Virus record (IMG/VR): IMGVR_UViG_3300048121_000536 | Coordinates: 1-33,716 of that record | Direction: 5' to 3' (one strand) | DNA: 33,716 nt | Source: a virus | Part shown: positions 1 through 33,716 of the stretch, one piece after another | Layout of the letters: each line of letters starts with the position of its first letter | Position numbering within the stretch: the first letter of the stretch is position 1 | Translations under genes and position numbers: made by a program | The notes under the pieces: generated by a model | The model's database searches: none | The model's input: the letters and a program-made list of their open reading frames with translations, nothing else | Told to the model about the DNA's origin: nothing

Positions 1-18
1 CAATAAAGATACATATTA

Positions 19-50
19 TTTGTGTAGTTAGAAAATTATTTGTATCTTTA
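19..50 (+). promoter_or_regulatory. Bacteroidota-type promoter candidate (left copy)
   Basis: TTTG at 19-22 and TATCTTTA at 43-50 are separated by 20 bases. This fits the Bacteroidota -33/-7 consensus (TTTG and TAnnTTTG) with one mismatch in the last base. A transcript would start near 55, at the hairpin at 53-77, and give a leader of about 145 bases before the first gene. The same promoter is present at 33599-33630 in the right terminal repeat. Confidence 0.55.
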
Positions 51-52
51 TT

Positions 53-77
53 GGTAGGACTCTGCCTAGTGTCCACC
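53..77 (+). promoter_or_regulatory. Leader hairpin
   Basis: GGT-A-GGAC at 53-60 can pair with GTCCACC at 71-77, a seven-pair stem with one bulged A and a ten-base loop. It lies right where the promoter at 19-50 would start transcription, so the mRNA would carry a 5' hairpin. Protection of the 5' end or a regulatory leader are both possible; nothing in the sequence decides this. Confidence 0.35.
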
Positions 78-133
78 ACTCATACCTTATATACCCACTC
101 TCTACCTACTTAACCATTTCCACCTGACATCAA

Positions 134-216
134 TGAATTCAATAGGTATGAATTTAATACCCATACTTGTGAATCTAATAGGGTATTCGTATATTAGCTA
201 TGAATTTAATAGGTAT
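134..216 (+). repeat. AATTYAATAGGG motif cluster, four copies
   Basis: Copies start at 134, 149, 170 and 201, each reading TGAATT/C-C/T-AATA followed by GG, GGG or CCC and usually TAT. The last copy overlaps the first possible start codon of the following gene, so the peptide MNLIG at its N terminus would simply be the motif translated. The same motif occurs at 12480-12495, 19523-19558, 30114-30177 and in an array at 31591-31686. A protein-binding site or an origin iteron is the likeliest reading. Confidence 0.6.
189..200 (+). promoter_or_regulatory. GTATATTAGCTA start box, copy 1
   Basis: The 12 bases GTATATTAGCTA end on the first base of the ATG at 200. The identical 12-mer is at 19646-19657, two bases in front of the 19659 gene. 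In both places copies of the AATTTAATAGGG motif lie nearby. It resembles a weak -7 element (TATATTAG against TAnnTTTG) or a shared translation-start element. Confidence 0.4.
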
Positions 217-478
217 GCCAAAAAGAAAGATAAAACCCATTCCATTGCATTTACAAGACACAGATAAAGCTCGTAAAGCTATCTCTTGGGCGTTTAGAAG
301 CTATTTAAGAGCATATCCCGTACCAAGTGGAGATATGTATCATATTGTAGTAGATAATGGCGTAAAGCGTCTTAAATCGCCTCAAACGTACAAAAAAGAA
401 GAATTGACTGAAACTATATGGAACATTTACATAAAATACTACGACAACCATTTAGAAAAAGTAGGTTATGAATCATAA
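215..478 (+). CDS. Hypothetical protein, 87 aa
   Basis: I do not recognise this small basic protein. It begins MPKRKIKPI, contains an Arg/Tyr-rich middle (RSYLRAYPVPSGD) and ends in a charged stretch. An upstream in-frame ATG at 200 would add MNLIG, but those codons are one copy of the dispersed AATTTAATAGGG motif, so 215 is preferred. It stands alone behind the terminal-repeat promoter, upstream of an intergenic region full of ACATGTTAT repeats, and points into the late tail genes. A small DNA-binding regulator is conceivable from its charge and position, but there is no motif to prove it. Confidence 0.6.
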   Translation: MPKRKIKPIPLHLQDTDKARKAISWAFRSYLRAYPVPSGDMYHIVVDNGVKRLKSPQTYKKEELTETIWNIYIKYYDNHLEKVGYES

Positions 479-484
479 CTGGTT

Positions 485-596
485 ACTCATGTTATTATAT
501 AATACATGTTATATTATTTACTTAGAGTGTATCATGTTAATATACTTTATAAAGCATAACCTTCTTAAGATGCATATTAAGATACGATACATGTTA
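485..596. repeat. ACATGTTAT repeat cluster A (five copies)
   Basis: The 208-base gap 479-686 holds no convincing gene. It contains CATGTTA-type cores at about 486-494, 503-511, 531-539, 571-579 (as TGCATATTA) and 588-596, several preceded by ATAC or GATAC. The core taacatgtta is a perfect palindrome in the sister cluster at 21184-21295. Clustered near-palindromes in front of the tail operon suggest binding sites of a dimeric regulator. The remainder of the gap is AT-rich and featureless. Confidence 0.6.
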
Positions 597-686
597 TTAC
601 TCTTTAAGATATATATTATATATATGTGCCATAAAGGCAGGTGCGTAATCAATAAGTACACTTAACAAAACAATTATTATTTAGAT

Positions 687-1397
687 ATGAAAACCATAGA
701 ATTAGAATTATCAGTTCCAACTGCCTTATCAGACATTACGCTTGGGCAATACCAACGATACATGAAAGTGATAGATGATAACGATGGTGATGACAATGCT
801 GGTGAATTTATAACACTAAAGACTATTGAGATATTTTGTAACATCTCTCTAAAGGAAGTACTAAGCATTCCCGCTAAGGATGCCGATAGAGTGCTAACTA
901 TAATCAACAAGGCATTTGAAGAGAAGCCTAATCTGATAACTAGGTTTGACTTACTTGGCGTAGATATGGGATTTGAACCCAAGCTAGAGAATATTGCTCT
1001 TGGGGCATATATAGACGTTGAAGATAATATATCTGATTGGCAAAAGATGCATAAAGCTATGGCAGCACTTTACAGACCTGTCAACTTTAGTCAGAAAGAT
1101 AAATACACAGTAGCGCCCTATGACGCAAGCGAAGAGGTGTCAAACCTTATGAAAGAGATGCCCTTAGATGTAGTAATGAGTGCAATGGTTTTTTTTTACG
1201 ATTTAGGGAAGGAGTTGTTGATAGCTATCCCGAGCTATATACAGAACAATCTGACACAGGAGGAGACTTATCAGCTCAAGCAAACTTTGGCGCAAAATGG
1301 GGTTGGTATCAATCAATCTACGGACTTGCTGGAGGAGACATTCTCAAGTTTGATGCAGTTACCGAACTTCCAATATTCAAGTGCCTCAACTTCCTAA
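687..1397 (+). CDS. Tail assembly chaperone, short (G-like) form, 236 aa
   Basis: First gene of the tail module, read in frame 0. The N-terminal 150 residues (SDITLGQYQRYMKV..., then a helical region with KEVLSIPAKDADRV) look like the tail assembly chaperones of Bacteroidota phages. These coat the tape measure before tube assembly and are not in the mature particle. The ATG at 687 follows ATTATTTAGAT, a start context also seen at other genes. A run of nine T at 1189-1197 around codon 168-170 allows a -1 shift into a second open frame. The frame-0 ending after the slip (GKELLIAIPSY onward) is also plausible protein. Its position several genes upstream of the tape measure at 5847 is unusual but the order chaperone then tape measure is conserved. 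Confidence 0.8.
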   Translation: MKTIELELSVPTALSDITLGQYQRYMKVIDDNDGDDNAGEFITLKTIEIFCNISLKEVLSIPAKDADRVLTIINKAFEEKPNLITRFDLLGVDMGFEPKLENIALGAYIDVEDNISDWQKMHKAMAALYRPVNFSQKDKYTVAPYDASEEVSNLMKEMPLDVVMSAMVFFYDLGKELLIAIPSYIQNNLTQEETYQLKQTLAQNGVGINQSTDLLEETFSSLMQLPNFQYSSASTS

Positions 1398-1459
1398 CCT
1401 TTGATAAAGAGAAAAACGAAATAGAAGCAGCAATGATAAAGAAAGCATATAAGAGATGA
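687..1459 (+). CDS. Tail assembly chaperone, -1 frameshift (GT-like) form, ~257 aa
   Basis: The frame-0 codons GTT TTT TTT at 1188-1196 contain the slippery heptamer T-TTT-TTT. A one-base backward slip continues through codon TTA at 1196 and stays open to the TGA at 1457-1459, adding 87 residues. This extension has the hallmarks of a real domain: the stretches FGAKWGWYQSIYGLAGGD and KFDAVTELP, then a Lys/Glu-rich end (KAYKR). It resembles the T domain that in lambda-like phages is made by programmed frameshift and recruits the major tail protein. The TGA overlaps the ATG of the next gene (1456). Inference from sequence; the slip rate and any stimulating structure are unknown. Confidence 0.75.
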
Positions 1460-1950
1460 GAGAGTTTTATGATTTAATGGACAAGATTTACACCTACCTA
1501 AACGGTAGTCCAAGTGTAACCACAGTAACCTTTGGCAATATATTCGATGTTGACTTAGCTAAACAAACGCTGTTCCCATTGGCGCACGTTAACGTACAGA
1601 ACGTATCGTTTTCAGAACATACAATGACTTTCTCTATTCAGGTAATCTGTATGGACATTGTAGACGCCTCTAAGGATGATAAACTGGCAACGGACTCAAT
1701 TCCGTACAAAGGACTAGATAATAGGGCAGACGTGTTAAACACACAGCTTACGGTAATCAATGGATTGCAAAGCTCACTTAGAAGAGGTGGTCTTAACGAT
1801 GTAGACTACGTTCTAACATCAGATGCAACTGCCACGTTATTTGAAGATAGATTTGAGAATCTGCTTTCTGGATGGGCATTAGACTTATCCATTGAGATTC
1901 CCAATACAGATATGAGACTTATAAATTCAACAGGAGACGGTTGTAGGTAA
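1456..1950 (+). CDS. Conserved tail-module protein, 164 aa
   Basis: Starts in an ATGA overlap with the frameshifted chaperone and ends overlapping the next start by one base, so it is translationally linked to both. The sequence has the alternating pattern of a small beta-rich structural protein, with LFPLAHVNVQNVSF, then FSIQVICMDIVD, and near the end FENLLSGWALDLSIEIPN. I recognise this pattern from phages of Flavobacteriia, where it is usually annotated as hypothetical. A tail terminator or tail completion protein is the best guess from its position beside the gp10-like gene; the family name is uncertain. Confidence 0.75.
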   Translation: MREFYDLMDKIYTYLNGSPSVTTVTFGNIFDVDLAKQTLFPLAHVNVQNVSFSEHTMTFSIQVICMDIVDASKDDKLATDSIPYKGLDNRADVLNTQLTVINGLQSSLRRGGLNDVDYVLTSDATATLFEDRFENLLSGWALDLSIEIPNTDMRLINSTGDGCR

Positions 1951-2507
1951 TGGATATTAGATTCAAAAATACAGAAAAATACATAAAATCATTTGCCGAG
2001 AGCAAACTGGTTCAGTATTTCCTTGAGTCGTATGAGACTGTAAGAAGCAGGGGATTTGGAGGAAGTTCTCAGGTTCGCTCTAGTGGTGCAGGTGGAGATT
2101 CTTTGAATGTAAAAGTAGAAAACAAAGGTCTTGATATAAACTTATATGGCAATTCCTACCTACAAGCTGTTGACGAAGGAACAGAACCTTTCTCACCTCC
2201 GCCAGAAGCTATAATAAATTGGTTGCAAACAAAGCCAGTTACACTTAGAGACTTTAAGACGGGCAGAGAACTAGATAGAACTCCAGCCAACCTAAGAAGC
2301 GTTGCGTATAAAATAGGCGATTCCATAAGAGCTGATGGTATCGCACCAACGAACTACATAAAAGAAGTCGTAGAAAAAGGATTTGATGAGATATTAAATG
2401 GAATTTCAGAACCACTTCACGAGGATGTAGAAACTAAAATGGATATGATATTAACAAAAGCAGGTTATGTCAGGCAAGGAGATAACTGGGTATTGAAAAC
2501 AAAATAG
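1950..2507 (+). CDS. HK97-gp10-like head-tail joining protein, 185 aa
   Basis: The segment YLQAVDEGTEPFSPPPE, followed about 40 residues later by YKIGDSIRADGIAPTNYIKE, is typical of HK97-gp10-like proteins of Bacteroidota phages. These sit at the neck between connector and tail. The N-terminal 60 residues are charged with a Gly/Ser-rich linker (GFGGSSQVRSSGAGGD). It overlaps the preceding gene by one base and is followed after six bases by the next. The function assignment is from family resemblance; which partner it binds cannot be seen. Confidence 0.7.
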   Translation: MDIRFKNTEKYIKSFAESKLVQYFLESYETVRSRGFGGSSQVRSSGAGGDSLNVKVENKGLDINLYGNSYLQAVDEGTEPFSPPPEAIINWLQTKPVTLRDFKTGRELDRTPANLRSVAYKIGDSIRADGIAPTNYIKEVVEKGFDEILNGISEPLHEDVETKMDMILTKAGYVRQGDNWVLKTK

Positions 2508-2513
2508 AAAACT

Positions 2514-3455
2514 ATGGCAAATATATTATTACGTTCACCTCATTACAAAACTGTGAGTAGTGGAGCTTCCGCAAAGCTAACTATAACTATTGATGGTACG
2601 CTTAGATACACAATAATCAAAAACGCTATAAACAGTAGAGTTGTATTTGAAATATCAGAACTGTGTAGAGATTACATAGAACACTCTTTTACGCAATCTA
2701 ACCCATCAGAAACAATAACCATTACCACACAAAGGTTTTCATATACTGGAGCTGATGGTGGAGGCACAGAAACTTCTTTAGACCCAACCCCAGTCACAGA
2801 TATAGGATATGATGGATACGGATTGTTTACAGAAGGTGTAAATCCAACAATAAGCACATCACAAATACCACTACAATCTAATACGGATATTTACTTGCCA
2901 CCAAGTACTGCTTCTTATATACCTGTGAATTATGGCGATGGTTCTTTTGAAACATCAGCAGCAGCAACAGACGGAACTAAATACTATATACCTAGTCCAT
3001 CAGACCCACAATATACTTTTACAATACGCACAATATGCGACACTAAGTTTGGTTCATCTAAGATTACCTTTGTAAATAAATTCGGTGCGCTACAAGAAAT
3101 GTACTTCTTCCACAAGTCTACGGAGGAAATGAATACAACTAGTGGAGACTATAAGAAAAACATATTTGACTACGATAATAGCAATTACAGTATTACAGAC
3201 CATCAGTCACAGAGATTTAACACTAATGCCATAAAGAAAGCAACATTAAATACACCTTTTGTTACGGAGCAATATAATGAAGCAATAGAAGAATTGATGC
3301 TTAGTGAATACGTATGGTTAACTCAAGGAAGCGTAACTCATCCTGTTACACCATCTACAAAATCTCTGAAATTCAAGACATCTGCAAACGACAAGCTGGT
3401 TCAATACACTATCGGTTTTGATTACACTTCAAACGTAATAAACAATGTTAGATAA
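2514..3455 (+). CDS. Conserved phage tail structural protein, 313 aa
   Basis: A Thr/Ser-rich, beta-rich protein. The region FVNKFGALQEMYFFHKS, the later LNTPFVTEQYNEAIEELMLSE and the ending YTIGFDYTSNVINNVR form a signature that I associate with structural proteins of flavobacterial siphoviruses. Its stop overlaps the start of the 704-residue protein downstream, and the two probably act together. A distal tail or baseplate component is likely, given that the partner is large and both lie just upstream of the tape measure. No enzyme motif is visible. Confidence 0.7.
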   Translation: MANILLRSPHYKTVSSGASAKLTITIDGTLRYTIIKNAINSRVVFEISELCRDYIEHSFTQSNPSETITITTQRFSYTGADGGGTETSLDPTPVTDIGYDGYGLFTEGVNPTISTSQIPLQSNTDIYLPPSTASYIPVNYGDGSFETSAAATDGTKYYIPSPSDPQYTFTIRTICDTKFGSSKITFVNKFGALQEMYFFHKSTEEMNTTSGDYKKNIFDYDNSNYSITDHQSQRFNTNAIKKATLNTPFVTEQYNEAIEELMLSEYVWLTQGSVTHPVTPSTKSLKFKTSANDKLVQYTIGFDYTSNVINNVR

Positions 3456-5569
3456 TGAATAGAACTGTTCAAATATATGTTGCTGATGCGGACAAAGTAT
3501 TAAGACGTATCGACCTGTTTAAAGACGAGACCATTTCCCTTACAGATGGAATACAAGACGTTAGAGACATAGGTAAGGTTTTTACTGAGTTCACACAATC
3601 TTTTAGTGTGCCAGCTAGTAAGACTAATAACAAGATATTTAAACATTATTATAACGCTGACATAACTGATGGTTATGATAATAGATTTTTATCCAATGCT
3701 AGAATAGAAATAAATAACACGCCTTTCAAAGAAGGGTTTGTGTCTTTGCAGGGGGTGAATATGAAGGATAACAATGCCGATTCATACAGAATTACCTTCT
3801 ATGGTAAAACAGTTGACTTAAAAAACATAATTGGTAGTGATAAAATTTCCTCATTACCTTTTAATAGTTCATTAAACACTCAATATTCACAAGCTCTTGT
3901 TAGAAACAGACTGACAGCAGACCCTTCATCAAGTGACATTATAGCTCCACTTATAACACATACTCAAAGATTGTATTATGATAGCAATGAAGATATAAGA
4001 GATACAGGTAATTTATACGACCATGGCGGTGGTGGTACTCATATCCATGGAGTTAGATGGGATAACTTAAAATACGCCATAAGAGTTCATACAATAGTGG
4101 AGGCAATAGAGTCTAAATATCCGCAAATTGAATTTACAGATGACTTCTTCAATACCACAAACGACAGATACTACAACTTGTTTATGTGGATGCACAGAGA
4201 AAAGGGGAGTATATTGAAGGACAATCAATTGTATTCAACTGTAATTGACTCTTATGATGATATATTGACAGCAACCTATATAGATTTAAACTTATCCGAT
4301 GATAGTAGGTTGGATGTTCTAAGGAGAATTGATTCAATAAAATTAACCACTTCAACGACTAGCTCAGAATCATACAATGTGATAATATACCATAATGGAG
4401 TTGAGCTTTGCAGTAGAAATGGTATGAGCGGAAACCAAACAGACTTGAGCATACCTTTTGCTGAATTTATTGATGATGGCTATTTAACAGTTAAGGTTAC
4501 TTCACTGGGTGCGGTTGATTTCAATACATTTACATTAACTTTTTTCGATAATACTCCAAGCGCACCAGCAGCTCAAGATGTTGATGGTTTATCAGTTGCT
4601 GTAACGACTACCGTTGACTTCATAGTGTCTGAACAAATACCAAATATGAAGGTGCTAGATTTTCTAACTGGTTTATTTAAGATGTTTAACTTAACCGCAT
4701 TCTTTCAGGATGATGGGAAAATATATGTAGACACCCTAGATGAGTTCTATGTAGACAAAACATCCTTAGGGAATCCATACGACATAGATAAATACGTTGA
4801 CACAACTAAACATCAAGTTGACTCGGCATTACCGTTTAGAGAGATATCGTTTAAATATAAAGACACAGGCACTCTGTTAGCTGTAAAGCACAAGGAATTA
4901 AACGAGTCTCTTAGCGGAGACGATTGGGGAGAAGATACTTATAATCATACAAACCAAAGCATTCAGAATAACTTTAAAGGAGGAACGTACAAAGTAGAAC
5001 CTCAGTTCGGTCACATGAAATTCGAAAGGTTGCTGAATAATGATGATTTAACCCAGACAACCATACAGTGGGGATATTCTGCCGATGATGACTTCGATGA
5101 ATCTACTGGAAACTATGGTTCTTACATAGGCAGTCCTTTGCTTTTCTATCCTGTATATACCTCTATGTCTGCCAATTCAATATCCTATGTAACATCAATA
5201 CTCACAGATGGTACATTCGATGACCACACCAGTATTTCTGGGTCTATAAATCTACCGTCTAACTCTACCACATTTAATTCAAACAGTAAAAACATACATT
5301 TTAAGAATGAGATAAACGAGTACACAAATACAAACGACTTCACAGATACGCTATTTAATCAATACTACCAATCATACGTGACTCAGATGTTCAGTAGGAG
5401 TAATAGGATAATAAAACTAAAAGCATATTTGCCAGTGAGTATTTTAGTTCAGTACACACTTGCGGATAAGTTTATATATAAAGGTAGGAAGCATCAAATA
5501 AATAAAATAACTACCAACCTAAAAACAGGTGAAAGCGAAATAGAACTATTAAACATAGTAATAGAGTGA
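3455..5569 (+). CDS. Large tail/baseplate protein, 704 aa
   Basis: The N terminus (VQIYVADADKVLRRIDLFKD, then FTQSFSVPASKTNNKIFKHYY) is a conserved opening found in large tail proteins of Bacteroidota phages. The middle is beta-rich with Thr/Ser-rich stretches, and the end (LADKFIYKGRKHQINKITTN) resembles the strand pattern of baseplate hub proteins. It overlaps the preceding gene by one base. A hub or baseplate role, with host surface contact, is inferred from size and position. It could equally be a fibre-attachment protein. Confidence 0.7.
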   Translation: MNRTVQIYVADADKVLRRIDLFKDETISLTDGIQDVRDIGKVFTEFTQSFSVPASKTNNKIFKHYYNADITDGYDNRFLSNARIEINNTPFKEGFVSLQGVNMKDNNADSYRITFYGKTVDLKNIIGSDKISSLPFNSSLNTQYSQALVRNRLTADPSSSDIIAPLITHTQRLYYDSNEDIRDTGNLYDHGGGGTHIHGVRWDNLKYAIRVHTIVEAIESKYPQIEFTDDFFNTTNDRYYNLFMWMHREKGSILKDNQLYSTVIDSYDDILTATYIDLNLSDDSRLDVLRRIDSIKLTTSTTSSESYNVIIYHNGVELCSRNGMSGNQTDLSIPFAEFIDDGYLTVKVTSLGAVDFNTFTLTFFDNTPSAPAAQDVDGLSVAVTTTVDFIVSEQIPNMKVLDFLTGLFKMFNLTAFFQDDGKIYVDTLDEFYVDKTSLGNPYDIDKYVDTTKHQVDSALPFREISFKYKDTGTLLAVKHKELNESLSGDDWGEDTYNHTNQSIQNNFKGGTYKVEPQFGHMKFERLLNNDDLTQTTIQWGYSADDDFDESTGNYGSYIGSPLLFYPVYTSMSANSISYVTSILTDGTFDDHTSISGSINLPSNSTTFNSNSKNIHFKNEINEYTNTNDFTDTLFNQYYQSYVTQMFSRSNRIIKLKAYLPVSILVQYTLADKFIYKGRKHQINKITTNLKTGESEIELLNIVIE

Positions 5570-5630
5570 TGAGAAAAGAATATTTAAGTTAACAGCACAT
5601 TTACTAAACATTATATTACTTAACTATAAA

Positions 5631-5696
5631 ATGAAGTACAAATTTCAAGTTGCCTACAGAGGTAAGCCCGAATTAGAATTAATAAACGTATTATGA
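5631..5696 (+). CDS. Possible 21-aa peptide
   Basis: A very short open frame (MKYKFQVAYRGKPELELINVL) between the baseplate-like gene and the 53-residue gene. Its TGA overlaps the ATG of the next frame (ATGA), which is the coupling used throughout this tail operon, and the start is preceded by an ATTACTTAACT context. This could be a leader peptide coupling translation to the following gene, or chance. Confidence 0.35.
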   Translation: MKYKFQVAYRGKPELELINVL

Positions 5697-5854
5697 TAAA
5701 GCAGATTATAGATTTATTACAAGTATCTGATTGGTATGGCATATCTCACAATATAGACATTGCCAAAGGAATGTATAATGGATGTTCTAATTGGGATGAT
5801 GTAAAAAAGCAAGTAGAAAGAGTGAAACAATCTAAAGCATACAAGAATGGCTGA
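5693..5854 (+). CDS. Hypothetical small protein, 53 aa
   Basis: An open frame running from an ATGA overlap with the preceding peptide to a TGA eight bases inside the tape measure gene. The protein is helical and rich in Lys, Asp and Trp (SDWYGISHNIDIAK, GCSNWDDVKKQVERVK), with one Cys. The tight overlaps on both sides support expression. No family recognised; its place directly ahead of the tape measure suggests a tail assembly helper. Confidence 0.55.
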   Translation: MIKQIIDLLQVSDWYGISHNIDIAKGMYNGCSNWDDVKKQVERVKQSKAYKNG

Positions 5855-8261
5855 ACAAAAGATACTTATATCTATAAACATTAACGATAAGGATGCTACT
5901 AAGGGGCTTAGTTCTGTTGAGGCTGCTACAAAAAGACTTAACAAGGAGTTGTCTGACGAGGCTAGAGAGCTTGCTGTTGTTAACGAAAATTTGCGTATTG
6001 CCAAGCAAAGAAACAAAGAGTATGCTAAGGCTCAGATACAACTAAGCAGTACAAATGATGGTTTTAATAACTCATTAAAAGGAACTAGCGCAGCACTAAA
6101 GCAAGGAAGGGCGCAATCTGGTCTTAACAACGCAATCTTACTTGAAACAGGTCGTTTAGCATCAGATGCTAGTTATGGTTTTACAGCGATAGCAAACAAC
6201 TTGTCTCAAGTCGTTACATTATTCTCTTCATTTGCTAAAACTAATGGTGGTGTAATTGCATCTTTCAAGACCTTAACGAAATCGTTAATAGGCTCTGGAG
6301 GGTTCTTAATTGCAATCCAGCTAATAATCTCTTTCGGACCAAAAATATTCGCTTTCTTCGAAAGATTGCTTGGCTTTACAAGGGAAATGAGAGACGCTTT
6401 TGAAGGAGCGTCTAAAACCGTAAGAGATAGTGCTGGTTCTTTTGAAATATACGTTAGGACACTACAAGACACTACAAAGTCTCAAAAGGAACAAAAAGAC
6501 GCTATAAAAGCCCTTAATGAAGAGTTTCCTGATTATGTTGACCAGTTAAAGGATGCTAAATTATCTCTTGATGATGTTGCTAAGCAAACAGAAGAAGCTA
6601 CAAAAATAACAGACTTGTATAGGGAGGCTATAATTAAGCAGGCTATGTCAAGACAGGCTCAAATAAAAGTAGAAGAGTCTGCTGCTAAAATGGTAGAAAT
6701 ACAAGTTGAAAGGGAGGCTGAAGCAAGAGATAAAGGATATGAGTCTTTAGAGGCAGCTGAGAAAAGGCTTGATGAATTAAACGCCAAGAGAGAAGCATCT
6801 AAAAGAAAAAGGCTTGATGCTGACGATGTTCGGGAATCTGATAGGTTAAAAAAGATAATTAACTTAAATCAAGATGAGCTTGACGAAGAGAATAAAAGAA
6901 TAGATAGTTTACTTCCTTTTATTAATATTGAGAATAAAGAAAGGAAAAAAGTTGGTAAAACAAGAGAGAAGTTGTTTAATGAATCAAAAGATTTCAATAT
7001 AAAAGAGCTTGATTTCAGTAAGCAGATACAAAAATCTCAACAGAAATTAAGACAGTCATTTATAAAAGACGAGTCCTTTAAGATTAACGAAATAGCAAGA
7101 GCGCAAAAGGAAGTTCAGGCGCTAAGAAGAGATGACTATATAAAACAGCAAGAAGAAAGGAAAAATAACTTTATAGCTGCCGAAAAAACAAGGCTGGACA
7201 ACTTCCTTGCAGAAGAAAAAGATAGTGCGAAAAGGGCAGCAGCAACAAAAATATATAACGATGCTGCTAAACAGGCTGAAGATGAATTTTTAGCTGCTAA
7301 ATCTACCGCTTATGATAAATACAATGTTTATGTCGTAGAAAAAGACAAGGAAACTAAAAAGCTACTAACAGACCAGTCAATAAAAGATACTCAGGAGCTT
7401 CAAGCAGTAAATAGGCAAAAGTTAGATGCTGAGGCAGCTTATTTTGATGAGTTAGATGGTATTAGTGGTAATTATTCTTTCTTTCAGAGCGAAAGAAATA
7501 TAAGTAATCTGCAATCGGATATTGCTGCTCAACAAGCTGTTGTTGACTCGCACGCTGTTGGTACTATTGAAAGGGAACAGGCTGAAGCAAGATTGTATCA
7601 GTTAAAATCAGACCTTAACGTTGCAGAACAAGCGGATGCTGAGCAGAAGTTTGCTTTCTTTAAAGAACAGTATCAAGCTATAACTGGTGCTTTGAGTCAA
7701 ACATTTGAGGTTTCTGCCGAGAATGAAACTATTGCATTAGAAAAAAGTTATTCAAAAAGAATAGCTGCTGCTGAAGGGGATGCTAAAACTCAAGAAAGAT
7801 TACAAAGACAGTTAGAGGTAAAGAAGGATAAAATAGCGAAAAAGGCATTTGAAAGGAATAAGGCTGTGAGGATTGGCGAGGCTTTAATGACTGTGTATCA
7901 AAATGGATTTTTAGCGTATGGCTCTCAGTTATTCCCAGGAGACCCAATATCTCCAGTTAGAGCAACAATACAACAAGCTATAACTATCGCTGCTGGTTTA
8001 GCTAACGTAGCAAATATTGCTCGTCAGAAATATAAAAGTTCGGTTAGTAGTTCGGGAGGTGGAAGCTCTGGAAGCAGTGCAGGGGCAAGAACAATTCAAG
8101 CCCCAGACTTTAATGTTGTTGGTGCTTCACAGACATCTCAACTTGCACAAACTGTCGCTGGAGCGCAATCTACCCCAGTAAAAGCATTTGTAGTAGGAAA
8201 AGACGTTTCAACACAACAAGAATTAGATAGAAATATAACAAACACCGCATCATTCGGTTAA
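5847..8261 (+). CDS. Tape measure protein, 804 aa
   Basis: Longest gene of the tail module. It sets tail length and leaves the tail during DNA injection. Visible features: long charged helices at both ends (Lys/Glu/Arg/Ala-rich, coiled-coil-like) around a hydrophobic zone at roughly residues 125-175 (GGVIASFKTL, GGFLIAIQLIISFG) that could cross a membrane, and a Ser/Gly-rich linker near the C terminus (SSSGGGSSGSS). By the usual 1.5 angstrom per residue relation it would correspond to a tail of about 120 nm; that is an estimate, not a measurement. The start at 5847 overlaps the preceding frame by eight bases. Confidence 0.85.
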   Translation: MAEQKILISININDKDATKGLSSVEAATKRLNKELSDEARELAVVNENLRIAKQRNKEYAKAQIQLSSTNDGFNNSLKGTSAALKQGRAQSGLNNAILLETGRLASDASYGFTAIANNLSQVVTLFSSFAKTNGGVIASFKTLTKSLIGSGGFLIAIQLIISFGPKIFAFFERLLGFTREMRDAFEGASKTVRDSAGSFEIYVRTLQDTTKSQKEQKDAIKALNEEFPDYVDQLKDAKLSLDDVAKQTEEATKITDLYREAIIKQAMSRQAQIKVEESAAKMVEIQVEREAEARDKGYESLEAAEKRLDELNAKREASKRKRLDADDVRESDRLKKIINLNQDELDEENKRIDSLLPFINIENKERKKVGKTREKLFNESKDFNIKELDFSKQIQKSQQKLRQSFIKDESFKINEIARAQKEVQALRRDDYIKQQEERKNNFIAAEKTRLDNFLAEEKDSAKRAAATKIYNDAAKQAEDEFLAAKSTAYDKYNVYVVEKDKETKKLLTDQSIKDTQELQAVNRQKLDAEAAYFDELDGISGNYSFFQSERNISNLQSDIAAQQAVVDSHAVGTIEREQAEARLYQLKSDLNVAEQADAEQKFAFFKEQYQAITGALSQTFEVSAENETIALEKSYSKRIAAAEGDAKTQERLQRQLEVKKDKIAKKAFERNKAVRIGEALMTVYQNGFLAYGSQLFPGDPISPVRATIQQAITIAAGLANVANIARQKYKSSVSSSGGGSSGSSAGARTIQAPDFNVVGASQTSQLAQTVAGAQSTPVKAFVVGKDVSTQQELDRNITNTASFG

Positions 8262-8270
8262 TTCAATAGT

Positions 8271-10112
8271 ATGAAGGTAATAGAATTATTTATAGACGAA
8301 GAAGGGGAGTTCTCAGGTATTGATGCTATATCAATCGTAGAGCAACCTGCAATAGAAGAAAACTTTGTAGCCCTAAAAGAAGAAATAAAAGTTGAGCTTG
8401 CTGACGTTGATAAGGATAAGCGTATTCTTATGGGTGCTGCACTTATACCCAACAAAAAAATATACAGGAGAGACAAAGAAGATGAGTATTATATATACTT
8501 CTCTGAAGATACGGTAAGAAGAGCATCAGAACTATTCTTGATGAAAGGAAACCAAAACAAGTCAACTCTTGAGCATCAGGCACAGCTATCAGGAATGTCT
8601 GTTGTAGAATCTTGGATAATAGAGGATGAGCAGTATGACAAGTCTCGTAAGTATGGACTAAAAATGCCAGTTGGTACTTGGATGGTATCAATGAAGGTAA
8701 ACAATGAAGATGTTTGGCAAGACTACGTTAAGACAGGTAAGGTAAAAGGGTTCTCAATAGAGGGTTACTTTACCGATAAGGTTGCTATGTCAATGATTCA
8801 GAAAGAGAATGATGCTGCTGAAGTATTATTGGAGATTGCTGATAGCATTGAAGCTGGAAAGTTAAACCTAAAAACATACGGAGACTACGGAAGTGGTGTT
8901 AGAAATAACGCCAAGAGAGGTATTGAACTAAACAAGAAGGTGAATAACCGTTGCGCCACCTCTGTGGGGAAAATAAGAGCGCAGCAGCTCAGTAGAGGTG
9001 AAAAACTCAGTGTGTCCACGATTAAGAGGATGTATTCTTACCTATCAAGAGCTGAAACATACTATGATGCAGGCGATTCTAAGGCTTGTGGCACAATTTC
9101 ATACCTATTATGGGGCGGTAAGGCTGGTTTAGCTTGGAGCAGAGGTAAGTTAAGAGAGTTAGGTGAGTTAGACCTATCCTGTGACTGCACAGAGCTGTCT
9201 GAAGAGCTTGAATTAGGTTTATACGACAAAACATACTCTGATTACCCAGACGCAGCTAAAAAGAACGCTAAAAAGGCTCTAGCATACTACGACAGCAATA
9301 AACCAAGATGTGGAACACCGCAGGCTTGGCAATTCGCCCAATTAATATCTTCTGGCAAACCACTATCAAGATGTCTTATATCAGAAATGGCATCTTACAA
9401 TAGATTTGAGAAGAAAAAGGGCGAGCCATACAACAAGGGTTGTGGAGGATTACTCTGGGATGCTTGGGGAGGAGAAGAAGGTATTCGCTGGGCAGAAGGT
9501 AAGCTAGATGAGATAAATTCAATAGAGTCTAAAATAGATTTAACATCTAAAGAAATAGACGGTAGGCTTGCTTACGACACAAAAGAAGAAGCACTAAAAG
9601 TAGCAAAAGATATTGGATGTGAAGGTTTTCATGTTCATAATGTTGAGGGCAAAGATTGGTATATGCCCTGTAAAGAACATAAATTAGCTGAATATGATGA
9701 CAAGGGAAGAATTAGAAGAAGCAAGAAAGCTCCAAATTCCGATACTCCAAATACTAATCCAAAACGAGGAAGTAAACGCAACCCAAAGGGTGCTGCTGGG
9801 AAGTCAAGGGGAGTTACTGTACCCGACAGAGTGCTAAAGTCGTTACAGAAGAAAGCCAGTGATTTTAACGAGAAGTATAAATCTAAAAAGGGATATGGAA
9901 CTACTGTTGGGCAACTGAAGTCTGTGTACCAGCGAGGAGTTGGCGCATTTCAGACATCTCATAGTCCTAACGTAAAGTCAGCCGAGCAATGGGCGCAAGC
10001 TAGAGTAAACGCCTATATATACCTTTTAAAGAACGGTAGACCGCAAAACGCTAAATACACTACCGATTATGATTTACTACCAAAGAAGCACCCTAAATCA
10101 AGTAAGAAATGA
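8271..10112 (+). CDS. XkdF-like prohead protease fused to accessory domains, 613 aa
   Basis: Residues 1-170 match the XkdF/peptidase S78_2 pattern: IVEQPAIEENFVAL at the start, LMGAALIPNKKIYR, a His at 102 in STLEHQ, and KGFSIEG at 159-165 whose Ser162 is the likely nucleophile. Such proteases mature the capsid and scaffold. The rest is unusual. Residues ~204-293 and ~325-413 are two diverged copies of one domain (AKRG-IELNKK/AKKNAKKAL, RCGT or RCAT, then LLWGGKAGLAW/LLWDAWGGEEGIRW). Residues ~437-470 form a short His/Cys motif (GFHVH, WYMPCKEH), and ~513-604 match the DUF5824 pattern (YQRGVGAFQTSHSP, YLLKNGRP, DYDLLP). It lies between tape measure and scaffold. Confidence 0.8.
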   Translation: MKVIELFIDEEGEFSGIDAISIVEQPAIEENFVALKEEIKVELADVDKDKRILMGAALIPNKKIYRRDKEDEYYIYFSEDTVRRASELFLMKGNQNKSTLEHQAQLSGMSVVESWIIEDEQYDKSRKYGLKMPVGTWMVSMKVNNEDVWQDYVKTGKVKGFSIEGYFTDKVAMSMIQKENDAAEVLLEIADSIEAGKLNLKTYGDYGSGVRNNAKRGIELNKKVNNRCATSVGKIRAQQLSRGEKLSVSTIKRMYSYLSRAETYYDAGDSKACGTISYLLWGGKAGLAWSRGKLRELGELDLSCDCTELSEELELGLYDKTYSDYPDAAKKNAKKALAYYDSNKPRCGTPQAWQFAQLISSGKPLSRCLISEMASYNRFEKKKGEPYNKGCGGLLWDAWGGEEGIRWAEGKLDEINSIESKIDLTSKEIDGRLAYDTKEEALKVAKDIGCEGFHVHNVEGKDWYMPCKEHKLAEYDDKGRIRRSKKAPNSDTPNTNPKRGSKRNPKGAAGKSRGVTVPDRVLKSLQKKASDFNEKYKSKKGYGTTVGQLKSVYQRGVGAFQTSHSPNVKSAEQWAQARVNAYIYLLKNGRPQNAKYTTDYDLLPKKHPKSSKK

Positions 10113-10249
10113 AAAGTAAAGAAACCGTAGGACAACAAGTACCATCAAACTCAAGAAGAGCTTGCTTATGCAAGGATGGAAGAACATATTCAAGGAGATG
10201 CTGTGATGGCACTCTTAGAAGTCAGGGCATAGGAAAAATAAATGCCTAA
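10109..10249 (+). CDS. Small Cys-rich phage protein, 46 aa
   Basis: Starts in an ATGA overlap with the protease gene. The core ACLCKDGRTYSRRCCDG with a C-x-C and a CC pair, followed by SQGIG, is a pattern I recognise from short conserved proteins next to head genes of Bacteroidota phages. Four cysteines in 46 residues could bind zinc or form disulfides. Function unknown; a capsid decoration or scaffold-associated role is only a positional guess. Confidence 0.65.
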   Translation: MKSKETVGQQVPSNSRRACLCKDGRTYSRRCCDGTLRSQGIGKINA

Positions 10250-10254
10250 AAATC

Positions 10255-10278
10255 TAACAGTACGTTAAGTACTTGTTA
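10255..10278 (+). promoter_or_regulatory. Stem-loop ahead of scaffold gene
   Basis: TAACAGTAC at 10255-10263 pairs with GTACTTGTTA at 10269-10278 around a GTTAA loop, with one bulged base. It sits in the 63-base gap in front of the scaffold gene and has no T-run, so an mRNA processing or stability element is likelier than a terminator. Confidence 0.35.
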
Positions 10279-10312
10279 TTTATCTATAACTATAACTGTT
10301 AATTAACATAAT

Positions 10313-10876
10313 ATGGAGAGTAAAGCTACAAACATTCTAAATGATATTATGCAAAAACTTTCTGCTATTAGTGAGCCAGAAACTAAAAAGGTTGAGAACA
10401 TTGAAGTTGCAGCCGAAGAAGTTAATGGGTCTCCAGAAGTAGAAGAAGTTGCATTATCTGAGGATTCTGTTGAAGAAGTTGCTACTGAAAAAGTAGAGAC
10501 TGCTCCTGAAGCTGAATCAACTGAAGAGGTTGAGCTGGCTGAAGAATCTGAAGAAGATAAAGAAGTTCCTGAAGCCGAAGAAGATGAGGCGGAAGAGCTA
10601 GAAGAAGATTATGTATCTAAACAGGACTTCGATTCTAAAATCGCAGAACTTGAGGATATGATTAAATCTATTAAGGAAGATATGATGGTTGAGTATGATA
10701 AAGTAGAAGCTGAAAAAGCTGAACTATCTGCTCAAGTCGAAAAGCTATCTGCTGAACCAGCAGCCGAGCCAATCGCACACGCCCCATCACAAAAAACAGA
10801 ACAAAAAGAGGTGATTAAATTCGGTCAGAATCGCCCTGCTAACACACTTGACCGAGTATTTTCTAAATTAAACTAA
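10313..10876 (+). CDS. Capsid scaffolding protein (acidic), 187 aa
   Basis: Placed between protease and major capsid protein, the classic scaffold position. Residues ~25-105 are extremely rich in Glu (long runs of EE, EV, EA), followed by a predicted coiled coil (~105-150, KIAELEDMIKSIKEDM and KVEAEKAELSAQVEKL). The C-terminal tail has the capsid-binding look of these scaffolds (FGQNRPANTLDRVFSKLN, basic with Arg-Pro). A scaffold forms the inner core of the procapsid and is then degraded by the protease. Only 12 bases separate it from the capsid gene. Confidence 0.75.
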   Translation: MESKATNILNDIMQKLSAISEPETKKVENIEVAAEEVNGSPEVEEVALSEDSVEEVATEKVETAPEAESTEEVELAEESEEDKEVPEAEEDEAEELEEDYVSKQDFDSKIAELEDMIKSIKEDMMVEYDKVEAEKAELSAQVEKLSAEPAAEPIAHAPSQKTEQKEVIKFGQNRPANTLDRVFSKLN

Positions 10877-10888
10877 CAAATAAAAAAG

Positions 10889-11866
10889 ATGAGTACAAGA
10901 AATATTCAACTAGACGCAGACAATTCATTAAATAGTCTGACTACAACCTACGCTGGTGAGTTTGCAGGGAAATATATCTCAGCAGCTCTTTTGAGCGGTA
11001 AAACTCTTGCAGAAGGAGCTATTACCATAAAGCCAAACGTAAAGTATAAGGAAGTAATCAAAAAAGTTGCTTCTACTGACCTAATCACCGATGCTACTTG
11101 TGATTTCACAATTGATGCTGACGTTCTTACATTAACTGAGCGTATTCTTCAGCCAGAAGAGTTCCAAGTTAACCTACAACTATGTAAAAAAGATTTCCGT
11201 TCTGACTGGGAAGCTGTACAAATGGGATATTCTACATTTGACAACCTACCTCCAGCATTTTCTGATTTCTTACTAGGGCATGTTGCTGCTAAAGTTGCTG
11301 AGAAAACTGAGCAAAACATCTGGGGTGGTGTAAACGCTACTGCTGGTGAGTTTGATGGTTTCACAACTTTAATGGCTGCTGATGGAGATGTAAATGATGC
11401 TGCTAACGGAGCTGAAACTTCTTTCACTTCAGGAAACATTGCTACACTTTTAGGAAATGTAGTTGACGCACTTCCTTCTGCTGTTTACGGTAAAGATGAC
11501 TTGACAATATATGTGCCTACAATTGCATATCAAGCGTATATCCGTTCATTGGGAGGCTTTGGAGCGCAAGGATTAGGTGCTTCTGGTACAGATAGTAAAG
11601 GTTCACAATGGTATAACATGGGCAATGCTCTTAGCTTTGAGGGAATCAAAATACAGCTTGCTACTGGAATGCCATCAGACCACATCGTAGCTGGACAGGC
11701 ATCTAACTTGTTCTTTGGAACAGGATTGCTTGCTGACCACAACGAAGTAAAAGTTATAGACATGCAAGATATTGACGGAAGTCAAAATGTTCGTGTCGTA
11801 ATGAGGTTTACTTCTGGTGTACAGTATGGTATTGGTTCTGACCTTGCTCTTCTTACTTTAGCATAA
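10889..11866 (+). CDS. Major capsid protein, 325 aa
   Basis: Length, place after protease and scaffold, and sequence character fit a phage major capsid protein of the HK97 fold. It is poor in Lys/Arg in the second half and rich in Ala/Gly. FDGFTTLMAADGDVNDAANG in the middle and the conserved-looking ending (VRVVMRFTSGVQYGIGSDLALL) match capsid proteins of flavobacterial phages. A hairpin terminator follows at 11881-11906. Codons favour the same few synonyms throughout, as expected for a highly expressed gene. Confidence 0.8.
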   Translation: MSTRNIQLDADNSLNSLTTTYAGEFAGKYISAALLSGKTLAEGAITIKPNVKYKEVIKKVASTDLITDATCDFTIDADVLTLTERILQPEEFQVNLQLCKKDFRSDWEAVQMGYSTFDNLPPAFSDFLLGHVAAKVAEKTEQNIWGGVNATAGEFDGFTTLMAADGDVNDAANGAETSFTSGNIATLLGNVVDALPSAVYGKDDLTIYVPTIAYQAYIRSLGGFGAQGLGASGTDSKGSQWYNMGNALSFEGIKIQLATGMPSDHIVAGQASNLFFGTGLLADHNEVKVIDMQDIDGSQNVRVVMRFTSGVQYGIGSDLALLTLA

Positions 11867-11880
11867 TAATTGTTTAACTT

Positions 11881-11906
11881 AAAAGGGTGGTTAACGCTGC
11901 CCTTTT
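11881..11906 (+). terminator. Hairpin after major capsid gene
   Basis: AAAAGGG at 11881-11887 pairs with CCCTTTT at 11900-11906. The stem can extend by G-T wobbles around a TTAACG loop. The T-stretch is only four bases, so this may act as a partial terminator or as an mRNA 3' stabiliser between the capsid and tail tube genes. Confidence 0.5.
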
Positions 11907-11926
11907 CACTAAAAAAAATATAAATA

Positions 11927-12481
11927 ATGGCTTGTGATTTAACTGGAGGAAGATTAAGACCTTGTAAAGATGCCGTAGGTGGTATAAAAAAGATTCACTT
12001 TGTTGATTTCGGAGACTTAGGAACGCTTACAATAGGTTCTGATGACGAGATTACCGATATGAGTGGAACTTTTGATTATTACACTTATGATGTCAAGGGT
12101 AATTCTTCCTTAGAGACAAATATTACATCCTCTATGGAGAATGGAACAACATTCTTTGAGCAGGTTGTAAATCTCACACTGTTTAAACTAACTAAAGAGG
12201 ATAACAAAGAATTGAAACTTATGGCGTATGGTAGACCACACGTTGTTGTTCAGACTTTTGACGATAAATTCTTATTAGTTGGTGCTGATAATGGTGCTGA
12301 TGTAACTGGTGGTACTGCTGTAACTGGTACTGCTATGGGAGACCTAAATGGATATACACTTACTTTAACTGCAAATGAAATCCGTATGCCATCTTTTGTT
12401 GATGGAGGTACTGATGCAAACCCATTCGCAGGTATGACGAGTGCTACTGCTACTGAAGGAACTCAGAGAGACCCTTCATAA
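11927..12481 (+). CDS. Major tail tube protein, 184 aa
   Basis: MACDLTGGRLRPCKDAVGG followed by a FVDFGDLGTL strand is a recognisable opening of tail tube proteins in Bacteroidota phages. Subunits polymerise as rings around the tape measure. The protein is rich in Thr, Gly and Val, and both ends are bounded by hairpins (11881-11906, 12503-12530), giving the gene its own transcript segment. The start is preceded by AAAAAAAATATAAATA, nearly the same A-rich leader as at the tail fibre gene (14776), consistent with strong translation. Confidence 0.75.
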   Translation: MACDLTGGRLRPCKDAVGGIKKIHFVDFGDLGTLTIGSDDEITDMSGTFDYYTYDVKGNSSLETNITSSMENGTTFFEQVVNLTLFKLTKEDNKELKLMAYGRPHVVVQTFDDKFLLVGADNGADVTGGTAVTGTAMGDLNGYTLTLTANEIRMPSFVDGGTDANPFAGMTSATATEGTQRDPS

Positions 12482-12495
12482 ATTTAATAGGGGTA
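12480..12495 (+). repeat. AATTTAATAGGGGTAT motif, isolated copy
   Basis: AAATTTAATAGGGGTAT begins on the stop codon of the tail tube gene, and a degenerate second copy (AAATTTAAAAGGGG) follows and merges into the terminator stem. It belongs to the same dispersed family as the copies at 134-216, 19523-19558, 30114-30177 and 31591-31686. Confidence 0.5.
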
Positions 12496-12502
12496 TAAAT
12501 TT

Positions 12503-12530
12503 AAAAGGGGGCTTAATTGCCCCTTTTTTT
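12503..12530 (+). terminator. Intrinsic terminator after tail tube gene
   Basis: GGGGGC at 12507-12512 pairs with GCCCCT at 12519-12524 around a TTAATT loop, flanked by AAAA and a run of seven T. It is a textbook intrinsic terminator. The loop sequence is the same as in the terminator at 24916-24943. Confidence 0.85.
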
Positions 12531-12531
12531 G

Positions 12532-12539
12532 TATCTTTG
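12532..12539 (+). promoter_or_regulatory. -7-like element after the terminator
   Basis: TATCTTTG matches TAnnTTTG exactly and begins two bases after the terminator T-run, but no TTTG lies 17-21 bases upstream. It could restart transcription for the portal segment, perhaps with help from a phage factor in place of the -33 contact. Confidence 0.35.
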
Positions 12540-12570
12540 AAACAAATAAAGTCATTGTTATTACTTTAGT

Positions 12571-12978
12571 ATGCGTGTATTAACAACATCCACAAGCGAC
12601 CAGACTATTAAGATTGCAGCGAGAAGAGACGTAGTAGGCAATCTTAGTCTTGAGGTTATAAACAAGTCCACTAGAAAGACTGACTCTTACACATCTAGCG
12701 TTGAGTGGCAAGAATACAATGTTTCTTGGGAAAACTCAGATGTTAGCTGGGAATCAGGCGGTTTCACATCATCTCAAGGAGATATATTCTTAGAGATAAC
12801 AAATAAGTATGCGCTTAAAGAGGGTAATTACTACACGTTAAAGTTAACTGATGACAACGGTGAGTTGTACAGAGACGTTATATATTGCACAGACCAAACT
12901 GATTACGATAAGTACAACCCTAATAAGAATAAATACACACAAGAGAGTAGCTTTGATGATAGCTATATTATATTATGA
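12571..12978 (+). CDS. Conserved virion-module protein, 135 aa
   Basis: Beta-rich protein with three aromatic repeats near residues 45-65 (VEWQEYNVSWENSDVSWES), then LKEGNYYTLKLTDDNGELYRD and ending CTDQTDYDKYNPN. I recognise the latter as a conserved ending in small head/tail-region proteins of flavobacterial phages, always hypothetical. It lies between tail tube and portal and overlaps the portal start by four bases, so it is probably a virion or connector part. The start context ATTACTTTAGTATG recurs at 24666. Confidence 0.7.
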   Translation: MRVLTTSTSDQTIKIAARRDVVGNLSLEVINKSTRKTDSYTSSVEWQEYNVSWENSDVSWESGGFTSSQGDIFLEITNKYALKEGNYYTLKLTDDNGELYRDVIYCTDQTDYDKYNPNKNKYTQESSFDDSYIIL

Positions 12979-14180
12979 AAGACGAAAGCACAATACATAT
13001 TGTACAGTTAGGTTCTTACTCTAAACCAGAGGTAAAGGAATACTATAACGAGGATTGGGTATCTTACGGAGATGATAATGATTATTTTAATTATCTTATA
13101 GATAGATACAACGGAAGTCCTACGAATAACGCAGCTATCAACGGAATATCCGAAATGATTTACGGAAGAGGTCTTGATGCGACTGACAGTAAAGATAAAG
13201 AGGCGGAGTATAAGGAAATGAAAGAGCTTCTTAACAAGAATGTCATAAAACGCATAACTCATGATTATAAAATGATGGGTCAGGCTGCGCTTCAAATTAT
13301 ATACACCAAAGACCGCTCTAAAATTGCTAACGTAGCGCATATACCAGTAGAAACGTTAAGAGCCGAGAAATGCAACTCTAAAGGCGAAATAGAGGGGTAT
13401 TTCTATCATAGTGATTGGTCTAAATACAGGTCAAGTGATAAACTCACAAGAATACCTGCTTTTGGCACTTCAAAACAATCTATTGAGATATTATATATAA
13501 AGCCATATAGAGCTGGTTACAAATACTATTCTCCAGTAGATTATCAAGGAGGTTTACAATACGCCGAATTAGAAGAAGAGATTGCCAACTATCACATAAA
13601 CAATATTCAGAACGGACTTTCACCTAGTATGCTTATTAACTTTAACAATGGTACTCCAGATGCAGAGCAAAGGGATGCTATTGAAACAAGCATAATGAAT
13701 AAGTTTAGCGGTAGTTCTAACGCAGGTCGTTTTATACTAGCGTTTAACGACAGTAAAGAGCTTGCTGCAACTATTGAGCCAGTACAGCTATCGGATGCTC
13801 ACCAGCAATATCAATTCTTATCAGATGAAAGTATGCGTAAAGTAATGGTATCACACCGTATAGTGTCACCTATGCTTGTAGGTATAAAAGACAATACAGG
13901 TCTTGGAAATAACGCAGAAGAATTACAGACTGCTTCTGTTCTTATGGACAATACAGTTATAAGACCAATGCAGGTTACAATACTTGATGAACTTGAGAAG
14001 ATACTTGAGTACAACGGAATAGACCTTGATATCTATTTTAAGACGCTACAACCTCTTGAATTTACTGACTTGACTAATGCTATTAGTGAAGCTGAGATAG
14101 AGAAGGAGACAGGCGTTAAAAAGGATATAGAAGAGGAAGTCAAGGAAAAGGTAGAGGAACAAATTGAAAATGTAGAATAA
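12975..14180 (+). CDS. Portal protein, 401 aa
   Basis: A charged, Tyr-rich protein of typical small-portal length. Portals form the twelve-fold ring through which DNA enters and leaves the head. Supporting stretches: WVSYGDDNDYFNYLIDRYNGSPT and ISEMIYGRGLDA near the N terminus, a middle region with NIQNGLSPSMLINFNNG, then SPMLVGIKDNTGLGNNAEEL and a C-terminal helix with LDELEKIL, which together match portal proteins of Bacteroidota phages. The last 35 residues are very acidic and basic (EIEKETGVKKDIEEEVKE). Lying downstream of capsid and tail tube is unusual; the portal normally precedes them. Confidence 0.8.
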   Translation: MKDESTIHIVQLGSYSKPEVKEYYNEDWVSYGDDNDYFNYLIDRYNGSPTNNAAINGISEMIYGRGLDATDSKDKEAEYKEMKELLNKNVIKRITHDYKMMGQAALQIIYTKDRSKIANVAHIPVETLRAEKCNSKGEIEGYFYHSDWSKYRSSDKLTRIPAFGTSKQSIEILYIKPYRAGYKYYSPVDYQGGLQYAELEEEIANYHINNIQNGLSPSMLINFNNGTPDAEQRDAIETSIMNKFSGSSNAGRFILAFNDSKELAATIEPVQLSDAHQQYQFLSDESMRKVMVSHRIVSPMLVGIKDNTGLGNNAEELQTASVLMDNTVIRPMQVTILDELEKILEYNGIDLDIYFKTLQPLEFTDLTNAISEAEIEKETGVKKDIEEEVKEKVEEQIENVE

Positions 14181-14181
14181 A

Positions 14182-14685
14182 ATGCCATCAGCACTATTTA
14201 TAAAAAGAAGCGACCTAATAAACAATACGGCACTTAGCGGTAATATAGATACTGATAAGTTTATTCAGTTTATCAAGATAGCCCAAGATATACACGTTCA
14301 GAACTATGTAGGTTCAGATTTGTACGACAAAATATCAAATGATATTATAGCAGGAACATTATCTGGAGACTATCTAAACTTAGTAAATGACTACATACAG
14401 CCAATGCTTATTCACTTTGCTATGACCGAATACCTACCATTTGCAGCGTACACTATCGCTAATGGCTCTGTTTATAAAAAGGGAGCTGAGAATAGCACTA
14501 CTGTAAATAAGGATGAGATTGATTCTTTAATTGCAAAGGAGAGAGATTATGCCGAGTATTACACTCAGAGATTTATAGATTACATGAGCTTTAATGCTCC
14601 AAGTAAATTCCCTGAATATTACAGCAGTAATAATGAAGATGTTACACCAGATAAAAATGCCTTGTTTAACGGATGGATGCTGTAA
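14182..14685 (+). CDS. Head-tail connector (DUF6712-like), 167 aa
   Basis: Begins one base after the portal stop. The N-terminal half (FIKRSDLINNTALSGNID, then IQFIKIAQDIHVQNYVGSDLYDKI) and the helix near 75-95 (PMLIHFAMTEYLPFAAY) are the pattern of small head-completion proteins of the DUF6712 type in Bacteroidota phages. These form the adaptor ring under the portal. It ends with a Ser/Asn-rich tail. The neighbourhood agrees with this role. Confidence 0.7.
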   Translation: MPSALFIKRSDLINNTALSGNIDTDKFIQFIKIAQDIHVQNYVGSDLYDKISNDIIAGTLSGDYLNLVNDYIQPMLIHFAMTEYLPFAAYTIANGSVYKKGAENSTTVNKDEIDSLIAKERDYAEYYTQRFIDYMSFNAPSKFPEYYSSNNEDVTPDKNALFNGWML

Positions 14686-14798
14686 GTAAATATAAACCTA
14701 AGAAAGATAACGAAAACAAATTGAAGTGTTACTTAAATATTAATACTTCTGGTAATAAAGAAAAAAAGATAAATAATGGCAAGTTTAACAGGCAATAA
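14673..14798 (+). CDS. Possible 41-aa basic peptide bridging connector and fibre genes
   Basis: An open frame from the ATG at 14673, inside the end of the connector gene, runs through the 90-base gap and ends inside the fibre gene. The peptide is Lys/Asn-rich (MDAVSKYKPKKDNENKLKCY). The A-rich composition can make such peptides by chance, so coding is uncertain; the overlap with both neighbours is the only support. Confidence 0.3.
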   Translation: MDAVSKYKPKKDNENKLKCYLNINTSGNKEKKINNGKFNRQ

Positions 14799-17109
14799 GA
14801 TAAAGGACACTTACAAGGGTCTGATAAAAACTACTGACAACGCTGAATTAGGCGCAACTGCAAAAGAGCTTACTGATGGTAACGGTAATGGATCTGGCGT
14901 TTATTTAGATAACGCAGGCAATGTATCAGCTACATCTTTTACAGGTGATGGTTCAGGTCTTACTAATTTGCCTAGTGGTGCTGTTTCTTCTGTAAACACA
15001 CAGACAGGAGATGTTGTATTAGACACAGACGATATTGCAGAAGGTAGTAATGAATATTATACAGATGCTAAAGTAGAAGCTAATAGTGCCGTTGCTGCTA
15101 ATACTGCAAAGGTAGGAATAACAACAGACCAAGCAAACGAAATATCAGCCAATACTTTAAAAACAGGTATCACACAAGCCCAAGCAGACGCAATTGTAGA
15201 TAATACAGCTAAAGTGGGCATAACGCCTACACAAGCATCTGAAATAGCAGCAAACACGCTTAAAACAGGTATTACAACTCAACAAGCTGATGATATAGTT
15301 GCTAACAATGCCAAAGTAACTCGCAGACCAATTACAGCAGGTGGCAACACTTTAGAAACATCAGAAAGTCTTACACTTACAGCAGGTAGTAATGTTACAA
15401 TCACAGAAGCTGATGGTACTGTTACTATTGCCTCAACGGGTGGTGCAGGTAGTATTGATTTAGGCACATCCACAACTACAACTTCTGTTACGGTAACAAA
15501 TTCAGGTGGTACAGATGCTACTATAAGCGAAGCAAGTAGTTCAGCAGCGGGTGTTATGTCTACTGCACATCACGACAAGCTAGATGGCATAGCAGCAGGA
15601 GCAGAAGTAAACCCAACAAACACAGATGAGTTATCTGAAGGTTCTAGCAACCTTTACTATACCGAGGCAAGAGTTTCTGCGAACACTAATGTAGTGGCAA
15701 ATACAGCTAAGATTAGTTTTGATAGCGCAAGCAGCACCAAACTATCAGGAATAGAAGCAGGAGCTGAAGTAAATACAGTAGATAGCGTAAACGGAGAAAC
15801 AGGAGCGGTATCTCTTGATACGGCAGACCTTACAGATGTATCTGCTACCGCACCATCTAACGGACAAGTATTACAATATAACAGTACCTCTTCTAATTAC
15901 GAGCCTGTAACATTAAGTAGTACAGCACCTGTTGATAGTGTAAACAGTCAAACAGGAGCGGTTGTTTTAGACGCTGATGATATTGCTGAAGGCACTACTA
16001 ACTTGTATTACACAGACGCAAGAGCAGATGCTAGAGTGAACTTACAGACAGGCTCAAACTTAGATTTGTCTAGCAAGAGTACAAGCGATTTAAGTGAGGG
16101 TACAAATTTATACTATACTGAAGCAAGGGTTTCGGCTAACACAAGCGTAGCAGCTAATACAGCTAAAACTAGTATGGTACTTGGCACAACAGCAGGTACA
16201 GCACTAGAAGGAGATACTGCCTTATTACAATTAGGCACAACATCAACAACAGCTTTAGCAGGAGACACTACAACTATAAGCGCACAACAAGCTAGTGATA
16301 TAAGTACAAATAATGCAAAGGTTGGTATTACTACACAGCAGGCATCAGACATTACGGCTAATAACGCAAAAGTAGGCATTACCACACAACAAGCTAGTGA
16401 TATAACAGCTAACAACGCTAAAGTTAGTATGGTGTTAGGAACGACAGCAGGAACTGCTTTAGAGGGCGATACTCCTTTGCTTCAATTGGGTACTACATCT
16501 ACAACTGCATTAGCAGGGGATACAGTAATTCCTACTAACAACAACCAACTTACAAACGGAGCAAGTTATATAACAGCATCGTCAACTGACACACTAACAA
16601 ATAAAAGTGGTAGTAATAGTCAATGGACAAATGATGAAAACTACTTGACAGGCAACGAAACGGTAACACTATCAGGAGATATAACAGGAAGTGGTACAAC
16701 AGCTATTACAGCAAGTATAGCAAATAATGTAGTAGGTGCAGATGAATTAAACGTAAGCGGTAATGGTACATCAGGGCAAGTATTAGCTTCGGATGGCGAT
16801 GGCACTTTTAGTTGGGCAGATGCAGGTGGTTCGTATACTCCTAATATTGTATCAGGAGCAACAACAGCATCAAAAGATAATTTATATATCTTTACAGCAA
16901 GTGCAACGCTAACATTACCTGCAAGTCCAAGTGGTGGTGATAGCATAAAAGTATCAAATTTAAGTGGTACAACAACTTGCGTGTTAGCAAGAAATGGAAG
17001 TAATATAATGGCTGATGCGTCAGATATGACTTTAGACAATCAATATGCATCTTTTGAATTAATATATGGCGATGCAACTCGTGGATGGGTTGTTGTCGGT
17101 GGTAACTAA
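14776..17109 (+). CDS. Tail fibre protein with internal repeats, 777 aa
   Basis: A Thr/Ser/Ala/Asn-rich protein with the repeats usual for trimeric tail fibres. YYTEARVSANT or YYTDAKVEANS recurs about five times, VGITTQQAS-DI-ANNAK several times, and a longer unit starting SMVLGTTAGTALEGDT occurs twice about 85 residues apart. The collagen-free beta and coiled shaft leads to a compact C-terminal domain (about the last 95 residues, FTASATLTLPASPSGGD, WVVVGGN) likely to be the tip. It binds the host surface. Synonymous codons differ between copies, so the duplications are old. Its start has an A-rich leader like that of the tail tube gene. Confidence 0.8.
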   Translation: MASLTGNKIKDTYKGLIKTTDNAELGATAKELTDGNGNGSGVYLDNAGNVSATSFTGDGSGLTNLPSGAVSSVNTQTGDVVLDTDDIAEGSNEYYTDAKVEANSAVAANTAKVGITTDQANEISANTLKTGITQAQADAIVDNTAKVGITPTQASEIAANTLKTGITTQQADDIVANNAKVTRRPITAGGNTLETSESLTLTAGSNVTITEADGTVTIASTGGAGSIDLGTSTTTTSVTVTNSGGTDATISEASSSAAGVMSTAHHDKLDGIAAGAEVNPTNTDELSEGSSNLYYTEARVSANTNVVANTAKISFDSASSTKLSGIEAGAEVNTVDSVNGETGAVSLDTADLTDVSATAPSNGQVLQYNSTSSNYEPVTLSSTAPVDSVNSQTGAVVLDADDIAEGTTNLYYTDARADARVNLQTGSNLDLSSKSTSDLSEGTNLYYTEARVSANTSVAANTAKTSMVLGTTAGTALEGDTALLQLGTTSTTALAGDTTTISAQQASDISTNNAKVGITTQQASDITANNAKVGITTQQASDITANNAKVSMVLGTTAGTALEGDTPLLQLGTTSTTALAGDTVIPTNNNQLTNGASYITASSTDTLTNKSGSNSQWTNDENYLTGNETVTLSGDITGSGTTAITASIANNVVGADELNVSGNGTSGQVLASDGDGTFSWADAGGSYTPNIVSGATTASKDNLYIFTASATLTLPASPSGGDSIKVSNLSGTTTCVLARNGSNIMADASDMTLDNQYASFELIYGDATRGWVVVGGN

Positions 17110-17121
17110 TAAATATAAACA

Positions 17122-17859
17122 ATGAGTAATTATTCAACATTCTTTCCATCTGGCACAGGTGGTTCAACAGAAATAACTGACCCAGATAAAATAAACAAAA
17201 TTACTGCTGGAGCATCCAACACAGCTTTCCTTGAGGAGATGTTTTACACCAACGCTTATAGTGGTAATTCAGCTCAATTCAGTGATTACATATATTCTCC
17301 TATTACTGGTAGTGATGATTTTTACGGTGGATATAGTGGTGGTGCTGTGTCTCAAACAGCAGACAATACTGAAATTACATTAGCTAACGTAACAGGTAGC
17401 GGTGGTTATTTGTGTTCTATTGTAACTCCTGTCGGTAGTTTAGGCGCAACGCAAGAAATAAAAATTACGGTTGATGGCGGTACTGAAAAGGTTTATAGTG
17501 CTGATTACGATAGCAATACCTCTATTGACAATCTTTACACAAGGCTAATTTGGGGCTTTACAACTTGGGGTTCTGATAGCACAAGAAACACTGCGGATAA
17601 TACCGATGCAGTTGGAATTATGGGATTGGGTGGTATAGCCCTTACTTATGGAGACACCTCATATCCCCCTGTAGTTATGGGTACAACAGGAAAGGCTTAT
17701 TTAAGACTGCACGATGTTATGGAGTTTAAAAATTACAACTTCCCAAAATTAAGATTTGAAAGTAGTATATTGGTTAAATGCAAAACAAATGGTCTATATA
17801 GCACTTCAGGTTATCAGTCAAAAGGTACAGCTTTATATTATTTAGATAGTCAATTATAG
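17122..17859 (+). CDS. Tail fibre-associated protein, 245 aa
   Basis: Twelve bases after the fibre gene. Rich in Gly, Ser, Thr and aromatic residues with few charged ones, typical of beta-structured virion proteins (YGGYSGGAVSQTADNTEITL, MGLGGIALTYGD). The final 40 residues (FPKLRFESSILVKCKTNGLY) look like a receptor- or fibre-attachment module. No enzyme motif is visible. Position between fibre and fibre chaperone suggests a tip protein or adhesin; family not identified. Confidence 0.6.
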   Translation: MSNYSTFFPSGTGGSTEITDPDKINKITAGASNTAFLEEMFYTNAYSGNSAQFSDYIYSPITGSDDFYGGYSGGAVSQTADNTEITLANVTGSGGYLCSIVTPVGSLGATQEIKITVDGGTEKVYSADYDSNTSIDNLYTRLIWGFTTWGSDSTRNTADNTDAVGIMGLGGIALTYGDTSYPPVVMGTTGKAYLRLHDVMEFKNYNFPKLRFESSILVKCKTNGLYSTSGYQSKGTALYYLDSQL

Positions 17860-17864
17860 AAATT

Positions 17865-18164
17865 ATGATAATAGAAAACATTACAAATCCAAACCAAGAG
17901 CCACAAGATGGCGATAAGCTAAAATACACACATCCAAGCGGTGCTATTGAAATAAAAACCTATAGTGCGCCACAAGAACCCACACAAGAGGATATTGCAC
18001 GTGATGAGCGCAAATGGAGAGATGCAGAGTTGAAAGATACTGATTGGATAGTATCTGTAACAGACCATCCTAATCACGCTTCTTATTTAGTGTATAGAGA
18101 GGAATTAAGAGATTACCCACAACAGGCTGACTTTCCTAACGGAGATAGACCTACAAGACCATAA
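17865..18164 (+). CDS. Phage tail assembly chaperone-like protein (PF16778 type), 99 aa
   Basis: The C-terminal half has the known Phage_tail_APC pattern: RDERKWRDAELKDTDW, a short link, then SYLVYREELRDYPQQADFPNG and a Pro-rich end. Proteins of this type accompany tail fibre genes and are thought to help fibre folding or attachment. The N-terminal 45 residues are Pro/Lys/Thr-rich. It stands five bases after the fibre-associated gene and one base before the next, so all are co-transcribed. Confidence 0.75.
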   Translation: MIIENITNPNQEPQDGDKLKYTHPSGAIEIKTYSAPQEPTQEDIARDERKWRDAELKDTDWIVSVTDHPNHASYLVYREELRDYPQQADFPNGDRPTRP

Positions 18165-18165
18165 T

Positions 18166-18483
18166 ATGAAAGACGGTTGGCAAATAACGAATGTAACAAG
18201 AAGGCAAGAAGATGGTTTTGTCACTAATGTTACTTGTGTATATGCTCAAACAGCTTCAAATCATATTGAGAAAATCAGATATATTATTGCCAATGAGTAC
18301 AATGGTATTGATGATGACTTTATTCCCTTTGAAGATTTAACAGAAGATGTTTTATTAGAGTGGTGCTTTGATGTTATGGAAGATGAAAAAGAAGTATTAG
18401 AAAATAAAATAGATGACAAACACACTAGCTATATAACTAACAGGAATAAAGAGTTAGAACATATAGACGGATTACCTTACTAA
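18166..18483 (+). CDS. Conserved hypothetical, 105 aa
   Basis: Opens with WQITNVTRRQEDGFVTNVTCVY, a two-strand pattern common in short proteins next to tail fibres, then a Ile/Glu-rich helix and EDLTEDVLLEWCFDVMEDEKE. The arrangement of strands followed by a helix ending in charged residues resembles small fibre-associated proteins of unknown function (DUF7936-like). It starts one base after the chaperone-like gene. The function is not known; a role in tail fibre assembly is inferred from position only. Confidence 0.6.
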   Translation: MKDGWQITNVTRRQEDGFVTNVTCVYAQTASNHIEKIRYIIANEYNGIDDDFIPFEDLTEDVLLEWCFDVMEDEKEVLENKIDDKHTSYITNRNKELEHIDGLPY

Positions 18484-18484
18484 A

Positions 18485-18646
18485 ATGGATTTAAACTCGT
18501 TCAAACTTTATATAATAAACCTATCAGCTATTACAGTTAGTACAATGGATATATTAGAAGATAGCCTTAAAATACTTTTATTATTAGTCACTATTGGCTA
18601 TACAGCTCAAAAGTGGTACGAGTTAAAAAGAAGAAATAAAAAATAA
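18485..18646 (+). CDS. Small membrane protein, holin-like candidate, 53 aa
   Basis: Opens one base after the previous stop. A hydrophobic segment (KILLLLVTIGYTAQKW) after a weaker one (LYIINLSAITVS), and a basic tail (ELKRRNKK), suit a one- or two-pass inner-membrane peptide. It is directly followed, after five bases, by the M15 endopeptidase and then by the 3TM holin-like gene, which makes it a member of the lysis cassette. It may be a second holin or an antiholin. Confidence 0.6.
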   Translation: MDLNSFKLYIINLSAITVSTMDILEDSLKILLLLVTIGYTAQKWYELKRRNKK

Positions 18647-18651
18647 TTATT

Positions 18652-19005
18652 ATGAGATACTTTAAATACGAAGAGTTTGATTCACCAGATTTAGAAGGAA
18701 GTGGTGAAAAAATGAGTCCTAAATTGCTTTCTATTTTAGATGCAATAAGAGAAATATACGGAAGTCCAATACACATTACTTCTGGATTCAGAACTAAGGA
18801 GGCAAATAAAGAGGCTGGCGGAAAAAGAAACTCGTCTCATTTAAAAGGTTTTGCAGCAGACTTAGCTGTAACCGATTCATCGTCTAGGTTTAAACTACTA
18901 AACGCCATAAGACTTGTTGGTGTTGGCAGAATAGGTATAGGAAGTAATTTTATACATATAGATGTTGACCCAAGTAAACCAAAAAATGTTATCTGGACTT
19001 ACTAG
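18652..19005 (+). CDS. Endolysin, peptidase M15 family, 117 aa
   Basis: Cell wall hydrolase that cleaves peptide links in peptidoglycan at the end of infection. The M15A zinc site is visible: SSHLKGFAAD at 61-70 supplies His63 and Asp70, and FIHIDVD at 100-106 supplies His102. ITSGFRTKEANKEAGG at 43-58 is the usual preceding loop. The length of 117 fits a single-domain phage M15 enzyme without wall-binding domain or signal peptide, so it depends on a holin. It stands between two membrane proteins; the 3TM holin starts one base after its stop. Confidence 0.85.
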   Translation: MRYFKYEEFDSPDLEGSGEKMSPKLLSILDAIREIYGSPIHITSGFRTKEANKEAGGKRNSSHLKGFAADLAVTDSSSRFKLLNAIRLVGVGRIGIGSNFIHIDVDPSKPKNVIWTY

Positions 19006-19407
19006 ATGAAAAAGATACTTAATCTAATAACTGGCGGTCTTATAAAGGACATTGGTGGTGTTATAGATAAGTTAACCACTACTGACGAGGAAAGGCTATT
19101 AGCTAAAGAACGTATTCAAAGACTATTAGAGGATGCTGATAAGGATGCTCAAGAGCAGGTTACAGAGCGTTGGAGATATGATATGCAAAGTGATAGCTGG
19201 CTGTCGAAGAACATTAGACCGCTTACTTTGGTATTTCTTACGGTTATGTTTACCTTATTGGCATTTACCGATGGAAACATTGGAGAGTTTAGCATACAGA
19301 AAGAATATATCCCTATTTTTCAAACATTACTCGTTACTGTCTATGGTGCGTACTTTGTTGGAAGAACTTGGGAAAAATATAAGAAAAGTGCCAAAGAAAA
19401 TAATTAA
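19006..19407 (+). CDS. Holin, 3TM superfamily, 133 aa
   Basis: The signature of the 3TM (GTA_holin_3TM) family: an N-terminal glycine-rich hydrophobic stretch (ITGGLIKDIGGVIDKL), a charged coiled helix, then WRYDMQSDSWLSKNIRPL just before two membrane spans at about 71-88 and 103-119, with a basic tail. Holins make pores that let the endolysin reach the wall and time lysis. Adjacent to the M15 gene with no gap. A small unrelated gene overlaps its end by 20 bases. Confidence 0.8.
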   Translation: MKKILNLITGGLIKDIGGVIDKLTTTDEERLLAKERIQRLLEDADKDAQEQVTERWRYDMQSDSWLSKNIRPLTLVFLTVMFTLLAFTDGNIGEFSIQKEYIPIFQTLLVTVYGAYFVGRTWEKYKKSAKENN

Positions 19408-19513
19408 CATATATACTCCAGACTCTAGGAGTAAAAGACCAAACGTTCACTCTAAGAACGCTTCAGTAGGTCAAAAGGGCTATAAAAAGAAATACAGAGG
19501 ACAGGGTCGTTAA
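19388..19513 (+). CDS. Small basic conserved protein, 41 aa (GTG start)
   Basis: The peptide VPKKIINIYTPDSRSKRPNV continues with HSKNAS and ends in KKYRGQGR. The combination of a basic body, VHSKN and the C-terminal YRGQGR is a pattern I recognise from short proteins near lysis or terminase genes in flavobacterial phages. The GTG at 19388 overlaps the holin end by 20 bases. An ATG in the same frame exists only far upstream inside the holin gene, so GTG is preferred. A nucleic-acid-binding role would suit its charge; unknown. Confidence 0.5.
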   Translation: MPKKIINIYTPDSRSKRPNVHSKNASVGQKGYKKKYRGQGR

Positions 19514-19522
19514 TAACTTCTA

Positions 19523-19558
19523 TGAATTTAATACCCCTTTATGAATTTAATAGGGTAT
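19523..19558 (+). repeat. AATTTAATAGGG motif, two copies
   Basis: TGAATTTAATACCCC begins at 19523 and TGAATTTAATAGGGTAT at 19542, 19 bases apart. The second copy runs into a TATATTTG -7 element at 19556-19563, so here the motif lies where the -33 contact would be expected. Confidence 0.55.
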
Positions 19559-19563
19559 ATTTG
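19556..19563 (+). promoter_or_regulatory. -7 element fused to AATTTAATAGGG motif
   Basis: TATATTTG fits TAnnTTTG exactly, yet no TTTG lies 17-21 bases upstream; that place is taken by the dispersed motif. A regulator bound there could substitute for the -33 contact. Transcription would start near 19568 and hit the terminator at 19614-19645. Confidence 0.4.
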
Positions 19564-19645
19564 TAGTGTTCAGGTTATCCCTGTTTTCATTTGTTTCATT
19601 TTGTTTCGTAAAGGTGGTAGCTTTTTTAGGTTGCCACTTTTTTTT
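19564..19645 (+). ncRNA. Candidate small RNA upstream of the 19659 gene
   Basis: A short segment of about 75 bases lies between the -7 element at 19556-19563 and a strong hairpin with eight T at 19614-19645. It holds no ATG-started frame of any length, and shows a direct repeat (CATTTGTTT, CATTTTGTTT). It could be a regulatory RNA, or merely the leader of a failed or attenuated transcript in front of the nuclease gene. Confidence 0.3.
19614..19645 (+). terminator. Intrinsic terminator
   Basis: GTGGTAGC at 19614-19621 pairs with GTTGCCAC at 19630-19637 (two wobble pairs) around an eight-base T-rich loop, followed by eight T at 19638-19645. It closes the late structural and lysis region and separates it from the DNA metabolism region. 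Confidence 0.8.
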
Positions 19646-19657
19646 GTATATTAGCTA
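19646..19657 (+). promoter_or_regulatory. GTATATTAGCTA start box, copy 2
   Basis: Same 12-mer as at 189-200. The ATG of the nuclease gene follows after one more base. With the terminator ending at 19645, transcription of this gene must start here or read through, so the box is likely a promoter -7 element with an almost leaderless start. Confidence 0.4.
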
Positions 19658-19658
19658 A

Positions 19659-20021
19659 ATGGACATAAATCAGAAAGGTTGTTTTGCAGAATATAAGTTC
19701 GCCACTATGGCAATAGAAAATGGATTTAACGTATCTATGCCACTATTAGACGCCTCCGCATACGACTGCATTTTAGAAAAGAATAACAAGTTCTTTAAGC
19801 TTCAGGTAAAATACTTTATTGGCGCAGGAAACCACACAACAATAAGGCATGGTAATAAAAGTAGAGGTGGTTACTCTTTGGAAGAGGTTGACTATTTTGC
19901 TGTATGGAACGAATCGTGTAAAGGGTTTTTTATATTAAAGAATACTGGGCAGTTGGGATATGCCTTATCTAAAGAAGGTAAGTACAAAGATAACTTCAAT
20001 AATTTCGATATTATTTTGTAA
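19659..20021 (+). CDS. PD-(D/E)XK nuclease (PDDEXK_5-like), 120 aa
   Basis: The opening QKGCFAEYKFATMAIENGF, followed by SMPLLDASAYDCILE and FKLQVKY, is the standard layout of short PD-(D/E)XK endonucleases: Glu11 in the first helix, Asp36 and the Q-V-K strand at 49-51. Members cut branched or foreign DNA; in phages they are commonly resolvase-like. It is the first gene of the DNA metabolism block, behind the shared GTATATTAGCTA box. The promoter of the ERF gene begins in its last codons. Confidence 0.7.
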   Translation: MDINQKGCFAEYKFATMAIENGFNVSMPLLDASAYDCILEKNNKFFKLQVKYFIGAGNHTTIRHGNKSRGGYSLEEVDYFAVWNESCKGFFILKNTGQLGYALSKEGKYKDNFNNFDIIL

Positions 20022-20045
20022 TGTCAGTTGGAATTTATATATTTG
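20015..20045 (+). promoter_or_regulatory. Consensus promoter for ERF gene (leaderless start)
   Basis: TTTG at 20015-20018, exactly 19 bases, then TATATTTG at 20038-20045: a perfect fit to the Bacteroidota consensus. The ATG of the ERF gene is at 20050, where transcription itself should begin, so the mRNA would be leaderless. The same two boxes with the same 19-base spacer recur at 24830-24860 and 24952-24982. Confidence 0.8.
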
Positions 20046-20049
20046 CCCT

Positions 20050-20601
20050 ATGAATATATATGAAAAACTGGTAGACATTCAGGGGAGACTGAAAGCACCA
20101 AAAAATCAATATAACAGTTTCGGTAAATATAAATACCGTAATTGTGAGGATATACTGGAATCAGTAAAACCTCTACTCGTAGAACATAAAGTTGTCTTGA
20201 CTATTTCTGATAAGGTCATAGAATTGGACAACGGACTTTCTTTTGTTGAATCAACAGCACAGTTCAAAGACATTGAAGGTGTTATTGAGGTTTCAGCACA
20301 AGCAGGTATTGACCCTAATAGAAAGGGTATGGATGTGGCGCAATGCTTTGGTAGTAGTTCATCTTACGCTAGAAAGTACGCCCTAAATGGTTTATTCTTA
20401 ATAGATGATACAAAGGATGCCGATTCGACTAACAAACATGAGACTAAATCAAATGCTGTTGCAGATGATATGAGTTGGTTGCCAGATAAAGGTAGCAAGT
20501 TTGATAACGCCAAGAAAGCGTTAAACTCAGGGAAAACAATGCAAGACATTAGAAAGCATTATAAAGTAAGTAAAAAAGTAGAACAATTATTAAATACATA
20601 A
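20050..20601 (+). CDS. erf: ERF-family ssDNA annealing protein, 183 aa
   Basis: Single-strand annealing recombinase of the ERF family, which pairs complementary strands during phage replication. The signature is clear: YEKLVDIQGRLKAPKNQYNS, FGKYKYRNCEDILESVKPLL at ~24-43, then GIDPNRKGMDVAQCFGSSSS and YARKYALNGLFLIDD at ~106-120. The ATG at 20050 directly follows the promoter and the family begins at this point, so a longer frame starting at 19960 is not used. It would work with the RecE-like exonuclease at 25423 and the SSB-like protein just downstream. Confidence 0.85.
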   Translation: MNIYEKLVDIQGRLKAPKNQYNSFGKYKYRNCEDILESVKPLLVEHKVVLTISDKVIELDNGLSFVESTAQFKDIEGVIEVSAQAGIDPNRKGMDVAQCFGSSSSYARKYALNGLFLIDDTKDADSTNKHETKSNAVADDMSWLPDKGSKFDNAKKALNSGKTMQDIRKHYKVSKKVEQLLNT

Positions 20602-20604
20602 ATT

Positions 20605-20868
20605 ATGAATGAAAAGAAGTATGTTGGCACAGGTCGACAAGCACCAAACGGAATGGAGATTGTAAACATCTCTATCGCAGAATCCAAAGTTAAAGACTTT
20701 TGGAGTGAATATAACGGAGAGCGTTATTTAAGATTAGGAGTCTCTAAAAAGAAAGAGGCAGACCAGTATGGTAAAACTCATAGTGTTTACATTGACGAGT
20801 GGCAACCATCTTCGGACAACAAACCAAAACCAGAACCAGTTAAAGTCGATGATGACTTTCCGTTCTAA
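20605..20868 (+). CDS. SSB-like protein with acidic C-terminal tip, 87 aa
   Basis: Small protein with a beta-rich body (GTGRQAPNGMEIVNISIAES, YNGERYLRLGVSKKKEADQYGK) and a Pro/Lys linker ending in DDDFPF. That terminus imitates the acidic tip of bacterial single-strand DNA binding proteins, through which SSB recruits replication and repair enzymes. Three bases after the ERF gene. It is shorter than a full SSB (typically 110 or more residues), so it may be a trimmed OB-fold or an SSB mimic. A terminator follows. Confidence 0.65.
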   Translation: MNEKKYVGTGRQAPNGMEIVNISIAESKVKDFWSEYNGERYLRLGVSKKKEADQYGKTHSVYIDEWQPSSDNKPKPEPVKVDDDFPF

Positions 20869-20877
20869 ATAAACATA

Positions 20878-20903
20878 GGGGGGTGTAAAAACCCCCTTTT
20901 TTT
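20878..20903 (+). terminator. Intrinsic terminator after SSB-like gene
   Basis: GGGGGG at 20878-20883 pairs with CCCCC at 20892-20896 around TGTAAAAA, followed by seven T at 20897-20903. It ends the ERF-SSB transcript that starts at 20050. Confidence 0.8.
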
Positions 20904-20907
20904 AGCT

Positions 20908-21186
20908 ATGAAAACTAATTACATAAAAGTAGATATGGAAGGTTTAGGCAAATTAAACTTTACCGAAAAGGCAGTATTCTCATATATAAAATCCTTATCA
21001 AAGGACAAGGGATATTGTTTTTCGACAAATAAGCATCTGTGTGAGGTTTTCTCTTTAACAGACAGGACTATATATAGAATCTTAAAGAAGCTTGAGGAAA
21101 ACGCCTGTATTAGACGTGAAACGAAGAGTTTAGGTTATGACGGTAAGCAACGTAGAATATACATAAATCCTCAATACAAGCATTAA
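20908..21186 (+). CDS. Winged-helix DNA-binding protein, 92 aa
   Basis: The body FTEKAVFSYIKSLSKDKG, FSTNKHLCEVFSLTDRTIYR and ILKKLEENACIRRE is a clear helix-turn-helix (about 38-62) with a wing from ~66 to 87. It resembles the HTH_36/RepA-N-terminal type that reads replication or promoter sites. It starts only five bases after the terminator T-run, so it needs its own promoter or read-through. Its stop is followed immediately by the palindromic ACATGTTAT cluster at 21184-21295, making that cluster a natural candidate target. Regulator or replication initiator. Confidence 0.7.
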   Translation: MKTNYIKVDMEGLGKLNFTEKAVFSYIKSLSKDKGYCFSTNKHLCEVFSLTDRTIYRILKKLEENACIRRETKSLGYDGKQRRIYINPQYKH

Positions 21187-21295
21187 CATGTTACGAAACG
21201 ATACATGTTATATAAAGAATTATAATATGATACATATTATAAATATTTAATACTCATGTTATAATACGATACATGTTATAATACGTAACATGTTA
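21184..21295. repeat. ACATGTTAT repeat cluster B (six copies)
   Basis: Cores lie at 21184-21193 (taacatgtta, a perfect palindrome), 21202-21210, 21231-21239 (tacatatta), 21253-21261, 21270-21278 and 21286-21295 (taacatgtta again). Several share the longer context ATACGATACATGTTATA with cluster A at 485-596. The stretch 21187-21335 has no gene and leads into the primase-helicase gene. Likely operator sites, or an origin with AT-rich DNA-unwinding character. Confidence 0.65.
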
Positions 21296-21335
21296 TATAA
21301 TTGTAAAAAAAACAAAATAAAAACGAGACTACCAA

Positions 21336-23081
21336 ATGTTTGTACAAGAATTTTTAGATTTAGGCGTAGAACCGAAGGGAAATAGTGAGGAACAAAAGGT
21401 TAAATGCCCTAAATGCAAGTCTTTAGGTAAGGAGAACTGGAAAGACACTTGCTTGTCTATCAACATATTGATGGGCGTATATAATTGCCACAAATGCGGA
21501 TATAAAGGAACAGTAAAAAAAGCAAAAGAAATGCAACAATACACGAAGCCAATGAAACAATACATAAAACCATCTAAAACAAATATGAAGAGAATCTCTG
21601 ATAGGGGGCGCAAATTCCTTAACGGAAGGGGCATAACCGATGAGGTTATTGAAAGAAATAATATTGTATCATCATCTGATGACAGAAACATTTTCTTTCC
21701 TTATATCAAAGATAAAGAACTTGTAAACTACAAGAAGCGAGGTTTAGACGGTAAATTCTTTGCTCAAGCTAAAGATGCAAAACCAATCATATACAACTAC
21801 GATGGTGTTAAAGGTCAACCAAAGATTGTTATATGCGAAGGAGAGATTGATTCTTTGAGTTGGGAAGTTATCGGAATTTCTTATCACACCTCTGTTAATA
21901 TGGGTGCGCCCAATGTTGGAGATAAGAGTATTGACAAGAAACTTGAGTGTCTAACAACCTGTTATGACGTTTTTGACGAGGCATCTACTATCTATATTGC
22001 TACCGATAATGATGACAATGGTAGGAACTTGCAACAAGAGTTAATTAGACGTTTTGGCGCAGAGAAGTGTAAAATAGTCGATTTAAGACCGTTTAAGGAC
22101 GCTAATGAGGTATTAGTCAAGGAAGGTGTAGAAAGTCTCAGAAACCGCCTTAAAACGGCTGAAGCACCTAAAGTAGAGGGTATCTTTGACGTTGATGATG
22201 TTGTTGACTCTATGATGGATGGTTTTGAGAACGGTCAAGAAAGAGGTTCAAGCACATACATTCCTCACGTAGATAAGGCTTGGACTTGGAGAATGGGAGA
22301 GGTTAATATATGGACTGGGTATCAGAATGAAGGAAAGTCTTTGTTATTGAATCAACTCGCTACTGTTAAGGCGTTTCATGATGGTTGGAAGTTTGGAGTG
22401 TTCAGTCCTGAGAATATGCCGATGAAAGACTTCTTTAATGACATTGTAGAGATGTATATTGGTAAGAGTGCTGACCCATACTACAAAAATAATCAGATGA
22501 CAAAGGATGAGTATTATGAGGCAATTGAGTTTGTAAAGAAGCACTTCTTCTTAATATACCCAAGAAAGAACTTTAACTTGGACTCTATATTTGATAGGGC
22601 AAAGTTTCTTGTTAAGACAAAAGGCATACGTTCTCTTATCATTGACCCATACAATACGGTACAGCACAAGATGTACAAGGGTGAGCGTGAGGATTTGTAT
22701 ATAAGTCGATTCATGAGTGAGTTAAAGAGATTTGCCATTGAGAATCATATATCTGTAAATTTAGTGGCGCATCAAGTTACACCACAGAAAGATGAAAGTG
22801 GCAGGTATTACAAGCCTGATGTGAACAGAATAAAGGGTGGCGGTACGTTTTCAGACAAGGCAGATAATGTGATGTTTGTATGGAGACCTAATCGTGCTTT
22901 GGATTTCTCAGATACAAGTGTTATCTTTGGTTCACAAAAGATTAAGAAACAAAAGCTAGTTGGTATTCCACAGGATGTGGAGGGTATCAATTTTAACATA
23001 AGAGAACAAAGGTATTACTTTGATGGGTACACTCCCTTTAAAGATATAGATGTTCAAAGATGCGGAAAAAAGCAAGAGTAG
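21336..23081 (+). CDS. Primase-helicase (T7 gp4-like), 581 aa
   Basis: Replicative enzyme that lays primers and unwinds DNA. Order of parts: zinc ribbon with CPKC at 24-27 and CHKC at 51-54; TOPRIM fold with ICEGEID at 166-172 and TDNDDNG at 223-229; then a DnaB-type RecA core with Walker A GYQNEGKS at 328-335, Walker B LIIDPYN at 434-440 and AHQ at 478-480. The length agrees with bifunctional phage enzymes. It begins after the ACATGTTAT cluster B and overlaps the VRR-NUC gene by 22 bases. No separate DNA polymerase is visible in the window, so host polymerase is probably used. Confidence 0.9.
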   Translation: MFVQEFLDLGVEPKGNSEEQKVKCPKCKSLGKENWKDTCLSINILMGVYNCHKCGYKGTVKKAKEMQQYTKPMKQYIKPSKTNMKRISDRGRKFLNGRGITDEVIERNNIVSSSDDRNIFFPYIKDKELVNYKKRGLDGKFFAQAKDAKPIIYNYDGVKGQPKIVICEGEIDSLSWEVIGISYHTSVNMGAPNVGDKSIDKKLECLTTCYDVFDEASTIYIATDNDDNGRNLQQELIRRFGAEKCKIVDLRPFKDANEVLVKEGVESLRNRLKTAEAPKVEGIFDVDDVVDSMMDGFENGQERGSSTYIPHVDKAWTWRMGEVNIWTGYQNEGKSLLLNQLATVKAFHDGWKFGVFSPENMPMKDFFNDIVEMYIGKSADPYYKNNQMTKDEYYEAIEFVKKHFFLIYPRKNFNLDSIFDRAKFLVKTKGIRSLIIDPYNTVQHKMYKGEREDLYISRFMSELKRFAIENHISVNLVAHQVTPQKDESGRYYKPDVNRIKGGGTFSDKADNVMFVWRPNRALDFSDTSVIFGSQKIKKQKLVGIPQDVEGINFNIREQRYYFDGYTPFKDIDVQRCGKKQE

Positions 23082-23377
23082 ATGCAAACCAAAAAGAAGT
23101 AGTAAAACAATTAAGAGATTTAGGCGTTTCAGTCTTACATACCCATCAGTTGGGTAGAGGTGCGCCAGACTTAGTACTAGGTTACAGGAATAGTAATTAT
23201 ATGATTGAGTTGAAAGACGGAAATAAAACAAAGAGTCAACAGAAGTTAACACCTGATGAGGTAAAATTTCAAGAGAGTTGGAATGGTAATTACGCTGTTT
23301 GCAATTCGATTGAGCAAATATTAACTTTAATAGATTATGTTGACGAAGGAAGAGTTGTTAGAAAAACTAGCAAATAA
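23060..23377 (+). CDS. VRR-NUC nuclease, 105 aa
   Basis: The VRR-NUC domain is a PD-(D/E)XK variant found in junction-resolving and structure-specific nucleases. Visible here are GRGAPDLVLGYR at 32-43 (Asp37), YMIELKDG at 47-54 (Glu50, Lys52) and SQQKLTPDEVKFQ at 59-71, the usual order. It shares 22 bases with the primase-helicase end and 41 with the sigma factor start, so the three are translationally coupled. A Holliday-junction or flap-removal role in replication is probable. Confidence 0.8.
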   Translation: MRKKARVDANQKEVVKQLRDLGVSVLHTHQLGRGAPDLVLGYRNSNYMIELKDGNKTKSQQKLTPDEVKFQESWNGNYAVCNSIEQILTLIDYVDEGRVVRKTSK

Positions 23378-23876
23378 ATATGATGACTGGTATAATATGG
23401 CTATGTCTTTTGACATTTCAAGTGAACAGGCAAAGGAGCTTGTTCAGGAGATGTTTGTTAGGATTTTTGACTACGTTAAAGAGCCTCAAAAGATTATGTA
23501 TAATGATACTGAGGTCAACACCTTTTATATTTACATTACGTTAAGAAATTTATATTATGCGAACACACACACAAGTTGTAAGAAAAATCCAATCGTATTT
23601 TCGACAGATAAGATTACGGATGATAATTTTGAGGGAATGTATGAAGATAGCTTGGATTCTATCGAAGAAAAGCAAAAAGAAGAAGCGTTATTTAAGAGAG
23701 TTGAAACTCTGGTTGAAGATTGGTATTGGTACGACAAAGGTATCTTTAATCTTTACTATCATAGGGGTATGTCTATGAGGGATATTGCCAGAGAAACAAA
23801 GATAAGTTTAAGTAGTATATTTAATACATTGAAGAATGCCAAAGAAGTCATCAGAAAAGAAATCACAAGAAATTAA
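23337..23876 (+). CDS. Sigma-70-family RNA polymerase sigma factor, 179 aa
   Basis: Residues ~10-75 have the helical region-2 layout (ISSEQAKELVQEMFVRIFDY, then NTFYIYITLRNLYYANTH). Residues ~140-172 form a region-4 helix-turn-helix (YYHRGMSMRDIARETKISLS, SIFNTLKNAKEVIRKEI). ECF sigma factors have this length. It would direct host RNA polymerase to a set of phage promoters. The linker between regions is long and acidic (about 92-125). It overlaps both neighbours. Whether it replaces or modifies the host sigma is unknown. Confidence 0.7.
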   Translation: MLTKEELLEKLANKYDDWYNMAMSFDISSEQAKELVQEMFVRIFDYVKEPQKIMYNDTEVNTFYIYITLRNLYYANTHTSCKKNPIVFSTDKITDDNFEGMYEDSLDSIEEKQKEEALFKRVETLVEDWYWYDKGIFNLYYHRGMSMRDIARETKISLSSIFNTLKNAKEVIRKEITRN

Positions 23877-24222
23877 GTCAACAGGACTTGGAGACACCGT
23901 AGAGAAGGTTTTTCGCAAGACTGGCATTGATAAGGTTGCTAAAGCTGTATTGGGAGACGATTGCGGTTGCGACAAGAGACAGGAACTATTAAATGACCTC
24001 TTCCCTTACAAGAAGTACAATGCCCCTACTGATGAAGAATTGGATATTATAGAGTGGTTGTTTACCGATGCTAAGAATACAATTAGCGGAAGCATGGTAA
24101 AAGAAGTGTACTCTGTTTACAACAGGATATTCAATGATAAAATAAGACCTACAAATTGCAGCAGTTGCTTCAAGCCTGTAAAGCAGAAACTTCTAAAGAT
24201 ACACAATGAGTTTAATAAGTAA
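23836..24222 (+). CDS. Conserved hypothetical with CxC and CxxC, 128 aa
   Basis: The opening is Ser/Lys-rich, then GLGDTVEKVFRKTGIDKVAK and DDCGCDKRQELLNDLFPYKK, a pattern I recognise from Bacteroidota phages. Near the end lies CSSCFKPVKQKLLK. The four cysteines (CGC and CSSC) suggest metal binding, and the body is helical. It overlaps the sigma factor by 41 bases and the downstream nuclease by 17. A partner or regulator of its neighbours is possible; not identified. Confidence 0.65.
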   Translation: MPKKSSEKKSQEIKSTGLGDTVEKVFRKTGIDKVAKAVLGDDCGCDKRQELLNDLFPYKKYNAPTDEELDIIEWLFTDAKNTISGSMVKEVYSVYNRIFNDKIRPTNCSSCFKPVKQKLLKIHNEFNK

Positions 24223-24664
24223 TACCTTTAAGGTAGATTTAAGCAGGGGTGAACAGATAGAACACATGGTTCTTGATATGATAAGACCTAAGTATCCTAA
24301 AGCCTACAAAATGGAGGGATACTTTAAGGATTACGATATATATGTTCCTGAAATAAATAAAAGCATAGAGGTTAAGTCGGATGAGAAATCAAAGTACACT
24401 AATAACATTGTTGTTGAGGTTGAATTCAATGGTAAACCTTCGGCACTATCAACATCCAAAGCTGATTATTGGGTTTGGCACGATGGTTATTATTTTACTT
24501 GGTTCACTATTGACCTTATAAAAAAGTGTATTAAAGACAATATGATACCGCTAAGAACCTTTACTAGCAAGGGGGATACTAAATCTAAAAAGGCTTATTT
24601 AGTTAAAAAAGATGTGTTGTATAAATATGCTATAAAACAAAGTGAAGTCAATATATTACTTTAG
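24206..24664 (+). CDS. PD-(D/E)XK endonuclease-like protein, 152 aa
   Basis: Asp44 in DYDIYVPE, followed 11 residues on by E-V-K at 55-57 (SIEVKSD), is the PD-(D/E)XK catalytic pair. A conserved-looking middle (NNIVVEVEFNGKPSALSTSK) and ADYWVWHDG follow. The fold is used by resolvases and restriction enzymes; context with primase, VRR-NUC and ERF suggests processing of replication intermediates. It overlaps the upstream gene and ends two bases before the next start. Confidence 0.7.
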   Translation: MSLISNTFKVDLSRGEQIEHMVLDMIRPKYPKAYKMEGYFKDYDIYVPEINKSIEVKSDEKSKYTNNIVVEVEFNGKPSALSTSKADYWVWHDGYYFTWFTIDLIKKCIKDNMIPLRTFTSKGDTKSKKAYLVKKDVLYKYAIKQSEVNILL

Positions 24665-24665
24665 T

Positions 24666-24821
24666 ATGCCACTAATTAAACCAAAGAAATACGAGAAGCA
24701 GAAGGATTTTGTAGTGCGTTGCATAGGCAATGCTAAGATGGCTTCTGAATACAAAGATACCGACAAGAGAATGGCGGTATGTTACACTATATGGAAAGAT
24801 AACTTTAATCCAAAAAAGTAG
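24666..24821 (+). CDS. Conserved small protein, 51 aa
   Basis: MPLIKPKKYEKQKDFVVRC opens a pattern seen in many phages: RC, then M-x-E near the middle, KRMAVCYTIWKD near the end. The Cys pair (RC and VCY) and the final Trp are conserved in that group. Function unknown; it is often found near protease or portal genes, here at the end of the replication operon. The start context ATTACTTTAGTATG is the same as at 12571. Confidence 0.65.
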   Translation: MPLIKPKKYEKQKDFVVRCIGNAKMASEYKDTDKRMAVCYTIWKDNFNPKK

Positions 24822-24829
24822 TAAAAATA

Positions 24830-24860
24830 TTTGCAGGTATAAAAAATAGTTTTATATTTG
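24830..24860 (+). promoter_or_regulatory. Consensus promoter for the 24861 transcript
   Basis: TTTG at 24830-24833 and TATATTTG at 24853-24860 with a 19-base spacer, identical in layout to the ERF and 25000 promoters. Start of transcription is expected near 24865, which is two bases past the A of the only ATG here (24863), so the short ATG frame would not be translated from this start. Confidence 0.75.
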
Positions 24861-24943
24861 CTATGTCTTTTACGGACACAATAAGTTTTTTCGGTTTACA
24901 TTTTTATTGTTAAAAGGGGGTCTTAATTGACCCTCTTTTTTTT
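24861..24943 (+). ncRNA. Candidate small RNA of about 80 nt
   Basis: A perfect promoter at 24830-24860 is followed after about 55 bases by a perfect intrinsic terminator (24916-24943). The only frame is 16 codons (from 24863), and its ATG lies at or before the expected start of transcription. Inside, ACAATAA at 24878-24884 pairs with TTATTGT at 24904-24910, giving a stem-loop with a 19-base loop before the terminator hairpin. The segment fits a regulatory small RNA placed between the nuclease block and the recombination block. Confidence 0.5.
24916..24943 (+). terminator. Intrinsic terminator
   Basis: GGGGGTC at 24916-24922 pairs with GACCCTC at 24929-24935 (one wobble) around TTAATT, followed by eight T. 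It is the same design as the terminator after the tail tube gene. Confidence 0.85.
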
Positions 24944-24951
24944 GTTTATAT

Positions 24952-24982
24952 TTTGTTAATTAAAATATAGTTTGTATATTTG
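24952..24982 (+). promoter_or_regulatory. Consensus promoter for the 25000 operon
   Basis: TTTG at 24952-24955, a 19-base spacer and TATATTTG at 24975-24982. Transcription should start near 24987, leaving a 13-base leader before the ATG at 25000. It lies directly after the terminator at 24916-24943, so the operon 25000-27972 is independently transcribed. Confidence 0.75.
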
Positions 24983-24999
24983 TTTCAAATAATAAGCAA

Positions 25000-25194
25000 A
25001 TGGACAAGTTGTTAAGATTTATATTATCCCCCTTAAACTTACTGAAGTTAGTATTTGTAATCATTCTAGTGTTCATATTCTGGATGCTTGAGAGTACCCT
25101 AATGATACTACACTATGTTCTTGACACACCCTTGAGATGGACTTTAAATAAGATAGAGAAGTTAATTAAGTTACTAATAAAACAATTGAAATGA
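25000..25194 (+). CDS. Small membrane protein, 64 aa
   Basis: One strong membrane span at about residues 16-36 (LKLVFVIILVFIFWMLESTL), an N-terminal basic/hydrophobic opening, and a Lys-rich amphipathic end (KIEKLIKLLIKQLK). First gene of an independently promoted operon. An inner-membrane peptide acting on the host early in infection, or an exclusion or replication-anchor protein, would suit; there is no motif to decide. Overlaps the next start by four bases. Confidence 0.6.
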   Translation: MDKLLRFILSPLNLLKLVFVIILVFIFWMLESTLMILHYVLDTPLRWTLNKIEKLIKLLIKQLK

Positions 25195-25430
25195 GTAAAA
25201 CAAATGAGTTATTTCAGAAGATGAGAGAGCGAGGTTCTCTTAACTCTGAGCAGATAGATAGAATGGAAAGAAGCTACCAAGAAGAAATGGAACTTGCCGA
25301 GTGGAAGTATTCAGAAGAAGGTAAGAAGAACAGAGAAGAAATTAGATACACGTTAAACAAAGTGTTTGAGGAATTTCATCCAATGCAATTTATAGCACCA
25401 GAACTAGCTAAAAGAAGAATAGATGAGTAA
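25191..25430 (+). CDS. Hypothetical helical protein, 79 aa
   Basis: Highly charged and helical (LFQKMRERGSLNSEQIDRME, EEGKKNREEIRYTLNKVFEE), with no Cys and no hydrophobic span. It overlaps both neighbours by a few bases, so it is expressed with the exonuclease that follows. A partner of that enzyme is possible; no family recognised. Confidence 0.55.
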   Translation: MSKTNELFQKMRERGSLNSEQIDRMERSYQEEMELAEWKYSEEGKKNREEIRYTLNKVFEEFHPMQFIAPELAKRRIDE

Positions 25431-26211
25431 TCAGATAGTTACACTAGACGGAAAGTTTTGGGATAAAGATTCTATCTTAAAACAAATGGACAATGACGAG
25501 TTCTACTATGAGTACTTAGGTAAGAACGCCTTGAGTAGTAGTAGTGTGAAACTCTTAAACAAATCACCTAAAGCATACGCTAAGTCGTTGAGGTTTGCTA
25601 ACAAGCGAACAAGTGCCATGACAACTGGATGGCTTTTACACTTGGCGGTATTTGAGCCTGAGAAGTTTGGACACCTAAACTGGGTGGATGCCAGCACAAG
25701 AAATACTAAAATATATAAGGAGGCATTTGCCGACAATCCAATGACGTTCCTCAGGAAAGAGTACGAAGAAACAATGAGGCTATCGGATGCTGTTTATAAT
25801 AACAATGACGCTGCTCAGTTAATCGAAGGATTGGAATATGAGAAACCAGCTATCGGAAACATTATGTTCCTTCCTTTTAGAGGTAAAGCTGATGCGCTCA
25901 ATGTTGGTAGGGCTATTGTTGACCTTAAAACAACAACAGGTCTTTCAGAAGGTAGCTTTCCTTACAACTGCAAGAAGTATGGTTACGCAAGTCAAGTATT
26001 TATTTATTGCAATTTATTTGGCATAGATTATAAAGATTTTGTATTTTTATGCGTAGATAAGGAAACTAAGGACATCGGTATCTATAATGTGAGCGAAGAG
26101 TTTTATTATGAAGGAGAACGATTAGTTGATAATGCGGTTAGCGTGTTTAACACTTGGTTTTCTGATGAGCCAAAGAATATAGACCAATACACTATAACTG
26201 GAACTTTATGA
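25423..26211 (+). CDS. RecE-like PD-(D/E)XK exonuclease (DUF3799-like), 262 aa
   Basis: 5'-3' exonuclease pattern that prepares single-stranded tails for an annealing protein. Visible motifs: LSSSSVKLLNKSPKAY at ~37-52, GWLLHLAVFEPEKF at 69-82 (His73), FRGKADAL at 152-159 (Asp157), IVDLKTT at 165-171 (Asp167, Lys169) and YGYASQVFIYC at 186-196 (Gln191). That is the usual order for RecE/PDDEXK-like phage nucleases. It starts eight bases inside the upstream gene. It is a natural partner for the ERF protein at 20050 despite being 5 kb away. Confidence 0.8.
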   Translation: MSNQIVTLDGKFWDKDSILKQMDNDEFYYEYLGKNALSSSSVKLLNKSPKAYAKSLRFANKRTSAMTTGWLLHLAVFEPEKFGHLNWVDASTRNTKIYKEAFADNPMTFLRKEYEETMRLSDAVYNNNDAAQLIEGLEYEKPAIGNIMFLPFRGKADALNVGRAIVDLKTTTGLSEGSFPYNCKKYGYASQVFIYCNLFGIDYKDFVFLCVDKETKDIGIYNVSEEFYYEGERLVDNAVSVFNTWFSDEPKNIDQYTITGTL

Positions 26212-26342
26212 GAAAGAAGAAGCTAACACAAGAACAGCGCATAACCGCTTTAGAGAAGGCACTAACCAATGTTTACATAATGGTTCAGGCTTTGATTAAA
26301 GAGGATGTAAATAAAGATAAAGATGGGGTATCAACAAGCTAA
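26208..26342 (+). CDS. Small helical protein, 44 aa
   Basis: ATG at 26208 overlaps the exonuclease stop (ATGA). MRKKKLTQEQRITALEKALT followed by a Val/Ile/Leu helix and a Lys/Asp-rich tail forms a short coiled coil. Its stop lies 20 bases inside the next gene. Short N-terminally basic coiled-coil proteins of this kind are common in phage operons; function unknown. Confidence 0.5.
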   Translation: MRKKKLTQEQRITALEKALTNVYIMVQALIKEDVNKDKDGVSTS

Positions 26343-26523
26343 AGAAGAGTGCCGAGAGGATGTACTGCTCTCACTAAGAGAGGGAATGTTACTTCTACAA
26401 GAAGTTAAGTTCTTAATAGAGTACTTTAAAGATACAGAGCAGTATGAGTGCATACAAGGTGCTATGGAAGCTTATAATGAATATAAAAAAGAATTAGATG
26501 GAATTGGAGATAGAATATCTTAA
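26323..26523 (+). CDS. Hypothetical protein, 66 aa
   Basis: Glu/Leu-rich helical protein with two cysteines (KEECREDVLLSLREGMLLLQ, YECIQGAMEAYNEYKKELDG). It overlaps the upstream gene by 20 bases and the DnaA-like gene by 26. Unrecognised; likely a small helper of the replication neighbours. Confidence 0.5.
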   Translation: MGYQQAKEECREDVLLSLREGMLLLQEVKFLIEYFKDTEQYECIQGAMEAYNEYKKELDGIGDRIS

Positions 26524-26974
26524 AAGATTAGTAGAAGAAAAGACTGGTGTTAACATGGGTGTTAAGACCAGAAAGAGAGAGGTTGTTTTTGCCAGAAGAA
26601 TGTATTACAAATTGTTTAGGGAGTTTTACAAGAAAACGTCTCTTCAATCAATAGGACAGACATTACCCTTAAAACAGAATCATGCTACTGTACTGCATCA
26701 GATAAATCAATTTGAAATAGACTACGCCCAAGACAGGTTGTTTAGGAAGAAGTTTGATTCAATACGTAATGAATTTTGCGGTCTTGCAGGAGAGCCAGAG
26801 ATTGATTTTGAGGAAGAGAACATGAGGCTTAAACTAGAGGTGTCTGACTTAAAGAATGACATTGAGAAGCTGAAAGATGATTTGAAGGAAGCTATATCTA
26901 ATAAAATACAACCGAGAAACCAACAGGCAAAGGTTTATTATGCCTCTGAAGGAATAAGCGGTTCAATATACTAA
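26498..26974 (+). CDS. DnaA-domain-IV-like DNA-binding protein, 158 aa
   Basis: Residues ~22-75 reproduce the DNA-binding domain IV of DnaA: TRKREVVFARRMYYKLFREF, SLQSIGQTL, then NHATVLHQINQF, close to the HTTVLHA signature that contacts DnaA boxes. The ATPase domain is absent. A coiled coil (~105-137, Glu/Lys/Leu-rich) follows and a Gly/Ser-rich end. It could bring replication proteins to the phage origin or titrate host DnaA sites. It overlaps the upstream gene by 26 bases. Confidence 0.7.
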   Translation: MELEIEYLKRLVEEKTGVNMGVKTRKREVVFARRMYYKLFREFYKKTSLQSIGQTLPLKQNHATVLHQINQFEIDYAQDRLFRKKFDSIRNEFCGLAGEPEIDFEEENMRLKLEVSDLKNDIEKLKDDLKEAISNKIQPRNQQAKVYYASEGISGSIY

Positions 26975-26980
26975 TAAGAC

Positions 26981-27130
26981 ATGAAACTAAGTAAGAAAAC
27001 ATTTGTAAGGGCGTATGCCTACTTTAAAGACCAATTAGCTTTGGCACAACAAAAAGAGGATAACGATGATATGATTATGTATTACAATCAACAGATTGAC
27101 ACATTGATGACTAGGTATTACTCACAATGA
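26981..27130 (+). CDS. Hypothetical small protein, 49 aa
   Basis: Helical, Gln/Tyr/Lys-rich (KLSKKTFVRAYAYFKDQLAL). The TGA overlaps the ATG of the PAPS reductase-like gene (ATGA), so translation is coupled. No motif recognised. Confidence 0.55.
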   Translation: MKLSKKTFVRAYAYFKDQLALAQQKEDNDDMIMYYNQQIDTLMTRYYSQ

Positions 27131-27972
27131 AAACAGTTAATAGTTTGTCGGGTGGTAAAACATCAAGCTACATAGCAGCTAATTATCCTGCTGACTATGA
27201 TGTGTTTGCGTTAGTAAGAACTGATGACAAAAACTGTATGTTCCCTGATAAAAAGTTAAGACAAGAAGTAGAGGATAGAATACAAGCACCATTCATAGGT
27301 ACTTTAGAAGATGATGTGATTATACATACTATGCTTGATTTAGAGCAGTATATAGGTAGAAAGATTACTTGGGTAACAGGAAAGACTTTTGATGAAACCA
27401 TAATAACCACAAAAAAAGGCACAAAATATCTACCTAACAAAGTAGCGAGATACTGTACAACAGAACTTAAAACAATGCCGATACTGCATTGGATATATAA
27501 AGAAGTGGGTAAGCCTGTTATAATGAGGTTTGGATATAGGGCGAATGAAACTAGTAGAGCAAAGACAATGATAACCAAAACAGATGATGATGGTTTTACA
27601 AACGTTAAGGCTACTTTTAAGAAAAATAAAAATGGCAGAAACTCTTGGGATACATACAGGTATTGTAAGCCTGAATTTCCTTTAATAGATGACAATATAT
27701 ATAAAGATAACATTGAGCAGTATTGGAAAGATAAAGCTGTTAGATTTGCTTTTATGAATAATTGTGTAGGATGTCATTGGAGAAGCCCTTTATTATTAAA
27801 GAAGATGAGCGATATGCACCCTAACAAAATGCAATGGTTTGCTGACCAAGAAACAAATAAGTCAAAATGGAGAAGTGATGTAATGTATAAAGATATTATG
27901 AAGTGGAACGCACAAGCAGAACTATTTGATGATGACTTTAACGAATGTGATAGTGGATATTGCGGTCTGTAA
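27127..27972 (+). CDS. PAPS reductase-like PP-loop protein, 281 aa
   Basis: An adenine-nucleotide alpha-hydrolase with the PP-loop SLSGGKTS at residues 6-13, which binds ATP or a nucleotide sulfate. Further cysteine motifs: RYCTTELK at 108-115, FGYRANE at 135-141, CVGC at 213-216 and CDSGYC at 274-279. The paired cysteines could hold an iron-sulfur cluster, as in DndC-type and tRNA-thiolating relatives. Family members include sulfonucleotide reductases and DNA or tRNA sulfur-modifying enzymes; which reaction applies here is unknown. It lies between the DnaA-like gene and the terminase. Confidence 0.75.
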   Translation: MKTVNSLSGGKTSSYIAANYPADYDVFALVRTDDKNCMFPDKKLRQEVEDRIQAPFIGTLEDDVIIHTMLDLEQYIGRKITWVTGKTFDETIITTKKGTKYLPNKVARYCTTELKTMPILHWIYKEVGKPVIMRFGYRANETSRAKTMITKTDDDGFTNVKATFKKNKNGRNSWDTYRYCKPEFPLIDDNIYKDNIEQYWKDKAVRFAFMNNCVGCHWRSPLLLKKMSDMHPNKMQWFADQETNKSKWRSDVMYKDIMKWNAQAELFDDDFNECDSGYCGL

Positions 27973-28015
27973 ATCAGGCACTTAAACACTTCGGTATGAA
28001 CTTTATTATTTAAAT

Positions 28016-28465
28016 ATGCCAAGACCAAAGAAGAGAAGTCTAATATCAGACGAGAAGAAAGCTGAATTAGGAATACCGATTAAGCCAAAGCCAGAACCAA
28101 AGGAGACCAAACCACACGTTCCATATTCAGATGGGCGTAGAAACAACGGTGCGATAAAAGGAGTGTCCAGAGGGCAGGGGCGAAAGCCTAAAGCCAAAGA
28201 AGCAGACATAAAGAACTTTGCGCTAGGTTCAATGAAGAGAGCCTTTGGAAGCGAGAAGAAAGCTTGGGAGGCACTTGCTGAGATGAGTAAGGATTCCTTT
28301 GCACACTTACGCTTACTGTGGGAATACAAGTATGGTAAACCAAAAGAGCAGAAGGATATTAACGTGAAGCAAGAGGTAAACATTCCTGTGATATCTTTCT
28401 TGCAACCAGAAGATACTATTGATATTGAAGCAACAGAGATAAAGGATGAGGAAAGTAAATCTTAA
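28016..28465 (+). CDS. Terminase small subunit candidate, 149 aa
   Basis: DNA-recognition partner of the packaging motor, judged by position (20-base overlap with the large subunit) and composition. A very basic N-terminal tail (MPRPKKRSLISDEKKAELG, KPKPEPKETKPH) is followed by KGVSRGQGRKPKAKEADIKN and a helical body (KKAWEALAEMSKDSFAHLRL). The C terminus is acidic. The usual small-subunit helix-turn-helix is not obvious, so the call rests on context. The start has the TTTATTATTTAAATATG context. Confidence 0.65.
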   Translation: MPRPKKRSLISDEKKAELGIPIKPKPEPKETKPHVPYSDGRRNNGAIKGVSRGQGRKPKAKEADIKNFALGSMKRAFGSEKKAWEALAEMSKDSFAHLRLLWEYKYGKPKEQKDINVKQEVNIPVISFLQPEDTIDIEATEIKDEESKS

Positions 28466-29663
28466 TCCCAAGTACAATCCTCTGTTCAGAGACTCAAGTA
28501 GGTACTTTGTTATTACAGGCGGTAGGGGAAGTGGTAAGTCTTTTGGCGTAAATACATTCTTAGTATTGCTTACTTACGAAACTGGACACCGTATACTGTT
28601 TACTCGATATACAATGACTTCGGCATCTATGTCTATTATACCAGAGTTCTTGGAGAAGCTTGAACTGATGGGTATAGCAGAGAACTTTACCGTTACAAAG
28701 AATGAGATTATAAATAACCTAACAGGAAGCAGCATTCTGTTTAGTGGTATTAAGACTGCGAGTGGAGACCAAACAGCCAAGCTCAAGTCTATTCAAGGCG
28801 TTACGACATTTGTCTTGGATGAAGCAGAGGAACTTACAGACGAGGAATCGTTTGAAAAGATAGACTACTCTGTTCGTGCTACTGGGAAGCAGAATCGCTG
28901 TATCCTCATTCTAAACCCCACAACTAAACAGCATTGGATATACGAGAGGTTCTTTGAGAATAGAGGTATTATAGACGGTTACAATGGCGTTAAAGAGAAC
29001 GTGAGCTACATACACACAACCTACCTTGATAACAAGCAACACTTATCTCCATCTTTTGTAGAGCAAGTGGAGGTTATGCAAAAGCGTAGACCAGAGAAGT
29101 ATAAGCACCAGATATTAGGAGGTTGGCTTGAGAAAGCAGAAGGAGTTGTATTTACTCATTGGGAGGTTGGCGATTTCAATAACGAGTATGATACGATATT
29201 TGGACTTGATTTCGGATTTTCGGTAGATGCTTCAGTATTAACTGAAATTGCGGTAGATAAGATTAGAAAGACTATCTGGATAAAAGAACACTTCTACAAG
29301 TCTGGCTTGTCTACATCTAATATATTTGAGATGTGTAGGAGATTTGCTGGCACTAACTTAATAGTATGCGACAATAGTGAGCCTCGACTCATATCAGAGT
29401 TAAAGACTAAAGGACTTAAAAACATTACGCCAACTATTAAAAAGAAAGGTAGCATCTTATCAGGCATCGCTCTTATGCAAGACTACAATATAATAATCGA
29501 TAAGGACTCTGTGAATTTAATACGAGAGTTTAACAATTATGCTTGGAAGCTGAAGGGTAGCATACCAAGAGATTCTTGGAATCATGGCATTGACGCAAGT
29601 CGCTATGCAATTCAATACGCCCTTGAACGTACTGTGCCTAAAGGAATGTATGTGCTGCGTTAA
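28446..29663 (+). CDS. terL: Terminase large subunit (PBSX/Terminase_3 type), 405 aa
   Basis: ATP-driven packaging motor with nuclease. Walker A GGRGSGKS at 25-32, Walker B FVLDEAEE at 122-129, coupling-type LILNPTT at 154-160. The RNase-H-like nuclease has GLDFG at 253-257 (Asp255), VCDNSEP at 307-313 (Asp309) and HGIDASRY at 380-387 (Asp383). Length suits the PBSX family. It lies far from the capsid and portal genes, next to the recombination block, and its last 26 bases are overlapped by a minus-strand frame. Confidence 0.9.
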   Translation: MRKVNLNPKYNPLFRDSSRYFVITGGRGSGKSFGVNTFLVLLTYETGHRILFTRYTMTSASMSIIPEFLEKLELMGIAENFTVTKNEIINNLTGSSILFSGIKTASGDQTAKLKSIQGVTTFVLDEAEELTDEESFEKIDYSVRATGKQNRCILILNPTTKQHWIYERFFENRGIIDGYNGVKENVSYIHTTYLDNKQHLSPSFVEQVEVMQKRRPEKYKHQILGGWLEKAEGVVFTHWEVGDFNNEYDTIFGLDFGFSVDASVLTEIAVDKIRKTIWIKEHFYKSGLSTSNIFEMCRRFAGTNLIVCDNSEPRLISELKTKGLKNITPTIKKKGSILSGIALMQDYNIIIDKDSVNLIREFNNYAWKLKGSIPRDSWNHGIDASRYAIQYALERTVPKGMYVLR

Positions 29664-29733
29664 CCATAAGGTATACTGCATACCAAATCATTATAGTTAC
29701 CACACATATAATTGTCCACGCTATTCTTTTCAT
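29638..29733 (-). CDS. Small membrane peptide, 31 aa
   Basis: An open frame read leftward. ATG at 29733 overlaps the stop of the 38-residue frame upstream (ATGA), and the TAG lies inside the end of terL. One membrane span fills it (WTIICVVTIMIWYAVYLMV), with a basic start MKRIA. Third gene of a short minus-strand operon. Overlap coupling and a plain membrane span are the support. Confidence 0.45.
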   Translation of the reverse strand: MKRIAWTIICVVTIMIWYAVYLMVNAAHTFL

Positions 29734-29846
29734 TCTTGCTCTATTATAGGTTCAACTGATATTATACCTTGCCTGTCAAACTTAACCACAACTTCATTAC
29801 AGCCATTGTCTAGACAAGAACGTAGGTACTGATTAAACTGCCTCAT
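29730..29846 (-). CDS. Hypothetical small protein, 38 aa
   Basis: Minus-strand frame starting 14 bases inside the end of the dATP/dGTP hydrolase-like gene and ending in an ATGA overlap with the next peptide. MRQFNQYLRSCLDNGCNEVV is followed by a short strand and Glu-rich end. Two cysteines. Not recognised; overlaps indicate it belongs to the same transcript as its neighbours. Confidence 0.5.
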   Translation of the reverse strand: MRQFNQYLRSCLDNGCNEVVVKFDRQGIISVEPIIEQE

Positions 29847-30246
29847 TGTCATTCTCTATCTCTTTTTGTAAGTTAGCTAACGCTCTCCAAGCTACTTTAG
29901 CGGAGTGTCTGATGCCATCGGTATCAATTGTACCTGCTTCAAGTAAGTGCCGAGTAAGAGCGTCTAATTCGTCTCCTGACTTGCTTCTATCCCAAGCTAA
30001 CGGTTTATCTGGATTGTGTTGTTGTTGTCCAACGTAAGAACACTTTGCGATTTCTCGAATTGCATCGGGAAAATAATTTAATACACCTGTAAAGATTGGC
30101 GTCTCCTTCCTTGTGAATTTAATAGGGGTTTCTTCCTCTGGCAATTCAATACCCCCCTGTGGCAATTCAATACCCTGTTGTTCTTGGGGTACGATTTCGA
30201 TATCCCCTTCTTCGTTCCATTTATACATATATTTGCCTTTAAACAT
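29833..30246 (-). CDS. dATP/dGTP diphosphohydrolase N-terminal-domain protein (PF18909-like), 137 aa
   Basis: Residues ~55-130 show the pattern of this nucleotide-hydrolase domain: VLNYFPDAIREIAKCSYVG, QQHNPDKPLAWDRSKSGDEL, then LTRHLLEAGTIDTDGIRHSA and KVAWRALANL. It would adjust the dNTP pool. The N-terminal 50 residues are extra and repetitive (GIELP at 25-29 and at 32-36, ETPI twice) and coincide with three copies of the AATTYAATAGGG DNA motif. It is transcribed leftward from a divergent region; a -7 box TATCTTTG ends seven bases before the ATG, giving a nearly leaderless start. Confidence 0.7.
   Translation of the reverse strand: MFKGKYMYKWNEEGDIEIVPQEQQGIELPQGGIELPEEETPIKFTRKETPIFTGVLNYFPDAIREIAKCSYVGQQQHNPDKPLAWDRSKSGDELDALTRHLLEAGTIDTDGIRHSAKVAWRALANLQKEIENDNEAV
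30114..30177 (+). repeat. AATTYAATAGGG motif inside a coding region, three copies
   Basis: Copies start at 30114 (TGAATTTAATAGGGG), 30141 (GCAATTCAATACCCC) and 30162 (GCAATTCAATACCC). A degenerate copy lies at 30074-30084. Orientation is the same as in the non-coding copies although the gene runs on the other strand. The duplicated peptide GIELP in the protein is produced by this DNA repeat. Confidence 0.6.
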
Positions 30247-30253
30247 GATACTA

Positions 30254-30261
30254 CAAAGATA
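30254..30261 (-). promoter_or_regulatory. -7 element of the minus-strand operon
   Basis: CAAAGATA on the plus strand reads TATCTTTG leftward, a perfect -7 box seven bases from the ATG at 30246. No perfect TTTG lies at the expected distance; the region there belongs to the 11-bp repeats of the divergent promoter, so both directions may be controlled by the same bound protein. Confidence 0.55.
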
Positions 30262-30279
30262 GTAAATATTTTACAATTA

Positions 30280-30325
30280 CTTAACATTGGCTTAACATTG
30301 GGTAACATTAGGCTTCGTATGTTTG
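30280..30325 (+). promoter_or_regulatory. Promoter with 11-bp phased repeats, copy 1
   Basis: CTTAACATTGG at 30280-30290, again at 30291-30301, then GTAACATTAGG at 30302-30312, spaced exactly 11 bp, one turn of the helix. TTG at 30298-30300 and TATGTTTG at 30318-30325 (17 bases apart) form the promoter; the second repeat contains the -33 contact. It drives 30350 onward with a leader of about 20 bases. Phased direct repeats suggest binding of a protein on one face of the DNA. Confidence 0.65.
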
Positions 30326-30349
30326 CATCGAACATAAAAATAAATACAA

Positions 30350-30859
30350 ATGGAAATACAAATTGAGTTCGGTGGATTTTATAACTACCATGATGATTAC
30401 ATAGTAGATAGATGCGACACGTTAAGCATTGATACTGATGATGTAAATTGGCATAAGACGTTTGTTCAATATAGTGTAGCTTGGGTGCATAGGTTTACGG
30501 ATATGACAGGAATAGAGTTGTTTTTTATTGGATTAGACAGTCCACGATATTACAATTATCGCACCGATAAGATTATGGCTAAGGTATTGCCTGATGTTGT
30601 TGAGCACCTGATGACATATATAAATGATGAATTTAAGGAATGGGCAAATCCACAGTTACAAAGTAGTTCTGGATTTCACTCATTCTATAATGGCGTTGAT
30701 GACTTAATTGAACGAAGTAAAGATGATGATGATGACAAGGCTATATTATTAGGTATGGTTTGCAATTACTTAATTGAAGTAATGGAGGTAAACCAAGATG
30801 TTTACGAATTAGAATATGACATAATAGGATTAACAGATAAAACAACAAATAATGAATAA
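30350..30859 (+). CDS. Conserved hypothetical, 169 aa
   Basis: FGGFYNYHDDYIVDRCDTLS opens the protein. The middle has YSVAWVHRFTDMTGIELFF, then GLDSPRYYNYRTDKIMAKVL. Acidic with an Asp-rich stretch (RSKDDDDDKAILL). The F-GFY-x-HDD and D-PR-YNY-TD pattern appears in several phage and plasmid proteins of unknown function; I cannot name one. First gene behind the phased-repeat promoter, thus probably early-expressed and possibly a host-takeover or antidefence protein (inference). It overlaps the next gene by eight bases. Confidence 0.6.
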   Translation: MEIQIEFGGFYNYHDDYIVDRCDTLSIDTDDVNWHKTFVQYSVAWVHRFTDMTGIELFFIGLDSPRYYNYRTDKIMAKVLPDVVEHLMTYINDEFKEWANPQLQSSSGFHSFYNGVDDLIERSKDDDDDKAILLGMVCNYLIEVMEVNQDVYELEYDIIGLTDKTTNNE

Positions 30860-31181
30860 CGAAGTATTAACAGTATTAGAAAATTGCAAAGATTATATTG
30901 AGCAAATAAAAGACGATGCACTTGCAAAGTATTTAGTTAAGGAAATTGAAAGGGTTATGTTAAATGAAATGCAAGGGTACGAAGAATACACCCCTTCATT
31001 TGCACAGGTAATAAAATTCTACAAAGAAACCACATTTCAGCAGCATAATGATTTTTTAAATATCATATACGATAAATTAACATTCTTTGATGCAAATAGC
31101 AATACAAGTTATGGGATAGATGTTAAGTACATAATTGGCACAAATGGCACATTCCACCAAATAAACATTAAGCAAGGATAA
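30852..31181 (+). CDS. Hypothetical protein, 109 aa
   Basis: Helical N-terminal half (LENCKDYIEQIKDDALAKYL, EIERVMLNEMQGYEE) and a mixed C-terminal half (KLTFFDANSNTSYGIDVKYI). It overlaps the previous gene, and its last codons carry the first of three tandem CAAGGATAATCATT repeats. Unrecognised. Confidence 0.55.
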   Translation: MNNEVLTVLENCKDYIEQIKDDALAKYLVKEIERVMLNEMQGYEEYTPSFAQVIKFYKETTFQQHNDFLNIIYDKLTFFDANSNTSYGIDVKYIIGTNGTFHQINIKQG

Positions 31182-31228
31182 TCATTAACGCAAGGATAAT
31201 CATTGCATACAAGGATAATCATTGCATA
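31173..31228 (+). repeat. Tandem repeat CAAGGATAATCATTGCATA, three copies
   Basis: Units at 31173-31190 (variant end ATTAACG), 31191-31209 and 31210-31228. The last two are identical 19-mers. The repeat starts inside the stop region of the previous gene and fills most of the gap to the 45-residue gene at 31254. Slippage duplication, possibly a protein-binding site. Confidence 0.75.
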
Positions 31229-31253
31229 TAAATTAACACATAAATAAATACAG

Positions 31254-31391
31254 ATGAAAATATATAAGTATTATGTTTGGGTTGGAGGAGTAGCTAATAT
31301 ATTCGATAATATGTTAGATGCTGAAATAGAAAAGATAAAATGGAATGAAAAAGGATATAATGATGTTAAAATAGAAATAAATGAAGGGTAA
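31254..31391 (+). CDS. Conserved small protein, 45 aa
   Basis: MKIYKYYVWVGGVANIFDNM, then a Glu/Lys helix and KGYNDVKIEINEG. The YYVWVGGV start and W-x-x-x-GYxDV end is a pattern shared by short proteins of many phages and mobile elements; function unknown. Its end overlaps the start of the zinc-ribbon peptide by 11 bases. Confidence 0.6.
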   Translation: MKIYKYYVWVGGVANIFDNMLDAEIEKIKWNEKGYNDVKIEINEG

Positions 31392-31527
31392 TGAATATAA
31401 AAAGGCTTGTCAAGCATGTTGGCACAATAACCATAAGGATAACTTCTTATGTGAAAATTGTGGATTTGATTTTGACTTACAAATAGATATAAATGATTTT
31501 GGTTTACCAGAAATAAAAATAAAATAA
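31381..31527 (+). CDS. Zinc-ribbon peptide, 48 aa
   Basis: Two knuckles, CQACW and CENCG, separated by about 15 residues (HNNHKDNFL), make a typical Cys4 zinc ribbon, followed by an acidic tail (DFDLQIDINDFG). It overlaps the previous gene by 11 bases. Such peptides bind nucleic acid or partner proteins; a transcription or translation modulator is possible. Confidence 0.55.
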   Translation: MKGNEYKKACQACWHNNHKDNFLCENCGFDFDLQIDINDFGLPEIKIK

Positions 31528-31530
31528 ATT

Positions 31531-31593
31531 ATGATTGAATTAGGTTGTGCAATGTTTTTTCTTGGCGTATTTTTATACTTGACAGGAAAGTAA
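31531..31593 (+). CDS. Possible 20-aa membrane peptide
   Basis: MIELGCAMFFLGVFLYLTGK is almost one membrane span. It starts three bases after the zinc-ribbon stop. Plausible as part of the string of small genes but too short to be certain. Confidence 0.35.
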   Translation: MIELGCAMFFLGVFLYLTGK

Positions 31594-31686
31594 ATTTAAT
31601 AGATGAGCAATTCAATATATGTGTAATTGCATAGGTATGTAATTTCATAGGTATGTAATTGCATAGGTAGTAATTGCATAGGGCAA
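31591..31686. repeat. Iteron-like array, six units of ~16 bp
   Basis: Units begin at 31591, 31607, 31623, 31639, 31655 and 31670. The centre reads GTAATTGCATAGGTAT, then GTAATTTCATAGGTAT, then GTAATTGCATAGGTA and GTAATTGCATAGGG; the first two units are diverged (AAATTTAATAGATGA, CAATTCAATATATGT) and link the array to the dispersed AATTYAATAGGG family. Regular spacing without distinct spacers rules out CRISPR and looks like origin iterons or a cooperative operator. Confidence 0.7.
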
Positions 31687-31915
31687 TTGTACTCGGTTGC
31701 GCTTTTGCCCTTATTTAGACTGGATATGAATAAGCACCCATATTTGGATATGTGCCAAAATTGTTGTAGTATACGCCCGCCCGTTCATATAGTATATAAG
31801 CGAATAAACGCTTAACAATTACTTAACAATTTCTTAACATTGGCTTAACATTGGAAACAAAAAAACGTTGCATATTTGTACTAACAAAAACAAATAATAA
31901 CATAAATTCACAACA
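31594..31915. other. Largest non-coding region; replication-origin or control-region candidate
   Basis: 322 bases without a gene. In order: the iteron-like array (to 31686), a hairpin GGGCAA (31681-31686) with TTGCCC (31705-31710), a hairpin with GCAC (31734-31737) and GTGC (31752-31755), a GC-rich patch (ACGCCCGCCCG near 31774), a hairpin AAGCG (31798-31802) with CGCTT (31809-31813), four 11-bp repeats and a promoter. Iterons, stem-loops and an AT-rich flank are the ingredients of a phage origin. Not proven. Confidence 0.45.
31811..31878 (+). promoter_or_regulatory. Promoter with 11-bp phased repeats, copy 2
   Basis: Four direct repeats at exact 11-bp steps: CTTAACAATTA (31811), CTTAACAATTT (31822), CTTAACATTGG (31833) and CTTAACATTGG (31844-31854). 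TTG at 31851-31853 and CATATTTG at 31871-31878, 17 bases apart, form the promoter; spacing equals that of the 30298/30318 promoter. It drives the 31916-33483 gene string with a leader of about 33 bases. Confidence 0.65.
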
Positions 31916-32059
31916 ATGAAAACAAACAACACAAATAACAAGACACAAAAAACAATTGAGACTTTTGCGCTAATCATTGCAACAATTTACAGCATTGCAA
32001 CTGTTATCGGGGTGGCGTATATTTTACTAAACATTGACAAAGTATCATTTAATTTCTAA
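31916..32059 (+). CDS. Small membrane protein, 47 aa
   Basis: Asn/Thr/Lys-rich N terminus, then one span (TFALIIATIYSIATVIGVAY ILL) and a short end. First gene behind the second phased-repeat promoter. No family recognised; an early host-membrane protein would suit. Confidence 0.5.
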   Translation: MKTNNTNNKTQKTIETFALIIATIYSIATVIGVAYILLNIDKVSFNF

Positions 32060-32063
32060 TAAC

Positions 32064-32159
32064 ATGAAGACAATTGACAAACTAACAAAAAAAGCGGTTC
32101 ACCTACTTTTGTACATCGTACCGTTATATCTAGCCCTTAGAATAATGTTAACACAATAA
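32064..32159 (+). CDS. Small membrane peptide, 31 aa
   Basis: Basic start MKTIDKLTKKAVH followed by a span (LLLYIVPLYLALRIML). Five bases after the previous gene. One of several tiny membrane peptides in this early region; function unknown. Confidence 0.45.
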   Translation: MKTIDKLTKKAVHLLLYIVPLYLALRIMLTQ

Positions 32160-32171
32160 AACAAAACAAAA

Positions 32172-32993
32172 ATGAAAACAGTATTCGACAACACCGATTG
32201 TGTGCATACATTTGCACAACGGACACAAGACAAAGGGCGTACTTCAAATTACAATATATTTTTTGAAGGGGATAAAATATATTCGTATGGGTATCATTAC
32301 GAATTGGGGCGTTTTTTAGATGATAAAACTATCTTAATAAACGATAAAGGTTACAGCCACAGTACAGCCAAACATATAAGTTTGTTAATTGGTGCAACAC
32401 GACAATATAAACGATACTACAAAACAAAAACAGACATACATTTAGTACATAACCAAATAATGTACCTAAAGTATAAATTATCTAAAGCTCGAAAGCCTGA
32501 AATTTATATTAGTCAAATTTACAGCCTTTGGAATTCCTTTAACGAATATATAAATGAGCGCAAAAGAAACGAATTAAGAAAATACAATGAGTACAAAGAA
32601 ATGCTTTTATTTGTAGATAGTTTGCAAGAGGAAACGAGCTTAGAAGATTTGCGCCAGTGGGCAAAAGAAGAAACCAGAAAAAAGAAGGACAAAGAAAAAA
32701 AGCAATTGACTGAAAGCCTAACGAAATTTAGGGAATATAAAAAGGACTATTTTCGTATTGGTGACAAAGATTATTTGAGGCTATCTAAATGCGCTCAATT
32801 CGTTGAAACTTCACAAGGGGTTAAGATAGACGCCCAAGAGGCTAAACGATATTTAAAGCTGCTTAAAAGCGGTGCAATGATGCGAGGCGCAAAGATAGGA
32901 AACTATACTACAATATCTTTCGACAAACTTTTGAGAATAGGTTGCCACAATATAAGCAAAGAAGAAATAAAATATATATCTAACTTAATATAA
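32172..32993 (+). CDS. Conserved hypothetical (DUF8033-like), 273 aa
   Basis: The N-terminal 85 residues (RTSNYNIFFEGDKIYSYGYH, GYSHSTAKHISLLIGAT) show the IYSYG-H...YS-TTAKH pattern of a widespread phage and plasmid protein without known function. The rest is a long Lys/Glu helix (about 110-195, NERKRNELRKYNEYKEML, KKKDKEKKQL) and a C-terminal domain with AMMRGAKIGNY. The long charged helix suggests a nucleic-acid or complex-scaffolding role. Largest gene of the early string. Confidence 0.65.
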   Translation: MKTVFDNTDCVHTFAQRTQDKGRTSNYNIFFEGDKIYSYGYHYELGRFLDDKTILINDKGYSHSTAKHISLLIGATRQYKRYYKTKTDIHLVHNQIMYLKYKLSKARKPEIYISQIYSLWNSFNEYINERKRNELRKYNEYKEMLLFVDSLQEETSLEDLRQWAKEETRKKKDKEKKQLTESLTKFREYKKDYFRIGDKDYLRLSKCAQFVETSQGVKIDAQEAKRYLKLLKSGAMMRGAKIGNYTTISFDKLLRIGCHNISKEEIKYISNLI

Positions 32994-32999
32994 AAACAA

Positions 33000-33143
33000 A
33001 TGTACTATATAAACCATAAACACGAAACATTCGGAACTGAAACGATAGATGAAGCCAAAACAAGAAAAGAAGCTTTGTATCTACTTAATGAATACAGGTT
33101 AAGTGGTGGCAATTATTATATAAGTAAACAAGAAATATATTAA
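33000..33143 (+). CDS. Conserved small protein, 47 aa
   Basis: KTRKEALYLLNEYRLSGGNY followed by YIS near the end is a pattern shared by many small phage proteins. ATG at 33000 lies six bases after the previous stop. Function unknown. Confidence 0.6.
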   Translation: MYYINHKHETFGTETIDEAKTRKEALYLLNEYRLSGGNYYISKQEIY

Positions 33144-33145
33144 TC

Positions 33146-33340
33146 ATGAAACCAAAACTATACACACAAAGAAACGAATTGACAAAATACGCTTTATGTT
33201 GTGGGTACGCCCAAACCAGAAACAACAAAACGTTAACGTTTATACATAACGTTTATAAGGTTGCATCATTATATGAGGTTGAGTATTTTGATACATTAAA
33301 GCAAGCAAGAAAATATCTATATACAGGTGAAATCAATTAA
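33146..33340 (+). CDS. Hypothetical protein, 64 aa
   Basis: Basic, Tyr-rich protein with a Cys pair (ALCCGYAQ), mixed strands and helix (FIHNVYKVASLYEVEYFDTL). Two bases after the previous gene. Not recognised. Confidence 0.5.
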   Translation: MKPKLYTQRNELTKYALCCGYAQTRNNKTLTFIHNVYKVASLYEVEYFDTLKQARKYLYTGEIN

Positions 33341-33342
33341 TC

Positions 33343-33483
33343 ATGAACAAAGAAATATTTGAAAATAATATGCGGATAATTAAAGAAAGCCGTATAAATC
33401 CAGCCAAACAAATAAATCACCTACAGGATAAAGATTTCATTAAGTGGCTGAATAATAACGGTTTGATTAAGTGGATAAAATAA
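33343..33483 (+). CDS. Hypothetical protein, 46 aa
   Basis: Helical and Asn/Lys/Ile-rich (MNKEIFENNMRIIKESRI, DFIKWLNNNGLIKWIK, a repeated KW motif). Two bases after the preceding gene and followed by the terminator at 33528-33556. Last gene before the terminal repeat. Confidence 0.5.
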   Translation: MNKEIFENNMRIIKESRINPAKQINHLQDKDFIKWLNNNGLIKWIK

Positions 33484-33525
33484 AAATAGTAGTAGAAGTA
33501 GAGTTATTTTAGTTTGTTTTGTTTA

Positions 33526-33557
33526 AAGGGGGTTGCATCATGCACCCCTTCTTTTTG
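33526..33557 (+). terminator. Intrinsic terminator before the terminal repeat
   Basis: AAGGGGGTTGCAT pairs with ATGCACCCCTT, one bulged T, closing on a tight loop, followed by CTTTTT. It ends the early gene string and lies about 40 bases before the promoter in the right terminal repeat. Confidence 0.75.
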
Positions 33558-33590
33558 CACCCATACCAAAAGAATTAACAATAAATTAAC

Positions 33591-33716
33591 ACATATTATT
33601 TGTGTAGTTAGAAAATTATTTGTATCTTTATTGGTAGGACTCTGCCTAGTGTCCACCACTCATACCTTATATACCCACTCTCTACCTACTTAACCATTTC
33701 CACCTGACATCAATGA
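33591..33716. repeat. Direct terminal repeat, right copy (126 bp)
   Basis: Exact copy of 11-136. Joining 33590 to 11 places the promoter in this repeat directly behind the terminator at 33528-33556 and in front of the 200-478 gene, which makes sense as one continuous intergenic region. The preceding bases carry AATTAACAATA and AATTAACACAT in tandem at 11-bp spacing. Confidence 0.95.
33599..33630 (+). promoter_or_regulatory. Promoter candidate (right copy)
   Basis: Same as 19-50. In the right copy it is preceded by AATTAACAATA at 33573-33583 and AATTAACACAT at 33584-33594, two units at 11-bp spacing, matching the phased-repeat layout upstream of the other two early promoters. Confidence 0.5.

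Follow-up and report, generated by a model that had tools for sequence, protein, structure and literature searches.

Layout of the locus

The window analysed here is the entire virus record IMGVR_UViG_3300048121_000536 (33,716 bases), which belongs to a tailed phage whose genes are on the plus strand. Its terminase shares 54% identity with that of Nonlabens phage P12024L, and its other gene products include an ERF annealing protein, a primase/helicase, a sigma-like protein and an exonuclease. The promoter pattern TTTG-N18-22-TAnnTTTG was found 8 times in the window, against 1.6 expected. Because of the Nonlabens relative and of the TTTG/TAnnTTTG promoters, the sequence suggests a marine flavobacterium as the host. 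The sigma-factor-like protein (23337-23876) has 190 confirmed relatives in viral contigs, and might be what recognises the phage promoters. It also bears a weak similarity to Q-type antiterminators (phrog_79, E 4e-4; PF06530, E 0.005, below cut-off).

The region of interest, 24830-24943, lies between two conserved short ORFs and comprises the following features:

24666-24821, plus strand: left neighbour, a conserved 51-aa ORF (MPLIKPKK...)
24830-24860, plus strand: P1, the small-RNA promoter, TTTG-N19-TATATTTG (-33 and -7 boxes), assigned from its consensus match and from boxes kept across alleles
24864-24878, plus strand: 5' hairpin TGTC-TTTTACG-GACA, spanning -1 to +14 (register test, type A, p 0.0085)
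24865-24943, plus strand: predicted small RNA of ~79 nt, allele type A, delimited by the +1 rule and the terminator end, in a layout shared by 28 of 42 contigs
24878-24910, plus strand: weak long-loop stem ACAATAAG/TTTATTGT with the U-rich GTTTTTTCGGTTTACAT in its loop, seen in the fold and absent from other alleles
24912-24943, plus strand: intrinsic terminator with an 11-pair stem, a 6-nt loop and a U8 run, replaced by different GC hairpins in other alleles
24952-24982, plus strand: P2, a second promoter, TTTG-N19-TATATTTG, which is predicted to drive the operon starting at 25000 and bounds the slot; present with and without the small-RNA unit
25000-25194, plus strand: right neighbour, a conserved hydrophobic 64-aa ORF

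In a preliminary description based on the window alone, the promoter had been called perfect. This holds for the Bacteroidota sigma-A consensus, which P1 matches in full, but not for the E. coli sigma-70 consensus, of which it matches 9 of 12 positions. The start-site map of F. psychrophilum places the TAnnTTTG box at -12 to -5 (PMC9723704), which puts the predicted +1 at 24865. The terminator stem occupies 24912-24939, with the U8 run extending to 24943, and it ranked at the top of 12 terminator-like sites in 20001-33716. A promoter and a terminator at the spacing of the P1 unit occurred once in the window and in none of 500 dinucleotide shuffles of it. The two signals (P1 at 24830-24860, terminator end at ~24943) had earlier been described as enclosing about 80 bases. 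Folding of 24865-24947 gave z = -4.7, mostly because of the terminator; the portion upstream of it gave z of about -2.0 when taken alone. The internal ACAATAA/TTATTGT stem-loop reported earlier does exist and pairs 24878-24885 with 24903-24910, but it is weak and confined to the window's allele.

The predicted type A transcript contains neither ATG nor GTG, as expected from the earlier statement that no usable gene lies between promoter and terminator. The sole ATG of the window's allele has its G at the predicted +1 (24865), so that the AUG falls outside the transcript; the same description had rightly noted that this ATG precedes or coincides with the start. On the minus strand, no ORF of at least 40 aa was found over 24865-24943.

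The slot in related phages

Protein searches of viral contigs yielded 42 contigs, the window included, that carry the same neighbours, that is, the 51-aa ORF on the left and the 64-aa ORF on the right. The promoter-body-terminator arrangement was present in 28 of these (3 of them cut at the contig end), and contig L024 starts inside the cassette. The other 14 do without the unit, which counts against the small-RNA reading. The TTG and TAnnTTTG elements of P1 are kept in all alleles, with a divergent spacer. Nine body types were distinguished: A (n = 9, window included), C and C2 (5 each), B (3), G (2 variants), and D, E, F and H (1 each). Types B, C, C2 and H form one sequence family, described by model R1, which type E joins weakly (E = 4e-4); for A, D, F and G, no clear relation to that model was seen (E 0.19 or worse, or no match). 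Types E and F have their first letters in common and are then wholly different, terminator included. Among the empty slots, those of L172, L177 and L186 retain half a terminator, a trace of unit loss, and those of L180, L183 and L185 are clean, with no terminator. P2 follows the small-RNA unit and is retained where the unit has been lost.

Comparing alleles, we observed that the promoter and the neighbouring genes were 85-95% identical, against 52-56% for the body. Thus, L028 shares with the window 90% of the promoter, 52% of the body and 91% of the next ORF, and the corresponding values for L011 are 95%, 56% and 85%. In L022, a type A contig, the body is identical to that of the window despite flanks nearly as far removed, at 94% (64-aa ORF) and 92% (next ORF). 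In a tree of the 1.2 kb flank, the presence or absence of the unit required 7 changes, 5 of them forced by well-supported branches, and type A required at least 2-3 changes, the identical type A body being found in separate clades. As far as sequence comparison can tell, the RNA bodies are exchanged between relatives and have not drifted. The search in related phages, which the preliminary description had called for, showed that 28 of the 42 contigs keep the promoter/terminator frame around exchanged bodies, with a hairpin at +1 as a common feature. That description had been drawn from one allele, and contained neither the body exchange, nor the +1 hairpin, nor a second small-RNA gene at 19568-19645 (see below). 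The ORF at 24206-24664, to the left of the 51-aa ORF, showed 48-53% nucleotide identity in most relatives with flanks at 85-98%, and is itself a variable gene position.

Elsewhere in the viral collection, the type A sequence was not found. A search of 50,697 phage records for similar DNA gave only promoter-like snatches; when inspected, the matches H34, H40 and H35 turned out to be ordinary promoters in front of genes. Pattern matches in L115, L117, L118 and L237 were put down to chance in unrelated phages. No copy of the window's RNA or of model R1 was found in 395 sampled Bacteroidota genomes, a weak negative given that this search had no positive control. In Rfam, no family reached its gathering threshold, the best sub-threshold match scoring 19.8 against 58.7 bits. 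Two further loci show a promoter-short body-terminator-promoter layout. One, with a +1 hairpin, is L228:935-1035, from a distant relative in a Bacteroidetes MAG; the other lies near 3881-3925 on the minus strand of the viral contig L264, with a different gene to its left.

A hairpin at the predicted +1

In types A, B, C, C2, H, D and E, the start of the best local hairpin falls at -1 to +2, and so it does in X, an unrelated unit of other phages; types F and G have no hairpin in this register. Compared with shuffles, the register p values were 0.0085 for A, 0.0005 for C, 0.0085 for D, 0.009 for E and 0.005 for X. The combined p over A, C, D, E, F, G and X was about 1e-6, for a position range chosen after seeing the folds. 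Unit X overlaps an operator repeat, and the value computed by hand without X and F was about 4e-6. Six bodies (B, C, C2, H, D and L228, the last from another slot) have a 19-nt hairpin, in which 38 of 42 cells are paired, as compared with 39-52% in slid controls; three pairs show double (compensatory) changes among these six. Being closed by a hairpin at the 5' terminus and by a terminator at the 3' terminus is what would be expected of a long-lived RNA.

Proposed function and rival explanations

The promoter/terminator frame, the lack of a usable ORF, the exchange of the body and the +1 hairpin can be read from the sequence; transcription, stability, trans pairing and the target of the small RNA are what we infer. 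That the unit encodes a real RNA seems likely to us. Our preferred reading, with a probability of roughly 0.5, is that the 24830-24943 unit constitutes a gene in its own right, encoding a stable noncoding RNA of ~79 nt, which is exchangeable and most likely pairs in trans. In this scheme, P1 would be used by the host RNA polymerase and the intrinsic terminator would end the transcript. With its 5' terminus closed off by the +1 hairpin and its 3' terminus by the terminator, the RNA would present an accessible U-rich stretch in between. The slot itself would be an exchangeable cassette site, in which promoter and terminator function are kept and the RNA body is swapped or the unit lost. The RNA may then base-pair in trans with mRNAs outside its own phage, either of the host or of a rival phage.

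Base pairing is the commonest mode of small-RNA action. Granted that the RNA exists, we rather favour an action in trans, and pairing outside its own phage appears likeliest because an accessory or arms-race role would suit alleles that are swapped and lost, and because no own-phage target was detectable. Indeed, when the type A RNA was scanned for duplexes against both strands of its own phage, the best plus-strand value was -28.3 kcal/mol, which does not surpass the shuffles (mean -27.2, sd 2.9), and two very strong minus-strand matches were the small-RNA gene itself. The longest exact complement of type A in its own phage was 10 nt, and none lay at start regions or leaders. A cis role on the downstream operon is unlikely, since all contigs have P2 ahead of that operon, and those without P1 make do with it.

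The order of promoter, short transcript, terminator and operon is also that of a conditional terminator in the manner of lambda pR'-tR', in which P1 transcripts would abort and a phage antitermination factor would let transcription proceed into the exonuclease operon, leaving the RNA functionless. The weak resemblance of the sigma-like protein (23337-23876) to Q-type antiterminators speaks for it, as do the sequence-diverse leaders of lambdoid phages. Yet, in every allele a consensus promoter belonging to the operon itself, P2, comes immediately behind the terminator, and relatives devoid of P1 and terminator keep P2 only; a unit that is dispensable is not expected to control the operon, and we hold this explanation to be unlikely. 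Transcriptional interference or insulation, wherein the firing of P1 and the stop behind it would shield or repress P2 with the RNA as a by-product, would account for the terminator end at 24943 nearly abutting the start of P2 at 24952, 9 bases before its -33 box, and for the same layout occurring before the ERF operon and before an unrelated operon in L264. It would not, however, need a +1 hairpin in unrelated bodies or an exchange of the body, and empty slots without any terminator exist (the three clean ones above), which makes it quite unlikely. Alternatively, without pairing to mRNA, the RNA could serve as a decoy, either by binding to a protein of the host's defences or by imitating a guide or repeat. 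The fast replacement and loss of alleles and the variable ORF preceding the locus (24206-24664, 48-53% in most aligned relatives) would suit such an anti-defence role, but there is no Rfam family at gathering score and the structure points to no named decoy class, and we regard it as improbable.

The genome is AT-rich and sigma-70-type sites occur in the window at chance frequency (55 against 59 expected), such that promoter-like and terminator-like sequences might have met by accident without a transcript of consequence. The result of the 500 shuffles and the persistence of promoter boxes and terminator function while other sequence changes both argue otherwise, and chance appears distinctly improbable. 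As for a small mRNA encoding a short leaderless peptide, AUG does stand at +2 in types B, C and H, with the frames MFPKNIFFYMI, MFTNNIFF... and MFPENIFF, but the likeness of these frames follows from the hairpin, the C2 frame ends after 3 codons, and nothing comparable is present in D, E, F and G. The one AUG of the window's allele, its only candidate start, begins before +1. The 16-residue peptide, whose conservation the preliminary description had listed among the results that would refute the RNA gene, is not conserved, other alleles having unrelated frames or early stops in its place; neither an internal start codon in type A nor a frame common to the alleles was found in the small-ORF test. 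What is conserved at the 5' end is the hairpin, not codons. Of the refuting conditions listed in that description, those that sequence data could address did not count against the small-RNA reading. The peptide was thus rejected for the window's allele and most others, and is very improbable overall.

Relation to known systems

In the lambda pR'-tR' system, the 6S RNA leader consists of a promoter, a short RNA and an intrinsic terminator ahead of an operon. The window's unit has the same three elements before an operon, but here the operon has a promoter of its own, P2, behind the terminator and persists in relatives without the unit. The P4 CI RNA and P1 c4 RNA are immunity RNAs that pair with complementary stretches in transcripts of their own phage. 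They resemble the predicted RNA in being phage small RNAs of about 70-80 nt, and differ from it in that type A has no own-phage complement above 10 nt.

Phage-encoded small RNAs such as STnc6030 of BTP1, sas of P22 and lambda OOP have been reviewed (PMC12197685). The window's RNA would be, like these, a short noncoding phage transcript thought to base-pair, and unlike these it has a body that is exchanged between relatives. The named antisense phage RNAs overlap or oppose their target gene, whereas the window's RNA opposes no ORF of at least 40 aa. Within the phylum, Rfp18 of F. psychrophilum (PMC9723704) and the sRNAs of B. thetaiotaomicron (PMC7366714) are independent chromosomal RNAs for which a base-pairing role was proposed. 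They have the TAnnTTTG promoter in common with the unit described here, but theirs is a chromosomal setting, and no sequence related to the window's RNA or to model R1 was found in the 395 Bacteroidota genomes. In the open-access literature that was searched, we found no example of a small RNA from a Bacteroidota-infecting phage, and the earlier remark that such RNAs are little described, which they indeed appear to be, agrees with this. Overall, the earlier observation holds up, and the locus is best described as a probable small-RNA gene within a slot whose alleles are swapped.

A second candidate small-RNA gene

A scan for the same layout revealed a second unit at 19524-19645, with +1 at about 19568 and a terminator reaching 19645. 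The predicted RNA comprises, in order, a CAGG..CCUG hairpin, a conserved U/G-rich linker, CUGUUUUCAUUUGUUU, and the terminator. In over 30 related loci, this gene precedes either ERF itself or a nuclease-like ORF that has been inserted ahead of ERF, and it is more conserved than the 24830-24943 unit; both small RNAs are present in relatives such as the L031 contig. The promoter is overlapped by GAATTTAATACCCC/GAATTTAATAGGG repeats, which are also found at 135-215. Repeats GAATTYAATAGGG and CCCTATTRAATTC occur at promoter-like sequences both at 135-215 and at 19524-19555, and are probably operators of one phage regulator for the leftmost gene and the second small RNA.

A segment of this RNA, CUGUUUUCAUUU, is perfectly complementary to the start regions of both ORF 32172 (12 nt) and ORF 27127 (11 nt). 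A start-codon match as long as this was obtained in 1 of 60 shuffles, and ATGAAAACAG is kept in the ORF 32172 orthologue of two relatives. Own-genome complement tests of the second small RNA in other contigs were not significant by themselves. In Flavobacterium, translation initiates without Shine-Dalgarno sequences, preferably where the start region is unstructured and has adenines upstream (PMC6847099). Such start regions could be covered by a U-rich antisense RNA, a lead that fits the second small RNA. When start-region masking was tested on the slot alleles, p was 0.93 for type A, 0.003 for D and 0.02 for C2. As a general rule, masking was therefore discarded, being supported for the second RNA, D and C2 and not for A, B, C, E, F, G and H; as it is unsupported for type A, we do not claim it for the 24865-24943 RNA.

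Taking both loci together, we tentatively picture the slot as a site of allele exchange for small RNAs under fixed switches, set beside an operator-controlled second RNA that may mask start codons. A slot in which the RNA is swapped and the switches stay constant would show that phages trade regulatory RNAs like accessory genes. Close relatives carry the window's allele, another one or none, so that the question can be tested by comparing near-identical phages.

Two minor observations were made in the same part of the genome. The ERF promoter (20015-20045) has an extended -33 element, TGTCAGTTGG, and the same element stands upstream of ERF in many related phages. Further downstream, between ORF 20908-21186 and the primase start at 21336, iterated CATGTTATAATACGATACATGTTATA repeats occupy 21187-21320 and look like an origin iteron array.
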